A stretch of 63,829 bases of DNA. It comes from Longimicrobiales bacterium. Its GTDB lineage: Bacteria > Gemmatimonadota > Gemmatimonadetes > Longimicrobiales > Gaopeijiaceae. Location of the stretch: positions 1 to 63,829 of the forward strand of contig JAPKDG010000007.1 in the NCBI GenBank assembly GCA_028822645.1. Direction: 5' to 3'. A program made the position numbers and the translations under genes. How positions within the stretch are numbered: the first letter of the stretch is position 1; every line of letters begins with the position of its first letter. A model generated the notes under the pieces. That model was given only the letters and a program-made list of their open reading frames with translations. It was not told the origin of the DNA and searched no databases. Positions 1-63,829 of this stretch are shown in pieces.

Positions 1-1
1 A

Positions 2-410
2 TCCGAAGATAATGTAATTCAGAATTATTTAAAAACAAATAGAAGTTTATTCTTTGTGTGAGCATCACCTTTTACCTTTCTTCGGCAAAGTCCATATAGG
101 GTACGTTCCAAAAGGAAAGATTGTGGGGTTGTCTAAGATGGCACGTGTAGTAGAAGTTTTTGCTCGCAGGTTACAGGTCCAAGAACGCTTGACGGAACAA
201 ATAGCGCAAGCAATATGGGAAGCAATTGAACCTGAAGGTGTTGGAGTGGTAATCGAAGCACAACACCTTTGCATGATGATGAGGGGAGTTCAGAAACAGA
301 ATTCAAAAACGGTCACTTCGGCGATGCGGGGGACTTATCTCGAGGATCCGATGACTCGGGGAGAATTCCTAAAGCTGTGTGGGACTGACTATAGCAGTAT
401 GTCACCTTAG
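2..410 (+). CDS. folE: GTP cyclohydrolase I, 3' part, with apparent frameshift
   Basis: GTP cyclohydrolase I makes 7,8-dihydroneopterin triphosphate from GTP, the first step of folate and pterin synthesis. The frame from 33 shows the zinc and active-site block [10 protein letters not shown], then [20 protein letters not shown] and [16 protein letters not shown], all diagnostic and close to the animal/Bacillus type. Frame 3 is closed by a TAA at 30-32, but positions 2-31 in the neighbouring frame encode a plausible continuation ([10 protein letters not shown]) that joins ungapped to [12 protein letters not shown] if one A is removed from the A run at 31-35. So the gene is either frameshifted there or the first bases contain an error. 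The true N-terminus lies outside the window; the TTG at 54 is inside the conserved core and is not the real start. The SDR gene follows after 3 nt. Confidence 0.85.
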
Positions 411-413
411 AGA

Positions 414-1127
414 ATGACTGGCTTACTGGAAGGAAAATCAGGATTGATCGTGGGTGGAAGCGGGGATATGGGGAAGGCAATAGCTAAGAATTTGTCTGAG
501 CAGGGCCTGCGTGTGCACCTAACTTCACGATCAAAGGATAAAGTCGATTTCCTAGCGGGTCAGATCGGTGGGCATGGACACATTTTGGATTTAGAAAATT
601 CTAGTAATCTAGAGGAATCCCTAGAGGAACTAATGGAATCGGTTGGAGAAATTCCAGACATCTTAGTGAATGCAGCAGGGGTATTCACACTTGATCTGAT
701 CTCTAATACTACACTGAATATATTTAGGCAAAGCTTGAAAGTTAATCTAGAAGGTCCATTTGCTGTGATTAGGTGCTTCCTGCCAGAGATGGTTGCTAGG
801 GGGTCCGGTGTAATAGTGAATGTAGGATCAGTAGCAGGTCGAGTGGCCTATCCCGAGAATGTCTCGTACTCGTCAGCAAAGTATGGCCTGAGAGGCCTGC
901 ATGAAGTTTTAGTAGAAGAAATCAGGAAAACAGGGGTAAAGGCCTGTTTGTTAGAACCGTCGGCAACAAGTACTAAAATGTGGGATTCTATTAACCCAGA
1001 TGATAATGAAAATCTTCCTAGTCGCTGTGAAATGCTTGACCCTTACGATGTCGCTCATGCAGTTGTTTTTTTGTGTACTCGTCCTGCCAACGTCCACATT
1101 CCTATCCTTGCCATAGAGTCCTGTTGA
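414..1127 (+). CDS. Short-chain dehydrogenase/reductase (SDR)
   Basis: A 237-residue classical SDR, an NAD(P)-dependent Rossmann-fold oxidoreductase. The cofactor loop is GGSGDMG (residues 14-20), a variant of the usual TGxxxGxG. NAAG follows in the middle, then the catalytic YSSAK (Tyr152, Lys156) preceded by the serine strand NVGSVAG. The length is typical. The start is ATG, 3 nt after folE, so the two are probably co-transcribed. Because folE is next to it, a pteridine-reductase or sepiapterin-reductase role is conceivable. However, the sequence has no feature that fixes the substrate, and many SDRs of this length act on 3-ketoacyl substrates. The family is certain, the substrate unknown. 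Confidence 0.85.
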   Translation: MTGLLEGKSGLIVGGSGDMGKAIAKNLSEQGLRVHLTSRSKDKVDFLAGQIGGHGHILDLENSSNLEESLEELMESVGEIPDILVNAAGVFTLDLISNTTLNIFRQSLKVNLEGPFAVIRCFLPEMVARGSGVIVNVGSVAGRVAYPENVSYSSAKYGLRGLHEVLVEEIRKTGVKACLLEPSATSTKMWDSINPDDNENLPSRCEMLDPYDVAHAVVFLCTRPANVHIPILAIESC

Positions 1128-1144
1128 AACTTTAGGAGCCGTCT

Positions 1145-1780
1145 TTGCATCTTTTACTTGTAGATCAAATGACATGTCCACGATGTGGTCCAGAGTTTAG
1201 TCTTATATTGGTCGCTGACAAGATCCAAGTCAGAAGAGTTTTGGAGGGGTTCTTGGGTTGCCCTAATTGCAGAGAAAAATTTCCGATTATAGATGGTTAT
1301 GGAGATCTACGTCCTTCGACTTGCGGAGGCATAAGAAAGGCATCTCATAGGGCAACAGGAAAATTACCAGAAGCATTGGAAATGGCTGCACTTCTTGGAT
1401 TAACCGGAGGTGATGGTAACGTGGGATTAATCGGAGATCTGTCTGATCGAATCAAAGATTTGATTGAAATAACAACCAATTTTGAATTTGTGGGAATCCG
1501 TCATGAAATACTCCAAGAACAAGGATGTTCTGAAGAAACAGAGAGAGAGAATAGGCTGGTAGTTGGTCAAAAATTGCCGTTTCGCAATAGATGTTTTCGA
1601 GGTCTAGCTGTTTTAGGAAACCCTGGCGTGGACTGGATGCTCGAAATCGCCAGGACAGTTGATCGTGATGGAAGGGTAGTGGTTTGGGGTGGCACCAACC
1701 AATTAATTGGTGTTTTGGAGAATGAAGGATTGGAGATCCTAATGAAGCAGAAAGATGTTGTGATCTTCGGTCTGAGCTAG
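1145..1780 (+). CDS. Trm112-like zinc-binding protein with degenerate methyltransferase-like part
   Basis: A 211-residue protein with an N-terminal Trm112-like module: CPRC near residue 10 and CPNC near residue 39, followed by FPIIDGYGDLR, the usual end of that fold. Trm112-type domains bind zinc and often pair with or precede class I methyltransferases. The rest (about residues 60-211) keeps fragments resembling a methyltransferase core, such as LPFRNRCFRGLAVLG and DRDGRVVVWGG, but no clear SAM-binding glycine motif is visible, so activity is doubtful. The TTG start at 1145 is preceded by AGGAG at a normal distance; an ATG at 1169 is the alternative. It lies 17 nt after the SDR gene and probably shares its transcript. 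Confidence 0.6.
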   Translation: MHLLLVDQMTCPRCGPEFSLILVADKIQVRRVLEGFLGCPNCREKFPIIDGYGDLRPSTCGGIRKASHRATGKLPEALEMAALLGLTGGDGNVGLIGDLSDRIKDLIEITTNFEFVGIRHEILQEQGCSEETERENRLVVGQKLPFRNRCFRGLAVLGNPGVDWMLEIARTVDRDGRVVVWGGTNQLIGVLENEGLEILMKQKDVVIFGLS

Positions 1781-1904
1781 AAGGGTTACATCATCTAATC
1801 GTTGCGTCCTATTTAAGCGCATTTTACCTTGAATCTTAATTAAAGTGATTGTTAGGTTCAGTATTTTTGGAACAAGAGTATTTTTCTTAAGAGAGTGTTT
1901 CTGA

Positions 1905-2372
1905 ATGGCTTGGTGGCAGCGTTTATTTAATAATTCCAGAGAGAAGGATCGGACTCCGTATTATGAGGAGGGCCTTGCACTTGTAGGAGAGGAGAAACCC
2001 CACGAGGCCTTGACCTCATTTCGGTTGGCTCTAAAACAATCTCCCGGCGATGAAGTTGTGTTGCAACAGATAGCTATGGTTTACACTAAGATTGGCATGA
2101 CAGACGAAGCTATAAAGACTTATAGACATGTGGTCAAAAAGCACCCACAAGTAGCGGGTGCCCACTACGGGCTAGCCTTCCTATTGGTTCGCACTGGAAA
2201 AGATGTGGAAGCTATCCCACACCTCCGTATGTTTCTAGAGAATGCTCCAGTTGGACAAGCAGCAGCAGAGCATGTTTCTCATGCTCGTGAAACTCTTGCC
2301 CAGCTTACGGGTGAAGAAGACCATCGAGGAGTTCCTTCTCAGTCTGGGGCGATTCAAGATGAGCTCTTTTAA
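1905..2372 (+). CDS. Tetratricopeptide repeat protein
   Basis: A 155-residue soluble protein made of about three TPR units (residues roughly 18-120), with the typical pattern EALTSFRLALKQSP, EAIKTYRHVVKKHP and EAIPHLRMFLENAP. TPRs form helical-pair scaffolds for protein-protein contacts. No signal peptide or membrane segment is visible, and the start MAWWQRLF suggests at most a peripheral association. It is separated from the preceding gene by about 124 nt. Its last 14 nt overlap the next gene (OsmC family), indicating translational linkage. The partner is not evident from the sequence. Confidence 0.75.
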   Translation: MAWWQRLFNNSREKDRTPYYEEGLALVGEEKPHEALTSFRLALKQSPGDEVVLQQIAMVYTKIGMTDEAIKTYRHVVKKHPQVAGAHYGLAFLLVRTGKDVEAIPHLRMFLENAPVGQAAAEHVSHARETLAQLTGEEDHRGVPSQSGAIQDELF

Positions 2373-2772
2373 AGGTTCCTCATTAAAGTGGACTGGAGCC
2401 GGGAATTGTTTCCAGGGCCAAGTGGGGCTGGGTCCTACTACAACTCTAGATGGAGATCGTGGAGAAGGACCGTCCCCTATGGACTCAGTCCTTTTAGGTC
2501 TCATGGGTTGCATGGGAATCGATGTCTTGATGGTTCTCCAAAAATCCCGTGTTCTTTTTGGTGGCCTTGAAATTCTTGCTGATGCTGAAAGGGCCCCCGA
2601 GGCTCCACGATTCTTCAAGAGGGTAAATCTCACGTTCGTAGTTGGGGGGATATTAGAGAAGGATAGCCCCAAGTTAGGACGTGCAGTTGAGCTCTCTGTC
2701 GACAAATATTGTAGTGTCCTCCATTCATTAAGGCCCGATATGGAATTGACTACTAATATTAAGATTTCTTAG
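2359..2772 (+). CDS. OsmC/Ohr family protein
   Basis: OsmC/Ohr proteins are thiol peroxidase-like enzymes that reduce organic hydroperoxides, usually as homodimers, with two conserved cysteines. Here the first is in the helix GLMGCMGIDV and the second in YCSVLHSLRP, both in the expected places. PSPMDSVLLGLMGC is the family signature that precedes the first cysteine. The reading frame is open much further upstream inside the TPR gene, but the ATG at 2359 gives the family's usual beginning (MSSFKGSSLKWTG) and a normal length of 137 residues. It overlaps the TPR gene by 14 nt and ends 5 nt before the acyl-CoA ligase gene. Confidence 0.85.
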   Translation: MSSFKGSSLKWTGAGNCFQGQVGLGPTTTLDGDRGEGPSPMDSVLLGLMGCMGIDVLMVLQKSRVLFGGLEILADAERAPEAPRFFKRVNLTFVVGGILEKDSPKLGRAVELSVDKYCSVLHSLRPDMELTTNIKIS

Positions 2773-2777
2773 CTAGA

Positions 2778-4634
2778 GTGGCAGAGGATCTCCGAGAGCA
2801 AGAGCTTCAGGGCCTGAGATTTGTTACTCTGGGTCAGATGTTTTTGTCGGTTACCGATCGGTCTGGAGACAAAGTGGCTTACCGTCATTTTAGGGGGTCT
2901 AGCGATTCTTTAATTGATGTAAAATATGCGGATGTATACCAACTAGTTGTGGCTGCATCCAGGGGTTTGAATCAATCAGGAATCAGGGCGGGTGATAGGG
3001 TGGCATTATTCTCAGACGATTGCCTTGAATGGGTAGTGTCTGATTTTGCATGCATCTGCTCTGCAGTCGTAAATGTTCCGATATACCCGACTCTTGCTAC
3101 TGATCAGATATCTTTCATACTCAGGAATTCTGGGTCCAGGTTGATCTTCGTTTCAAATGAAGATCAAGCGAAAAGAGCTTTGGATGCATGCAGTCAGCTT
3201 GAAACTCAAATCCCTATTATCATGTATGACCCAAATCAAAACTGTCCGACTGGAGTCATTCGTTGGGCAGTATTTTTGGAAGAAGGGGAAAGTCGAGCCC
3301 TGTCAGAGGAACAGTTTAGAGATGAAGTTTTGTGCCTGAAATCTTCAGATGTAGTGACAATTATCTACACCTCAGGGACAACTGGTGACCCAAAAGGTGT
3401 GATGCTCACCCATCGAAATTTGTGCAGTAACGTAGAAGCGGTCGGAAAGATTGTGCCGATCCTTCCTGACGACAGCACTATAATTTTCTTACCATTGTGT
3501 CACGTGTTACAAAGGACTGCTAACTATCTTTATTTTGCCACTGGATTAAATGCATCCTTTGTTCATTCCGTTGATACAGTTGCTGAAGATATAAAAATTA
3601 TCCGGCCATCTATTGTCCCTTCGGTGCCCAGGCTATATGAAAAAATCTATGCCAACGTTACAGGGAAAAGTCGCATAAAAAAAATTATAGCCGATTGGTC
3701 AAAAAGGGTGGCACGTAGGTGGACAAATGAAACTCTGGCTAACGGATCACCAGGGGGATTTCTAAAACTCAGCCACTTTATTGCAGATGCTTTAGTGTTC
3801 AAAAAGATCAGGAAAGGATTGGGTGGTAGAATTCGCTATTTTTTGAGTGGTGGCGCTCCACTTTCTCCAGAAATTAATAGGTTTTTTTTCGCAGCTGGCT
3901 TGCCAATCCTGGAAGGTTATGGTTTAACTGAAACCAGTCCTGTGACCCACATAAATTCATTTCAAGATTTCAAGGTTGGCACTGTAGGTAAGCCGGTTTT
4001 TGGGACCGAAGCACAAATAGCCAAAGACGGTGAAATTTTAATTCGGGGCCCACAGGTGATGAAGGGTTATTATGGCTTGCCTGAGCTGACACAAGAGGTA
4101 ATCGACATCGATGGATGGTTTCATACTGGAGATGTGGGAGAGATTGATGATGAAGGTTACCTGAAAATAACCGACAGAATCAAAGATTTGATAGTGACAG
4201 CTGGGGGTAAAAATATTGCACCTCAACCGATAGAAAACCGACTGATTTCTCAAGACTATCTAGATCAGGTAGTCATGATTGGTGACAGTAGGCCCTTTTG
4301 CTCGTTATTGGTAGTGCCAGATTTTTCTCGATTGGAGGAATGGGCCAAGGAAAACGGCAAGGAATTTTCGTCTAGGCTCGATGTGATTAGTGATAAAGAT
4401 GTCCATAGTTTAGTTGAGGAGCAGGTTCGGCTACCTCTTGAAGGTATTTTCTCCTCATATGAAATTCCTAAAAAAATCGGCTTATTGACCGCTTCATTCA
4501 CTATTGAAACTGGAACCCTGACTCCGACTCAGAAAATCAGAAGGAAAATGGTAGAGGCTCGCTGCGCTGAGTTAGTAGAAGCTTTTTATGCTTCGGAAAA
4601 TAGGGATAAAATGGTTATTGTGGAGCCTAAATAA
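2778..4634 (+). CDS. Long-chain fatty acid--CoA ligase (AMP-forming)
   Basis: A 618-residue member of the ANL superfamily that activates fatty acids to acyl-AMP and then to acyl-CoA. The P-loop motif IIYTSGTTGDPKGVML starts near residue 195. GYGLTETSP is the second adenylate motif. GWFHTGDVGEIDDEGYLKI and DRIKDLIVTAGGKNIAPQPI form the hinge and the C-terminal domain. The order and length are those of the FadD/FAA1 'long-chain AMP-dependent synthetase' group rather than short-chain Acs. No membrane segment is obvious. The start is GTG at 2778, 5 nt after the OsmC stop, so it is the last gene of this cluster. Degradation versus uptake or incorporation of fatty acids cannot be told from the sequence. 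Confidence 0.93.
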   Translation: MAEDLREQELQGLRFVTLGQMFLSVTDRSGDKVAYRHFRGSSDSLIDVKYADVYQLVVAASRGLNQSGIRAGDRVALFSDDCLEWVVSDFACICSAVVNVPIYPTLATDQISFILRNSGSRLIFVSNEDQAKRALDACSQLETQIPIIMYDPNQNCPTGVIRWAVFLEEGESRALSEEQFRDEVLCLKSSDVVTIIYTSGTTGDPKGVMLTHRNLCSNVEAVGKIVPILPDDSTIIFLPLCHVLQRTANYLYFATGLNASFVHSVDTVAEDIKIIRPSIVPSVPRLYEKIYANVTGKSRIKKIIADWSKRVARRWTNETLANGSPGGFLKLSHFIADALVFKKIRKGLGGRIRYFLSGGAPLSPEINRFFFAAGLPILEGYGLTETSPVTHINSFQDFKVGTVGKPVFGTEAQIAKDGEILIRGPQVMKGYYGLPELTQEVIDIDGWFHTGDVGEIDDEGYLKITDRIKDLIVTAGGKNIAPQPIENRLISQDYLDQVVMIGDSRPFCSLLVVPDFSRLEEWAKENGKEFSSRLDVISDKDVHSLVEEQVRLPLEGIFSSYEIPKKIGLLTASFTIETGTLTPTQKIRRKMVEARCAELVEAFYASENRDKMVIVEPK

Positions 4635-4654
4635 AGAAAAAATCAACAGATAGC

Positions 4655-4702
4655 GATCAGCTCTGTGGCCTGGGCCAACTTCCCTCAACCAGATAGCTGA
4701 TC
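4655..4702. repeat. 8-bp perfect inverted repeat in the gap after the acyl-CoA ligase gene
   Basis: GATCAGCT at 4655-4662 is exactly complementary to AGCTGATC at 4695-4702, and each arm is preceded by a copy of CAGATAGC or a close variant. The 32-nt interval also contains TGGCC and GGCCA. This could be a terminator-like hairpin for the 1-4.6 kb cluster, but no T run follows. The remaining sequence to 4996 contains no convincing gene, tRNA or promoter that I can see. Confidence 0.4.
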
Positions 4703-4996
4703 CATGGCATAAGATCCTTTGTAATACCTGCGCCCATTAATGTGTGTTCGCACCTCGAATCATTGGTGTTATCAACAGTAGTACTGCTAATCCATGGTGA
4801 TGGCGGTTTTTATGCTTCGGTTTTTGCAGTAGTTTATAAGACGAATTCATGAGCCAGAACGTCAATTTCCTCTATATGGACAACGACTTGTTATGAGGAA
4901 AAATTTAGAGTTTGTGTAAATTTTTAGTTGAACAGTTTAGTCAGAGATCCCATATTAGATGGGTGAATAAATTTGAAACCTTAAAAAGCAGAAAAA

Positions 4997-5143
4997 ATGT
5001 TTATTCTTCCAGGCGGGTACGTATTTACTCATGTGGTTTTCTGGTCAGTCGTGGGGCTCGTTGCTCTTGGGACTAATGCTGTGGCAATAATCTTGGTGAC
5101 GGGGTTAGGATTGCTATTGTTTGAGTCTGTGAAAAAGGCCTAA
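4997..5143 (+). CDS. Small hydrophobic membrane protein (48 aa), hypothetical
   Basis: The ATG at 4997 opens a 48-codon frame ending in TAA at 5141-5143. The product is almost entirely hydrophobic (GGYVFTHVVFWSVVGLV, then a second apolar stretch AIILVTGLGLLLFESV) with a short basic end, KKA. That composition fits one or two membrane spans and is unlikely in random sequence. No good Shine-Dalgarno sequence precedes the ATG (only AAAAAGCAGAAAAA). It sits 24 nt before another small membrane protein, which supports a shared transcript. I do not recognise the family; it could still be a chance frame. Confidence 0.4.
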   Translation: MFILPGGYVFTHVVFWSVVGLVALGTNAVAIILVTGLGLLLFESVKKA

Positions 5144-5167
5144 AGTAATCTATAACATCAATTCGTC

Positions 5168-5416
5168 ATGACTGTATTTATTTATTCGCTACTTGGCATA
5201 GCTATGGTCCTATTCGGTTTTTATCTGGGCCGTGGAACCTACAGTCAAAGCATAGAGGAAGTAGAAGCACGACTCGGAAAAGGAAATCCGAGGCGCGCGA
5301 AACGTCACTTCATGTGGTTGAATTATATGAAAGCAGAAGATACAGCTTCGAAGAGACGCCGCCGCCATGAACCTATGAGAAGAGTGATACCACGGGATAG
5401 GGAAGGGGATTCTTAG
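5168..5416 (+). CDS. Small single-pass membrane protein with basic tail (82 aa)
   Basis: An 82-residue product with one N-terminal membrane span (FIYSLLGIAMVLFGFYLG) followed by a strongly basic, presumably cytoplasmic tail (RRAKRH, KRRRRHEPMRR). No catalytic motif is visible and I do not recognise the family. The ATG at 5168 follows the 48-residue frame by 24 nt. The pair lies between the acyl-CoA ligase and a broken methyltransferase gene. A span plus a basic tail is compatible with membrane anchoring near nucleic acid or phospholipid head groups, but that is only a compositional remark. Confidence 0.55.
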   Translation: MTVFIYSLLGIAMVLFGFYLGRGTYSQSIEEVEARLGKGNPRRAKRHFMWLNYMKAEDTASKRRRRHEPMRRVIPRDREGDS

Positions 5417-5489
5417 TAAAGATCTGGTATTAGTTCACAGATTTATTCGGGGTTATGCTAAATCATGGTCTGATTGAGGTTCGGAAACG

Positions 5490-6374
5490 TTGTTATTTCT
5501 CGATGATGTGTTTCTGGCCAGAATAATGCTATTCTCCTCTAGATATATGATTTTATGGAGTAGTGCTATCAACGAAAAATACAGGGAACATCTCGAGAGG
5601 CAGAGGAGAAGATATTCAAGGCCCCGTGACGTTTGGTCTAAGGTAGAAAGGCACGCCTTTGGTCGCGATGTTGGATTAAATGGATATACGAGCCCCTCTG
5701 AGGCAAAGGATTTGGTGGAATTTGTTGGAGTACCTGGGCCTGTGTTGGATTTGGGCAGTGGAGGAGGCTGGCCAGGCAAGGAGATTCTAATCAAATCAGA
5801 ACAGAGACTAGTGGTGGCGATGGATATAGTGCTAGATGGGCTGCAAGAATCTCAGCGAGGAATGGCTGACACAGGTGATGAAGAAAGGTTCCGTTGTGTA
5901 GTTGGTGATGGACAATCTTTGCCGTTTGCAGCAGAAAGTTTTGGATTGGTTTTGCACGCGGACGCTCTTTGTTGAATTCCCGATAAGCTCTCCGTGATGG
6001 GAGCAAGTCATACAGTGCTAAAAGGGGGAGGAATTTTAGCTGGATATTCCATACATGTGCGTCCAACTTTGTCCTCCAGAGAATCGATTAATGCGCGAGA
6101 ATTGGGGCCTTCCTTTGTTGGCGGTCTTGAAGACCCTGGATATTTGGCGAAGACGGCTGGCTTTGTAGACACAAGAGTCATGGATGTAACGCCCCACTTT
6201 AGAGAAACTTGTATAGCGTGGATTGAAGCCATGGAATTCTTCGAGGAAGAACTCAGGGCTGAATTGGATCAGTCGGACTACCGAGATGAACTGAGGAATA
6301 AAAAAGACATGCTTTGTGGTATCGACAAAGGCCTTTTGATGCGTTCGTTGATTGTTTGTAAAAAAGAAGGATAG
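5490..6374 (+). pseudogene. SAM-dependent methyltransferase interrupted by in-frame TGA
   Basis: Two open stretches in the same frame, 5490-5975 and 5976-6374, together make one class I methyltransferase. The first has motif I, VLDLGSGGGWPG, the acidic VVAMDIVLDG, and VVGDGQSLPFAAESFGLVLHADALC. The stop TGA at 5973-5975 follows directly. Translation beyond it continues as IPDKLSVMGASHTVLKGGGIL, which is exactly what follows in such enzymes (consensus ALxHIPD...RVLKPGG). Thus one codon, usually His, is replaced by TGA. TGA is an ordinary stop in neighbouring genes (for example the SDR at 1125-1127), so recoding is unlikely. The gene is probably inactivated or carries a sequence error. Its start is unclear: TTG at 5490, or ATG at 5526 or 5547. 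The substrate is unknown. Confidence 0.7.
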
Positions 6375-6466
6375 AGGCAACATCTAGTAGTTAAGGGATA
6401 TTTTGCCACAGTGTCCCTTGTTGATTTTACATTCTTACGCCTTCCCTCATCATCCAAATAGGCAGG

Positions 6467-7180
6467 TTGGCATGGAACCTGCAGTTAAGTAAATCCAGGA
6501 TGACCAATCATCTTGGATCATACAGGAGCAGGAAATTGAAAAACCAACTTCGATACAACCCAGATCTATCTGGTGTGACAGTCGGCGAACAAAGAAAAAT
6601 GTTGCATACACTGGAAGATAAAACCATCGTACAGCTGTTTTTGGATGGACATGAGCACGCTTTTGAAGAATTGGTCAATCGTTATAATGTTCGTTTGCTT
6701 AATTTTGTCTATAGAACGGTTGGAGACTTAGAAAGAGGTCAAGATTTAGTCCAGGAAACATTTGTAAGGGTGTACCGCCACGCACATCGATTTGACCAGA
6801 CCAAGAAATTTTCGACGTGGATTTATACTATCGCGGGAAATTTGGCCAAGAACGAGCTAAGAAATAGATCGAGAAGCCCTCTTGTCTTTTTCCAGACCAT
6901 AAAGAAGAATTGGGAAGCAGATCACCGGCCGCTGGAATGGGAAGATGCAAGTTTCAGGCCTGACGATCTTTATAGGAAGAGACATCTAAAGGTTTTGGTA
7001 GAAAAGGCTGTCAATGAACTACCCGAAAATCACAGGATCGTTTTTGTGCTCCGTGAACTTGAGGGCAAGAGTTATGAGGATATAGCTGAAATTACTGGCT
7101 GTAGGTTAGGCACTGTTAAGAGTCGGCTAAACAGGGCAAGAAACAAGTTTGCTGGTATAATAGCTCCTCTTCTCAGTTAG
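6467..7180 (+). CDS. ECF-type RNA polymerase sigma factor
   Basis: A sigma-70 family member of the extracytoplasmic-function group, which directs RNA polymerase to a stress or envelope regulon. Region 2 is visible as AFEELVNRYNVRLLNFVYR, DLVQETFVRVYRH and FSTWIYTIAGNLAKNELR; region 4 as LPENHRIVFVLRELEGKSYE followed by the helix-turn-helix IAEITGCRLGTVKSRLNRAR. The start is uncertain. The frame is open from TTG 6467, but sigma domain 2 begins at about ATG 6599 and most relatives start near there; ATG 6500 is another option. A membrane protein with a zinc anti-sigma signature is encoded 220 nt downstream, the usual partner arrangement. Confidence 0.9.
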   Translation: MAWNLQLSKSRMTNHLGSYRSRKLKNQLRYNPDLSGVTVGEQRKMLHTLEDKTIVQLFLDGHEHAFEELVNRYNVRLLNFVYRTVGDLERGQDLVQETFVRVYRHAHRFDQTKKFSTWIYTIAGNLAKNELRNRSRSPLVFFQTIKKNWEADHRPLEWEDASFRPDDLYRKRHLKVLVEKAVNELPENHRIVFVLRELEGKSYEDIAEITGCRLGTVKSRLNRARNKFAGIIAPLLS

Positions 7181-7400
7181 CAGCGTCACCTATTTGAGGG
7201 ATTGTGGTACCAATAAGAAGAATTAACTTAAATACTGATAGTACTTGGTTTGTCTATAGATGGTAGGGAGTTTGAGCGATTGGCACAATTTCAGGAAGAG
7301 CCCAATTGACCATATGAGGAACTCCAGGCCATTTTTCTAGTAGAATCAAACTTAACAAGGTAATTTTATAGAATAAATTCTAGAAAGGAGTCCGATTTTT

Positions 7401-7967
7401 ATGAAGTGCTCGGAGTTCTTAGAAAAATTTTCGGAGTTTCAAGACGCCCAGAAGGACTCTCCGAAAAAGAAGGAAGGTGAAAAGCACCTCTTAGTGTGTG
7501 AGAAGTGTACCCACTACACCGCTGTTGTTTCCATGGGAGTTGGTATCTTACAGGAGATACCTCCTGCAGGACTCTCCGAAAGTTTCTGGGCTAGTTTGGA
7601 GCATCGTATTTTCCATATTAGAGATGAGAAAATACTGGGCGGCACCCACCTGACACTACTGGCCAGATCTTGTGTAACTGTATGCGCATTGCTGTCCTTC
7701 ATAGTCCTCCTGAAAAATTCGGCTGTTTTCAGCAATATTGGTCGGGATGTAGATCTGCCTGCCATAGTCGTGTCTAGCCCTCCTCCTGGACAGCAGCTTA
7801 TAATCCCAAGGTCCTCACCCGATATTTTTGAACAACCCTCTAGTTCTAAATTTGTCTATTGGTTCTGGTCGGATATTAATGGCTTGATGTACGAATACTC
7901 TACTATGGGTGAACGGTATCGGGCATCTTCTGTGCTGCGTCAGGCGGACCTTGTTGAGTATAAATAA
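7401..7967 (+). CDS. Probable anti-sigma factor (zinc-binding, one membrane span)
   Basis: A 188-residue protein with the order expected of a zinc-containing anti-sigma factor. It has a cytoplasmic N-terminus with Cys3 and HLLVCEKC (HxxxCxxC, about residues 29-36), one membrane span near residues 87-105 (LARSCVTVCALLSFIVLL), and an extracytoplasmic C-terminal part without a known domain. Such proteins hold the ECF sigma factor inactive until an envelope signal triggers release. Position next to the ECF sigma gene supports this; the signal is unknown. It starts with ATG preceded by AGAAAGGAG, a good ribosome binding site. The upstream 220 nt may hold its own promoter, but I could not identify one. 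Confidence 0.65.
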   Translation: MKCSEFLEKFSEFQDAQKDSPKKKEGEKHLLVCEKCTHYTAVVSMGVGILQEIPPAGLSESFWASLEHRIFHIRDEKILGGTHLTLLARSCVTVCALLSFIVLLKNSAVFSNIGRDVDLPAIVVSSPPPGQQLIIPRSSPDIFEQPSSSKFVYWFWSDINGLMYEYSTMGERYRASSVLRQADLVEYK

Positions 7968-7994
7968 GATCATTTTTACTGGTAGATTAAGACC

Positions 7995-8996
7995 ATGAGT
8001 GTCATTTCTGATTTTATAGATAGCCATGGTTTAGGGGGGATTTATTTATTACACGGAGAAGATGAATTCCGGAAGGAAGAAGCTGTAAAAGAACTAATAA
8101 ATTTCCATCTAGATCAGGAAGCTAGAGATTTCAATCTGGATGTAATCAGAGCTTCTAAGGTTGGCCTTGAGCACCTGGCCCGTACTGTGTCCACCCCACC
8201 CATGTTATCTGAGTGGCGAGTGGTAGTGATTCAGGGAGTGCAGGACTTGTCAGGAACAGCTAAAACTCGTGATATCATTTTGAATCTTATAGAAAGTAAC
8301 CTTTCAGGTTTGGTGTTAGTCCTTTCTGCTACAATCCCCAAAGGTTCCAAGGCAAAATTCTACAGTTCTCTTAAGAATAAATCACGAGTAATACAGTTTG
8401 ATCTAATTCGTCTGGACGACATACCTGGTTGGCTTATGGAGCAAAGCTTACAGAGGTTTGATATTGAGGTAGATGTTGAAGCGGCTAGGGCGATGGCTAA
8501 TGCAGTTGGATCCGACTTGGGGGTGTTATCTCAGGAACTAGAGAAACTTGCAGGATTAGCAACGGGAGAAGCTTCCATTAAGAAATCTCATGTTATGGAG
8601 GCCGGCATTACTTTGTTGAGCCAAGATCGTTGGAAGTGGTTCGACTTGGTCGGGAAAAGGAACTTCAAGCAAGCGATCAAGAGCCTGCCTACTTTATTGT
8701 CACAGGGGGAAAATGGGGTGGGTTTGACCGTTGGCTTGTCTACCCATCTTTTGAGGATAGGTTTAGTAGTAGAAGGAGGGGCGGCAAGCCTGGAGAGTTT
8801 GCTTCCGCCACATCAGAAATGGTTGACTCGACAGATTGTTTCGCAGGCTAAGGGATGGAGCCATGGAGCGGTCTGTTCGGCACTGGTCAACCTGCTGAGA
8901 GTGGATCTTTTATTGAAAGCTAGCACTTTGTCAGACCAACACCACTTGGAAGAATGGCTTCTTACTTTAAGATTTCAGGAAGACGCAATTTTCTAG
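7995..8996 (+). CDS. holA: DNA polymerase III subunit delta
   Basis: The delta subunit of the clamp-loader complex, which opens the beta sliding clamp and has an AAA+-like fold without a functional ATP site. It is 333 residues, the usual length. The N-terminal YLLHGEDEFRKEEAVKEL and the central pattern VEAARAMANAVGSDLGVLSQELEKLA are characteristic; the C-terminal collar helices follow. The level of conservation is low, as is normal for HolA. ATG at 7995, 27 nt after the anti-sigma gene. The last 43 nt overlap the start of the SPOR-protein frame. Confidence 0.85.
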   Translation: MSVISDFIDSHGLGGIYLLHGEDEFRKEEAVKELINFHLDQEARDFNLDVIRASKVGLEHLARTVSTPPMLSEWRVVVIQGVQDLSGTAKTRDIILNLIESNLSGLVLVLSATIPKGSKAKFYSSLKNKSRVIQFDLIRLDDIPGWLMEQSLQRFDIEVDVEAARAMANAVGSDLGVLSQELEKLAGLATGEASIKKSHVMEAGITLLSQDRWKWFDLVGKRNFKQAIKSLPTLLSQGENGVGLTVGLSTHLLRIGLVVEGGAASLESLLPPHQKWLTRQIVSQAKGWSHGAVCSALVNLLRVDLLLKASTLSDQHHLEEWLLTLRFQEDAIF

Positions 8997-9775
8997 AGAA
9001 TGTAGCAGTTCATTTTCTGTTGATGATGTCTTGTTTTTTCCCTCTAGAGGGTCAGGGGACACTATTTATCGTGGATTCATTGGCATCCACGGGAGACGTG
9101 GAAAGTGCTAGGTCGACTTTGCAAGTATGGTGGGAAGATGATCAACGAGAAATAAATCGACATGATCGCCAGTACAGTTTGTGGTTGAGAGGAGTGCTGA
9201 CGGTGGATCCACAGTTGGCTAGTCTGGATTTCCAAAGACTTGTACTATCATTTCCGGGTGGACCCTACTCTGACGACGCGTTATCTCGTCTGGCGCTTAT
9301 GTCAGTCGCTAAAGGTGATTTTCTGAGAGCTTCAGAGTACTTCCAGGCTATATTGCTGGACTATCCAAGAAGTCCAAAACGCGGAGTTGCGAGAGCATGG
9401 ATTGAGAGTAATGCACATCTTGTTGAAGAGCTAGAAATTGCACCTGAATTTTTAGATACGCAGAACAGGGTTGTGGCCACCTATGAAGATCAATTTTTAG
9501 TAGAAGATGTTAATGAGGGAAATTTAGGGATTTACGCTATCCAAGTTGGTGCATTCTCGAGTAGTGATAGGGCTAAAGCTTTAGCGACCACACTGTCACA
9601 TCAAGGTTTTGAAGTTAGGATAGTACATATTAAAGGAAAGACATTGACTAGAGTGCGTATGGGGAATTTTCAGCAACGAGATCATGCTGACAGGCTCATG
9701 CAAAACCTTATAGAGATTGGCCAAGTGGCAACATTAGTGGATGATGTTCCCTTGGAAATTTCGGACCTATTATGA
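8954..9775 (+). CDS. Secreted repeat protein with C-terminal SPOR domain
   Basis: A 273-residue protein with a hydrophobic signal-like segment near residues 15-35, a middle part with two TPR-like units ([35 protein letters not shown], as in YbgF/CpoB), and a C-terminal SPOR domain from about residue 192 ([18 protein letters not shown], then [16 protein letters not shown]). SPOR domains bind glycan strands lacking stem peptides, typically at the division site, so an envelope or division role is likely. The frame from ATG 8954 overlaps holA by 43 nt; a later start would shorten the signal peptide. Its TGA overlaps the copper ATPase start (ATGA). Confidence 0.8.
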
Positions 9776-12066
9776 GCACCGAGAAAACGGTAATCCAAGA
9801 ATTTTATATCTCTGGTATGCACTGTGCGGCTTGTGTGGTAAGAGTGGAGAAAGTGCTCCTAGGAGTCGGAGGTGTTGTCTCTGCCCAGGTTAGCTTGGCT
9901 ACGGAAACTGCCCTAGTGGGATCGATTCAAGGGGTGCTTGATTCGATGGACATATATAATGCGGTCACTGAAAATGGATACGGTATTAAGATTGATAAGG
10001 GCTCCAATGAGATTGAAAATGTTCTGCAAGAGAAACAGCGACAAAGGGACCTTAGATCTGACGTATTGATGAAGAAATTTTGGGTAGGATTGTTGCTGAG
10101 TATACCGGTTTTGATAATCGGAAAGATTTCATGGTTGCCGGGACTTTCCGATCTTGATCCAGTTATTCATAGGAGACTCTGGGCCTTAAGTGCAGTACTG
10201 ACAATTCCCATTATAGGTTATGTGGGAGGGCAGTTTTTTGTGGGAGCAGGGAAGGCATTGAAGCAGAGAACTGCAAACATGGATACCCTGGTGGCGCTGG
10301 GGACTGGAGCCGCTTGGGGCTACTCCTTTCTGGCAGTGATTCTCCCGTCGTATTTTCCGGAAGGCACTGCCATACCTTTTTTCGAAGCTACCGCAGTAGT
10401 GATCACACTAGTTGTGTTAGGCCAATATCTGGAGACTAAAGCAAGAAGTAAAACCTCCCGGACCATTGAATTTTTAATGGACCTTCGTCCCTTAAGGGCA
10501 ACTGTCATAATTGATGAAGAGGAGACGAGTGTCCTGGCTTCCCAAATTGAAAAAGGGATGAGCGTCTTGGTTCGACCAGGGCAAAAAATACCAGTAGATG
10601 GTTATATCATAGAAGGGCTTACTTCAGTAGATGAATCCATGATCACGGGAGAGGGGTTATCCCGGATGAAAGAGGTGGGTGACAAAGTCATTGGTGGCAC
10701 GACTAACATAGATGGCGTTATCCGATTTTGTGCTGATTCCGTTGGTGAACAAATGGTCCTTTCACGTATTTTAGAATTGGTGAGGAAAGCTCAAGCTTCC
10801 AAACCTTCCATTCAAAGATCAGTGGATATAGTCGCTGGATATTTTGTTCCTACTGTGATGATTATATCGGTCCTCACATTCACTGCTTGGTATAATTTCG
10901 GACCAGAAGCAGCACTGAATTATGGAGTAGTAGCAGCTGTTTCTGTCCTAGTTATAGCTTGTCCTTGTGCTTTAGGGTTGGCCACTCCGTTTTCGGTTAT
11001 GATTGCGTTGGGGAAAGCTTCAGAGCGCGGCCTCTTGATTCGAAATGGTGATGTGATTGAATCAGCTTGTAAAATAGACACGGTGATCATCGACAAAACG
11101 GGTACTTTGACTCAAGGATATCCGGTAGTTGCTGCTATAATGCCAAGTGACAACGTTTCCGAAGAGGACTTGTTGCGTTTGGCTTCCTCTGTAGAAATCG
11201 GGTCTGAGCATTTGTTGGGCAAGGCTATAGTTAAGGCTGCTTCAGAGCGCGGAATCCAGTCGAGTAAGGCGACGGAATTTAATGCCATCCCTGGGTTGGG
11301 GGTCAGCGCTAAGATAGAAGGTAGTATGGTGCGTGTTGGGACCCTGGACTTTTTGACTGACTCTGGCATGAGCTTCACTCAAAAAGTCCAGCAGATTGAT
11401 GAGGTGGCTGAAATAGAACAGACTCCAGTTCTGGTCTCTACAAACAATGAATATCTTGGAGCATTCATGATCTTTGATCCGGTAAGGGCTGGCTCTAAGG
11501 AAGTGATTGATAGATTAAGAGATATGGATGTTAGGGTTATCATGCTGACGGGGGATCATAAAAGAACAGCTAACGCAGTAGCAAAAGAAGTGGGAATTAC
11601 AGATGTGAGAGCCAGAATGCTTCCAGAGGATAAGGTTGCAAATGTTCGAAGACTCCAGGAAGAAGGACGGATAGTGGCGATGGTCGGAGATGGTATAAAT
11701 GACGCTGCTGCGCTTAGTCAGGCAGACATCGGAATTGCAATGGGTGATGCATCGGATGTCGCCTTAGAATCTGCGGATGTGGTACTAGTGTCACAATCTC
11801 TTAAGGGCGTTGCCGAATTAAGGGATATCTCCCGATTGGCTGTAAAGAATATAAGGCAGAACCTTTTTGGAGCTTTTATTTACAATGCTTTGGGAATTCC
11901 TGTGGCAGCTGGAGTTCTGTACCCGATCTTTGGGATTCTACTTTCTCCTGTGATCGCTGGTGCGGCTATGGCTTTTAGTAGTTTGACAGTGGTGACCAAT
12001 GCGAATCGTTTACATTCTTCCATTGCACGGGAATTGGCAAATCAATGGATAGGATCATCCGAATAA
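9772..12066 (+). CDS. copA: Copper-type P1B ATPase
   Basis: A heavy-metal-exporting P-type ATPase in the inner membrane, 764 residues. It has one N-terminal heavy-metal-associated domain with GMHCAAC (Cys18, Cys21), the membrane metal site CPC in [13 protein letters not shown] (about residue 397), the phosphorylated Asp in DKTGTL (Asp441), TGDH, and the hinge [12 protein letters not shown] (about 637). CPC with a C-terminal [15 protein letters not shown] points to Cu+ specificity. A single metal-binding domain is common outside Proteobacteria. No CueR-type or CsoR-type regulator gene lies beside it. It overlaps the SPOR gene by 4 nt, so it may be expressed with unrelated genes. Confidence 0.95.
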
Positions 12067-12091
12067 TTCGGAGAAGGTTTTTGGGCAAGTA

Positions 12092-12175
12092 ATGGATGTA
12101 TTATTAGTGAATGTAGTATCTTGTTTTCTTGTTCTTTTGATCATCTGGTATTTCTGGTTCCCTCCGAGGAACTGA
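12092..12175 (+). CDS. Possible tiny membrane protein after copA (27 aa)
   Basis: The ATG at 12092 opens a 27-codon frame ending at TGA 12173-12175. It encodes one strongly hydrophobic helix ending in IIWYFWFPPRN. The run of aromatic residues at the membrane edge is a realistic topology. GGAGAAGG lies about 14 nt upstream, rather far for a ribosome binding site. Small one-span proteins downstream of P1B ATPases are known (for example CcoS/FixS after CcoI/FixI), but this one does not look like CcoS. It may instead be the remnant of a membrane-anchored cupredoxin. It is too short to judge by coding statistics. Confidence 0.35.
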   Translation: MDVLLVNVVSCFLVLLIIWYFWFPPRN

Positions 12176-12206
12176 TGTCAGTAAGGCCTACCTTGAACTT
12201 TGTGAT

Positions 12207-14867
12207 ATGAAGATTCCGAGTATAGCAACTAATGGTATCGGGCAGATAGAGGAAACTCCTCTCATGAGGCAGTGGAGAGAGGTTAAATCTAAGCATCAAG
12301 ATGCTCTGGTGTTTTTTAGAGTGGGTGATTTTTATGAACTTTTCTGTGAAGATGCAGAAAAGGGATCTAAGCTGTTGGGGCTCACACTGACTTCTCGTAA
12401 TAACGGAGCCGCTAGGCGGGTGCCCCTGGCTGGAGTTCCAGCAAAAGCTATAGATGGGTATTTGGAGCGTTTGATTAAGATGGGCCTGAAAGTAGCTATC
12501 TGCGATCAGGTTGAGGATGCAAGCGTTGCAAAAGGGATAGTGAGGAGGGAGGTCACAGAGACTGTTACACCAGGAACTGTTTTAACCGATGGGCTTCTTA
12601 ACTCAAAAAAGAATAATTTTTTGGTTGCTATCACTGAGCCATTGCTAGATTTCATAGGGTTGGCCAGTCTGGATTTGTCTACTGGTGAAATCACCGTAAA
12701 GAATGTTTCTGTTTCAGATATTCAAGGAGAATTGGGGTGCTTAGATCCTAAGGAAATCCTACTGCCTGTATCGTTGGAAAAAAGCTTATCTGAATCTCAA
12801 CCGACCCTTAGTTTAGATGAGATTATTCCAATACATTTGAGAACTTATCGAAACAGTTGCCTGTTCGAGTATGGGAGTGCTGATGACACTCTCAAATCGA
12901 ATTACAAAGTGAAAGATCTCAAGGCACTAGGTTTCGCAGATGCCGACAATCAAATGGTAGTGGCTGCAGGGGCTCTGTTGATGTATGTGGAAGAAATTCG
13001 ACCTCGAGGGATACTCCATCTGCAGCATCCAAGAATTGTAAGAAGTGGAGCTACGATGCTACTGGACGAGATGACCAGGAGGAATCTCGAGCTTGTAGAT
13101 TGCTTGAGGCCGGGTCAGGAAGAGGCCACTTTGATCTCAATCCTAGACGAAACTCTCACTCCGATGGGTGCCAGAACTTTAAGGAAATGGTTGCTTAGAC
13201 CTCTCCTACGACTGGAACAAATCCTTGAACGACAAACTGGGATAAAAGAACTTTATGAGCGCAGAGATGTGAGGGCGGAATTTCGCAAGACTCTAGCTCA
13301 GATAAATGACTTGGAGCGCTTAGCTGGAAGGTTGGGTTCCGCGAGGATCAACCCTAGGGATTTGTTGGCTCTTAATAGTTCATTAAAAAAACTTCCGGAA
13401 ATAAGAGAGAATGGAACATCCCTAGAGGGTAAGACCCTGCGTTTTCTATTAGTTAGCCTTGATCTTATGGAAGATGTTGTCGATCTCATAGGGGTGGCGA
13501 TAGATCTAGACGCTCCAGCAAATTTAAGCGACGGACAGGTGATTAGAGAAGGCTACTCTCTAGAACTAGATGAGCTGCGACAGATTCGTGATGAAGCTAA
13601 AAGATTGATAGCAAATTTACAGGCCAGCGAGAGAGAGAGAACTGGCATTAATTCTTTGAAAGTTGGGTTCAACAAAGTTTTCGGCTATTACTTGGAGGTT
13701 ACAAAATCTAATTTAGACAAAATCCCTGAAGATTATATTCGCAAGCAAACCTTATCTAATGCTGAACGATATTTCACTCCTGAGTTGAAGGAATGGGAAG
13801 AAAGAGTTTTTGTTGCCGAAGAGAACATCGCGGACCTAGAGACAGATATCTATAAGGCTGTTCGTTCAGTTGTCGAACTAGAAATTGACAGAGTCCAGAA
13901 AACGGCACAACAGGTAGCAAAACTGGATGTTCTAAATGCTTTGGCACAGGTTGCCGACCGCAGAGGCTATGTTTTGCCTCAAATAAATCAAGATTTCATT
14001 CTTGAGATCCAAGGAGGCCGTCATCCAGTTGTCGAAGCTGTAATGCCAGAAGGATCATTTATTCCCAATGACATCGAATTGAGTCAGTCTGGGAGAATTA
14101 TAATACTGACCGGTCCTAATATGGCTGGAAAATCGACTGTTTTAAGGCAGGTCGGATTGATAACCCTAATGGCCCATATGGGCTCTTATGTTCCAGCAGA
14201 AAATGCGAAGATACCTCTAGTAGATCGGATATTTACTCGTGTAGGCGCTTCGGACAATTTAGCTCAAGCTCAGTCTACTTTTATGCTAGAGATGACTGAG
14301 ACAGCATCCATCATTCGCAATGCTACTAGTAGAAGTCTTATCTTGCTAGATGAGATAGGTAGGGGCACATCTACTTATGATGGAGTTTCAATAGCTTGGG
14401 CAGTTACGGAATATATTCATGAAAGTTTAGGTGCTAAGACAATATTTGCTACGCACTACCACGAATTGACGGAACTTGATCAACTGCTTGATGCTGTTAA
14501 AAATATGACAATGGATATACGAGAAGTGGGAGACAAGATAATTTTTCTAAGACTCCTGAAAGAAGGAGAATCTGATAAATCCTATGGGGTTCACGTGGCT
14601 CGTTTGGCAGGCCTCCCCAACCAGGTCATTGTTCGTTCTATGGAGCTTTTGGAGAAGATGGAGGGGAGTGTACCTGGATCTGATTCGTATCATCTTACGA
14701 GAATGGAGATTGAATCATCCACTGCAGTTTTAGACTGTGACGAATCAGCGAATGACCGACTCCACGAGGCCCTAGTAGGTTTGGACCTTGATGCAATGAC
14801 TCCAAGAGAAGCTTTGAACTGGCTATTTGAAACTCGACGAGACCTAAAAATGGAAAAAGAAAATTGA
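12207..14867 (+). CDS. mutS: DNA mismatch repair protein MutS
   Basis: MutS1 binds mismatches and small loops and starts methyl-independent or methyl-directed repair with MutL. It is full length at 886 residues. The mismatch-recognition motif FFRVGDFYELF (Phe and Glu near residues 40-45) is intact, so this is not a MutS2 paralogue. The ATPase has Walker A GPNMAGKST (about residue 635), STFMLEMTE, Walker B ILLDEIGRGTSTYDG and ATHYHEL. The C-terminal part ends in a short ALNWLFE helix typical of MutS1 tetramerisation tails. ATG at 12207. It is followed with a TTGA overlap by the TonB-C lipoprotein. Confidence 0.97.
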   Translation: MKIPSIATNGIGQIEETPLMRQWREVKSKHQDALVFFRVGDFYELFCEDAEKGSKLLGLTLTSRNNGAARRVPLAGVPAKAIDGYLERLIKMGLKVAICDQVEDASVAKGIVRREVTETVTPGTVLTDGLLNSKKNNFLVAITEPLLDFIGLASLDLSTGEITVKNVSVSDIQGELGCLDPKEILLPVSLEKSLSESQPTLSLDEIIPIHLRTYRNSCLFEYGSADDTLKSNYKVKDLKALGFADADNQMVVAAGALLMYVEEIRPRGILHLQHPRIVRSGATMLLDEMTRRNLELVDCLRPGQEEATLISILDETLTPMGARTLRKWLLRPLLRLEQILERQTGIKELYERRDVRAEFRKTLAQINDLERLAGRLGSARINPRDLLALNSSLKKLPEIRENGTSLEGKTLRFLLVSLDLMEDVVDLIGVAIDLDAPANLSDGQVIREGYSLELDELRQIRDEAKRLIANLQASERERTGINSLKVGFNKVFGYYLEVTKSNLDKIPEDYIRKQTLSNAERYFTPELKEWEERVFVAEENIADLETDIYKAVRSVVELEIDRVQKTAQQVAKLDVLNALAQVADRRGYVLPQINQDFILEIQGGRHPVVEAVMPEGSFIPNDIELSQSGRIIILTGPNMAGKSTVLRQVGLITLMAHMGSYVPAENAKIPLVDRIFTRVGASDNLAQAQSTFMLEMTETASIIRNATSRSLILLDEIGRGTSTYDGVSIAWAVTEYIHESLGAKTIFATHYHELTELDQLLDAVKNMTMDIREVGDKIIFLRLLKEGESDKSYGVHVARLAGLPNQVIVRSMELLEKMEGSVPGSDSYHLTRMEIESSTAVLDCDESANDRLHEALVGLDLDAMTPREALNWLFETRRDLKMEKEN

Positions 14868-15223
14868 GAGGTTTAATCCAAGCAGTGGTTAGTGTTACCC
14901 TGTTTTTGTCAGGATGTGTTGAGAAAGGAGATGTCATTGATCCAACTCCGATCGAGGGCACTGTAGGTGTAGAGTACCCTTTGGATTTGTGGGATAGAGA
15001 TGTAGAAGGGAGTTCTCTCCTGCGATTGCGTATAACCTACGAGGGAGCTGTTGACAGTGTTTCCATTCTGGAATCCAGTGGATATCCAGCTTTTGATTCT
15101 TCTGCTGTTCATGCAGCTAAGGATATGAGATTCACCCCGGCATCTATGAATGGTGAGCCTATTTCTGTCTGGGCTCAGATCCCTATTTCATTTGCTAAAA
15201 CAGAGAGGTTGATGGGTCGATGA
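14864..15223 (+). CDS. Small lipoprotein with TonB C-terminal-like domain
   Basis: A 119-residue protein with a lipoprotein signal peptide (VVSVTLFLSGC, lipid on Cys18) and a compact domain resembling the TonB C-terminus: LLRLRITYEGAVDSVSILES, SSGYPAFDSSAVHAAKDMRF and a final strand. True TonB proteins have an N-terminal inner-membrane anchor and a proline-rich spacer, both missing here. This is therefore more likely a stand-alone TonB-like fold that binds a protein partner in the periplasm than an energy transducer. The TTG start overlaps the mutS stop, and its own TGA overlaps the next ATG, so it sits inside a tightly coupled operon. Confidence 0.7.
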   Translation: MRGLIQAVVSVTLFLSGCVEKGDVIDPTPIEGTVGVEYPLDLWDRDVEGSSLLRLRITYEGAVDSVSILESSGYPAFDSSAVHAAKDMRFTPASMNGEPISVWAQIPISFAKTERLMGR

Positions 15224-16224
15224 ATAGCTATGTGACATATAATGATATAATGGGGACAGTCGGAAGTACTCCCATGGTTAAACTAAATAAAGTTACAGTC
15301 GGAGTGAGTGGGCTGGTCTACGGAAAGTGTGAGTTCATGAACCCCGGAGGGTCCGTCAAAGATCGGATTGGCCTCGCTATGGTGGAGGCTGCTGAGAAGG
15401 AAGGGAGTCTGAAAGAAGGCGGCGTAATTGTAGAAGCAACCAGCGGCAATACAGGTATAGCATTGGCTCTGGTGGCTGCTACCAGGGGATACAGATGCAT
15501 TTTTACTATGCCAGATAAAATGAGTCGAGAAAAAGTGAAACTCCTGGAATCATTTGGAGCTGAGGTTGTTATTACTCCCTCAGATGTTCCCCCAGACCAT
15601 CCAGACCACTACACAGTAAGGGCACAAACTATCGCTGATCAAACCTCTGGAGCGATTCTAGCAAACCAATTTTATAATCAAGCAAATCCAAGGGCGCATT
15701 ACGAGACTACGGGGCCTGAAATTTGGGAACAAACCGAAGGTAGGGTCACCCATTTTCTTGCAGGAGCTGGAACGGGAGGAACTATTAGTGGCGTCGGTCG
15801 TTATTTGAAGGAAAAAAATCCATCTGTAAAAATTTTTGGTGTTGATCCTAAAGGGTCCATATTGAAGAATTTTTATGACACAGGAGAAATGGCAGAAGGG
15901 CATTCTTATAAAGTGGAAGGTTTGGGGAGTGATAAAGTGCCTGGGTCCTTGGATATGGAAGTCATTGACGGATGGATCACTGTCGATGACTTCCAGGCTT
16001 TTCAGATGGCCAGGAGGTTAACTCGAGAGGAGGGGCTTTTTGTTGGAGGCTCTTCAGGACTTTTAGTGCATGCTGCAGTTGAATTGGCCAGAGGTTTGGA
16101 TTCCGACGCAGTTATTGTCACTATACTATGTGATTGGGGAGAACATTATATGTCGAAACTTTATGATGATGAATGGATGCTCCTGAATGGTTTTGCAATT
16201 GAAAAAGAAGCCCCCGAACCATGA
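15220..16224 (+). CDS. Cystathionine beta-synthase (catalytic core only)
   Basis: A PLP-dependent fold-type II enzyme of 334 residues. NPGGSVKDR carries the PLP lysine, SGNTG binds the cofactor phosphate contact region, and GAGTGGTISG is the phosphate loop. The stretch GYRCIFTMPDKMSREKV and the end YMSKLYDDEWMLLNGF match cystathionine beta-synthase (serine plus homocysteine to cystathionine) better than O-acetylserine sulfhydrylase CysK. The regulatory CBS-domain pair found in animal enzymes is absent. A cystathionine gamma-lyase gene, often adjacent, is not in the window, so cysteine synthase activity cannot be excluded. It overlaps both neighbours by 4 nt. Confidence 0.85.
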   Translation: MNSYVTYNDIMGTVGSTPMVKLNKVTVGVSGLVYGKCEFMNPGGSVKDRIGLAMVEAAEKEGSLKEGGVIVEATSGNTGIALALVAATRGYRCIFTMPDKMSREKVKLLESFGAEVVITPSDVPPDHPDHYTVRAQTIADQTSGAILANQFYNQANPRAHYETTGPEIWEQTEGRVTHFLAGAGTGGTISGVGRYLKEKNPSVKIFGVDPKGSILKNFYDTGEMAEGHSYKVEGLGSDKVPGSLDMEVIDGWITVDDFQAFQMARRLTREEGLFVGGSSGLLVHAAVELARGLDSDAVIVTILCDWGEHYMSKLYDDEWMLLNGFAIEKEAPEP

Positions 16225-17228
16225 GAGTAGTCGTTCTGTTGGGGGGAGATTCTGATGAAAGAGATGTGTCCTTGGCTTCGGGAGCTCAAGTTGCAAATGG
16301 GCTAAGAGAAAGAGGGCATGATGTAGTGTCGCTGGATCCAGTCTGTGGATTGATAAGTTCGTCCCAAGAGGAGGATCTTTTGAAGGGTGTCATCCCGCGT
16401 GTTCCATCATCTGCAGTCCGGGATTTTAATTCATCTCTGGGATTACTGGAATACGTAGACCAGTTAAAAAAAGCAGATATTGTTTTTCCTGTTCTTCATG
16501 GTGGCATGGGAGAAAACGGAACTATTCAGGCTGTGCTGGATTTATTAGAAATTCCATATGTGGGAAGCGATATGTTCGGCTGTGTTCTAGCAATGAACAA
16601 AGATCTGACAAAGAGGTTATTGAGAGCTGCTAACATCTCGACTCCCGAGTGGGTGTTGTCCAGTAAAGTAGAGGAAGTTGCAGATATCTTAAGATTTCCG
16701 TTGATATGTAAGCCTGTTGATGGAGGGTCATCCGTAGGCTTAACACTAGTTACAAATCAAGCGTCTCTGGAGCTGTGCTTTGCATCTGAAAAAATGGGTG
16801 GGCCAGCTTTAATGTACGAAACTTTCATACCAGGACGTGAACTTACTGTTGGAGTCATAGGTGAAAGCGCTCTCCCTATTGGAGAGATCATTTCAAAGCA
16901 TGAAATATTTGATTATGAATGTAAATATAGACCAGAGATGGCCGAGGAAATTTTTCCTGCAGAGATCGAAGAACTAACGGCTTCTACCGTTGCCGGAATA
17001 GCATTAGAAGTCCACGCTTTGTTGGGTTTGAGAGACTTGTCTCGCATTGATTTCATCTTAGATGAACAAGGCACTGCTTGGTGCCTAGAAGCCAATACTC
17101 TTCCAGGCATGACAGCTAACAGTCTGTTCCCCAAGGCTGCAAAAGCCGCAGGATTTTCTTTTCAGGAGCTTTGTGAGAAACTTTTACTATTGGCGGAAAA
17201 TCGTCTGCATTCCCGACGGAGATCTTAG
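16221..17228 (+). CDS. ddl: D-alanine--D-alanine ligase
   Basis: An ATP-grasp enzyme that joins two D-alanines for the peptidoglycan stem peptide. It is 335 residues. Motifs: LLGGDSDERDVSLASG at the N-terminus, VFPVLHGGMGENGTIQ, PYVGSDMFG, KPVDGGSSVG (ATP loop), GRELTVGVIG, and the C-terminal RIDFILDEQGTAWCLEANTLPGMTANSLFPKAA region, in which the metal ligands and LPGMT are intact. ATG 16221 overlaps the cystathionine beta-synthase stop. It is functionally connected with the dap and recycling genes further on, though 27 kb away. Confidence 0.95.
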   Translation: MRVVVLLGGDSDERDVSLASGAQVANGLRERGHDVVSLDPVCGLISSSQEEDLLKGVIPRVPSSAVRDFNSSLGLLEYVDQLKKADIVFPVLHGGMGENGTIQAVLDLLEIPYVGSDMFGCVLAMNKDLTKRLLRAANISTPEWVLSSKVEEVADILRFPLICKPVDGGSSVGLTLVTNQASLELCFASEKMGGPALMYETFIPGRELTVGVIGESALPIGEIISKHEIFDYECKYRPEMAEEIFPAEIEELTASTVAGIALEVHALLGLRDLSRIDFILDEQGTAWCLEANTLPGMTANSLFPKAAKAAGFSFQELCEKLLLLAENRLHSRRRS

Positions 17229-17271
17229 TTAGAGTGACAAAGTTAAAGGCTTATCATATATCAAGAAATCC

Positions 17272-18096
17272 ATGAGAAATTACGGATTCAGGTTAGGTGG
17301 CTTTGACGGCAGACTTACACCGTGGGTTAAAAAATTAATCTGGATGAACATGTCTGTATGGATCGTCGGCTTGGTTGTGGGTAATACGTTTATTTACGAG
17401 TGGTTTTCCTTTCAGCCGTACAAAATTTTGATTCGTCCCTGGGGTGTGCTGACTTACATGTTTGTGCATGGAGGATTTTGGCACGTTTTTGGGAATATGC
17501 TCCTTCTCTTCTTTCTAGGTCCTCCTTTGGAGAGACGGTGGGGATCGAGGAAATTTTTGAGATATTTTGTTAGATGTGGATTAGGTGGCGCAGTTCTTAG
17601 CTATGCTTTTGTTACTAATTCGATCGTAGGTGCGTCGGCGGGAGTTTATGGCGTCATGTTAGCTTTTGCCATGACTTGGCCTAACGTTCTGGTGTATGTA
17701 TGGGGGATTTTTCCCATCAAAATTAAGTGGCTAGTAAGCTTCACCTTTGCGGTCACTTTTTTAAACCTACAAGCAGGAGATGGAGTTGCGCATTTTGCAC
17801 ATTTGGGGGGATTCCTTTCAGGGTTTGTTTTTCTTCCTGATAACAGGGGGTTTTCTAATAGAATCCAGGATGCCTGGATAGTTTTCCGAAATTCCAGTAT
17901 TGGAGCGCTATTCAGGAGTAGAAATGTGAGGCTCGTTGTAGAGGAACCTTCGACAAGGAACAAGAAAAGTAAAAATATCACTCTCGATGCTGTCGATGTG
18001 ATTCTAGATAAAATAGCAGAGAGTGGAATGAGTTCTCTGACTAAGGAAGAGAAAAAGATTTTAGACCAAATTGCGAAGAAACGTCGATCTCATTAA
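17272..18096 (+). CDS. Rhomboid-family intramembrane serine protease
   Basis: A 274-residue multi-span protein. VHGGFWHVFGN (HxxxHxxxN) lies in the second span, GASAGVYG carries the catalytic Ser in the fourth, and HFAHLGGFLSG the catalytic His in the sixth, which is the complete rhomboid set. It cleaves membrane-spanning substrates. After the membrane core (about residue 200) there is a soluble, charged tail ending in SSLTKEEKKILDQIAKKRR, a short helical extension often seen in bacterial rhomboids. ATG at 17272, 43 nt after ddl; it is probably the last gene of the mutS cluster. The substrate is unknown. Confidence 0.88.
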   Translation: MRNYGFRLGGFDGRLTPWVKKLIWMNMSVWIVGLVVGNTFIYEWFSFQPYKILIRPWGVLTYMFVHGGFWHVFGNMLLLFFLGPPLERRWGSRKFLRYFVRCGLGGAVLSYAFVTNSIVGASAGVYGVMLAFAMTWPNVLVYVWGIFPIKIKWLVSFTFAVTFLNLQAGDGVAHFAHLGGFLSGFVFLPDNRGFSNRIQDAWIVFRNSSIGALFRSRNVRLVVEEPSTRNKKSKNITLDAVDVILDKIAESGMSSLTKEEKKILDQIAKKRRSH

Positions 18097-18366
18097 CGAA
18101 AAACTGAGCTTTCTGTAGATTCCAACTCACAACATGTGCAGGCTGAAATCTGGACGCATCGACTTGTTCGTCCTACAATCATACCCTCCTTTAAATAATT
18201 GTCCTCAAACGCATTGAGGTTCTTGGGATATTCATACGGAGGGCATAGGGAGAACGGAGGGCAATACCCAGCTAATAAGATTGAAAATGTGACAGACTCC
18301 GTGAATGGTATCAATGGGAGTCGCAGAAAGTTATTGGGATTGGAAGTCAAAGGACCGTTAAAGGCA

Positions 18367-18396
18367 TTGATTCCTGAATTAACCTCTAGATATATA
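18367..18396 (+). promoter_or_regulatory. Possible sigma-70-like promoter before the yebC-ruv cluster
   Basis: TTGATT at 18367-18372 and TATATA at 18391-18396, 18 nt apart, resemble -35 and -10 boxes. Transcription would begin near 18403, just ahead of the foldable leader described next. The rest of the 18097-18366 gap shows no convincing gene or RNA. Two hexamers in AT-rich sequence are weak evidence. Confidence 0.3.
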
Positions 18397-18397
18397 A

Positions 18398-18523
18398 GCC
18401 CTTATCGGTAAGAGCTGTTACAGAAGAGAGAGAGCCACCCTAGAAAGAGTGAAGGATTTGATGTAGTGCCATAAGAAAGTGCTCCCAGGCTGACCACTAC
18501 AGGCAGCCGACCTTCATCAACAG
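18398..18523 (+). promoter_or_regulatory. Foldable leader with nested helices upstream of yebC
   Basis: Several complementary segments are arranged symmetrically. CTTA 18401-18404 pairs with TAAG 18409-18412 around a TCGG loop. CTGTT 18415-18419 pairs with AACAG 18519-18523, GAAGG 18451-18455 with CCTTC 18511-18515, and GTAGTG 18463-18468 with CACTAC 18495-18500. TTGATG 18458-18463 can alternatively pair with CATCAA 18515-18520, competing with the GAAGG helix. This nesting with a built-in alternative is what a structured 5' leader would look like. It matches no riboswitch consensus I know; T-box and preQ1 were considered and rejected. Confidence 0.35.
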
Positions 18524-18540
18524 GTTAACAAAAGGAAATC

Positions 18541-19287
18541 ATGTCTGGACACAGTAAGTGGGCAACCATCAAGAGGAAAAAAGCAGCTACCGATGCAAAA
18601 AGGGGTAAAATATTTACTAAGCTCATCAGGGAGATCACTGTTGCAGCTCGGGATGGGGGTGGAGATCCCAACTTCAATCCTCGTCTACGGCTGGCTGTGG
18701 AAACCGCAAAATCTGGCAACATGCCGGCTGATAATATCACGAGGGCGATTAAGAAAGGAACTGGTGATCTAGAAGGGGTGAGCTACGAAGAAATCGTATA
18801 CGAAGGATATGGGCCTGGCGGTGTAGCGTTATATATCGAAGCTCTTACCGATAACCAAAATAGGACAGTTGCAGACATTAGACATATTTTAATAAAAAAT
18901 TCAGGTAGCTTGGGCACTACGGGGTCGGTGGGTTGGCAATTTGACAGGAAAGGAATGATCTATCTGGATGGTAGTCATGTAGAAGAGGAAAAAGTATTTG
19001 AGCTAGCCATTGAAGCGGGGGCTGAGGATGTTGTGGTAGATGATCAAGAAATAGCAGTCATTACTGGTGTGGAGCAATTCCATGAAGTGCAGAGGCATTT
19101 GAAAGAATCGGCTGCTACAATATCTAGGGCAGAGTTGAGCTGGGTGCCCAAGAATGAAATTTTAGTGGGTGTAGAAGACACAAAAAAGCTCTTAAAAATC
19201 ATCGAGGCTTTAGAGGATTGTGATGATGTTCAGGAAGTGTCTTCGAACGCTGATTTTGACGAGAAGATTTTAGATCAGGTGATTTAA
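18541..19287 (+). CDS. YebC/PmpR-family protein
   Basis: A 248-residue cytoplasmic protein of the YebC family, linked in different bacteria to transcription control and to helping ribosomes through proline-rich stretches. The N-terminal block MSGHSKWATIKRKKAATDAK is the family hallmark; ARDGGGDPNFNPRLRLAVE and EGYGPGGVALYIEALTDN follow in the expected places. It is usually encoded next to ruvC, as here (1 nt gap). GAAAT and AAAGG lie just before the ATG. First gene of a long co-directional run that continues to rsmB. Confidence 0.95.
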   Translation: MSGHSKWATIKRKKAATDAKRGKIFTKLIREITVAARDGGGDPNFNPRLRLAVETAKSGNMPADNITRAIKKGTGDLEGVSYEEIVYEGYGPGGVALYIEALTDNQNRTVADIRHILIKNSGSLGTTGSVGWQFDRKGMIYLDGSHVEEEKVFELAIEAGAEDVVVDDQEIAVITGVEQFHEVQRHLKESAATISRAELSWVPKNEILVGVEDTKKLLKIIEALEDCDDVQEVSSNADFDEKILDQVI

Positions 19288-19288
19288 C

Positions 19289-19777
19289 TTGAGGTCAGAA
19301 TTGATATTAGGAATTGACCCCGGTACTATGGTGACGGGATACGGAGTGGTCCGGTATGCCCCTCCCCACGATTTTTTGTTGAGGGAATGTGGAGTCTTTC
19401 GTACTTCGTCCAAGCAGCTACTGGGGGTACGCGTGAGGGAAATTTATGATGAGGTAAAGACTGTCATTGAAAGATTTGAGCCAGATGTTGTAGTAGTTGA
19501 AGATGTATTTGTGGGGAAGAACGCTCGAAGTGCACTGATGCTCGGACATGCAAGAGGGGTTATTCTTCTGGCTGCTGAAATTTGTGGTGTTCCAGTGGCA
19601 GAATATACTCCCCGGGAGATAAAAAAAGCTGTTACTGGGAATGGAAATGCTACAAAAGATCAAGTGGCATTTATGGTAAAAAAAAGATTGAACCTTAAAG
19701 AGATTCCGAATCCATCTGACGCATCTGACGCGGTGGCTGCAGCTCTGTCATATAGTATTTTAGGGGGTTTGATGTGA
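19289..19777 (+). CDS. ruvC: Holliday junction endodeoxyribonuclease RuvC
   Basis: RuvC resolves Holliday junctions by paired nicks as a dimer. It is 162 residues, the usual size. The four acidic residues of the RNase H-like site are visible: Asp in LGIDPGTMVTGYG, Glu in VVVEDVFVGKN, and the pair in PSDASDAVAAAL. The start is TTG at 19289, 1 nt after yebC; no ATG fits. The stop overlaps the ruvA GTG start. Together with ruvA and ruvB it forms a complete junction-processing set. Confidence 0.95.
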   Translation: MRSELILGIDPGTMVTGYGVVRYAPPHDFLLRECGVFRTSSKQLLGVRVREIYDEVKTVIERFEPDVVVVEDVFVGKNARSALMLGHARGVILLAAEICGVPVAEYTPREIKKAVTGNGNATKDQVAFMVKKRLNLKEIPNPSDASDAVAAALSYSILGGLM

Positions 19778-20364
19778 TTAGTCGGTTGAGAGGGAATCTA
19801 CTTACTCGTCTGGATGATCAAATAGAAGTAGAGACAGCCAGCGGTGTTGTCTATGAGGTATATGTCCCATTGAGTGTCTTAGAGAGAATTCCAGAGCACC
19901 TGATAACAGAATTCGAAATCTATACCCTTCAAGTAGTCCGAGATGATTCAATCAAACTATATGGCTTTTTGGAATCTAAAGAGAGAGAACTCTTTAAGAG
20001 ACTCCTAGGCGCTTCCGGCGTTGGGCCTAAGGTGGCGTTAGCTATGCTGTCAACTTATTCATCTTTAAGGCTGGTCAAAGCATTGATGGAGAAGGACATT
20101 GCGGCTCTTTCTCAAGTGAGTGGTGTGGGGAAAAAGACAGCAGAGCGCATTTCATTAGAATTGGCTGATAAAGTAGAAGATCTGGCAGATGGCCCTGACT
20201 TGACTTCTGGTTCTTTGGGATCAAGTTCCCAGGAGGCTGTAGCAGCACTGATAGCACTGGGATATTCTTTTGTCGATGCTGACGCAGCTGTTCGTGTAGC
20301 TTTGGAAGGTGAGAATATCGGTAATACAGATGACTTGATTCGGTTGGCTTTATCGAAAAGATGA
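19774..20364 (+). CDS. ruvA: Holliday junction branch migration protein RuvA
   Basis: RuvA binds four-way junctions as a tetramer and loads the RuvB motor. It is 196 residues. The N-terminal OB-fold begins [15 protein letters not shown]; two helix-hairpin-helix motifs follow ([16 protein letters not shown] and [19 protein letters not shown]). The C-terminal domain that contacts RuvB begins near residue 148 ([20 protein letters not shown]). GTG start overlapping ruvC by 4 nt. Confidence 0.95.
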
Positions 20365-20395
20365 CACTGATTTTGCGGTCCAGGAATTTGAGGCT

Positions 20396-21442
20396 ATGAA
20401 AGATAGGCATGAGGTAACCACTCCAGAAACTATCGGTAAAGAAATATTATCGGAACCAGCCTTGCGACCTAGTAGCTTGGATGAATTTATTGGACAAAAC
20501 AAAGTCAAAGAATCTCTCAAGATATCAATTGAGTCGGCTATACGTCGCAAGGAACCCTTAGATCATTTGTTAATTCACGGTCCTCCTGGGCTTGGCAAGA
20601 CGACGCTGGCATCACTGCTAGCCAAAGAAATGGGTGTGGGGTTTAGGGCTACTTCAGGCCCAATTCTCGAAAAACCTGCTGACCTGGTTGGTCCACTAAG
20701 CAATCAAGAAGAAGGGGACATTCTTTTTATTGATGAGATACACAGATTGCGACCAGTCATGGAGGAATATATGTATCCTGCTATGGAAGACTTTCGTGTA
20801 GAAATTCGTTTAGCAGACGGGCCTAAAGCTCAGACGATGACAATGGATATTGAAAAATTCACTTTAGTGGGTGCAACTACCAGGTTCGGTCTACTCACAT
20901 CACCTATGCGCTCTCGTTTTGGAATTATTCAACGAGTGAATTTTTACCCTTCGGAAGAATTGACAGAAATTATAGTTCGAAGTGCGATGATCATGAACGT
21001 GGAGTGCTCTCTTGAAGGGGCGGAAGTTTTAGCTAAACGTTCAAGGGGAACACCGAGAATTGCTAACCGGCTACTCCGCCGCGTCCGCGATTTTGCTTTA
21101 GTACGGGCTAACGGAAGTATTACGAAGAAAGTAGCTGAGGATGCTCTTTGTATGCTTGAAGTAGACGAATATGGACTGGATGAAATGGACGACAGGGTAC
21201 TTAGGGCAATAATTGAAAAGTTCAATGGAGGGCCTGTTGGAGCTCAAACATTGGCTGTGGCAATTAGTGAGGACCTCTCAACTCTGACAGATGTTTATGA
21301 GCCCTTTTTAATACAAGAAGGCTTTCTTATGAGGACTCCTAGGGGAAGATTAGCTACCACTCGAGCATATCTCAGGTGTGGTTTCGAGCCACCTAAAAGA
21401 GATAAAGGTATGGGCGAAGAACAGCTGGATTTAGTTGACTAA
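20396..21442 (+). CDS. ruvB: Holliday junction branch migration ATPase RuvB
   Basis: The hexameric AAA+ motor of branch migration, 348 residues. [12 protein letters not shown] opens the ATPase, with Walker [11 protein letters not shown], Walker [11 protein letters not shown], sensor VGATTRFG and arginine finger RSRFG. The C-terminal winged helix has [16 protein letters not shown] and the tail [12 protein letters not shown]. The sensor reads GATTRFG where GATTRAG is commonest, a minor variation. It starts 31 nt after ruvA, and its last codons overlap the queA TTG start by 8 nt. Confidence 0.96.
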
Positions 21443-22544
21443 CAGGGGTGCAATAAAAGGTACGCGGCTTTCAGATTATGATTATGATCTCCCATCGGAA
21501 CTAGTCGCTAGCTATCCGACAGAACGTAGAGATCAGAGTAAGCTTCTGGTGGTTTCGAAAAGAGGAAGTACTCAGAGACATTTGATGTTTCGAGACTTGG
21601 TAGGCCTGCTTCGATCTGGCGATGTCCTGGTGGTCAACGAAACGAAGGTCATTCCCTCCAGATTTCTGGGCCGCAAGCCGACGGGTGCTCACTGTGAAGT
21701 GTTGCTTCTGAAACCATGGACGGAGCCGGTCAACTCTTTCGTATCAGATTTAAATTTCGATGAAAGTGAATCCTTGTTCGAAGGGAAGATTTGGGAGGCT
21801 CTGGTCCGTCCTGGAGGGAAATTGAAACCAGGACGAATGGTCGAAATAAGTAATGACTTGCATATAGAGATTTTGGATATACTACCTGGAGGAAATCGTT
21901 TGGTCCGTCTGATTTCTGAAGATAGCGTAGAAAAATCTTTAGAAAAATATGGCCGGATGCCATTGCCTCCTTATTTGAATAGAGAGGAAGAACCGATTGA
22001 TCGAGACCGCTACCAAACCGTGTACTCTAAAACTCCTGGTTCCGTAGCGGCACCTACAGCAGGTTTACATTTCACTCCCAGTTTGTTGGATGAAATTGAT
22101 CTTAAAGGAATACAACGAGTACCAATTACTCTAGATGTCGGAGTAGGAACATTTAGGCCTGTTGAGACAATAGAATTAGAAAAACATCATATGCACACAG
22201 AAAGTTATGTAATACCAACAAATACAGCGGCAGTGGTGAACAAGGCCAAATCGGAAGGCCGGCGTATTTGGGCAGTAGGAACGACAGTGGTTAGGACCTT
22301 AGAAAGCGCTGAAAAAGGTGGTGTGGTGATGCCAGGGCCAGGAGAAACCGATTTATTTATCAGGCCACCGCAGGAATGTGTGATGATCGATGGTCTCATA
22401 ACGAATTTTCATCTACCGAAGTCTACCCTTATGATGTTGGTAGCTTCATTCTGTGGGTATGAAACTCTAAGAAAAGCTTATCTTGAAGCAATCAGGGAGG
22501 AATATCGTTTCTATTCCTACGGAGATGCAATGGCCATTGAATAG
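21435..22544 (+). CDS. queA: S-adenosylmethionine:tRNA ribosyltransferase-isomerase
   Basis: QueA transfers and rearranges the ribose of SAM onto preQ1 in tRNA, giving epoxyqueuosine. It is 369 residues, slightly longer than usual. [19 protein letters not shown], the variant [45 protein letters not shown] and [14 protein letters not shown] are family signatures. The N-terminus is extended by about 10 residues compared with the usual MRLSDFDY because the only usable start is TTG 21435 inside the end of ruvB. It pairs functionally with tgt, the next gene. Confidence 0.95.
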
Positions 22545-22638
22545 GTTATAATTGGGTTTGTAAGGTGAAAGACTAACTTGCAATACAAGTCACTGTTCTT
22601 GAGAGCAGACGGTATTACCTGTCTATAGAGATACATAG

Positions 22639-23778
<1,140 letters not shown>

Positions 23779-23846
23779 TATTCTAATGGATCTTATGGAT
23801 AGCTGTTACTTCTAATTATCACACTAACATAAATTGGAGCTATATC

Positions 23847-24173
23847 GTGTACGAAGCTTTACTGGCAGTTCAATTTGCGGCCCCACGTGAAGGGGCGTCC
23901 GGAACAGTCGTTTTTTTTCTGAATATAATCCTGATTGTATTCATATTTTATTTTCTTCTGATTCGCCCTCAGAGAAAAGAACAGAAGCGTCATCAAGAAA
24001 TGATACAGAACATAAAAACAGGCGACGAAGTGGTCACTAGTGGAGGGATCATCGGAGAGGTAATTCATGCTGATGAAGACCGTTTGATTATCAGGACAGC
24101 TGGGGAGAGTAAGATTACTGTAGAGCGGAGTAGAGTCTCCCGAAAGATTGAGTTCGGAGACAAATTCCGGTGA
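23847..24173 (+). CDS. yajC: Preprotein translocase subunit YajC
   Basis: A 108-residue single-span protein that associates with SecDF/YidC. The span is TVVFFLNIILIVFIFYFLLI, followed by the family signature RPQRKEQKRHQEM and a soluble beta domain (GDEVVTSGGIIGEVIHAD). GTG start at 23847. tgt-yajC adjacency is common, but normally secD and secF come next; here def follows with a GTGA overlap, so the Sec accessory genes have been separated from yajC. Confidence 0.93.
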   Translation: MYEALLAVQFAAPREGASGTVVFFLNIILIVFIFYFLLIRPQRKEQKRHQEMIQNIKTGDEVVTSGGIIGEVIHADEDRLIIRTAGESKITVERSRVSRKIEFGDKFR

Positions 24174-24691
24174 CAATCAGGAGGATTGTGTTGTTAGGAG
24201 AAAAAGTCCTTCGTACACAGACGGCGGAAATAGAAAAGTTTGGAGAAGAGATTGAGGCCTTGGTTCAAGACCTTTTCGATACTATGTATTCTTCCGGAGG
24301 CATTGGAATAGCAGCCCCACAGATAGGTATTTCTCTAAGAGTTTGTGTGTTGGACCTCAGTAGAGCAGATGACTCAGAATCGCAAAGATTAACACTAGTT
24401 AATCCAGTGATCTTGGAATCTAGTAAAACCAAAGAAAAAGCTACAGAAGGGTGCTTGAGTATTCCTGGCATGGAAGAAATAGTCAAACGTCCTGCTCATA
24501 TAGTCGTTAAGGCCGAAGATGATCTGGGTAGAGCTATTGAGCTAGAAGCTGATGGATTGTTGAGTAGGGTCATTCAACATGAGATAGACCATTTGGATGG
24601 CATCCTATTTTTCGATAGAGTTACTCCTCTAAAAAGAAAGCTTCTTTTGAAAAAATGGAAGAAAGCTCGGGAAGAGGAATCACTACAGTGA
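24170..24691 (+). CDS. def: Peptide deformylase
   Basis: Removes the N-formyl group from nascent proteins; a metal enzyme of 173 residues. All three motifs are present: GGIGIAAPQIG, EGCLSIPG (metal Cys) and QHEIDHLDGILF (HExxH metal site). The start is GTG 24170, overlapping yajC; the protein begins MTIRRIVLLGEKVLR, as expected. It is coupled to fmt by a GTGA overlap, pairing deformylation with formylation. Confidence 0.96.
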   Translation: MTIRRIVLLGEKVLRTQTAEIEKFGEEIEALVQDLFDTMYSSGGIGIAAPQIGISLRVCVLDLSRADDSESQRLTLVNPVILESSKTKEKATEGCLSIPGMEEIVKRPAHIVVKAEDDLGRAIELEADGLLSRVIQHEIDHLDGILFFDRVTPLKRKLLLKKWKKAREEESLQ

Positions 24692-25623
24692 GAATCTTAT
24701 TTTGGGGGACCCCAGAGTTTGCTGTGCCATCTCTGCAGCTCTTGGTTGAAAATGGACATCAAGTAGTCGGTGTGGTCACTCGCCCAGACCGTCCAGCAGG
24801 AAGGGGGCGGGAGTTTCATAGTACTCCTGTGAAAGAAGAGGCTCTGCGTAATGGTTTTTTGATCTTTGAACCCGAAGATCTGACCGATCCAGCATTTGAA
24901 AGAATTTTGAAGGAAACGAAGCCGGACGTCTCTGTAGTAGTCGCTTACGGAAAAAAAATAACAGAATCCATACTTGGTATGTTTCCATTAGGGTGTGTCA
25001 ATGTCCATCCTTCTCTGTTGCCGTTACTTAGAGGAGCAGCGCCGATCAATTGGGCACTTATCAGAGGATTTGAAGAGTCTGGAGTAACGGTTATGCATAT
25101 GGTTGAGGAAATGGATGCAGGACCAATCCTTTTCCAATCGAAAGAAAAAATACGGAGAACTGACACCGCATATGATTTGGAAAAGCGATTAGCTAAATCA
25201 GGAGCCGAAGCTTTGGGGAAGACTCTGGTATCCCTGGAAGATGGATCGTTAACAGGCAAGGTGCAGGATAGCTCCCTTGTCACGTATGCGCCTAAAATCA
25301 ATAGAAATACGGCTCGTATCGATTGGTCACAGCAGGCTTCGTCGATCTCCAACTTGATAAGAGGAACGGACAGACTCCCAGGCGCATGGTCGGTCTTGAT
25401 GGATAAGCCCATCAAGCTATTCAAGGCAATTCCTTCTATGAAATCGGTTGCTGGTGTATTGCCAGGGACAGTATTGGAAGCAGATTCAGCTTTTGGTCTT
25501 AAAGTCGCTACTGGTCAGGGAGTTTTGGAAGTCCAGGAAATTCAGCCCCCAGGGAAAAAAAGGATGAGTGCCTGCTCGTGGATACGTGGTCGAGGAACTG
25601 AAGTGGGGCAGCGCTTTCAATGA
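24688..25623 (+). CDS. fmt: Methionyl-tRNA formyltransferase
   Basis: Formylates initiator Met-tRNA using 10-formyltetrahydrofolate. The enzyme begins VRILFWGTPEFAVPSLQLL. The catalytic SLLPLLRGAAPINWALI (HPSLLPxxRGxAPI motif) carries His and the nearby Asp region GVTVMHMVEEMDAGPI. The frame is open 33 nt further up, but the GTG at 24688 gives the canonical N-terminus and a stop/start overlap with def, so I take that start (311 residues). The C-terminal domain ends RMSACSWIRGRG. Confidence 0.95.
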   Translation: MRILFWGTPEFAVPSLQLLVENGHQVVGVVTRPDRPAGRGREFHSTPVKEEALRNGFLIFEPEDLTDPAFERILKETKPDVSVVVAYGKKITESILGMFPLGCVNVHPSLLPLLRGAAPINWALIRGFEESGVTVMHMVEEMDAGPILFQSKEKIRRTDTAYDLEKRLAKSGAEALGKTLVSLEDGSLTGKVQDSSLVTYAPKINRNTARIDWSQQASSISNLIRGTDRLPGAWSVLMDKPIKLFKAIPSMKSVAGVLPGTVLEADSAFGLKVATGQGVLEVQEIQPPGKKRMSACSWIRGRGTEVGQRFQ

Positions 25624-26261
25624 TAAGTGGATTGCATGTTGTCACAGACGATGATGTTTTAGGGCAGAAATACTTTGTAGAACATGCAACAGAGATTTTA
25701 CAATCCGGAATTCCGGATGTATTCCATCTAAGGGGTCCCTACACATCTCCTAAGAAACTTGGGGAATTAGTGAGCAAGCTATTACCGACAGCTAGATCTA
25801 ACGAGACGGTCTTTGTGATTAACGATAGGACTGATCTTGCATTGATTCATCATTTAGACGGAGTTCACTTGGGTGCGCGATCTTTGAATCCTCAAAAGGT
25901 GCGTGAAATTCTTGGTCCAAGCAAAATCGTAGGGAGGTCAGTCCATAGTGTCCAGGAGGGACTTGATATGGCTAAGGAAGGAGTCGATTATCTATTCTTG
26001 GGTTCTATTTTTAGGACGGATTCGCATCCTGATATTGTTCCTTTAGGGTTAGAACCTCTACAGGTATTAAGTGACCAAGTTCGAGTCCCGGTAATAGCGA
26101 TAGGTGGAGTAACATCGAGCAGTGTCACAACGTTGTTGAAAACGGGGGCGAAAGGCGTGGCAGTTCTTAGAGATATTTGGGGGGCTCCCTCACCGCCGGA
26201 AGCAGTTTTATCTTATGAGTCCAAGGTTAATTCAAAATGGTCTAAGATCGATGGTAAGTGA
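25620..26261 (+). CDS. Thiamine phosphate synthase family protein (ThiE or TenI)
   Basis: A 213-residue TIM-barrel of the ThiE/TenI family. FHLRGPYTSPKKL, VINDRTDLAL, DGVHLGARS, VGRSVHSVQEG, DYLFLGSIFRTDSHPD and VIAIGGVTSSSV cover the barrel strands. ThiE couples the pyrimidine and thiazole halves of thiamine; TenI isomerises the thiazole made by ThiG. The family placement is firm, but the choice is open. The segment SHPDIVPLGLEPL and the direct link to thiS and thiG (as in the Bacillus tenI-thiO-thiS-thiG order) favour TenI. The ATG overlaps the fmt stop by 4 nt. Confidence 0.82.
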   Translation: MISGLHVVTDDDVLGQKYFVEHATEILQSGIPDVFHLRGPYTSPKKLGELVSKLLPTARSNETVFVINDRTDLALIHHLDGVHLGARSLNPQKVREILGPSKIVGRSVHSVQEGLDMAKEGVDYLFLGSIFRTDSHPDIVPLGLEPLQVLSDQVRVPVIAIGGVTSSSVTTLLKTGAKGVAVLRDIWGAPSPPEAVLSYESKVNSKWSKIDGK

Positions 26262-26472
26262 AAGCAATAAAATTCAGGCTAAAATAAATGGGGAAAATCG
26301 AAAAATTTCAAAAGGATTTTCCATTTTCGATCTTCTAGAATCACTCGATCTTAATCCATTGCTTGTAGTGGTTGAGTTGAATGCGGTAATCATAAGCAAA
26401 GAACGTTTTGGTGAAATCGAGATCTGTGATAGAGATCAGATAGAGTTAGTGCATTTTGTTGGAGGAGGGTGA
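26251..26472 (+). CDS. thiS: Sulfur carrier protein ThiS
   Basis: A small ubiquitin-like protein whose C-terminal glycine is adenylated and thiocarboxylated to deliver sulfur to the thiazole synthase. From ATG 26251 it has 73 residues; IQAKINGENRKISKGFSIFD and LLVVVELNAVIISKERF are typical, and it ends HFVGGG, the required Gly-Gly terminus. The frame is open upstream inside the preceding gene, but a start there would add unrelated residues. The activating enzyme ThiF is not in the window. It overlaps the previous gene by 11 nt. Confidence 0.88.
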   Translation: MVSESNKIQAKINGENRKISKGFSIFDLLESLDLNPLLVVVELNAVIISKERFGEIEICDRDQIELVHFVGGG

Positions 26473-26473
26473 G

Positions 26474-27256
26474 ATGATTCAGGAGAAAGACCAGCTGGAG
26501 ATAGGCGATAGGGTTTTCAATTCCAGATTGTTTGTGGGAACTGGGAAATATTCGGATAATGAAACCATGGTAAAGGCCATCAAAGCTTCGGAAACGGCCA
26601 TGGTCACTGTTGCAGTAAGAAGAATAGACCTTGATAGGTCTCAAGAAGAAGGAATTCTGTTTCATTTGGATCCCGATGAATTTTTCCTACTTCCAAACAC
26701 TGCTGGTTGTTACAATGTGAAAGATGCTCTCAGGTACGCCAATTTAGGCCGCGCTGCCGGTTTTAGTGAATGGCTCAAACTAGAGGTCATTGGAGATGAA
26801 TCCACACTTCTGCCGGACACACAAGCAACAATTGAAGCTGCTAAAATATTGGTAGCGGATGGCTTTAAGGTCATGGCATACACTAACGATGATTTGATTA
26901 CTGCTCTTCGTCTGGAGGATGTGGGTTGTGTAGCAGTGATGCCCTTAGCTAGCCCCATAGGCAGTGGGCTGGGAGTGGTAAACCCTTATTTTATAAGAGA
27001 AATCAAAAGGCGATGTGAAGTCCCTATCATTGTTGATGCTGGAGTGGGAGTGGCGTCTCACGCCTGTATAACAATGGAACAAGGAGTGGATGGGGTCCTT
27101 ATGAATACTGCAATTGCTATGGCTGAGAATCCAGTTCTGATGGCTAGTGCAATGCGCTTGGCCATTAAGGCTGGACGGTCTTCGTATCTTTCGGGAGGGA
27201 TGCAAGCTAGAGAAATCGCAGTCCCCTCTTCTCCAGCCAAAGGAATGTTGGGCTGA
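26474..27256 (+). CDS. thiG: Thiazole synthase ThiG
   Basis: Builds the thiazole phosphate of thiamine from deoxyxylulose phosphate, dehydroglycine and the ThiS thiocarboxylate. From the ATG at 26474 it has 260 residues. NSRLFVGTGKYSD, the loop LLPNTAGCYN, LKLEVIGDESTLLPDT (containing the Schiff-base Lys), VMPLASPIGSGLGV and VPIIVDAGVGVASHA are all present. The start is chosen because GGAGGAGG precedes it and because it lies 1 nt after the thiS stop. Adjacent to rsmB after 5 nt. Confidence 0.95.
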   Translation: MIQEKDQLEIGDRVFNSRLFVGTGKYSDNETMVKAIKASETAMVTVAVRRIDLDRSQEEGILFHLDPDEFFLLPNTAGCYNVKDALRYANLGRAAGFSEWLKLEVIGDESTLLPDTQATIEAAKILVADGFKVMAYTNDDLITALRLEDVGCVAVMPLASPIGSGLGVVNPYFIREIKRRCEVPIIVDAGVGVASHACITMEQGVDGVLMNTAIAMAENPVLMASAMRLAIKAGRSSYLSGGMQAREIAVPSSPAKGMLG

Positions 27257-27261
27257 CCGAA

Positions 27262-28581
27262 GTGACTCTAACTCAAGATAGAAAAATTGTTTGGAATATT
27301 CTATCAGCTGTTCACCGTGGACGGCGTCTTGATCGGTCTTTCAAGGAAGAGACGTCAGGACTTACGCCAAAGGAAAAGGCTTGGTGCCGAGAAGTATCTT
27401 ATGGGATCCAGAGATTTCGAGGTAGAGTAGATTATCTACTTGGTCTTAATATAAGACGTGGTTTAGCTAGTGTTGATCCAGTAGTAAAGGACGTTTTGAG
27501 AATCGGTTTGTACGAGGCTCTTTATATGCATGGGGTCCCGCAATATGCAGCTGTTTCTCAGGCTGTTGAATTGTCCAAGAAAGTTGAAAAATCAGCAGTG
27601 GGGTTTGTAAATGCAGTACTGAGATCTGCTGCGAAGAAGGGTGGTGGGCAAGAGAATTTTCCTGATCGGCGGGCTGACCCAGTTTCTCATCTGTCAACAT
27701 GGGGTTCACATCCAACTTGGCTGGTGAAACGCTGGCTAAGTAGGTGGTCTAGTGAGGAGGTCGCCCACTTGATGGATGCTAACAATCAAATCCCACCGAC
27801 TTTTTTGAATTGTTTGCAAGGCGACCCCAAGGAATCGGTAGCAAAGCTCAGGAAGTATGGAATTTTGGCGGAGGAAGTCGAGGGAACTTCCTGTATTATG
27901 CTTAAGACTCCGGGTTCTCTGGAGAAGGCTCTGGGAACGATTCCTTCTATAGTCCAAGACCCTGCAGCGTCACTTGTTCCAGCTTACATGGACTTGGAAG
28001 TTCACGACAGGGTCGTTGATTTTTGTGCGGCCCCAGGTGGAAAAACCATGGCTTTAGCCGCAAGGGGGAACTTAGTGCTTGCTGCCGATCGATCTTTCAA
28101 TAGGCTACAGCTTCTACGTAGTAATTTAGAGAGATTAAAAGAGTCAACCTTGGGAAGCTCTTCTTTTAGAGTCCATATAGTTCAGGGGAACATTTACCAG
28201 CCGATGATAGCAGGATCGGAAGCGATCCTGCTCGATGTTCCTTGCACAGGAACTGGTACTTTGAGGAGGAATCCAGACATTCGCTGGAAGATTACTAAAA
28301 AGAATGTGAATGAAATGGCGGATCGTCAAGCTAGGATGCTCGACTGTATGGTAAAACTCGTTCCTGTTGGTGGAATGCTAGTCTACTCAACCTGCAGTTT
28401 AGAACTAGAAGAAAATAATCATCAAGTTAAGCGTTTTCTTCTCAGACATCCCTGCTTTCAGCTACAATCTGGAACCGGAGTTGGTAGAAAATATCTGAAT
28501 TCCGACGGCCAACTTTCAGTTCTTCCGCAAATGTTTGGGTTTGACGGTTCGTTTGCTGCTCGGATGCGACGAATCAGTTGA
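27262..28581 (+). CDS. rsmB: 16S rRNA m5C967 methyltransferase
   Basis: A SAM-dependent RNA cytosine C5-methyltransferase of 439 residues. The N-terminal NusB-like helical domain (about residues 5-130, with VLRIGLYEALYMHGVPQYAA) distinguishes RsmB from RsmF. The catalytic domain has VVDFCAAPGGKT (motif I), LLDVPCTGTGTLRRNPDIRW (motif IV, Cys) and LVYSTCSLELEENN (motif VI, catalytic Cys). GTG start. The classical fmt-rsmB pair is here separated by the three thiamine genes. Confidence 0.94.
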   Translation: MTLTQDRKIVWNILSAVHRGRRLDRSFKEETSGLTPKEKAWCREVSYGIQRFRGRVDYLLGLNIRRGLASVDPVVKDVLRIGLYEALYMHGVPQYAAVSQAVELSKKVEKSAVGFVNAVLRSAAKKGGGQENFPDRRADPVSHLSTWGSHPTWLVKRWLSRWSSEEVAHLMDANNQIPPTFLNCLQGDPKESVAKLRKYGILAEEVEGTSCIMLKTPGSLEKALGTIPSIVQDPAASLVPAYMDLEVHDRVVDFCAAPGGKTMALAARGNLVLAADRSFNRLQLLRSNLERLKESTLGSSSFRVHIVQGNIYQPMIAGSEAILLDVPCTGTGTLRRNPDIRWKITKKNVNEMADRQARMLDCMVKLVPVGGMLVYSTCSLELEENNHQVKRFLLRHPCFQLQSGTGVGRKYLNSDGQLSVLPQMFGFDGSFAARMRRIS

Positions 28582-28856
28582 TTCTGAAGAGCGTTTCATG
28601 TTTCCCTTTAATTCTCCTCTTCTAATTTCACGGCCGGGTCGCCTCGGATCGCCAACTGAAAAAGGAAAGAACCGATAGACATCCGGTAAGCGGTAAGTCC
28701 AAGATACTGCGGAATAAGGTTTTTGAAATCATGAGATTATCACCCCATAAAGATTACTGTCAGTACTGTTCTATTCTGTTGTGGGAAGCTATTTCAACAC
28801 AACTTCGATAGTTAAATGCTTCTTGTCCCGATTTTATATTTCCTAAAAACTCAAAA

Positions 28857-28889
28857 CACAACTACATTCTGACGTGTAGAGATTTTGTG
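28857..28889 (+). other. Stem-loop in the rsmB-PASTA intergenic gap
   Basis: In the roughly 400-nt gap from 28582 to 28978, CACAACTACA at 28857-28866 pairs with TGTAG at 28875-28879 and, after a 5-nt bulge, with TTGTG at 28885-28889. A second small hairpin, CTCC/GGAG, follows near 28892-28906. No T run follows the first stem. It may be a terminator remnant or part of the PASTA gene leader. I see no gene or tRNA in the rest of this gap. Confidence 0.28.
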
Positions 28890-28978
28890 CACCTCCTGTT
28901 TTGGGAGACTCTTTTCACGATCGAGGGAATCCAACACAGGGTGACTCAAACTGTTCTTTTTAATGGCTAATTCTTGGG

Positions 28979-29776
28979 TTGGAAAGTATGAAGCTGGGAA
29001 GTGCGATTCGCAGGAGACAGATCAAGAGGCGATTAGATATACCAGGGTGGCGTGGTGCATTGTCAGGGATGATCCTCCTGCTTGTTGGTCTGGGGATGGG
29101 TTATGGTTTCTCTACGAAGATTTGGTTCCCAATCCTAGAAGAGGAAGGGGTGTTCCTAGAAGTAACTAGTGTCCGTAATATCGATTCCAAAAAGGCGATA
29201 GAGGACATTGCTAGCCTTGGCCTGTATGGATTAGTAGTCGACTCTCTTAGACACCCAACTGCTGTTTCGGGGCAAGTTTTAGGTCAGCATCCATTACCAG
29301 GGCAGCTGTCTTTTCCAGGAGACACTGTCGAACTGACAGTTAGCTTAGGGCCTATAAGAAGAGCTGTTCCTGACGTAACCAGAATTAGCCTTGAAGCTGC
29401 TCTGCTGCTTCTAGAATCAAGTGGATTTGCTGTAGTCTCAACTGATAGTTTGGAGGCCGAATTGCCCTTGGGTCAAGTCGTTGAGGTCCTACCAGAGCCC
29501 GGGACAGAGGTAGACCTTCCTATGGAAGTAAGGGTGGCCGTTAGCAGGGGGCCTTCCTTAATAGCAATGCCATTGTTGTTGGGCGTCGAACAGAAGGAAG
29601 GAGAAGAGGTGCTCGATTCTTTAGGTTTAATTGTTGGGGAAATCACGAGTCGTTTTCGATTCGGACGAGACCAAGGTCGTATTGTGGAACAAAAACCGCG
29701 AGCAGACAGTCTGGTAGCTCCAGGTTCATCGGTGAGTATAGTGGTAGGCCGTCGATCCAGCGGGAGCAGGAATTGA
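28979..29776 (+). CDS. Membrane-anchored PASTA-domain protein without kinase
   Basis: A 265-residue protein with a basic cytoplasmic start (RRRQIKRR), one membrane span at about 30-48 (GMILLLVGLGMGYGF), and about three extracytoplasmic PASTA repeats (roughly 63-128, 129-195, 196-260). Each repeat has the pattern of a helix followed by 'P.PG..v..g..v.l.vS.G': LGQHPLPGQLSFPGDTVELT, VEVLPEPGTEVDLP, VEQKPRADSLVAPGS. PASTA domains bind muropeptides or uncrosslinked peptidoglycan and usually belong to Ser/Thr kinases or PBPs; here neither is attached. TTG 28979 or ATG 28988 may be the start; the second is closer to family practice. Confidence 0.85.
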   Translation: MESMKLGSAIRRRQIKRRLDIPGWRGALSGMILLLVGLGMGYGFSTKIWFPILEEEGVFLEVTSVRNIDSKKAIEDIASLGLYGLVVDSLRHPTAVSGQVLGQHPLPGQLSFPGDTVELTVSLGPIRRAVPDVTRISLEAALLLLESSGFAVVSTDSLEAELPLGQVVEVLPEPGTEVDLPMEVRVAVSRGPSLIAMPLLLGVEQKEGEEVLDSLGLIVGEITSRFRFGRDQGRIVEQKPRADSLVAPGSSVSIVVGRRSSGSRN

Positions 29777-29864
29777 TTAGAATAGTTATCTTGAGACTCA
29801 CATGACTGATGGCAGGAAATGTTATGAAAGGCTATTTTTCGAATGAGTGTGACATAGGAACATA

Positions 29865-30428
29865 ATGGCAAAACATTCTAGTCGTCCCTACGCTTATGCC
29901 TTGCTAGGAGTGGTTTTTCTGGTTTTTCTAGCCTGGTTGAATCCTGGACGTTTTAGTGCGGTGGCGCCGGGTGTAGAGGCACCAAATTTTCAAGCAAGAG
30001 ATTTAAAGGGCAATCCAGTAGAACTGAAGGACCACAAAGGAAAGGTGGTTATGGTGAACATCTGGGCGACCTGGTGTGCTCCTTGCCTAGAAGAAATGCC
30101 TTCTATTGAAAGGCTTTATAAAGAATTTCATTCCTCTGGCCTTGAGATTATGGCTGTAAGCGTGGACGCTGAGATAGGAAAAGTGGACGCGTCACGTAAT
30201 CAAGTGGGCGGGGATATCCAAGCATTCGGAGACTCCTTAAATCTGACTTTTCCATTGCTTCATGACCCTTCTGGATCAATCGAACAGTTATATAAAATTA
30301 CAGGTGTCCCAGAGACTTTTGTGATTGGTAGGGATGGTGTGATCTATAAGAAAGTAGCTGGTGGAACAGAATGGGATGCTTCTGAGCACAAAGACTTATT
30401 GAAACGCCTACTAGAGATGACGCAATGA
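29865..30428 (+). CDS. TlpA/ResA-like thiol-disulfide oxidoreductase
   Basis: A membrane-anchored thioredoxin-fold protein of 187 residues. One N-terminal span (YALLGVVFLVFLAWL) is followed by APNFQARDLKGNPVELKDHK and the redox motif WATWCAPC (CxxC), then LFPLLHDP-like and GVPETFVIGRDG strands. It acts outside the cytoplasm, reducing disulfides, often during cytochrome c maturation, although no cytochrome c genes are nearby. ATG at 29865; the stop overlaps the next gene by 4 nt. Confidence 0.92.
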   Translation: MAKHSSRPYAYALLGVVFLVFLAWLNPGRFSAVAPGVEAPNFQARDLKGNPVELKDHKGKVVMVNIWATWCAPCLEEMPSIERLYKEFHSSGLEIMAVSVDAEIGKVDASRNQVGGDIQAFGDSLNLTFPLLHDPSGSIEQLYKITGVPETFVIGRDGVIYKKVAGGTEWDASEHKDLLKRLLEMTQ

Positions 30429-30667
30429 CAAGTTGGTTTTCTAGTAAACTTCGAGAAGCTATTTCGGCAATGGAATTGACAGATATTTTTTCTGGGCCAT
30501 GGAAACTTAAAATTGCAGCTCTGGGTTTGGCTTTTTTGCTGTGGATACTTGTAAGGTTAAGCTCTCTGTCGGAAGGTCCAGTATCTGTAGAGCTGGGGAA
30601 TACTAGCGACTATGCTACCAATTTGGAATCCAAAGGAAATAGTACTAATTCTCAGATGGATCGTTGA
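30425..30667 (+). CDS. Short membrane protein resembling the start of YbbR/CdaR
   Basis: An 80-residue product with one span (KLKIAALGLAFLLWILVRL). This resembles the N-terminus of YbbR/CdaR proteins, in which a similar span precedes several extracytoplasmic YbbR repeats; the following VSVELGNTSDYATNLE could be the beginning of a first repeat. The frame then stops, so it would be a truncated or minimal form. In Firmicutes CdaR regulates the diadenylate cyclase CdaA, which is not seen here. ATG overlaps the TlpA gene, and tsaD begins 1 nt after its stop. Confidence 0.6.
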   Translation: MTSWFSSKLREAISAMELTDIFSGPWKLKIAALGLAFLLWILVRLSSLSEGPVSVELGNTSDYATNLESKGNSTNSQMDR

Positions 30668-31720
30668 ATGAAGCCAACTGTCATTCTGGGTATTGAGACT
30701 AGCTGCGATGAGACATCTGCGGCTGTACTAGAAACGCCCTATCAACTTCGCGGCCATATTGTTTATTCGCAGGACGAGCATTCTTTGTATGGTGGAGTTG
30801 TCCCAGAGATTGCTGCTAGAGCGCATCTTAGGCTTATTGACGAAGTTGTTAAAAAGGCCCTTGAAGATGCCAGTTGTGAATTAGAGGAGATAGATGCGGT
30901 AGCCGTCACGGCTGGGCCTGGTCTCATCGGGGCACTTTTAGTCGGGGTCTCATGGGCTAAAGCATTCGCTTTTGGATTGGGCAAACCTTTGGTTCCCGTG
31001 CACCACATGGAAGGACATCTCTTTGCGCCTTCCCTGGAAAATCATGATGCACAACCACCTTTCGTGGCACTTTTAGTCTCGGGAGGACATACGCTTTTAC
31101 TGTATGTTCAAAAATGGGGAGAGTATGAGCTCCTAGGGCAGACACGAGACGACGCAGCTGGGGAAGCCTTTGATAAGGTCAGCAAGCTGTTGGGACTGGG
31201 TTATCCCGGTGGTCCAGTTATTGAGCAACAGAGTGAAAGAGGTTGTGATACTCGCTACCGCTTCCCTCGACCTATGCTCAGAAAGGGCGCAACTGCACGT
31301 GACTCTGAATATTATGATTTCTCTTTTAGTGGACTTAAAACTGCAGTATCTAGAAAAGTGGAAGAGCTCAAGAGCATGGGAATGTTGGAAGAAAGCAGGG
31401 CCGATATAGCTGCTTCTTTCCAAGCGACTGCAGTGGAGGTCTTATGCAAGAAAACCATGCGGGCGGTGAAAGAGAAGGGGTGTCCCAGGGTATTGTTGGG
31501 GGGTGGGGTTAGTGCCAATTCAAGGTTGAAGAAAGAACTGGCGGATGAACTCCTACCAGATGGCGTTCTCTATTATGGCTCACACAGGCTTTCGGCAGAC
31601 AATGCAGCCATGATAGCTTGTGCAGGAGCTTTCAGGTTTCAGCAGGGAGAAATTGCTCGACTAGATCTAAGTGGAGATCCTAATCTTTCTCTGCCTGGCC
31701 TGAGAGATTATCGACTATGA
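30668..31720 (+). CDS. tsaD: tRNA N6-threonylcarbamoyladenosine transferase TsaD
   Basis: The catalytic ASKHA-fold subunit that transfers threonylcarbamoyl to A37 of ANN-decoding tRNAs. It is 350 residues. ILGIETSCDETSAAVL (ATP site), VPVHHMEGHLFAP (metal histidines), VSGGHTLL, and LLGGGVSANSRLKKEL and SADNAAMIACAG at the C-terminus are all intact. The start is ATG, directly after the preceding gene. The partner genes tsaB, tsaC and tsaE are elsewhere. Followed after 25 nt by lgt. Confidence 0.96.
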   Translation: MKPTVILGIETSCDETSAAVLETPYQLRGHIVYSQDEHSLYGGVVPEIAARAHLRLIDEVVKKALEDASCELEEIDAVAVTAGPGLIGALLVGVSWAKAFAFGLGKPLVPVHHMEGHLFAPSLENHDAQPPFVALLVSGGHTLLLYVQKWGEYELLGQTRDDAAGEAFDKVSKLLGLGYPGGPVIEQQSERGCDTRYRFPRPMLRKGATARDSEYYDFSFSGLKTAVSRKVEELKSMGMLEESRADIAASFQATAVEVLCKKTMRAVKEKGCPRVLLGGGVSANSRLKKELADELLPDGVLYYGSHRLSADNAAMIACAGAFRFQQGEIARLDLSGDPNLSLPGLRDYRL

Positions 31721-31745
31721 ATATAACCATGAAGGGATCATAAAA

Positions 31746-32618
31746 ATGTATCCGATTTTCTTTCGTATTCCTGAGTGGTTGCCCCTAATAGGTGGTGCAC
31801 CGATTACTTCCTTTGGGGTTTTTATGTTTCTAACATTTATGGTCGGAGGGCTAGTCCTTCGATCCGAAGTTGAAAGAGTAGGACTTGAGCCAGAAAAAGC
31901 ATGGGATTTTGTTGTTATGGCTGTCCTGGGTGGCATTGTGGGAGCTAAGATCTATTACGTTGTTCTCAACTATCCAAGTCTTTTTGCAGACCCGATCGGC
32001 TCCATTTTTTCTAGGGGAGGAATGGTTTGGTACGGTGGTTTTCTAGGCGGATTGGCAGCTGTAAGTTGGGAAGTCAAGAAGAGCGGCCTCAGGTGGTCTC
32101 AGATGGCAGATGTGATAGCTCCCGTTTTGCCGATCGGGTATGCTGTTGGTCGTATGGGATGTTTTTTGGTCGGCGACGATTATGGTAGACCGACAGACGC
32201 TTGGTTTGGAGTGAAGTTTCCACAGGGTTCGCCTCCTACCCAAGTAAACGTCATGGAGAATCACTTCGGTATTACAATTGATCCATATTTTGTCGAAAGA
32301 TTCGGGAACGTAATCCCAGTGCATCCGACCCAACTTTATGAAGTGGCCATGTCACTCATCATCGTTGCATTTCTATGGCGGATTCGAAAGCATAATTATG
32401 CCGAAGGGTGGATATGGTGGATATGGTTTGTCCTAGCTGGTATTGAAAGATTTTTGGTAGAATTTGTACGCCTGAAAGATGATCGATTCCTAGGGGCGTT
32501 TACAATGGCGCAGCTTATCTCACTGTTGTTCATCTGCATTGGTATAGTGGGAGTTCTGAGGACAAGTATTCAGCAGGGATCTCCCAAGAGGAATCCACAG
32601 CAGCTCGCTCGAAGATGA
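31746..32618 (+). CDS. lgt: Prolipoprotein diacylglyceryl transferase
   Basis: An inner-membrane enzyme that adds diacylglycerol to the lipobox cysteine of prolipoproteins, required by the many lipoproteins encoded in this window. It is 290 residues with about seven spans. The signature region reads GRMGCFLVGDDYGRPT rather than the GRxGNFxNGE of Proteobacteria; this DDYG form occurs in several other phyla. GGMVWYGGFLGG and HPTQLYE (catalytic-region motifs) are present. ATG at 31746, with the phosphoesterase gene beginning 1 nt after it ends. Confidence 0.95.
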   Translation: MYPIFFRIPEWLPLIGGAPITSFGVFMFLTFMVGGLVLRSEVERVGLEPEKAWDFVVMAVLGGIVGAKIYYVVLNYPSLFADPIGSIFSRGGMVWYGGFLGGLAAVSWEVKKSGLRWSQMADVIAPVLPIGYAVGRMGCFLVGDDYGRPTDAWFGVKFPQGSPPTQVNVMENHFGITIDPYFVERFGNVIPVHPTQLYEVAMSLIIVAFLWRIRKHNYAEGWIWWIWFVLAGIERFLVEFVRLKDDRFLGAFTMAQLISLLFICIGIVGVLRTSIQQGSPKRNPQQLARR

Positions 32619-32619
32619 A

Positions 32620-33435
32620 ATGTTGAAAATTCTGCATGGATCCGATTTTCATTTTGGGAAGCCCCATTTACTCCAGAGCAGCCTTGGTTTTTTAGAGATA
32701 GCGAATGATATAAATCCGAATATCATAGTATTGAGTGGTGATTTTACACAGAGAGCTAAGGCCGAGGAATATAGGCTGGCTAAGAACTTCTTGGGTTCAC
32801 TCCTGAATGTTCCTATTGTAGTGACACCAGGAAATCACGACATTCCACTTTATCGTTTTGGCCAAAGACTACTTAATCCTTTTAGGAATTATCGAGAATT
32901 CATTTCTCAGGATTTGGATACAGTGACCAGAATAGATGGAGCTATTTTTGTAGCACTGAATTCTGCTGATCCCTATCGGTCGATTATCAATGGTCGGATT
33001 AATCAGGACCAACTGGAATTTGCAGCAAATGCTTTTCTTGGTTCTTCATCAGGGGATATCAAGGTGCTTGTAATGCACCATCCATTGGTTCATTCTCCAG
33101 ATCATGAAAAACACGGTATTTTACCTGAGAGTGCTTTGCTATTGGAAAGTTTTAATGATATGGGTGTAGAACTAATACTGGGCGGACATGTGCACCGTGC
33201 TTTTACGAGTCATATGAAAGTTAATGTTGATGAAAAAAGAATTGGTGGCGACACGCTGATTGTTCACTCGGGCACTACTGCTTCAAATCGGGGCAGGGCG
33301 CATGAAAAGAGAAGGAATACTTTGAACGTACTGGAACTAAGTAGTGCTGATATCAAGGTGGAAACCTATTGGCATGAACAAGAGGAAGGTGCGTTTGTAG
33401 CTCGGGAGGTTAATGCTTTTCGTCGCAGAACTTAG
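32620..33435 (+). CDS. Metallophosphoesterase (CpdA/Icc-like)
   Basis: A 271-residue calcineurin-like phosphoesterase with all five metal motifs: GSDFHFG, LSGDFTQ, TPGNHDIP, MHHPLVHS and GGHVHRAF. The arrangement matches the cyclic-nucleotide phosphodiesterase (CpdA/Icc) group, but members act on various phosphoesters, including nucleotides and lipids. No signal peptide, so cytoplasmic. The ATG lies 1 nt after lgt, implying co-transcription; a link to lipid or nucleotide turnover is speculation. Confidence 0.85.
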   Translation: MLKILHGSDFHFGKPHLLQSSLGFLEIANDINPNIIVLSGDFTQRAKAEEYRLAKNFLGSLLNVPIVVTPGNHDIPLYRFGQRLLNPFRNYREFISQDLDTVTRIDGAIFVALNSADPYRSIINGRINQDQLEFAANAFLGSSSGDIKVLVMHHPLVHSPDHEKHGILPESALLLESFNDMGVELILGGHVHRAFTSHMKVNVDEKRIGGDTLIVHSGTTASNRGRAHEKRRNTLNVLELSSADIKVETYWHEQEEGAFVAREVNAFRRRT

Positions 33436-33492
33436 GTCGATCGACTCTCTTTTGTAGGAAGATTCATTTTATGCTGAGATTTTAGAACAGAT

Positions 33493-35727
33493 ATGAAGAC
33501 CTCACTAGCATTGTTGCTCCTCCTTCTGATCTCTTCGGGAGAAACCCTGGCTCAGCAGGGTTCGACCGAACTGGGGGCTGTAGTCTTTGAAGGGAATGCA
33601 GCATTCCCGGAAGATTCCCTGTCCAGGACCATTATAAATAGGTCTACTAGGTGTAGGACATTTCTGCTAGCTCCATTTTGTGCCATGGGTGTGCCATTCA
33701 GTGTGGATAGGCAATTCTTGAATGAGCGTGAACTTTCTAGTGATATTTTTCGATTGGAGAGCTATTTCAGTCGAAGAGGTTATAGAGAGATTCATGTTGA
33801 TACGATGATTGTGCGTTCAGCAGGGAAGCCAGCCAGACTGACATTTAAGATTTCTGAAGGTCAGCCACTAAGAGTTTCTACGGTGGAAGTTCGAGGCGTG
33901 GAAAAACTTGAAGACTTTGGACAATTTGAGCCATTACCACTGGAAGAGGGGGGAGTATTAAGTTCGATAGACTTAAGTTCTGCTAGGGATACACTGATAC
34001 AAAGGATGCAAAACAAAGGGCATCCCAGGGCTGATGTTGTGACTCTTTCACGTCGGTCCAAGTCAAGTCCATACTTGGCAGATATTGTCTTCGACGTTCG
34101 TCCTGGTCCCTATGCAGTGTTTGGACCGATAACATTAGTGGGCAACGTAGAACTGAGCGACGCATCTATCAGAAAATTGTTACCCTTCAGGGAAGGCATG
34201 GAATACTCCACCGCCAAAACTCTAGAGGGTCAGCGGAATCTTTTTGGCATTGAGATGGTGCAACATGTGATCATTGAGGAGACTGTGGACCCAGGAGGGA
34301 ATGTTCCGGACAGCTTGGTTCCGTTGCAGGTCCGAATTTCTGAAGGGGAAGTACATAGAATGAGGGCAGGATTCGGATGGAGCACCGCTGATTGCCTTAA
34401 CACAGATGGACGGTGGGTGAGTCGCAATTTTTTGGGTGGTGCACGTAGAATGCAAGTTCGTGCTCGCCTTTCGAATATAATGTCTGAGACGCTATATGAT
34501 CCCGTTTGTGGGCAATCGGCAGTCGGTGATTTCGGAGGATTGAATTGGTTAGTATCTGCAGATTTTTCACAACCTAGGCTCTTCAGTGGATTTTCCCTGG
34601 GTTCTAGTTTGTTTTTTGAAAAACAGAGTCTACAGGATGTTTTCGTCCGTAAAGCAGTGGGCCTAGATCTATCTCTGGCGAAATTTGTGGGTTCTAACAA
34701 TTCGTTAACATTCTCGTATCGTCCTCAATTGACCGAATTGGAAGCGGCAGAAATATTTTTCTGTACCAGTTTCAGGGTGTGTCGACCAGATGATATTTCC
34801 GGATTGCAAGATCCTAATTGGTTAGCGCCTGTCGGTATTAGCTTGGTCAGAGATAGGACTAACAACCTACTTAATCCTAGTAAGGGCTATCAAATAATCG
34901 GAGATTTTGAACATGCATCTAGGCTTACTGGGTCGAGTTTCGAATACAACCGAATCTCTGCAGAGCTAGGAAGCTACGAGGAGCTCGGAGACAGGCAAGT
35001 GCTGGCGGGTCGAATCAGAGTGGGTTGGGTTGGCTCAGGGAATTTCAATCTATCGATGGGTGGAGTAGATGTAATTCACCCACAAAAAAGATTTTATTCC
35101 GGAGGAGCTAATAGCGTCCGAGGATTTGCGCAAAATCAGCTTGGAGCTCGGGTGCTGACTATCGACAGTCCTCAGTTATTGCTTGCTGACCCGACAACTG
35201 GAACGTCTCCTTGTACTCCTGGAGAGATAATGGGATTGAAATGTGACGCCAATTCTTTAGTTGACGCAATGTTCGGAACACCTAGGCCAACTGGAGGTCA
35301 TATGGTGATAGAAGGTGGCTTAGAGTATAGAGTGATGTTGGCATCTAAATTTCAAGGTGCTGTGTTTACAGATTTAGGCCGTGTTTGGAACAATTCAGAG
35401 CTCTCAGACTCAGGTAGTTTGGAGTTAACCCCTGGTGTTGGTTTCCGTTATATAAGTCCTATTGGACCAATTCGAGTCGATATGGGTTACCGATTTAGAG
35501 AGTTTTCCAATCTTCAAGTGGTTACTCCTCAAATACGTCCATTCGATCCGGATCGAGATCAATCCGACGACAAAATCCGTGGGGTCGTGAATGGCAGTGA
35601 AAGAGTTCTCGATTTTGTTCGTATGGATGATCTTGCTCTTTTGGATCCCAAAGTAACTTTCGGTAAGGAAGATGGATTTTCCCTGTATCGCTTCCAGCTC
35701 CATCTAAGTATCGGGCAGGCTTTCTAA
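33493..35727 (+). CDS. BamA/TamA-family outer-membrane protein
   Basis: A 744-residue Omp85-superfamily protein. Signal peptide residues 1-20 (LALLLLLLISSGETLAQ), then about three POTRA domains: VVFEGNAAFPEDSL, VSTVEVRGVEKLEDF and FGPITLVGNVELSDASIRK mark their first strands. A C-terminal 16-strand barrel follows, containing the lid-loop-like KRFYSGGANSVRGF motif and the end IGPIRVDMGYRF. Three POTRAs and the immediate tamB-like neighbour (1 nt) favour TamA rather than BamA, which has five. Its role is the insertion of outer-membrane proteins or lipid transport together with the TamB-like partner. The final residues LHLSIGQAF have an aromatic end, as in barrels. Confidence 0.9.
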   Translation: MKTSLALLLLLLISSGETLAQQGSTELGAVVFEGNAAFPEDSLSRTIINRSTRCRTFLLAPFCAMGVPFSVDRQFLNERELSSDIFRLESYFSRRGYREIHVDTMIVRSAGKPARLTFKISEGQPLRVSTVEVRGVEKLEDFGQFEPLPLEEGGVLSSIDLSSARDTLIQRMQNKGHPRADVVTLSRRSKSSPYLADIVFDVRPGPYAVFGPITLVGNVELSDASIRKLLPFREGMEYSTAKTLEGQRNLFGIEMVQHVIIEETVDPGGNVPDSLVPLQVRISEGEVHRMRAGFGWSTADCLNTDGRWVSRNFLGGARRMQVRARLSNIMSETLYDPVCGQSAVGDFGGLNWLVSADFSQPRLFSGFSLGSSLFFEKQSLQDVFVRKAVGLDLSLAKFVGSNNSLTFSYRPQLTELEAAEIFFCTSFRVCRPDDISGLQDPNWLAPVGISLVRDRTNNLLNPSKGYQIIGDFEHASRLTGSSFEYNRISAELGSYEELGDRQVLAGRIRVGWVGSGNFNLSMGGVDVIHPQKRFYSGGANSVRGFAQNQLGARVLTIDSPQLLLADPTTGTSPCTPGEIMGLKCDANSLVDAMFGTPRPTGGHMVIEGGLEYRVMLASKFQGAVFTDLGRVWNNSELSDSGSLELTPGVGFRYISPIGPIRVDMGYRFREFSNLQVVTPQIRPFDPDRDQSDDKIRGVVNGSERVLDFVRMDDLALLDPKVTFGKEDGFSLYRFQLHLSIGQAF

Positions 35728-35728
35728 G

Positions 35729-38700
35729 ATGAAATTGTCTAAGAACCCTTTGGGGATTGGAATCCTCGTATCTACGACCGTGATAGCACTGAGCTTTTCC
35801 GGATTCTTTTTCTTGGCTACCACTGGTTTGGGTCAGAGATGGGTTTTGGACAGGGTGATCGAGGAAGTAAATGGTTCTCTTAGAGGGAAGGTGTTTGTAG
35901 AGGATTTACGTTCCGATTGGATAAATGAAGGTGTGAGATTGGTTGGAGTGAGAGGGGAAAGTGAAGAAGGGCTTAGACTCTTCACCATCGATTCTTTAGA
36001 CGTTAACTACTCTGCTTTTCAATTATTGAGAGGTGCTGTCAATTTTTCTGACATAATTCTATGGAATCCGGAACTAACGTTGGACAACGACCAAGAAACA
36101 GGACGCCTCAACTTGGGTGAATTTTTTGACCCTCCTAATCCCAGCCATTCGTTAGCAGAAGCCACCTTAATTCAGAGTACCTTCGACAATGAATCGAGCA
36201 TCTTTTTAGAAGGAATCACTATCGTCGACGGCAGAGTGTTTATCTCCCCGAACAGTTTACAGAAAGATTATTATTGGAATCGATTGTTGCCTTCGCAAGG
36301 ACTTGGTGGAGTAGGGGATAACGAGGGGCTAGGGCTCAAAAGAGTAGAAGCTCAGATCAATAAAATAACTATAGAAGGGGAAGAGACTCGAAATATACTC
36401 ATGGAATTGGACAATTTGAGTTTGGTGGTAACTGGGTTCCAGGATTCTCTAGAGGTTGCGGACTTCGGTGGAGAAGTGTTTTTGGCCGACCAACGGTTAC
36501 AGGTTAGGCTCGATAGAATTAGATTGGGTCAATCTGAAGCCACAGGTGTAGTTGCATTGGATATGTCAGGGGATCGAGGGTCTGATTTCTCTTTAACTTT
36601 GACTAGCCCTAAGTTTGATTTTGATGATTTACGGTGGATTAATCCAGCTCTTCCTATAGGTCGGGGGGAAGGGGATTTTCAATTCTCAAGAGATCTTTCA
36701 GGAATGGAATTTAAGTGGGATAACCTGGAACTGGATTTGGGGTCGGGACAGGTTGTAGCTAATGGAGCCTTCAGTAAACCAGTTGGAGGTGTCGGGTCAC
36801 TGAAAGAGGTGCTGTTAGATCTGTCGAATGTACCTTTGTCTTCGCTTAAGAATTATGTTCCAGAGCTAACTGAACAGTTGTTACTGTCCAGTCAGGTTCC
36901 TTTGGAAGGTCTGATTTCCGGACATCTAGATCTTTCAGGAAGTATGGATGCTATGGCTGTTAACGCTGGCCTTACAGTCACCGAAACAGGCTCAGGAGAA
37001 GCTCAAGCAGTTGTAGAAGGGATACTTCATCTAAGCCCACCCTTTGGTGCAACAGATCTAAGGGTTCACTTGGATCCTTTGGATATGGAGATAGTCAATA
37101 AAGTTTTGGATGGATCTCCATTTCAGGGTTCTGTGGATTTTAAAATCCGTGCTGATGGTCTAATGAATGAAGGTATTGAAGTAGCTATTGAAGGTTCTTA
37201 TCAGGGTGATAATTCGGAAAAATCACGTGTGGTGTTGGAAGGAATTATGGCAGAGGGAGATGGTGACATTAGAGTTTCTTTAAGCGGATCCTTGGACCCA
37301 TTAGTGATATCAGATCTGGTTTCTAACGAATCTCTGTTTTCAGGTCTTGGGGTCGCTAGAGGCACCGTAAGGATTGATGGAACGACCACTAACATGTCTG
37401 TCAGGACAGACATGTTTACTCAAGATGGGGAACTCTCCTTGGATACATATTTCGACTTGACTACTCCATTGTCACGTTATCGAGTAGTGGGTAGGGGTAG
37501 AAATTTTGACGCCAGCAAACTGGTTCCCCAGTTGCCCGCAGGGACAGTGGTCACAGGGTCTGTGAATCTATCTGGAGAAAGAGAAGGGTTAGGTGCTGTC
37601 GATCTGGAAGGAGAAATCGACCTTGTCGGGTCGCATCTGGGGGTATTGCCCGTTGAAAAAGTAAAATTGAGTGTAAAATTATCGGATTCCGTACTGAATT
37701 TCGACACTGTATCTGCGATTGTAGGAGGGGTTTCTTTGGAGGGATCCGGGAAACTTGCCATCCTAGAAGATGCTATTCCGCAGGAATTACATCTTAAGTT
37801 TGAGAGCACAGACTTGGAACAACTGAGGCCATTATGGTTAGGCCCTGATGTTATTGCTAGGGATACCTTAACCTCTCTATCAAGGGATATCCTGATCCTA
37901 GACGGAGTTAATCCTGACATGTTCCCACTTGCGGAAGACATCGCTACGGAGGGTCAGATAGCCGGCCAGTTGGTTCTAAGCGGGTCTCTCCAAAAGACAA
38001 AGATTCTGGGCGTAGCGGATGTTTCTGGTATGCGGTACGGCAATAACATAGTGGAAGCAGCAGTCTTAGATTTTTCCGCTACAAATTTGTTTACTCCGAG
38101 AGCCCAGGTGGATTTTCAATTCGATGCGGATTCCATAGACATCATGGGGAGAAATTTTGATTCTTTATCTGTCAGAATCAGCTACTCTGATCCCAGAGGA
38201 GAGTTAGATCTTTTTTTAATGCGTTCAGAGGATGAAAATTACCAGGCGAGGATTGCATTTGAAGATGCACTGCCAGCGAAGCTGTTAAATATTGACGAAC
38301 TGTCTGTCAATTTTCCTGATGAGCGGTGGAACTTAGGTGGACCAAGTAGGGTTTTCTGGGATTCGGATGGATTGACTTTCGAAGATTTTAGGCTGATTCG
38401 TCCTGGAATCGATGGATTGAGAATTCAAACAGAAGGTAGGTTCCCATTTGAGGGACAGGGTGACTTAGAAGTTCTGATTGAAAATCTGGATGTTAGCAGA
38501 GTAAGCCATCTTTTTCGTTGGGATGAAAGTTTGTCAGGCGTGATTGATCTTGCCTTCAATCTTACGGGAGATGATTCTAATCCTCAGATGAGAGGGGATA
38601 TTTCGGTCTCTGATTTTCAATACAGGGATTATTTTTTCCAAGAATTAGATATTGATGCAAAATATTCGGACAAAGAGTTGAGAGGGGATATCACCTTTGG

Positions 38701-40216
38701 AGATGGTTCTTCGGAATTTCTTTCCATCGAGGGTATGATTCCGGCTGATCTTTCTATCGATCCAGTGCAGGACAGGTTTCTAAATGAGGACATCGAAGTT
38801 TTTGTGACTGCGATATCCGCTCCTTTTTCTTTGCTTATGGCTCCTTTTGATAGCTATCAAGAAGTGGAAGGGACGATTTCTGGACAGGTTGGGTTCGGGG
38901 GAACTTTGGACAAGCTCTCGCCAAATGGGGAAATGACTCTGATCGACGGAGGAGCTTTTGCTCCAGGACTTGGGGTGAGGCTTGAGAATTTGTTTGGAAC
39001 TTCTAGCTGGACGCCTGATGGGGTAGTAGAAGTCGAGGTCAGGATGGAATCTGAAGGCGAAGCTGCAGCAACAGGTAGAATTGAAATCGGAAGCATAGCA
39101 AATCCAAATTTGGACCTTGAAGTTCATTTAGAGGAATTCAGAGCTTTGGACCGCCGAGATGTGAGCGCTAAGCTGAGTGGGGACTTCACGATACAGGGGC
39201 CGTACACTCGTCCCGTTGTAACAGGGGATTTGTTCGTGGATGAAGGAACTCTGTTTGTTGAAGAATTTCAGAGAGCAGCGAATGTGGTGGATCTCTTGGC
39301 TTCCATTGAGACTACGCAAATAGACTTGAGTACAGTTTTGGAGGACAGTAATCGTTTCCTAGAAAATGTACGTATGGAGAATACGACGTTGACCGTACAG
39401 CGTAACAGCTGGATCAGAAGTGCTAGGATGAATGTTGAACTTGATGGTCAACTAGATGTACTCTGGGACAGACAAACTCAGGAATTGGCTCTAGTGGGTG
39501 AGCTTGAGGCATTACGAGGTTCATATGGAGCTCTCGGTAGACAGTTTCAGGTGGACACAGGGACTCTACGCTTCCTGGGAACTAGTGGGATTAATCCGAC
39601 CATGAATATTTCAGCCAGCAATAATGTTCGTTCCTCGGTGGGAGACCGATTTGGCATTACTGCTTCTGTCACTGGAACCTTGGAGGCACCTAGGATCAGT
39701 CTCACTAGTGATCAGGCTGGATTCACAGAAGACGATTTACTCAGCCACTTGTACTTCGGGCGTCCGACCTACGCATTGACTTCGGGACAAAACCAGGCCG
39801 TGAATTCTATGGGAGCTATTTTAGGCTCCGGAGCAACCTTGGGACTGAGCACATTCAGTAATGAACTCGGATCTGCCATGGCTAAGGAATTAGGTGTGGA
39901 CTATCTGAGTATTACTCAAGAAGATTTTGATTTTCTCGGTAATACTAGCAACACCTTGGGGACAACAGTTGTCGAAACCGGATTTTATATGACAGAAGAT
40001 CTATTTGTGACCCTGCTACTACGTCCTCTCTCTAGTCAGGGATCAGGAAGCGGTTTTGCAGGACTTCGTTCTGAATGGATTTCTTCGGATTCGTATACAG
40101 TGGAGTCCTTTTTTGAAGATCGGTTTTTCCGTAATAGGATGCTTGGTTTTGGCGAACTCGGATTTCATGCCAAGAAAGACTTCGGGCTTTCTATTTTCAG
40201 AGAATGGATATACTAA
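35729..40216 (+). CDS. TamB/AsmA-like translocation and assembly protein
   Basis: A 1495-residue periplasm-spanning protein. One N-terminal span (about residues 12-34, VSTTVIALSFSGFFFLATTG) is followed by a very long series of beta strands and the C-terminal DUF490/TamB domain (about 1150-1495), where SYGALGRQFQVDTGTLRF, LTSDQAGFTEDDLLSHLYFG and the terminal DFGLSIFREW are typical. TamB-like proteins form a hydrophobic groove between the membranes and are thought to carry phospholipid or help barrel assembly with TamA. It starts 1 nt after the barrel gene. The length is within the family's wide range. Confidence 0.92.
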   Translation: MKLSKNPLGIGILVSTTVIALSFSGFFFLATTGLGQRWVLDRVIEEVNGSLRGKVFVEDLRSDWINEGVRLVGVRGESEEGLRLFTIDSLDVNYSAFQLLRGAVNFSDIILWNPELTLDNDQETGRLNLGEFFDPPNPSHSLAEATLIQSTFDNESSIFLEGITIVDGRVFISPNSLQKDYYWNRLLPSQGLGGVGDNEGLGLKRVEAQINKITIEGEETRNILMELDNLSLVVTGFQDSLEVADFGGEVFLADQRLQVRLDRIRLGQSEATGVVALDMSGDRGSDFSLTLTSPKFDFDDLRWINPALPIGRGEGDFQFSRDLSGMEFKWDNLELDLGSGQVVANGAFSKPVGGVGSLKEVLLDLSNVPLSSLKNYVPELTEQLLLSSQVPLEGLISGHLDLSGSMDAMAVNAGLTVTETGSGEAQAVVEGILHLSPPFGATDLRVHLDPLDMEIVNKVLDGSPFQGSVDFKIRADGLMNEGIEVAIEGSYQGDNSEKSRVVLEGIMAEGDGDIRVSLSGSLDPLVISDLVSNESLFSGLGVARGTVRIDGTTTNMSVRTDMFTQDGELSLDTYFDLTTPLSRYRVVGRGRNFDASKLVPQLPAGTVVTGSVNLSGEREGLGAVDLEGEIDLVGSHLGVLPVEKVKLSVKLSDSVLNFDTVSAIVGGVSLEGSGKLAILEDAIPQELHLKFESTDLEQLRPLWLGPDVIARDTLTSLSRDILILDGVNPDMFPLAEDIATEGQIAGQLVLSGSLQKTKILGVADVSGMRYGNNIVEAAVLDFSATNLFTPRAQVDFQFDADSIDIMGRNFDSLSVRISYSDPRGELDLFLMRSEDENYQARIAFEDALPAKLLNIDELSVNFPDERWNLGGPSRVFWDSDGLTFEDFRLIRPGIDGLRIQTEGRFPFEGQGDLEVLIENLDVSRVSHLFRWDESLSGVIDLAFNLTGDDSNPQMRGDISVSDFQYRDYFFQELDIDAKYSDKELRGDITFGDGSSEFLSIEGMIPADLSIDPVQDRFLNEDIEVFVTAISAPFSLLMAPFDSYQEVEGTISGQVGFGGTLDKLSPNGEMTLIDGGAFAPGLGVRLENLFGTSSWTPDGVVEVEVRMESEGEAAATGRIEIGSIANPNLDLEVHLEEFRALDRRDVSAKLSGDFTIQGPYTRPVVTGDLFVDEGTLFVEEFQRAANVVDLLASIETTQIDLSTVLEDSNRFLENVRMENTTLTVQRNSWIRSARMNVELDGQLDVLWDRQTQELALVGELEALRGSYGALGRQFQVDTGTLRFLGTSGINPTMNISASNNVRSSVGDRFGITASVTGTLEAPRISLTSDQAGFTEDDLLSHLYFGRPTYALTSGQNQAVNSMGAILGSGATLGLSTFSNELGSAMAKELGVDYLSITQEDFDFLGNTSNTLGTTVVETGFYMTEDLFVTLLLRPLSSQGSGSGFAGLRSEWISSDSYTVESFFEDRFFRNRMLGFGELGFHAKKDFGLSIFREWIY

Positions 40217-40294
40217 ATAGGTATTCTTGTCTTGTCGCAGTAAGTTTCTCGGTTTCCATTTAACAGGAATATGAGCTAAGAGTTTTGATAAGTA

Positions 40295-43156
40295 ATGGCT
40301 AAAGATTCTCTAGTAATTCGCGGTGCCCGTGTACATAACCTTAAGAATGTAGATCTGGAGTTGCCTCGTCGGAGCTTGGTGGTGTTCACGGGTTTGTCAG
40401 GGTCCGGAAAATCTTCTTTGGCTTTCGATACGATTTATGCAGAGGGACAACGCCGGTATGTAGAGTCCCTGTCGGCGTACGCTCGTCAGTTCCTAGGCTT
40501 GATGGAAAAGCCCGATGTGGACGTGATTGAGGGTCTGTCTCCAGCGATTTCTATCGAACAGAAAACCCTTAACCGCAACCCTCGCTCGACCGTGGGAACC
40601 ATTACGGAAATCTATGATTACTTGAGAGTATTGTGGGCGCGTGTAGGGGTGGCACACTGCAGAAATTGTGGGAAACCTGTGGCACAACAGTCCCCCGAAG
40701 AGGTCGCGGATATACTCCTTAGTCTAGGAGAATCTATAAGAATTGAAATCCTAGCCCCCTTGGTCAGAAGCAGGAAAGGAGGATTTCGGGAACTCTTTGA
40801 AAAGGTGAGAATAAAGGGTTTTGTGAGAGCTGTTGTAGACGGCGAACAGGTTGACCTTTCTGCCCCTCCAGACCTCAATAGATATGAAACTCATGATATC
40901 TCTGTAGTAATCGATCGCTTAGTGTTGTCAAAAGATGACAGAGAACGATTGACTGAGTCGATTTCTGCTGCATTTAGTTTAGCGGGTGGTGTGACTCAAG
41001 TGGTTGAGCATCGGGGGAAGAAGGAGGTGGAGAAGTTTTTCAGTGAGAATTACTCCTGTTTTCAATGCGGAACTAGCATTCCAGAAATTGAGCCGAGGCA
41101 ATTCTCGTTTAATTCTCCACATGGAGCATGCGAGAAATGTAAAGGGCTCGGGACCACTAACCACGTGAATCCTGAGCTGTTAGTGGGAGACGAGTCCAAA
41201 TCTCTTGCTGGAGGGGTGTTACTAGCTTGGGGGAAGCCTTCGGGATACCTGAGAAAGTCTATAATTGCTGGATTAGCTGAAGCCTACGAATTTTCAGCCG
41301 AAGAACCTTGGAAAAATTTATCGCTAGAAGTGAAGGAAGCTATCCTGCACGGATCTGGTGAGATGAAAATTCGTTTTCCCTATCGCAGGAAAAGAGGCAA
41401 GAAATTTTATGAAGAACCGTGGATCGGGTTAATACAAGACATTCATGATCGTCACCAAGAGACGAATTCTGAAGTGATCAGGAGTCAATTGGAAGAGTAT
41501 ATGTCGACTCTTTGTTGCCCGGATTGCCTAGGAAGCAGACTTAAAGGAGACTCCCTATCTGTGACCGTAGCAGGTCGCTCTCTCGGTGAGATTACAGGTC
41601 TTCCCATTTCGGAAACTCTGGAATGTTTCAAGAAAATTTCATTAGATATCTCAAAAGGTAAGCCGTCTGGTTCACAGGTGATATCGTTAGAGATTGCTCA
41701 ACCGATTCTTAGAGAAGTACATGAACGCTTGTCGTTCTTGAATGAAGTCGGACTTAGTTATCTGACTCTCGGACGATCAGCAGCTTCGTTGTCTGGAGGT
41801 GAGTCGCAACGTATACAGCTGGCAAGTCAGATTGGGAGTGGACTTACAGGCGTTTTGTACGTTCTTGATGAACCGTCTATCGGGCTTCATCAAAAAGATA
41901 ATGCAAAACTGATCGGCACATTAAAATCTCTCAAGGAATTAGGTAATACAGTTATTGTGGTGGAGCACGACGAAGAGACCATGCGAGCTGCTGACTATAT
42001 TGTGGATTTGGGACCTGGAGCTGGAATAATAGGTGGGGAGGTTGTGGCAGAAGGGACTCTAGATGACATCATGGCGGAGACTCGTTCTCTCACGGGTTCA
42101 TATCTTGCGGGTTCTAAGTGCATAGAAATACCAGCCAATAGACGTCTGATTGATAGAACTAATATTTTGAGTTTGAAGGGAGCTCAAGGAAATAACCTCA
42201 ACAATCTAGATGTCGATATTCCACTGGGATGTTTTGTTGCGGTGACAGGGGTGAGTGGCTCAGGTAAATCAACGCTCATCAACCAGACACTGTACCCAGC
42301 GTTGGCCCGCCATTTTTATCGCAGTAAGAAGTTGTCAGAACCTTATGATGATCTTCAGGGATTAGATCTGATTGACAAAGTCATTGAAGTGGATCAGTCG
42401 CCTATCGGAAGAACTCCTCGTTCGAACCCTGCTACCTACACGGGATTATTTACTCCGATCAGAGAGTTATTCGCTAATTTGTCAGAGTCTCAGGTTAGAG
42501 GTTATGACCGAGGGCGCTTCTCTTTCAACGTAAAGGGAGGTCGATGTGAGGGTTGCTCAGGGGACGGTCTAGTGAAAATCGAGATGCATTTCCTTCCTGA
42601 CGTGTATGTGTCCTGTGATGTTTGTCGAGGGCGTCGCTATAACAGAGAAACGCTAGATATAGTTTTGAAAGGGAGAAATATTTCAGATGTGTTGAATATG
42701 ACGGTCCGTGAAGCTCTCGAGTTTTTTAACGCTTTCCCCTCAATACGGGATAAATTACAAACACTATCTGACGTAGGGTTGGACTATATCCATCTTGGGC
42801 AGGCGGCAACAACGTTATCGGGGGGTGAAGCACAGAGAGTTAAGCTCAGCACTGAGCTTTCTAAACGCGGGACTGGAAAAACTCTCTATGTCTTGGATGA
42901 ACCGACAACTGGACTTCATTTTGAAGATGTCAGAGTGTTATTGGAAGTGCTGCACGAGCTCGTGGACAAAGGTAATACAGTCATTGTAGTCGAGCATAAT
43001 CTAGAAGTCATCAAGACTGCTGATTGGATCATCGATCTCGGTCCAGAAGGTGGTTATGACGGAGGAAATATCGTAGCTGAAGGCACTCCTGAGACGGTAA
43101 TAAATGCCTCGAAATCACACACTGCGACTTATCTGAGAAATGCCCTAAAGATCTAG
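40295..43156 (+). CDS. uvrA: Excinuclease ABC subunit UvrA
   Basis: The damage-sensing ATPase of nucleotide excision repair, 953 residues. Two ABC ATPase modules: Walker [17 protein letters not shown] (about residue 33) and [16 protein letters not shown], and signatures [13 protein letters not shown] and [13 protein letters not shown] with [10 protein letters not shown] and [10 protein letters not shown]. Zinc sites CFQCG with CEKCKG, and CEGCSG with CDVCRG, are complete. [17 protein letters not shown] is the usual linker. ATG at 40295, 78 nt after tamB. Convergent with the YwqK-repeat gene downstream. Confidence 0.97.
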
Positions 43157-43173
43157 CTAAGTTTCGTGAATTT

Positions 43174-43587
43174 CTATTCGAAATTTGGACAAGGTGTATA
43201 GGTCTTTATTTCTCCATCATCGTACCATTCACCACATTCTGATCCCATGTTGTAGAAACCTTGCCATCTCAGGTTACCGTAGATGTCATAGAATTCATCT
43301 AGGCCATGCCGTTTGCCATCTTTGTATGTGGACTTGCTCCATAGTTGTCCGTTTTCATAGTATGACTCTTCTAGGCCATGTGCCTGGCCCATGTTGAAGA
43401 CTCCTTTCCCCCTTAGTTGTCCGTTCTGGTGATAGGTCTCAGTTGGTCCGTGGGCGTAACCGTTGTTGTAGGAAGTCCTGGACATTAGCTGTCCGTTCTC
43501 ATAATAGCTCTCAACTAAACCCTCTAATTCACCATCACCACAACTGGAGATTATAAAGGCTAAAGTGAGGAGAGCTACATGTTTCAT
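43174..43587 (-). CDS. YwqK/MORN-variant repeat lipoprotein
   Basis: A 137-residue lipoprotein (signal LALLTLAFIISSC, Cys16) made of about four repeats of the pattern 'G..E.YY.NGQL.S...Y..G..HG', with the ENGQL core at each copy; this is the MORN-variant repeat known from YwqK-type proteins. It ends in a cap ECGEWYDDGEIKTYTPCP. The function is unknown: YwqK of Bacillus is annotated as an antitoxin-like partner, but most members are just surface lipoproteins. AAAGGAGAG precedes the ATG at a proper distance. The same cap occurs in the broken gene at 51.6-53.0 kb. Confidence 0.85.
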   Translation of the reverse strand: MKHVALLTLAFIISSCGDGELEGLVESYYENGQLMSRTSYNNGYAHGPTETYHQNGQLRGKGVFNMGQAHGLEESYYENGQLWSKSTYKDGKRHGLDEFYDIYGNLRWQGFYNMGSECGEWYDDGEIKTYTPCPNFE

Positions 43588-43717
43588 TATCTCTCCTTTA
43601 GAAGTTTGTATCCAAGGTATGGCAGGCTATTGGTAGTCGCACTCTTTCCTTTGGCTCACGATCATGAGAAACTATAGTTGATGCTAAACCTAATTTTAGA
43701 GCCAGGCTGAGTTTACG

Positions 43718-44581
43718 ATGAACATAGTATACTTGAACGGCGAGTTTCTGCCCAAGGAAAGAGCACAAGTCTCGGTAGAAGACAGAGGCTTTCTGCTCTC
43801 GGATGGGATCTATGAAGTGACACCTGCCTATCGGGGCGAATTTTTCTGTTTGGACCAGCACTTGAATCGGCTGAGATGTGGGCTTAATGCTCTCCGGATC
43901 GAGTACGACCCCGAAGAGCTGATAGAAGTGCATCAAAAATTGCTTGATATTAATAATCTGACTGACTCTGAAGTAGCCATTGTATATTTGCAAATCACCC
44001 GAGGAGTAGCGGAGAGAGTTCATTATTTTCCTCCCGCTGATACTATTCCTACAGTATATGCGTTCGCGAAACAATTTCAGAGACCTTCAATAGAAAGTTG
44101 GCTAAAAGGGTTTAGAGCTGTGACCGTCCCTGATCGTCGTTGGTCTCGTGTAGATATTAAATCAATCAGTCTGCTCCCCAATGTCATGGCTGCACAGGCA
44201 GCCGTTGATGCTGGGGTAGATGATGCTTTGCTGGTGAAGAATGGTATCGCTCTGGAAGGTGCTCAGAACAACATTTTTGTAGTCAAAGGTGGTGTCTTGG
44301 TGACTCACCCTGCTAGCCAGGAAATATTGCACGGTATTACGAGATCTGTAGTGATCAAAATAGCTCATTCACTGGGAATCCCCATTCAGGAGCGGCCGAT
44401 TCAGGTAGAAGAGCTAGAGACAGTCGATGAGTTGTTTTTCTCGGGTACGACCACAGAAGTTAGACCGACCGTTGCCCTAGACGGTAAACCAGTAGGATGT
44501 GGGGAAGTCGGTACAGTATCAAAGGCAATCTATGCAGCTTTTAGAAAAAAGATTGGACAACCGATAGATCAAGATCTTTAG
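43718..44581 (+). CDS. D-amino-acid transaminase
   Basis: A class IV PLP transaminase of 287 residues. VEDRGFLLSDGIYEV at the start, the PLP lysine in RVDIKSISLLPNV (about Lys148), and SGTTTEVRPTVALDG at the phosphate end. The DIKS-LLPN form and the overall length fit D-alanine/D-glutamate transaminase more than branched-chain IlvE or aminodeoxychorismate lyase PabC. It can make D-glutamate for the stem peptide or recover D-amino acids from it, which suits its position before the recycling genes. The ATG at 43718 is divergent from the YwqK lipoprotein gene. Confidence 0.85.
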   Translation: MNIVYLNGEFLPKERAQVSVEDRGFLLSDGIYEVTPAYRGEFFCLDQHLNRLRCGLNALRIEYDPEELIEVHQKLLDINNLTDSEVAIVYLQITRGVAERVHYFPPADTIPTVYAFAKQFQRPSIESWLKGFRAVTVPDRRWSRVDIKSISLLPNVMAAQAAVDAGVDDALLVKNGIALEGAQNNIFVVKGGVLVTHPASQEILHGITRSVVIKIAHSLGIPIQERPIQVEELETVDELFFSGTTTEVRPTVALDGKPVGCGEVGTVSKAIYAAFRKKIGQPIDQDL

Positions 44582-44586
44582 GTAAG

Positions 44587-44610
44587 GGCTGGCCGATTTT
44601 TCGCCCAGCC
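44587..44610. terminator. Bidirectional terminator-like hairpin between convergent genes
   Basis: GGCTGG at 44587-44592 pairs with CCAGCC at 44605-44610. After a C/C mismatch the stem continues with CGA (44594-44596) and TCG (44601-44603), leaving a TTTT loop. It lies exactly between the transaminase stop (44581) and the namZ stop (44613). There is no downstream T run on either side, so efficiency is uncertain. Confidence 0.55.
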
Positions 44611-44612
44611 GC

Positions 44613-45866
44613 CTAAGGGTAAATCAAGTACTGGTTCCTGGTGACTAGGAAGTCCTGTAGTTGGCTGGGCCAGTCACTGACGAGATCCTGGGCTGTAGAG
44701 CCTGCGACAATCCCCTCACGTAAGGAATCAGTGCCCGCCAAGCGATCAAAATGGGAAGTCAGCCATTCCCATTTGTCACTAGACATTTTATATGTCTCTA
44801 CTAGTAGTGCGACAGCTACTTCGGTGGGGTCGTAGTCGGGGGACGTAGCGATCAGCTGGACGCCGTATACCTCAATTCCGTCAAATTTTCCATCTCCTGG
44901 ATTCTGAGGTGTAAATGTCACTGCCTTGAACGATACACCTGCGAATTCATAGTGACGCATTCGTTCTGCCAGATCTTCTCCGTCTAGCCAGGGAGATCCG
45001 ACCACTTGAAATGGGTGATCGGTACCTCTACCGACTGATAGATAGGTTCCCTCAAACAAACAGGTCCCTGGGTAGTGAAGAGCGCTCTCGACAGTAGGCA
45101 TATTAGGAGAGGGTTGGATCCAGGGGAGATGGGTATCTTCGAAAGTCATGTTTCGCTCTAAGCCAGAAACTGGAACAATATGTAATGGGCCAGGAATATT
45201 GAACTCTCCTTGGTAGTATAGGGCCATTTCACCCGAAGTCATTCCGTGTCGCATTGGGATGGGGTACCTACCGACAAATGTGGAAAATTCAGGATACAAC
45301 ATATTCCCCTGGACATTGCCGCCTATTGGGTTGGGTCGGTCGAGTACTACAACTGAAATTCCATGTTCAAAGGCTGCTTCCATACTCAGAGTCATGGTGG
45401 AGGTATAAGTCCAGTAGCGGGCGCCGATGTCTTGTAAATCAATCAATAGGACTTCGACGTCTCCCAGCATTTCAGGGGTGGGTTTTCTATTGTTTCCATA
45501 CAGAGAATAGATAGAAAGACCAGTTCTTGGATCGACACCATCTTTTACTTCTTCTCCTGGGCCTAAATCTCCTCTGATCCCATGTTCGGGTGAAAAAAGA
45601 GCAATGAGATCCACTTGAGGATGATTAAAAATAAGGTCGATTGAGGAAAGCCCTTCCGAGTCCACCCCAGTTTGGTTTGTTACTAATCCCACTCTCTTGT
45701 CTTTGACTAAATGGAGAGAATCTTCCAGGAGCACCTGAATTCCGGGTCTTATTTCAGCAGAATCCTGTTGGATCGAGGCTTGGACAGAAGAGAGATTGGG
45801 GATGAGTAAAATCAGAAGCGTGAATAAGCGTATTAAGCAGGATTGTGATCTTTTTAAGAACTTCAT
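44613..45866 (-). CDS. namZ: Exo-beta-N-acetylmuramidase NamZ (DUF1343)
   Basis: A 417-residue DUF1343 protein. In Bacillus this family (NamZ) removes MurNAc residues from the non-reducing end of peptidoglycan fragments. The signal peptide LFTLLILLIPNLSSVQA (about residues 14-30) exports it. Family blocks: KRVGLVTNQTGVD, FSPEHGIRGD, LIDLQDIGARYWTYTSTM, VVLDRPNPIGG, SPNMPTVESALHYPGTCLFE and LSVGRGTDHPFQVVG. It is transcribed away from the two NagZ-type genes; the start is ATG 45866, and the 75 nt to the next gene may hold back-to-back promoters. Its substrate is the product left when NagZ removes GlcNAc, so the two enzymes could shorten glycan chains alternately. Confidence 0.9.
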   Translation of the reverse strand: MKFLKRSQSCLIRLFTLLILLIPNLSSVQASIQQDSAEIRPGIQVLLEDSLHLVKDKRVGLVTNQTGVDSEGLSSIDLIFNHPQVDLIALFSPEHGIRGDLGPGEEVKDGVDPRTGLSIYSLYGNNRKPTPEMLGDVEVLLIDLQDIGARYWTYTSTMTLSMEAAFEHGISVVVLDRPNPIGGNVQGNMLYPEFSTFVGRYPIPMRHGMTSGEMALYYQGEFNIPGPLHIVPVSGLERNMTFEDTHLPWIQPSPNMPTVESALHYPGTCLFEGTYLSVGRGTDHPFQVVGSPWLDGEDLAERMRHYEFAGVSFKAVTFTPQNPGDGKFDGIEVYGVQLIATSPDYDPTEVAVALLVETYKMSSDKWEWLTSHFDRLAGTDSLREGIVAGSTAQDLVSDWPSQLQDFLVTRNQYLIYP

Positions 45867-45941
45867 AGCTTGCTTCCTAGTGCTCTGACTTGTTTAACAT
45901 TTCTATTTTTCCAGCCAAAGAGAGGTTTTGAAGATCCCCTC

Positions 45942-47849
45942 ATGAGAATCCAAAAGACTCCTCAAGTCGTCTTTAATAATAGAGTGTTGAGAAACCTATG
46001 GATCCTAGCGATCCTTGTTTCTTCATGCTACAGACAGGCTCCTATTCAGGATTCCTTCGAGAATGTCACCCAGCAACGCTCCACCCCTGATCCCGATCTG
46101 CCTGCAGTCCCTTATTCTTCTCAAGAACAACCGACTCTGGATGCTGAAGAGTCTGATCACTCTGACGACTGGGCACAGGTAATCTTAAGTGAGATGACCT
46201 TGAGGGAAAAAGTGGCTCAATTGATGATGCCCTGGATTCTGGGAGATTTTTCACCAGAAGGGTCGGATGACCACGACAGGGTAGTGAGTATGATCGACTC
46301 ATTCGGGATCGGTGGAGTTATTGTATCGGTGGGCTCCCCCAGTGAGGTGGCAGTAAAGCTTAATGATCTGCAAGGGCACTCAGAGCATCCTCTTTTAGTG
46401 GCTGCCGATTTAGAGACTGGTGCTGGTTTCCGTTTTGGAGGAGGAATTGACGGTCCTACGAACATCGTTTTGGGTGGAGCTACCGTGTTCCCGTCTTTGA
46501 TGGCTTTCGGGGCAGCAGGTGATCCAGAATTGGCCTATGAACTCGGCCGAATCACAGGCTTGGAAGCCAAAGCTATCGGTGTACATGTTCCGTTTGCTCC
46601 CGTACTAGATGTCAACAACAATCCAGAAAACCCCATCATCAATATTCGCTCATTCGGTGAAGATCCAGCAGAAGTTGCCAGGATGGGAGTTTCATTTGTT
46701 CGCGGAATCCAAGACAACGGATCTATAGCAACGGGCAAACATTTTCCTGGACATGGAGATACGGGAATTGATTCTCACAACGCTTTGCCAGTTTTTGAAC
46801 ATGGCAAGGAGCGATTGCAAGATATTGAGCTGGTGCCGTTTCAGGCTGCGATTGATGCTGGGATGCGAGCTATTATGACCGCTCATATTGCAGTGCCAGA
46901 CCTTAGTGAAGACAGATTGCCCGCAACTCTTACAGAAAAAGTGCTGACTGATCTCCTTCGTACGCAGCTAGGATTTGAGGGCATCGTTTTCACCGATGCG
47001 ATGGACATGGGAGCTGTGACCAGGACGTTTCCCGATGGTGAGGCCTCGGTGCGGGCTGTCCTGGCTGGAGCGGACGTTATCCTGATGCCTAGTAATGTTG
47101 GGGATGCCATAGAGGCTATTGTGAGTGCTGTGGAGTCGGGGCGTTTGACCGGGGAAAGGATTGATAAATCAGTCAAAAAAATTCTTCAATTGAAAGAGGA
47201 GATGGGACTCCATAGAGAACGTAGGGTTGATGTAAATAAGGTTCCGTCAGTGGTAGGGATTCCTGCCCACAAAGAGGTGGCACAAACGGTTGCTGATCGA
47301 TCCGTCACACTCATTCGCAATGGTGGAAACTTACTCCCATTGCTAGGTACACGAACTGCACGTGTGATGTCAGTCTCCTACCAGAATGGAAATAATCCAT
47401 TGTCTGGTCGCTATTTTGATGCGCGGCTCCGTCAAACCTATCCTAGATTGAGTCGGACAGCGGTTAATAGATCATCTCACCCAGCTAAGTATGATCAGCT
47501 TCTTAGCCAAGCGGGACGGTCCAATCTAGTGGTTGTTTCCATTTATTCTAACTTTGCTGGGCAGGTCGAATTACCGGAAGAGACCGTGGATTTTATTTCG
47601 GAACTTTCCAGTCGTAATATCAGTCATGTTGTTGTTTCTTTTGGCAGCCCTTATCTGATTTCAGAATTTCCCGAAGTTCAGGGTTATTTATTAGCCTGGA
47701 GCTCAAGCCAGGTAAGCCAGGTGGCTGCTGCGGATGCCTTATTAGGTAAATTTGCTATCACTGGGAAGGTTCCGACTAGCATGAATCCTCACTTCGAGAT
47801 AGGAGATGGAATCCAGGTAGCGTCCAAGGGAGAAATGAATGGCAGGTAG
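45942..47849 (+). CDS. NagZ-type GH3 beta-N-acetylglucosaminidase, lipoprotein
   Basis: A GH3 hydrolase. KHFPGHGDTGIDSHNALPV (Lys266 onward, counted from this start) is the NagZ-specific loop with the His/Asp acid-base pair, and FTDAMDMGAV carries the nucleophile (Asp352). A C-terminal GH3 accessory domain follows (about 430-630). NagZ removes non-reducing GlcNAc from peptidoglycan fragments; Gram-negative NagZ is usually a short cytoplasmic enzyme, whereas this one is long and probably lipid-anchored (ILAILVSSC). The frame is open from TTG 45870, but ATG 45942 directly precedes the signal peptide and is preferred. It overlaps the next gene by 11 nt. Confidence 0.9.
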   Translation: MRIQKTPQVVFNNRVLRNLWILAILVSSCYRQAPIQDSFENVTQQRSTPDPDLPAVPYSSQEQPTLDAEESDHSDDWAQVILSEMTLREKVAQLMMPWILGDFSPEGSDDHDRVVSMIDSFGIGGVIVSVGSPSEVAVKLNDLQGHSEHPLLVAADLETGAGFRFGGGIDGPTNIVLGGATVFPSLMAFGAAGDPELAYELGRITGLEAKAIGVHVPFAPVLDVNNNPENPIINIRSFGEDPAEVARMGVSFVRGIQDNGSIATGKHFPGHGDTGIDSHNALPVFEHGKERLQDIELVPFQAAIDAGMRAIMTAHIAVPDLSEDRLPATLTEKVLTDLLRTQLGFEGIVFTDAMDMGAVTRTFPDGEASVRAVLAGADVILMPSNVGDAIEAIVSAVESGRLTGERIDKSVKKILQLKEEMGLHRERRVDVNKVPSVVGIPAHKEVAQTVADRSVTLIRNGGNLLPLLGTRTARVMSVSYQNGNNPLSGRYFDARLRQTYPRLSRTAVNRSSHPAKYDQLLSQAGRSNLVVVSIYSNFAGQVELPEETVDFISELSSRNISHVVVSFGSPYLISEFPEVQGYLLAWSSSQVSQVAAADALLGKFAITGKVPTSMNPHFEIGDGIQVASKGEMNGR

Positions 47850-50844
47850 AACAGTGGGTATGTGCACCCTATTCCTTCTGCTAGCTATCGGAGATTTTCA
47901 TCCTACAGCAGCTCAGCAGCTCAATCATTCTTCGTCTGGATACGACTTAGCGGATGACGACCAAGTTTGGGTTGAAGAGACTTTAGCTTCGATGAATCTT
48001 AGGCAGCAAATAGCACAATTGATCATTCAATGGTTGCCTGGGTCGTACGCCTCTACGAACAGTGACGAATTCATGGAATGGGCTGGCTGGATACAAAACG
48101 ACCAAATCGGGGGCATTTACTTATCCATTGGGCTTCCACACTCCTACGCTGCAAAGATCAACGAGCTTCAGGATTTATCTACAGTTCCCTTGTTAGTCAC
48201 GTCTGATTTTGAGAATGGTGGACCAGGAATGCGTATCAACCACTCATATGCGTTGCCTTCACTTTTGCCCCAGGGCGGAGGTACTAGCTTCCCGCCTACG
48301 ATGGCGTTTGGAGCCATTGGAGATGCTGACATCGTTCGCGAATTTGCTCGGATCACGGCAGTGGAAGCCAAAGCTTTAGGGGTCAGCTTGAACTTTGCTC
48401 CGGTGCTCGACGTTAACAATAATCCGAATAATCCAGTTATTAACACCAGATCATTTGGGGAGGATCCTATTGAAGTAGCCCGTCTCGGTGCAGCCTATAT
48501 AGAAGGAGCGCATCAGGGTGGATTATTAGTCACAGCGAAGCATTTCCCGGGGCATGGGGACACCGACACGGACTCGCATATAGGGTTGCCAGTGATCAAC
48601 GCTGGATTGGATCGTTTGAGAAATCTGGAACTAATACCCTTTGAGGAAGCTGTCGATGCCGGCGTTGATGCTGTGATGACAGCTCATATTGCTCTATCTG
48701 AACAGAATGGATCTGGCAGTCTTCCAGCGACCTTGGATCCAAGGTTTATGGAAGGACTGCTCCGTGAAGAAATGGGATTCAACGGTCTACTTTTCACGGA
48801 TGCGCTGACTATGGGTGCTCTCGCTGCACAATATGGAACTGGAGAACTTGCCGTATTAGCGATTGAAGCTGGTAACGACGTGTTGCTGATGCCTAACGAT
48901 ATCGGTGAGACCATTGACGCAATCCATTCAGCGGTCGAAACAGGTAGAATCGCTTCTGGAAGGATCGAGTCCTCAGTGCGACGTATCTTAGGGACTAAGG
49001 CGCGGATTGGCTTGCATCAAAGTAGGACAGTCGACTTGAATGCCGTTGATGAAATTGTTGGCAGGCAAGAGCATCTAGATTTTGCGGCTTTAACCGCTGA
49101 GCGATCGCTGACTTTGCTGAGAGATGAAGATCATGTAATCCCTGTTGAGTTGGGTGAAACGCTGAATGTCTTTAGTCTCACGTATGCGAGAGAAGAACAC
49201 TTGGTTGCAGGAAGGGAATTGGATGCCAGACTGAGAAGCAGGGTTCGGCGGGTGACTTCTGGTAGGGTGGGTCCCAATACTTCTTCCGAAGAGTATGAGA
49301 CGTTGCTTGCCGCTGCGTCGAATAGTGACTTGGTTTTGGTTAATATCTTCCTCCCACCAGTTTCGGGACTCGGAGAAATCGGGGTATCGGAGAAGCTCAA
49401 GAGTTTCATAACCTCTAGGAACGGTATCGCTCCGATGATGGTTACGTCTTTTGGGAATCCTTACTTATTGCAAGAACTATCGGACTCTCCCGGTTACCTT
49501 CTGGCATGGGGCGATCACGAGGTGTCACAAAGAGCCGTGGTTAGAGGGCTTTTTGGTGATATTGGCCTGAGTGGAAAACTGCCAATATCCATTCCTCCGT
49601 TTTATTCAGTAGGTGACGGGTTGGATCGACCATCGGGTGCGAGTTTGCAGCAAGATGCTGATGTACTAGGAACGCACCCTGAGACCGTTGGTATGTCGGA
49701 AGATGGCTTGGAAGCACTCGATCAACGAATCATGCAGGGTATAGCCGATGGTGCCACTCCGGGTGTGGCTCTAGCTGTCGCAAGAAAAGGATATCTGGTC
49801 AGGTTGAAGGGATATGGAACGCTAGATTGGGACGAATCCTCTGCAAAAGTCGGAGTAAACTCGATTTACGACTTAGCGTCGCTCACTAAAGTGGTGGGCA
49901 CCACGACTGCGGCTATGGTGTTGATTGATGAGGGCCGCTTAAGCTTGGATGATCCAGTGCTGAAACATCTGCCATGGTGGGCAGAGAAAGGTTCTTCTAA
50001 GGCTACCGTCACGATCGGTCAGTTGTTGCTACACAGGGCAGGCTTGCCTCCTTTTCGAAGGTTCTATCATGAAATGGAGGGAGAAGCAGCTTACAAAGAT
50101 GCTATTTCGGATCTGCAGCTGGATTATGAGCCTGGGTCGGCAACCGTGTATTCAGATATTGGCTTGATGACATTGGCTTTTGTGGTCGAAGAGGTGTCTG
50201 GTCGTCCTTTTGAGCATTTCTTGAAGCAGAATATTTGGGACAAACTTGGAATGAAGGACACTGCCTTTAATCCATCAGGGGACTTGAGAGGCAGAATTGC
50301 GCCGACTGAAATGGATACGGTGTTTCGCCATGTACATGTGCATGGCGAGGTCCATGATGAAAATGCTTATGCGCTGGGAGGTGTGGCAGGACACGCCGGA
50401 CTTTTCTCGACGATCTCCGACTTAACTCTTTTCGGGCAAATGTTGCTTAATGGGGGCTTGCTTGAAGGCTGTCTTTCAGTCGATGGGAGTGATGGAGAGA
50501 TCTGTGTCCCAGGTATGGAGGAAAGTGTCAGAATTGTTTCAGAAAGATTGGCCGACTTATTTACAAAGCGTTTCGACGATGCTGCTTCGCGTGCGATTGG
50601 ATGGGATACGCCCTCGGGAAGGTCTTCGGCCGGTGATTATTTTACTTCTGAAGCCTTCGGACATACTGGTTACACAGGGACGTCGATATGGTTAGACCCG
50701 GAACTCGATTTGTTTGTCGTACTCCTTACGAATAGAGTGAATCCGACTCGGGATAATCAGAAGCACGTTGCTCTTAGGAGATCAGTACACGACCTGGTTG
50801 CACTTGCTATTCAGGATGGAACAGTGGTGAAACGCAGCAACTAA
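47839..50844 (+). CDS. NagZ-type GH3 enzyme fused to serine beta-lactamase-like domain
   Basis: A 1001-residue exported fusion. Signal peptide 1-26 (LFLLLAIGDFHPTAAQ). The GH3 part (about 35-590) has KHFPGHGDTDTDSHIGLPV at 234 and the nucleophile Asp321 in LFTDALTMGALA. The C-terminal part (about 610-995) is a class C beta-lactamase/AmpH-like serine hydrolase: SLTK (Ser681, Lys684), YSD (Tyr771) and HTG (942), the complete catalytic triad of motifs. Such hydrolases act as D,D-peptidases or esterases on muropeptides. One polypeptide could therefore trim both sugar and peptide. It is paralogous to the preceding gene, suggesting duplication then fusion. Confidence 0.9.
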   Translation: MAGRTVGMCTLFLLLAIGDFHPTAAQQLNHSSSGYDLADDDQVWVEETLASMNLRQQIAQLIIQWLPGSYASTNSDEFMEWAGWIQNDQIGGIYLSIGLPHSYAAKINELQDLSTVPLLVTSDFENGGPGMRINHSYALPSLLPQGGGTSFPPTMAFGAIGDADIVREFARITAVEAKALGVSLNFAPVLDVNNNPNNPVINTRSFGEDPIEVARLGAAYIEGAHQGGLLVTAKHFPGHGDTDTDSHIGLPVINAGLDRLRNLELIPFEEAVDAGVDAVMTAHIALSEQNGSGSLPATLDPRFMEGLLREEMGFNGLLFTDALTMGALAAQYGTGELAVLAIEAGNDVLLMPNDIGETIDAIHSAVETGRIASGRIESSVRRILGTKARIGLHQSRTVDLNAVDEIVGRQEHLDFAALTAERSLTLLRDEDHVIPVELGETLNVFSLTYAREEHLVAGRELDARLRSRVRRVTSGRVGPNTSSEEYETLLAAASNSDLVLVNIFLPPVSGLGEIGVSEKLKSFITSRNGIAPMMVTSFGNPYLLQELSDSPGYLLAWGDHEVSQRAVVRGLFGDIGLSGKLPISIPPFYSVGDGLDRPSGASLQQDADVLGTHPETVGMSEDGLEALDQRIMQGIADGATPGVALAVARKGYLVRLKGYGTLDWDESSAKVGVNSIYDLASLTKVVGTTTAAMVLIDEGRLSLDDPVLKHLPWWAEKGSSKATVTIGQLLLHRAGLPPFRRFYHEMEGEAAYKDAISDLQLDYEPGSATVYSDIGLMTLAFVVEEVSGRPFEHFLKQNIWDKLGMKDTAFNPSGDLRGRIAPTEMDTVFRHVHVHGEVHDENAYALGGVAGHAGLFSTISDLTLFGQMLLNGGLLEGCLSVDGSDGEICVPGMEESVRIVSERLADLFTKRFDDAASRAIGWDTPSGRSSAGDYFTSEAFGHTGYTGTSIWLDPELDLFVVLLTNRVNPTRDNQKHVALRRSVHDLVALAIQDGTVVKRSN

Positions 50845-50853
50845 AAATCTTCA

Positions 50854-51291
50854 TCAATCTTTTAGTGTTTTGACCTCGCTTAAGAGCGTGAAGCCCAGTT
50901 CCTCATCGGCTATCATCAAAGAGTAATCGATCCAAATGTCTGTTGGGTATCCACGGGTCGGGTGGAATTCAACTTGCACATCGTGAGCGTTTTGATGGTA
51001 AGCATCCTGCAGGAGATCAAAGAGGCCATCAATAGTTTTGTACCAACCTGTCCAATCAGAGAGAGGTAGTAGGTTTCCAGTAGCAATATCGGTTACATCT
51101 GTGATGGTCTTTCCCTGGACCGTTACTCGCACGTCTTTTAATGAAGCAGGGCAGAAGCAACTTCTTGTCACATCGAAAGTATAATCAGTGAATCTTTGAG
51201 CGTCCCACCGAGCGCGCTGGTTCTCAAGTTGGTTTTCCGGGCCAGTTGGACTTGTACATCCCATCAGTAGCAGCAGGGCTAAAGGTTTCAT
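50854..51291 (-). CDS. DUF6174-like lipoprotein
   Basis: A 145-residue lipoprotein if started at the second ATG (MKPLALLLLMGC, lipid on the Cys), preferred over the upstream ATG 51309 because it places the basic residue and apolar core correctly. The mature part has WDAQRFTDYTFDVTRSCFCP, LPLSDWTGWYKTIDGLFDLL and GYPTDIWIDYSLMIADEE, which recall DUF6174, a family of small secreted proteins of unknown function with a conserved CxC. Convergent with the GH3 fusion gene, 9 nt away. No functional clue beyond location. Confidence 0.7.
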   Translation of the reverse strand: MKPLALLLLMGCTSPTGPENQLENQRARWDAQRFTDYTFDVTRSCFCPASLKDVRVTVQGKTITDVTDIATGNLLPLSDWTGWYKTIDGLFDLLQDAYHQNAHDVQVEFHPTRGYPTDIWIDYSLMIADEELGFTLLSEVKTLKD

Positions 51292-51431
51292 TTTACAGAT
51301 GTTGTTCATTGTCGTTCTGCCCCGAAATGTTTCCAGTAAATTGTGTTTCTAGTACAGACTTGTAGGTGCAGGATTCATGCCAAAGGGGGCAGAGACTATT
51401 CTGGGACAGAGGCAGGACAATCCCAACATTT

Positions 51432-51629
51432 CTATCTGATAAAAGGGAAAAAATTTCGGCGACCCCCCAAAAAAGAGGCTAAAACCCAGCAGCAGGTATT
51501 CGGAATCATAGAAGCTATGAAGTGAATGAGGAATTCATCCCTGCTTTGATCCAGAAATGCTGCGACTAACATAAAGCAGGTTGCAAGGAAGCCGGTCCAA
51601 TGAATAACAAGCGAGGATTTTGTGAACAT
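51432..51629 (-). CDS. Small two-span membrane protein (65 aa), hypothetical
   Basis: A 65-residue frame with two probable spans (VIHWTGFLATCFMLVAAFL and FLIHFIASMIPNTCCWVLA) ending GRRNFFPFIR. Small proteins of this shape with a G..xFLPF-like end are common in marine bacteria and phages; that similarity is from memory. ATG at 51629 lies 2 nt past the stop of the upstream YwqK-repeat gene on the same strand, so it could be translated from the same message. An overlapping plus-strand frame (51343-51525) has no such features and is judged a shadow. Apart from this, the 51310-51630 gap shows nothing. Confidence 0.5.
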   Translation of the reverse strand: MFTKSSLVIHWTGFLATCFMLVAAFLDQSRDEFLIHFIASMIPNTCCWVLASFLGGRRNFFPFIR

Positions 51630-51631
51630 AT

Positions 51632-52792
51632 CTAGATATTATTGTTACTACTCTCTGAGAATTTTCTATAGACTTCCATCCCTTGATCTAGGAAAAAACG
51701 GTACTCTTCAAAGACATGTTTTTTCCTGGGTCTTCTAGAGAATATGCCACCGAAAGGCCTGTCAATGCTCAAGCTCTTCATCTCCTCGAAAATGACCAAA
51801 TGTGTACCTACACCTTGTAAACAAAGCTTTTTTTGAATCGTAATTTGGGTTGTAAGGAGTCTCATGATATCTTCTGTGAAAAATAGACGGATGGAGTCTT
51901 CCACTGGTCCTTTCAGTAGGAATTGCTTTGAAAATTCAGTACCCATACGGCTCAATTCGAAATCGATATCTTTCTCTTTCGTAAAGAAATTGACTGCTTT
52001 GCTAAAAACCTTTTGTGGGGACAGCGAAAAATATGGAAGGTCTAGTTTTGGGTCACTAATATGTATCACGGTTTGCATTTTTTTAGCTTTACCCTGATTG
52101 AATACATATTCCAGAATTGTCACTGTGACTTCCTGCTCTAATCCAAATTTTTCGGGGTCACCGATTAGAGGATCTGTGACTCGCTCCTGTTTGGTCTTCG
52201 TAAAAATTGGAAGCGTGGGCAAATTCTTTAAGGTTTTTGTACTATATCTCTTTTCCTCTGGGGTTTGGAACAACCCAAAGCCAAACCGGGAACGGTAGGG
52301 GAAGTCGGGTACGAGAGTCATCCCCAACGACTCGGCTAGTTCTGCGAATTTCTTTTTTCGCTTGGGTGCGTTTAGTCGCCGCCTGATCGCTATAATGACA
52401 ATAAAAAGGAAAGCAATTCCAAAAAGAAAGTTATCCTCCAGTATCCTCATCGCAGGTTGATTGTTGACAAAAAATCCAGAGCAGGGTGGGTAGATGTAGG
52501 CTTCGCCTTCCTCTATCCATTCACCACACTCCGTATTAAGAACAAAGGTACCTTTCCTCAAAAGTTGTCCGTTTTCGTCGTAACGTTCGTAGGGGCCATC
52601 AATTAGAGTGTTCAACCTATCTCCGTCGCCATCGGGCAATAGATCTTTGAAACTCCCGAAGTTGCCTGTGCTGCGTAATTGGCCGTTTTCGTGATAGGAC
52701 TTAAAAGGGCCGATTGCTTTACCGTTCGTGTCGGTGCCTTTCCTAGAAAGTTGGCCGTTTTCGTGATAAAACTCGTACGGTCCATCTGGCAT
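51632..52792 (-). CDS. YwqK-repeat membrane protein, 3' portion of an interrupted gene
   Basis: A 386-residue frame beginning inside a repeat array: MPDGPYEFYHENGQLSRKG and two more HENGQL/DENGQL units (about residues 1-80), the CGEW...YPPC cap (about 86-104), one membrane span (about 118-136, FLFGIAFLFIVIIAIRRR), and a cytoplasmic domain of about 250 residues. That domain (AELAESLGMTLVPDFPY, FGLFQTPEEKRY, FELSRMGTEFSKQFLL) resembles a widespread uncharacterised bacterial domain. The repeats continue upstream in the same frame past a TAA at 52820-52822, so ATG 52792 is probably not the original start. Whether this part is still translated is unknown. Confidence 0.7.
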   Translation of the reverse strand: MPDGPYEFYHENGQLSRKGTDTNGKAIGPFKSYHENGQLRSTGNFGSFKDLLPDGDGDRLNTLIDGPYERYDENGQLLRKGTFVLNTECGEWIEEGEAYIYPPCSGFFVNNQPAMRILEDNFLFGIAFLFIVIIAIRRRLNAPKRKKKFAELAESLGMTLVPDFPYRSRFGFGLFQTPEEKRYSTKTLKNLPTLPIFTKTKQERVTDPLIGDPEKFGLEQEVTVTILEYVFNQGKAKKMQTVIHISDPKLDLPYFSLSPQKVFSKAVNFFTKEKDIDFELSRMGTEFSKQFLLKGPVEDSIRLFFTEDIMRLLTTQITIQKKLCLQGVGTHLVIFEEMKSLSIDRPFGGIFSRRPRKKHVFEEYRFFLDQGMEVYRKFSESSNNNI

Positions 52793-52819
52793 ACCGTCTT
52801 TGTAGTTTCCTTTGACCCT

Positions 52820-52957
52820 TTATTGTCCGTTTTCATGATAGGCCTCAAAAGGACCTTGCATAGGTTGCCCATTATCGTCCACGTCTTGAACAGAACTGAC
52901 TGGTCCGCACCCATAGGCTAAGAATAAGGTGGCTATTATTAAGGTTGTTTTGATCAT
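52820..52957 (-). pseudogene. Lipoprotein N-terminus cut off from the YwqK-repeat gene by TAA
   Basis: From ATG 52957 the minus strand encodes a lipoprotein signal (LIIATLFLAYGC) and a first repeat unit ending YHENGQ, where a TAA at 52820-52822 replaces the Leu codon expected in ENGQL. Beyond the stop the same frame continues RVKGNYKDGMPDGPYEFYHE, exactly the repeat pattern, into the 386-residue frame. A single T-to-A change of TTA explains it. The intact gene would encode about 440 residues. No Shine-Dalgarno sequence is evident before ATG 52957. Real nonsense mutation, phase variation or sequence error are all possible. Confidence 0.65.
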
Positions 52958-52963
52958 TTGTAT

Positions 52964-53008
52964 CTTATTTGTGAATTGGCCGTTTTCGTGATAAAGCTCA
53001 AAGGAGTC
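52964..53008 (-). repeat. Stray YwqK repeat unit upstream of the lipoprotein start
   Basis: The minus-strand frame just upstream of ATG 52957 reads DSFELYHENGQFTNK, an isolated copy of the ENGQL-type repeat, in the same frame as the lipoprotein. It sits where a promoter or ribosome binding site would be expected. It looks like the remnant of a neighbouring repeat gene brought in by recombination between the similar repeat sequences. Confidence 0.5.
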
Positions 53009-53125
53009 TGTTGTGACTCTAGGGTGTGTAGTTATCCTTGTCCAGTTGTATGGCCCAAACAATCGCAGATTTGTTAACTAACCAAGAAGGTCATTCTGAA
53101 TAGTTTTACGCCAGTCGATTTTACG

Positions 53126-54547
53126 GTGCTTTTTCTTTACCTCCTTGGAATCACGGGGTGGGGCGTTTGGCTGGGTAGAGGTCAAAGCGGTAGTTCGGAT
53201 TACTTTCTCGGCAACAGAGGTTTACCGTGGCCAGCAGTGATGTTGTCCATCGTGGCGACCGAAACTAGTACCCTTACTTTCCTAAGTATTCCAGGGATTT
53301 CTTATTTAGGAACATTGACGTTCCTTCAGGTAACGTTCGGCTATCTACTCGGCAGAATTGTTATAGCTGGGCTACTTTTGCCGGCGTATTTTTGCGGCGA
53401 CTTGAGTACGGCTTATGTTTTGCTCGGCTCTCATTTCGGAGAAACTACTCAGAAGGTATCCTCCGCAGTGTTTATGGTCACCCGACTTTTGTCTGATGCA
53501 GTACGTCTATTCGTCACTGCAATTCCTATGGCATTCATTACGGGATGGAGTTATCCAGTGTCCATCGGAGTCATCGGCTTGGCGACGGTGGTCTACACGT
53601 ATTTCGGGGGAATCAAGGCGGTGGTGTGGGTCGATGTGGTCCAGATGTGTCTGTATGTAGGAGGAGCCATGGTTTCTATAATTGCTCTTCAGACGTTAGT
53701 TCCTGGTGGCTGGTCTGAGATCATTACCAGTGCTCGAGAAGCAGGTAAAATGACGATAATCGAAAGTTCATTTGATCTAAGTGTGCCATACACGATTTGG
53801 GCAGGAGTGATCGGAGGGGGTTTTCTCACCATGGCATCGCATGGGACCGATCAACTCATCGTTCAAAGAATTTTAAGTTGTGGGGATATCACTGCTGCAA
53901 AAAAAGCAATGATAGGCAGCGGCATGGTTGTTCTTGGCCAAATCTTCATTTTTCTCATGGTAGGCTTAGGGTTGTGGAGATACTATGACGCGGCAACCTT
54001 TGCAAGTTCGGATCAGATCTTTGCAGAATTTGTAGTTGAGGCCCTGCCTCCTGGGATAAGCGGATTGCTTGTGGCAGGAGTTTTTGCTGCTGCGATGTCA
54101 TCTCTTTCTTCTTCGATCAATGCATTGGCATCTGCGACGACCTATGATTTTTTCGCTGTGATGTCTCAAAAAGATGATGCTGCACTCCTTAAGGTAGGAA
54201 AATTGTCCACGTTGGTATGGTCAGTCCTTTTGATCGGTGGAGCGATCCTCTTTATACCGTTCAGTGAAGGGTCGGCCGCTGTTGAAGTGGCTCTCAGTGT
54301 TTCTTCCATTGCGTACGGAGGTCTTTTGGGGGCGTTTCTAGTAGCGGTTTTTTCTATTTCCAAGGATCAGGTGAGTGTGATCAGTGGAATGGTCTTGGCA
54401 ATAGGAACGGTCACGTTCATTTGGCTTTTTGCCAGAGACGCAGTTGCATGGCCTTGGTTTGTCCCCATAGGAAGCGCTATCACGGTCCTAGTAGCTGGAA
54501 TACTAGGGAGAGTGCGAGTTAGTTCTAGTCGAGAGTCGAAGAGCTAA
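53126..54547 (+). CDS. Sodium:solute symporter (SSS family)
   Basis: A 473-residue LeuT-fold importer with about 13 spans. SGSSDYFLGNRGLPWPAV, the unwound first core helix around SIVATETSTLTFLSIPG, GGIKAVVWVDVVQM and the sodium-site region LLVAGVFAAAMSSLSSSINA are typical of SSS. Given the flanking glycosidases and kinase, amino sugars or other peptidoglycan fragments are likely substrates; family members next to namZ/nagZ genes are commonly so placed. The GTG at 53126 falls inside the first span; the frame stays open upstream with the fitting residues NSFTPVDFT, and a CTG at 53096, 5 nt after GAAGG, may be the real start. Confidence 0.9.
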   Translation: MLFLYLLGITGWGVWLGRGQSGSSDYFLGNRGLPWPAVMLSIVATETSTLTFLSIPGISYLGTLTFLQVTFGYLLGRIVIAGLLLPAYFCGDLSTAYVLLGSHFGETTQKVSSAVFMVTRLLSDAVRLFVTAIPMAFITGWSYPVSIGVIGLATVVYTYFGGIKAVVWVDVVQMCLYVGGAMVSIIALQTLVPGGWSEIITSAREAGKMTIIESSFDLSVPYTIWAGVIGGGFLTMASHGTDQLIVQRILSCGDITAAKKAMIGSGMVVLGQIFIFLMVGLGLWRYYDAATFASSDQIFAEFVVEALPPGISGLLVAGVFAAAMSSLSSSINALASATTYDFFAVMSQKDDAALLKVGKLSTLVWSVLLIGGAILFIPFSEGSAAVEVALSVSSIAYGGLLGAFLVAVFSISKDQVSVISGMVLAIGTVTFIWLFARDAVAWPWFVPIGSAITVLVAGILGRVRVSSSRESKS

Positions 54548-54553
54548 AACATC

Positions 54554-55489
54554 ATGGACCTTTTCCTGGGAATTGACGGAGGTGGTACGCGCACCAGAGT
54601 GGTGCTTATGGATGAACACGAAGTGGAGCTCGGACGCATGGAAGGCACTGCCACTGGTCTCGACAAAAGTAGCGTGAATGATTCCGTGGAAGAGATTGAG
54701 ATGTTGTGTGGCAAAGTGCTTGGTGGCATTGAATTTTCGAAGGTTAACTTATGTGCAGGTTTAGCGGGTGCAGGGGATACTGCCATTAAGAAATCTTTAG
54801 AAAACGCAATTCAAGAACGGGGGATTGCAAAGAGTGTATCAGTCAGGACCGATGCAGAGGTGACCTTCATGGACGCCTTTGGACTGGATGAGCCGGGCAT
54901 CCTTCTTATTGCGGGGACTGGTTCAACAGCACTGGGTAGAGGAATCAATGGTTCGAAAAGAGTCGGTGGCTGGGGGAGTATCATAGGAGATGAGGGCAGC
55001 GGATATCGGATAGGATTGGAATCCCTTAGATCAGTCATCAAAACTCAGGATGGAAGGATGTCGAGTACTTCCTTGTTGACCGAGGTGCTCGGTGCAGTAG
55101 GGGTAGAAGCTCCTCGAGATTTAGTTACATGGGTATCGAGCGCTGAAAAATCAGAAGTAGCCGCGTTAGCCAACTCGGTTTGTCGGCTAGCTAATGAAGG
55201 AGAAAAGACTTCGTCCTTTATTGTGGGAAAAGCAATAGATGATTTGATGGTTCATGTACAAACATTGGTGGAGCATTTGGGGCCTTGGACATCATCTCCT
55301 CAGATTGTTTTGCATGGGGGTTTGATTGATTCTTCTGGGCCGCTCCACCATGACCTCATTTCGTCTATGAAGCAGCTGGACTGTGTCATTTTCGAGGGGA
55401 AAATCGATGGTGCAAGAGGGGCCTGTAGGATGGCGGCTTGTATTCAGGATGCCGAACAGAACAGGTCGAACTTGGGAGTGTTTCCCTGA
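54554..55489 (+). CDS. BadF/BadG-type amino-sugar kinase
   Basis: A 311-residue ASKHA-fold kinase. FLGIDGGGTRTRVVLMDE is the first phosphate motif, LLIAGTGSTALGRG the second, GGWGSIIGDEGSGYRIG a hallmark of the N-acetylglucosamine kinase branch, and IVLHGGLIDS the adenosine motif. Relatives include GlcNAc kinase and MurK, which phosphorylates both GlcNAc and MurNAc. It begins 6 nt after the symporter gene, so import and phosphorylation are very likely coupled. The MurNAc-6-phosphate etherase MurQ, needed next for MurNAc use, is not in this window. Confidence 0.85.
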   Translation: MDLFLGIDGGGTRTRVVLMDEHEVELGRMEGTATGLDKSSVNDSVEEIEMLCGKVLGGIEFSKVNLCAGLAGAGDTAIKKSLENAIQERGIAKSVSVRTDAEVTFMDAFGLDEPGILLIAGTGSTALGRGINGSKRVGGWGSIIGDEGSGYRIGLESLRSVIKTQDGRMSSTSLLTEVLGAVGVEAPRDLVTWVSSAEKSEVAALANSVCRLANEGEKTSSFIVGKAIDDLMVHVQTLVEHLGPWTSSPQIVLHGGLIDSSGPLHHDLISSMKQLDCVIFEGKIDGARGACRMAACIQDAEQNRSNLGVFP

Positions 55490-55513
55490 AGGAAGGTAGA
55501 CCTTGAAAGAAGA

Positions 55514-55720
55514 TTGATCGACAATGACTTGGACGACTACCACAGGGTTAGGCATAAGGTTGGCAAAGGTGTAATCCGATTGACCGAACGAGCCAGAAAA
55601 ATTGTTTTCCATGGAAATAGTTTGGAAAAAACCCTGTTGCTTTTCGTATTTTCTCTGGTGTCGAGAGTTGGTATTTTAAGGAGACTGTTTACCCACGTAT
55701 TCCTTAATCAAAAGCTCTGA
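55514..55720 (+). CDS. Short basic protein (68 aa), uncertain
   Basis: A TTG-started frame of 68 codons after the kinase gene. The product has a basic middle (RVRHKVGKGVIRLTERARK) and an apolar stretch LLLFVFSLVSRVGILRRLF. A weak AGAAG lies before the TTG. No family is recognised. The position immediately after the kinase, in the same direction, and a protein-like composition are the only arguments for it; it could be non-coding sequence. Confidence 0.3.
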   Translation: MIDNDLDDYHRVRHKVGKGVIRLTERARKIVFHGNSLEKTLLLFVFSLVSRVGILRRLFTHVFLNQKL

Positions 55721-55729
55721 GTTGTAGGG

Positions 55730-56269
55730 CTAAGGTGCTATGCCGAGCATCTCACCAACCGCAGCGGTAAGGGATGTCATCCCACTCTTAACCCCTAGGT
55801 TGAAGGAAGTCTCTGCATCTATACCATCAACCCAAAAAGACTTGAGGGCCAACATGGCTCCAACTCGATTTCCGCTGGCGCAGTAAAGGACGGTCGTTTC
55901 GTCATTTCGTTCATTCAGAAGTCGTGCAAAGGTTTCGACGTTTTCTTTGGTTAATGATCCCGCACCTGAAATGGGTAACCGAGAAAATGCAGTGCCAGTT
56001 CCCTCCGTATAGCTTTCTTCCCAGCCAGCTCCATCTTCCGCTTCTGGACGCAGTGAAATAAAGCTATGCACTCCGGCATCTTCCAAAGCCTCAAGCTGTT
56101 CCACTGTAGGTTGCCCGCCAAGTATCAAACCTGGCTCTAGTGAATTCACATTTCGCAAACCGATTTCAGTTGCAACGCTGAATGCATCTTCCATGGTATC
56201 CGTTGTTTCAGTTGTGCAAGAAACTATGAGCAGTAGAACTAGAATATTTAGGGCGTTGCGGATAAGCAT
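55730..56269 (-). CDS. DUF442/phosphatase-like lipoprotein
   Basis: A 179-residue lipoprotein (LNILVLLLIVSC) with a protein-tyrosine-phosphatase-like domain of the DUF442 / 'beta-lactamase hydrolase-like' type. NVNSLEPGLILGGQPTVEQL at the start, HSFISLRPEAED, and the phosphatase loop LYCASGNRVGAM (CxxxxxR with Cys and Arg present). The dual name comes from fusions in other bacteria; no lactamase domain occurs here. The substrate is unknown, and an extracytoplasmic location is unusual for a phosphatase of this fold. Same direction as the dap genes, about 115 nt after dapD. Confidence 0.8.
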   Translation of the reverse strand: MLIRNALNILVLLLIVSCTTETTDTMEDAFSVATEIGLRNVNSLEPGLILGGQPTVEQLEALEDAGVHSFISLRPEAEDGAGWEESYTEGTGTAFSRLPISGAGSLTKENVETFARLLNERNDETTVLYCASGNRVGAMLALKSFWVDGIDAETSFNLGVKSGMTSLTAAVGEMLGIAP

Positions 56270-56328
56270 AAAATCAGTCCTCCAGGTAGTGGTTCATGTT
56301 AAAAATCTTCAGTGACGGCCATCGATAA

Positions 56329-56353
56329 ACTTGATTGTTCAAATCAATCGAGT
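56329..56353 (-). terminator. Hairpin between dapD and the DUF442 gene
   Basis: ACTTGATTG at 56329-56337 and CAATCGAGT at 56345-56353 form a 9-bp stem with one G-T wobble and a 7-nt loop. Read on the minus strand it lies after the dapD stop and is followed by TTTATC, a weak T-rich tail. It could end the dapB-dapA-dapD message. Confidence 0.4.
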
Positions 56354-56384
56354 ATCCATATTTATGTGATTAGTTTGGTTCTCG

Positions 56385-57224
56385 CTATCGAAGAGCCTCT
56401 TCTAAAGCTGTCGCAGCATCGGTGGAACCATCGCGGTACTTCACGATGACAGGGGCATATAGCTGTATATGTTTTTCGGTTGCAAAAGTTCCTCCGGCTG
56501 GCCTAGACCCTGGAACAACGACTGCACCCGCAGGAATTGTCAGAGGTTTTCCTGGTTGGGAACGGTAAGTGGTTTCACGAACAAGGTCATAAACTGTAGT
56601 TGCTGAAGTCAGTTGGACCCCTGGAGCTAGTACGGCGCCCTCTTCCACCAATGTTCCCTCGAATACTCCTGTGTTCCCGCCGATCAATGCTTCGTTCTCA
56701 ATGATTACAGGTCGCATCCCTATGGGTTCGAGCACACCTCCAATTTGACATCCAGCACTGAGATGTACCTTTCGTCCAACTTGGGCACAAGAACCTACTA
56801 ATGCGTGAGAGTCAATCATCGTGTCGTCATCTACATAGGCGCCGATATTGACGAATGCAGGAGGCATGATGATTACGTTCGTCCCCAGAAAAGATCCCCT
56901 GCGGACGGATGTGCCTCCTGGAACAATACGGATGTTATGATCTAGGCCCCTGGTGTCACGAAGGGGTAGAGTGTCTTTGTCAAAGAACGGGCTAGGTTCG
57001 TTGGCGAACAACGAGTTTTGACCTATTTGAAAGGTCAGCAGAATCCCTGATTTGACCCAGTCGACAGCTTTCCATTCACCTCCCTGCTTTTCAGCAGACC
57101 TAATCACTCCAGCGTCGAGTGCATCCAGGAATTTTTCTACTAGAGATTTTACTTCTGCTAGATCGTCCAGTTCTGTCTGTCCGGTAAAGCTTAAAATTCC
57201 TGCTTTGAGATCGTCTTTTGTCAT
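56385..57224 (-). CDS. dapD: Tetrahydrodipicolinate N-succinyltransferase
   Basis: Third enzyme of the succinylase branch of lysine and diaminopimelate synthesis; succinylates tetrahydrodipicolinate. It is 279 residues. An N-terminal helical domain is followed by left-handed beta-helix hexapeptide turns: VIIMPPAFVNIGAYVDDDTM, IDSHALVGSCAQVG, HLSAGCQIGGVLEP, VIIENEALIGGNTGVFEGT. This identifies DapD rather than the acetyl-transferring DapH. ATG 57224, 13 nt after dapA. Implies that DapC and DapE act elsewhere in the genome. Confidence 0.95.
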   Translation of the reverse strand: MTKDDLKAGILSFTGQTELDDLAEVKSLVEKFLDALDAGVIRSAEKQGGEWKAVDWVKSGILLTFQIGQNSLFANEPSPFFDKDTLPLRDTRGLDHNIRIVPGGTSVRRGSFLGTNVIIMPPAFVNIGAYVDDDTMIDSHALVGSCAQVGRKVHLSAGCQIGGVLEPIGMRPVIIENEALIGGNTGVFEGTLVEEGAVLAPGVQLTSATTVYDLVRETTYRSQPGKPLTIPAGAVVVPGSRPAGGTFATEKHIQLYAPVIVKYRDGSTDAATALEEALR

Positions 57225-57237
57225 TTAGTGTCCTTCA

Positions 57238-58146
57238 CTATATCAGCCCTACTTGTCGGAGAGTTTCTTGCAGTTCCGGTACGAATTTTGGCGATAGAGG
57301 TACCAAGGGCAAACGATACCGAGCTTTCATTCTGCCCATCATTTCAAGGGCGGCTTTGACCGGTATAGGGTTTGTCTCCAAGAAATTGGCCCGCATAAGC
57401 GGTAAAAGATGGTAGTGCAGGTCTCGTGCTTTGTCATATTCACCTGCGAGAGAAGCTCCTACCATGTCAGACATCAAACGAGGTGCTTCATTAGCCACAA
57501 CGGAGATGACCCCATCCGCCCCAGCCACTATCAAAGGAAAAGTAAGGTTGTCCTCTCCTGATAATATGCTAAACCCAGGGGGTCGATCTCTTAATAGGCT
57601 CATGACCTGGTCGAAATCAGCTGAGGATTCTTTTACCCCTACAATATTTTTTGTTTTAGCAAGTTTTAGAACTGTTTCTGGAAGCACATTTGAGGAAGTT
57701 CGTCCTGGGACGTTATAAATTACGATTGGACAGTCTACCTGTCCCGCTAGTGTGCGGTAATGTTCCACAAGACCTTCTTGGGTAGGCTTATTGTAGGCGG
57801 GACTGGAGGAAAGTATGCCATCGATTCCCAGCTCAAGAACAGCCTGAGCTCTGGTTACAACCTCTGCAGTGTTGTTTCCTCCCACTCCTGCCAGGATTTT
57901 GGCCCTGCCGTCTGCAGCTCTTACAGTCTCGCGGATCACAAGAAATTGTTCCTCTGTAGACATGGTTACACTTTCGCCTGTGGTTCCGGCTGGAATCAGC
58001 AGTTGGACACCGTTTTCTATTTGAAATTCGATATGTTTTCGAAAAGATTGGATATCGATCGAAAGATCCTCAGAAAATGGCGTAACCAAAGCTACTCCAA
58101 GTCCATGGAAATGAAGGTTGTTGGGATTGTTTTTGTCTATCGTCAT
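57238..58146 (-). CDS. dapA: 4-hydroxy-tetrahydrodipicolinate synthase
   Basis: Condenses aspartate semialdehyde with pyruvate, the first committed step to lysine and diaminopimelate. A 302-residue TIM barrel with PAGTTGESVTMSTEEQ, the Tyr in VIYNVPGRTSSN and the Schiff-base Lys in IVGVKESSADF. The GTTGE loop and the Arg-containing VPGRTS are those of true DapA, in contrast with the second DapA-family protein at 60.9 kb. The ATG overlaps the dapB stop by 4 nt. Confidence 0.95.
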   Translation of the reverse strand: MTIDKNNPNNLHFHGLGVALVTPFSEDLSIDIQSFRKHIEFQIENGVQLLIPAGTTGESVTMSTEEQFLVIRETVRAADGRAKILAGVGGNNTAEVVTRAQAVLELGIDGILSSSPAYNKPTQEGLVEHYRTLAGQVDCPIVIYNVPGRTSSNVLPETVLKLAKTKNIVGVKESSADFDQVMSLLRDRPPGFSILSGEDNLTFPLIVAGADGVISVVANEAPRLMSDMVGASLAGEYDKARDLHYHLLPLMRANFLETNPIPVKAALEMMGRMKARYRLPLVPLSPKFVPELQETLRQVGLI

Positions 58147-58883
58147 CGAGTGTCCTCTCTGGGAAACATGTCACGCAAGGTGAAAATTCCAACTTTTCCG
58201 ACGATCCATTCTGCAGCCAGTACTGCTCCTAGAGCAAATCCATCACGGTTACTTGCCTGATGAGCGATTTCTATACGTTCATGTTCATTCTCAAATCTTA
58301 TAACGTGACTCCCAGGATTTTCTCCTTCTCTTGTACTGGTGATATAAAGAGTATCAGAGTCAGGTTGTGTGGGAGGGGAGCCTGAAGCCCATTTATGTTT
58401 GGAGGAGATTTGATCAACTAATGTATTGGCGATAGTGATTGCTGTTCCACTGGGCTCATCGACTTTGTGTTTATGATGAGATTCATGGATGGTCACTTCA
58501 TAATCCTTAACAAAGTTCGACATTTGACCTGCAAATTTTGCGATCTCCTGTACTATATGGACACCTAAAGAGAAATTCGGAGCGTAGATCAACCCAGTGC
58601 TAGTAGCATTCACTGTTGCAGTAGTTTGTGGGAGGTGATCATACCAGCCAGTTGTTCCAGAGACAGTATTAATGCCAGCTTTGGCCAAATCTTCGATATT
58701 TCTGGGAGCTGTTTTCGGCGTACTGAATTCAATGGCGACATCTGCCTCGGTCAGAATCTGGGAATCAAGTATCCTTGTCGGCAAAAGGGGATCGAACTTT
58801 GCTATGATATCATGGCCTCGTTTCGTAGCGATTTCTTCTACAGCTTGCCCCATCCGTCCATAACCCACTAGAACTAGCTTCAA
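58143..58883 (-). CDS. dapB: 4-hydroxy-tetrahydrodipicolinate reductase
   Basis: Reduces the DapA product. LVLVGYGRMGQAVEE is the NAD(P) loop, IEFSTPKTA and SGTTGWYD follow, APNFSLGVH and HESHHKHKVDEPSGTA hold the catalytic residues. The frame is open to 59084, but that extension lies inside the neighbouring gene and lacks similarity. The TTG at 58883, preceded by GAGGAAAG, gives the exact family start and 246 residues. Middle gene of the operon suhB-like-dapB-dapA-dapD. Confidence 0.93.
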   Translation of the reverse strand: MKLVLVGYGRMGQAVEEIATKRGHDIIAKFDPLLPTRILDSQILTEADVAIEFSTPKTAPRNIEDLAKAGINTVSGTTGWYDHLPQTTATVNATSTGLIYAPNFSLGVHIVQEIAKFAGQMSNFVKDYEVTIHESHHKHKVDEPSGTAITIANTLVDQISSKHKWASGSPPTQPDSDTLYITSTREGENPGSHVIRFENEHERIEIAHQASNRDGFALGAVLAAEWIVGKVGIFTLRDMFPREDTR

Positions 58884-58912
58884 ATTATCTTTCCTCTTTG
58901 GAGTCGGGGTAC

Positions 58913-59719
58913 TTAACGTATGACGTTTTTTAACCTTTGAGCCATAGTTTGAGAATTTGCACCCAAGACGGTTCCCGCGTCCAAGGGAAGTTTGTCTGTT
59001 TCGATCCGACTGACAAATCCTCCTGCCTCTTCGACAATCAACTGCCCGGCTGCAAAATCCCAGGGGTCTAAGTAAAGCTCCCAAAACCCATCGAACCTAC
59101 CTTCGGCGAGGTAACAGAGGTCTAGGGCGGCTGACCCACCTCTCCGCACTCCCCCGCTGGTTTTTAATACCCGCTCTAGTTGGCGGACGTATTTTTCTAT
59201 GAGAGTTTCTTTTTTGAATGGAAATCCAGTCCCTATTAAGGAGCGGTCAAATTTTTGAACGTTGGATACGTTTATGGGTTTATCGTTTTTCCAGGCCCCT
59301 TGGCTTTTTGCGGCCCACCATTTTTCTCCAGTGGGCCCACAAGAGACTGCACCGACTATCACCAAGCCGTTCATAGAGAATGCAACAGAAGAACAGTGCA
59401 TAGGGTGACCGTGGAGATAGTTGGTAGTTCCGTCCAGGGGATCGATGATCCAGGCGGGACCCTCAAGAGTGGATAATAATGGGGGATTATCCGGTAATTC
59501 TTCCGAGATTATTGTGTGCTGAGGGTACGCATCCTTGATGATCTGGATACTAGCTTTTTGGGCTTCAAAATCTGTTACAGAAACAAAATCCGCTCGACCT
59601 TTGGAAGAAGCATCTTCCGGGTTTATTGTGCCTGAGTGTTCACAGTGGATAGTAGTCGCAGCGTCTGCGGCCACCCGGGCCGTGTGCAGGACTTCGGTAA
59701 GATCAGTAAAGTCACTCAT
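58913..59719 (-). CDS. Inositol monophosphatase family protein
   Basis: A Mg-dependent, lithium-sensitive phosphatase fold of 268 residues when started at ATG 59719 (MSDFTDLTEVLHTARVAADA); the longer frame to 59809 adds residues unlike the family. Metal motifs: ISEELP, IIDPLDGTTNYLHGHP and WDFAAGQLIVEEAGG, with GAVSCGPTGEKWWA. Members dephosphorylate inositol phosphate, histidinol phosphate or other sugars, and SuhB also binds the transcription apparatus; which applies here is not visible. First gene of the dap operon, 29 nt before dapB and divergent from trpS. Confidence 0.9.
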   Translation of the reverse strand: MSDFTDLTEVLHTARVAADAATTIHCEHSGTINPEDASSKGRADFVSVTDFEAQKASIQIIKDAYPQHTIISEELPDNPPLLSTLEGPAWIIDPLDGTTNYLHGHPMHCSSVAFSMNGLVIVGAVSCGPTGEKWWAAKSQGAWKNDKPINVSNVQKFDRSLIGTGFPFKKETLIEKYVRQLERVLKTSGGVRRGGSAALDLCYLAEGRFDGFWELYLDPWDFAAGQLIVEEAGGFVSRIETDKLPLDAGTVLGANSQTMAQRLKNVIR

Positions 59720-59859
59720 GTTGTAAGCCAAAGTACGGCTTGAGCCTTTGTAAAAGGGTTGAAAATGCTCAGAGTTTATCAAGGTATGTGGATCGGTGGT
59801 CACACTCAATACATAATATTCGTATTCACATAAGCACAGTAGAGGCCTAAGTTTAAATC

Positions 59860-60873
59860 ATGAACAAGAGAATAGAAGATAAGTCACGCAAAAGAGTTCT
59901 TAGCGGAATTCAGCCTACTGGAGAAGTGCACCTAGGGAATTACTTGGGCGCTCTGCGACAATGGGTCGAAATGCAGGATCATTACGATTGTTTCTATTCT
60001 ATCGTAGATCAGCATGCTATTCTCGGAGACGGAGACCCTGCGACCTTGCCCTCTCGAACCGTAGAGATGGCTATCAGCCTTTTGTCTGTGGGTCTGGATC
60101 CCGAGAAGTGCACTATCTTTGTTCAGTCAGACGTTCCGGAGCATCTTGAATTGTCTTGGATGTTCAATACGGTCGCCCCAGTCGGAGACCTGGAGCGAAT
60201 GACTCAGTACAAAGATAAATCAGCACGGTATGACTCGATTCCAGCTGGACTCCTCAACTATCCCATCTTGCAAGCAGCAGACATTCTCATTTATCGCGCT
60301 GAAGCTGTTCCAGTAGGTGAAGATCAGAAACAACATTTGGAATTGACTAGAGATATCGCCAGAAAATGGAATGCTAGATATGGAGAACTGTTTCCTGAGC
60401 CCGAAGCTATTGTTCCCAGCGTGGGGAGAATCAGAGGGCTGGATGGAAATAAGAAGATGAGTAAATCTTTGGGCAATACTGTCGGAATTTTTTCTGAGCA
60501 AGAGGAAGTGTGGTCTGGAATCCGAACTGCAGTGACTGATCCACAGAGAATCCGGAAAGACGACCCAGGTCGTCCGGAAGTGTGCAATGTGTTTTCCTTA
60601 CATCGGCTAATAGGTGATCAAGGAAAAATCAGTGATATAGAAATACAATGCCTGGCAGGTAGCCGTGGTTGTGTGGACTGCAAAAAGATCTTATCAGACG
60701 ATGTCGTAAATCAGTTTGCTCCTTTCAGGGAGAAGGCGGAGTACTACCGGTCCGACATCAACCAGGTACTTGGATTATTAGAATCCGGCAGGGACAAAGC
60801 CAGGAAAATAGCAAGGGATACGCTGAAAGAAGCCCGTCAAAAAATGGGTCTTGATTGGCGGTCTATATTTTAA
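59860..60873 (+). CDS. trpS: Tryptophan--tRNA ligase
   Basis: A class I aminoacyl-tRNA synthetase of 337 residues. SGIQPTGEVHLGNYLGAL carries the HIGH-like signature (HLGN), GEDQKQHLELTRDIA recognises tryptophanyl-adenylate, and GNKKMSKSLGNT is the KMSKS loop. Length and motifs are standard. The ATG at 59860 is divergent from the phosphatase gene, with 140 nt between them. Confidence 0.97.
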   Translation: MNKRIEDKSRKRVLSGIQPTGEVHLGNYLGALRQWVEMQDHYDCFYSIVDQHAILGDGDPATLPSRTVEMAISLLSVGLDPEKCTIFVQSDVPEHLELSWMFNTVAPVGDLERMTQYKDKSARYDSIPAGLLNYPILQAADILIYRAEAVPVGEDQKQHLELTRDIARKWNARYGELFPEPEAIVPSVGRIRGLDGNKKMSKSLGNTVGIFSEQEEVWSGIRTAVTDPQRIRKDDPGRPEVCNVFSLHRLIGDQGKISDIEIQCLAGSRGCVDCKKILSDDVVNQFAPFREKAEYYRSDINQVLGLLESGRDKARKIARDTLKEARQKMGLDWRSIF

Positions 60874-60931
60874 GATAAAGAGTGTAGTCGAATTCGATTT
60901 CCTCATTTTAAGTTCTGGAGGTAAGGGTTAC

Positions 60932-61849
60932 ATGAGCGTAGATCTCAGGGGTGTGTTTGTTCCGTGTACGAGTCCATTTGAAGCTACAACAGGCGAGCTG
61001 GATGTTGTTGGATTAGGGATTAATCTGGACAGCTATTTGAGTCATCCTATACGTGGGATTGTGGTGGGTGGAAGTACTGGTGAAGCGATTCTTTTGGATG
61101 AAGCTGAAAGAATGGAGATGCTAAAGCAAACACGGCAGAAATTAAAACCAGAACATTTGCTTATAGCTGGCACTGGGGCTGAGTCGACCCGCATGACCAT
61201 ACATAGAAGTCGTGACGCTGCCGATTGTGGAGCAGATGCCGTCTTAGTTCAGCCTCCAGCATTTTATAGGGGTGCGATGACAGAATCTGCACTTATGATG
61301 CATTACTCAGCAGTAGCGGAGGCTTCACCAGTTCCAGTAATAGTTTACCAGGTTCCGCTCCGCTTAAGCACTCTAGAGTTTTCCGAGAAATTGGTGACAG
61401 ATTTGTCACAGATCGATAACATCGTTGGAATAAAAGATTCGAGGGGCGACATCGATATTGTGAAGAACATGATTGCCACAACACAGCAAGGCTTTCAGAT
61501 ATTAGTCGGAAGTGGTGCTATCCTAGCCCCTTGCCTGGAGATGGGGGCTGCAGGAGGAATTTTGGCGGTGGCTAACTTGGCACCTGGGATTGCCTCTAAT
61601 ATCTATGCCTCTTTCGTAACTGGAGACTTGATTGAAGCTAATAGACAGCAGGCTATGCTAAGTCCAGTGCACACTACGGTGGTCGGCAGCATGGGTGTTC
61701 CAGGAGTTAAAGCAGGATTAGATATACTTGGTCTAAGAGGAGGAGATCCTCGTTCTCCACTCTCACCTCTGGAGGGATCAGACCGAAACAAAATAGCCCA
61801 ATTGCTTCAAGAATTAGGTCTTGATTCAATGGAGCCATCTGTTCGTTGA
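60932..61849 (+). CDS. DapA-family aldolase, HOGA1-like
   Basis: A 305-residue TIM-barrel lyase of the DapA/NanA superfamily, second in this window. VVGGSTGEAILLDEAERM, the Tyr in VIVYQVPLRLS and the Schiff-base Lys in IVGIKDSRGDI are present. The blocks LIAGTGAESTRMT and LVQPPAFYRGAMTESALMMH resemble animal 4-hydroxy-2-oxoglutarate aldolase (HOGA1), and the Arg of true DapA's PGRT is missing. It probably cleaves a 2-keto acid; the substrate is unknown. The ATG at 60932 follows GGAGG and is chosen over the frame's earlier start at 60851, which overlaps trpS. Confidence 0.85.
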   Translation: MSVDLRGVFVPCTSPFEATTGELDVVGLGINLDSYLSHPIRGIVVGGSTGEAILLDEAERMEMLKQTRQKLKPEHLLIAGTGAESTRMTIHRSRDAADCGADAVLVQPPAFYRGAMTESALMMHYSAVAEASPVPVIVYQVPLRLSTLEFSEKLVTDLSQIDNIVGIKDSRGDIDIVKNMIATTQQGFQILVGSGAILAPCLEMGAAGGILAVANLAPGIASNIYASFVTGDLIEANRQQAMLSPVHTTVVGSMGVPGVKAGLDILGLRGGDPRSPLSPLEGSDRNKIAQLLQELGLDSMEPSVR

Positions 61850-61961
61850 CTGGGCAACCACGGACATCTAACTTCTCCAAGATCTCACATTAACAGCGTG
61901 CTTGTGATATTGAGACAAGCATTCAGCATGAATCTTCAAGGGTCAGCAGTGGCCCATATAA

Positions 61962-63266
<1,305 letters not shown>

Positions 63267-63381
63267 CGTGAATCTCATTAATAGAAAATTTCACCAAACC
63301 GTTGAGGCCAAACCTATATCTCTTTATCTTTCCCATCTTTGTTGCACTATTAGAAGTTTAGGAGATAACTAGAAAACACAT

Positions 63382-63829
63382 ATGTCTGTAAAAATCCGCC
63401 TTCGCCGCATGGGTCGTAAGAAAATGGCCCATTATCGTATTGTAGTTGCCGAATCGTCCTTTCCTAGAGACGGTCGGTTTATTGAAACATTGGGATATTA
63501 CAAGCCCATGGAAAATCCTGCCCGCCTTATACTAGACCTAGAAAAGGTCGATGAGTGGCTGGCCAAGGGTGCAGTGCAATCGGAGACAGTCAGAACTCTG
63601 GTTAACAGGGCCAGGAAAGGTGGGGATGCTACAGTAGCCTTGGGTGAGTTGGATCCTAAGGAGGCGAGCAACCTAAAGGCAACAGCTCTGGAAGAACGTA
63701 GAAAGAAAGAGAGGGCCAAGAAGGCGGCTGAGGAAGCGGCGGCTGCTCTCGAAGCAGAGGAGGCCAAGAAGGCGGCTGAGGAAGCTCCTGTTGAGGAGGC
63801 TCCTGCTGAGGAAGCTCCTGTTGAGGAGG
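63382..63829 (+). CDS. rpsP: 30S ribosomal protein S16 with long acidic tail, cut by window end
   Basis: The ATG at 63382 opens a frame that runs off the end (at least 149 codons). The first 80 or so residues are S16: MSVKIRLRRMGRKKMAHYRI, VVAESSFPRDGRFIETLGYY and VDEWLAKGAVQSETVRTLV. S16 is an early-assembling small-subunit protein. After that comes a low-complexity tail rich in Lys/Ala/Glu, then repeats of EEAPVEEAPAEEAP. Core S16 is about 80-90 residues, so the tail at least doubles part of it; such tails are known in some FCB-group bacteria. rimM, trmD and rplS probably follow outside the window. Confidence 0.95.
   Translation, partial: MSVKIRLRRMGRKKMAHYRIVVAESSFPRDGRFIETLGYYKPMENPARLILDLEKVDEWLAKGAVQSETVRTLVNRARKGGDATVALGELDPKEASNLKATALEERRKKERAKKAAEEAAAALEAEEAKKAAEEAPVEEAPAEEAPVEE

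Follow-up and report, generated by a model that had tools for sequence, protein, structure and literature searches.

A single chain that joins a GH3 glycosidase to a domain of the PF00144 (beta-lactamase) family has already been published. RmNag3 (Rmar_0925) of Rhodothermus marinus carries a signal peptide, GH3 and then a beta-lactamase domain, and its authors named relatives in Salinibacter and Rhodohalobacter (accessible text of PMC6987092). According to the same text, the GH3 half is a beta-N-acetylglucosaminidase active at high temperature on pNP-GlcNAc and chitooligosaccharides, and a role in peptidoglycan turnover was proposed, citing NagZ and AmiE of Bacillus subtilis. We found no assay of the fused beta-lactamase-like domain in the open literature, including the accessible part of PMC6987092, nor a structure model in the latter. 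The amiE gene of B. subtilis (product UniProt O05213), a neighbour of nagZ and ybbC within the murQRP cluster, encodes an N-acetylmuramyl-L-alanine amidase of the PF00144 family (PMC5061867, PMC10653849, accessible parts). NagZ and AmiE hydrolyse muropeptides sequentially (accessible part of the review PMC6403190), a degradation that takes place outside the cell, and both appear among the enzymes that do not attack intact peptidoglycan (accessible part of PMC10653849). A DD-carboxypeptidase activity is ascribed to Escherichia coli PBP4B in the title of a 2006 paper.

The window analysed here, a stretch of 63,829 nucleotides from a Longimicrobiales bacterium, carries a further example of the RmNag3 architecture in a richer gene setting. 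The two proteins share the domain order (GH3 domains 1 and 2, then a C-terminal PF00144 domain) and a signal peptide, but RmNag3 has neither a GH3 twin nor adjoining recycling genes. The enzyme families are also those of B. subtilis NagZ (YbbD), AmiE (YbbE) and YbbC (ybbC being a gene that we take to be namZ), likewise gathered in one MurNAc gene cluster; there, however, they are separate polypeptides accompanied by the PTS transporter MurP, whereas the window joins a NagZ and an AmiE-like domain in one chain and has an SSF symporter plus a kinase in place of the PTS. E. coli PBP4B (YfeW) resembles the second domain in sequence (about 31% identity), in its motif set and in the position of its gene in murQ-murP-yfeW, but it is unfused and the window domain falls under the PBP4B family cut-off. 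Stand-alone serine hydrolases of Deinococcus and Halorussus group with the fused domain and keep the same gene company (nagZ/murQ/AnmK/NamZ), as separate genes.

We propose, with a probability of roughly two in three, that the fusion is an exported bifunctional NagZ-AmiE-type muropeptide-rescue enzyme within a MurNAc-scavenging pathway. The N-terminal NagZ-type GH3 domain would use an Asp-His retaining mechanism to take GlcNAc off the non-reducing end of soluble muropeptides; the C-terminal domain, of the AmiE/PBP4B group, would then form an acyl-enzyme at Ser681 and free the stem peptide from MurNAc. The first step, on GlcNAc-MurNAc-peptide, is suggested by the intact residues and the family, and the second, at the MurNAc-L-Ala amide, by kinship and gene company. 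NamZ would free MurNAc from MurNAc-ended fragments. In this way, fragments would be broken down outside the cytoplasm, yielding GlcNAc, MurNAc and peptides, and the sugars would be fed into metabolism, through putative uptake by the SSF symporter and putative phosphorylation by the MurK-like kinase, with MurQ and AnmK encoded elsewhere in the genome. Soluble muropeptides are the most likely substrates, because NagZ is exo-acting and the B. subtilis NagZ and AmiE are described as leaving intact peptidoglycan unhydrolysed. The features of the locus are collected in Table 1.

Table 1. Features of the tandem GH3 locus and its neighbours, in window coordinates.
Feature	Position	Strand	Evidence
NamZ-family exo-beta-N-acetylmuramidase, divergent from the GH3 pair	44613..45866	-	PF07075 271.3 bits (NamZ_N), PF20732 150.4 bits (NamZ_C)
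Stand-alone NagZ-type GH3, 635 aa, probable lipoprotein	45942..47849	+	PF00933, PF01915, alignment with YbbD/NagZ 3bmx
Lipoprotein-type signal, ends VSSC	45942..46028	+	by eye
Asp277-Ser-His279, counterpart of the NagZ Asp-His dyad	46770..46778	+	aligned with D232-S-H234 of 3bmx
Asp352, GH3 nucleophile (FTDA), stand-alone copy	46995..46997	+	invariant, 10/10 sequences of alignment A2
GH3 + PF00144 fusion, 1001 aa, proposed NagZ-AmiE bifunctional enzyme	47839..50844	+	Pfam, AlphaFold2 model
Sec signal peptide, cut after residue 25	47839..47913	+	by eye
GH3 N-terminal (TIM barrel) domain of the fusion, residues 54-384	47998..48990	+	PF00933 265.1 bits (cut-off 27)
Asp245-Ser-His247 dyad of the fusion	48571..48579	+	D245 and H247 each 80/80
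Asp321 nucleophile of the fusion	48799..48801	+	79/80
PF00144 serine-hydrolase domain, residues 627-982	49717..50784	+	210.2 bits; VIA-align Z ~41 to 6kjh, 7uda, 4ivi
SLTK (SxxK), nucleophile Ser681, residues 681-684	49879..49890	+	S681 and K684 each 80/80
YSD (YxN/YxD motif), residues 771-773	50149..50157	+	common to PBP4B and Deinococcus stand-alone enzymes
HTG, residues 942-944	50662..50670	+	inside GHTGxTGT common to PBP4B and other MurNAc-operon members
Na+/solute symporter (SSF), candidate importer of freed sugars	53126..54547	+	PF00474, TIGR00813
BadF-family sugar kinase, MurK/NagK-like	54554..55489	+	PF01869; best PDB match 8zo3, E 7e-31

The two tandem GH3 frames are open along their entire spans. 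The preliminary description had read them as paralogous NagZ-type enzymes overlapping by 11 nt, and both points hold: the second gene starts with the ATG at 47839 and the TAG of the first ends at 47849, while the Pfam matches and the alignment to B. subtilis YbbD agree with the family assignment. AGGGAG lies just 5' of the second ATG. The longest frame of the first gene begins at TTG 45870; the alternative ATG at 45942 is a plausible start, since the N-terminus read from it runs to a lipobox-like motif recognised by eye. Stand-alone GH3 copies at three related loci (L032, L033 and L070) likewise have lipobox-like motifs. For the fusion, the signal peptide points to probable export; lipobox-like motifs occur in the fused relatives of L034, L035 and L070, and its membrane anchoring may therefore vary. 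The promoter scan (11 against a shuffle mean of 15.2) and the terminator scan (11 against 12.7) did not exceed the shuffled sequences.

The first gene matched PF00933 with 292.7 bits (cut-off 27) and PF01915 with 43.4 bits (cut-off 31), and B. subtilis YbbD/NagZ (3bmx) with an E-value of 9.7e-74. The second matched PF00933 and PF00144 (Table 1); its PF01915 score of 24 bits is under the cut-off of 31, yet residues 11-575 of its structure model align with 3bmx. Both genes have the FTDA nucleophile and the NagZ loop KHFPGHGDTxxDSH, which align with 3bmx (the printed alignment being that of the first gene). Thus, the catalytic loops attributed to both genes in the preliminary description were found in each, as an Asp-His dyad and an Asp nucleophile.

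SLTK, YSD and HTG occur in the second gene only, without counterpart in the first, which agrees with the earlier view that only this gene has a fused serine hydrolase with intact SxxK, YxD and HTG motifs, and that two intact active sites lie in one chain, probably exported (signal by eye). Comparing the window with 79 related fusion loci, D245, H247, S681, K684 and Y771 were each conserved in 80/80, D321 in 79/80 and D773 in 77/80; H942 was conserved in 79/80, partly by selection, since the 79 loci had been picked with two patterns, one of which covers HTG. The conservation of the active sites across the 80 loci is far above chance.

The top NCBIfam match of the fused domain was PBP4B (NF002968), with 176.1 bits, under the family cut-off of 385 and far ahead of AmpH (59.5 bits). 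In E. coli K-12, the PBP4B gene (yfeW) lies within murR / murQ-murP-yfeW. Stand-alone relatives of the domain adjoin murQ in Deinococcus D7000, lie between AnmK and nagZ, followed by BadF and murQ, in Deinococcus KNUC1210, and, in the archaeon Halorussus aquaticus, form part of a cluster with AnmK, NamZ and nagZ. A quick ML tree built from 47 rows (14 forks open; AmpC, AmpH, Halorussus and Subdoligranulum on long branches) placed the fused domains in one group with those of Deinococcus, Halorussus, Gemmatirosa and Subdoligranulum, with a support of 84. Next to this group came the two PBP4B rows, together with two Acidobacteriota domains fused to NamZ, and outside lay AmpH, AmpC and a pair of stand-alone enzymes from Dyadobacter. 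Furthermore, the fused, PBP4B and Deinococcus members have in common the motif set YSD / VHDExA / GHAGLFS / GHTGxTGT, with variants such as the YSC and VHDPLG of Halorussus, and neither AmpH nor AmpC has this set. Among the 15 PF00144 places of the genome, the full set was found in the fusion alone (one of the others, L144, is a partial frame of 193 aa with HAGLF), and with PBP4B and Deinococcus as queries the fusion scored more than 140 bits, compared with 96 for the runner-up. As judged from scores, motifs and tree, the fused domain falls with the PF00144 hydrolases encoded in MurNAc operons, and a kinship with AmiE can be inferred through the stand-ins Deinococcus, Halorussus and PBP4B. An AmpH-like endopeptidase was ruled out by motifs, scores and tree. 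Fifteen beta-lactamase-family places, several of them long frames with extensions and one of the AmiE/PBP4B group, were counted in a genome of 2.04 Mb.

The preliminary description had spoken of a peptidase, a term that found no support: the domain groups with MurNAc-operon hydrolases whose B. subtilis member, AmiE, is an amidase. A peptidase activity would return if the fused domain were a PBP4B-like DD-carboxypeptidase/endopeptidase trimming stem peptides while the GH3 half removed GlcNAc. PBP4B is, after all, the best NCBIfam match and is annotated as a penicillin-binding protein, with DD-carboxypeptidase activity by the cited title, and the SxxK and HTG motifs fit. However, the match reaches 176 of the 385 bits that the family demands, PBP4B itself sits in a MurNAc operon, where an amidase would make more sense, and the stand-alone relatives adjoin nagZ, murQ and AnmK. 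We consider this alternative unlikely.

The NagZ-AmiE reading draws on the gene context as well. Both NamZ_N and NamZ_C of the divergent gene upstream of the pair scored above their cut-offs, and this is the sole NamZ_N match in the genome; PF00933 has two matches, which are the tandem pair itself. The best PDB match of the BadF-family kinase, 8zo3, is an N-acetylmuramic acid/N-acetylglucosamine kinase. MurQ, above its cut-off, and an adjoining AnmK are encoded on another contig. With NamZ, SSF, kinase and MurQ/AnmK all found, the parts of a MurNAc-scavenging route are therefore present (outer exo-enzymes, candidate importer, kinase and etherase), and the link to peptidoglycan fragments made in the preliminary description stands on the NamZ, SSF and kinase neighbours, MurQ and AnmK lying elsewhere. 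A D-amino-acid-transaminase-like gene (43718-44581) and diaminopimelate-pathway genes (56385-59084) are also near the locus. In a locus of the same genus (L003), the SSF gene follows the fusion immediately; in the window, DUF6174 and MORN genes on the opposite strand lie between the two. The symporter is 97% identical to the L003 copy (4648-5991) and the adjoining fusion just 79%, which indicates unequal conservation or recombination. On either side of the locus lie genes for MORN_2-repeat proteins, at 43174-43587 and 51632-52792 (minus strand).

Genome contigs were scanned with a fused alignment as query, and the best 80 of 590 relatives were taken. GH3 and PF00144 lie in one frame in 79 of these 80 loci, the remaining one (L036) being cut by a contig end; as the query was the fused alignment, these counts are silent on how often the domain is unfused. 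Within the best 80, the fusion occurs in at least nine phyla, judged by record titles, and 48 loci belong to Bacteroidota. In flanks of up to 10 kb, often cut by contig ends, NamZ was found at 19/80 loci: 8/9 in Gemmatimonadota, 5/6 in Acidobacteriota, 3/48 in Bacteroidota, 2/3 in Pseudomonadota and 1/2 in Planctomycetota. NamZ, MurQ, SSF or BadF was near the fusion in 4/48 Bacteroidota loci and in none of the five Rhodothermota loci, within the fetched flanks. By these counts, gene context ties the fusion strongly to MurNAc in Gemmatimonadota, the phylum of the window, and weakly elsewhere. As for AmiE, the PF00144 domain has the SxxK serine and MurNAc genes keep it company in the window and its relatives, weakly so in Bacteroidota. 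The scarcity of recycling genes near the fusion in Bacteroidota and Rhodothermota, or beside RmNag3, speaks against the NagZ-AmiE reading.

With somewhat less confidence than for the window protein, we still hold it probable that the so-called beta-lactamase half of the widespread GH3-PF00144 fusions is an AmiE-type muramyl-L-alanine amidase, and that these proteins are single-chain two-step muropeptide processors. If so, the product of NagZ would be the substrate of the amidase, many phyla would gain a recycling route outside the cytoplasm, and Acidobacteriota would have fused this kind of amidase domain to NamZ as well. Many proteins recorded as a glycosidase plus a beta-lactamase would then be bifunctional processors of cell-wall fragments rather than resistance genes, and an amidase in this position would explain how Gemmatimonadota and related phyla can process muropeptides before uptake, while these are still outside the cytoplasm.

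The AlphaFold2 model of the fusion (alignment of 50) had a mean pLDDT of 91 and a pTM of 0.69, with two well-formed domains and a low-confidence linker at about residues 571-590 of the mature chain. The closest fold to the GH3 half (model residues 11-575) was B. subtilis NagZ 3bmx (Z 54.0, rmsd 2.2, 533 residues aligned). Model residues ~580-970 matched 6kjh (Z 41.0, rmsd 2.2, 337 aligned), EstG 7uda (Z 40.8, rmsd 2.4, 343 aligned) and 4ivi (Z 40.7, rmsd 2.7, 351 aligned), so that esterases and an acyltransferase are among the best solved matches of the second domain; such a search cannot tell amidase from esterase, and the absence of an AmiE structure from its lists is no evidence. The predicted fold confirms two complete domains and is silent on substrate and channelling.

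These folds fit a different picture, in which the fusion would be a glucosaminidase for chitin oligosaccharides and its serine hydrolase would have some other ester or amide as substrate. Chitobiose and chitopentaose are hydrolysed by RmNag3 (accessible text of PMC6987092), and the natural substrate may therefore be chitin fragments. Against this stand the NamZ, kinase and SSF neighbours, MurQ and AnmK in the genome and the motif set of the MurNAc operons, and an esterase fold match says little on substrate; we regard the chitin reading as distinctly improbable.

GH3 NagZ is an exo-enzyme that releases single GlcNAc residues. For this reason, neither the processive action nor the removal of disaccharide-peptide units advanced in the preliminary description could be supported. 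That one enzyme processively strips such units from peptidoglycan would draw on the two active sites of one probably exported chain, but, besides the exo-action, Pfam found no peptidoglycan- or carbohydrate-binding domain, and PMC10653849 (accessible part) counts NagZ and AmiE of B. subtilis among the enzymes that spare intact peptidoglycan; the probability of this reading is very small. A beta-lactamase conferring drug resistance, suggested by the PF00144 family and by weak class C matches, is scarcely credible and, as a class C enzyme, was ruled out by motifs, scores and tree: NF033085 gave 58.4 bits against a cut-off of 415, identity to E. coli AmpC was 22% over part of the domain, and YSD and HTG stand where class C enzymes have their YxN and KTG motifs.

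Among the best 30 loci from relatives (L002-L031, counting that of the window), 29 have the fusion in one frame, L009 being cut, and 23 have an unfused GH3 next to it within flanks of about 1.5 kb. In a 63-row GH3 tree, the 19 unfused copies of the window's family formed one group (support 100), nested with fused copies through a joining fork with a support of 82. From another family, two unfused copies joined different fused copies. This tree was a quick one, rooted on two distant rows and oversampled for fused sequences, and 82 is a weak support at the key fork. A recent tandem duplication unique to this genome was ruled out, as the two copies fall in separate family-wide groups. The nesting of unfused among fused copies suggests that the amidase domain was lost after duplication of the fused gene; the simplest reading of the tree, which we put forward tentatively, is that the fused gene was duplicated and its amidase half lost more than once. 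The upstream gene of the pair, a second, lipoprotein-like NagZ without the amidase, most likely derives from a fused ancestor.

Some of the loci deserve separate mention. Two contigs titled Gammaproteobacteria (L032 and L035) carry Gemmatimonadota-type loci like that of the window and are probably mislabelled bins; the GH3 of L032 is nearly identical to that of L033 in the GH3 tree. On a plasmid of Halorussus aquaticus (L116, 2195-10760), AnmK, an Amidase_2 protein, an AmiE-like serine hydrolase, NamZ and NagZ are clustered, which suggests that a murein-less archaeon scavenges bacterial peptidoglycan, and NamZ matches were also found on plasmids of several further haloarchaeal genera. In two Acidobacteriota loci (L045, 7317-9908, and L052, 7311-9779, both on the minus strand), NamZ itself carries, by Pfam, a fused PF00144 domain that belongs to the same group, and these genes adjoin the GH3-PF00144 fusion and murQ, so that both exo-glycosidases carry an AmiE/PBP4B-like domain.
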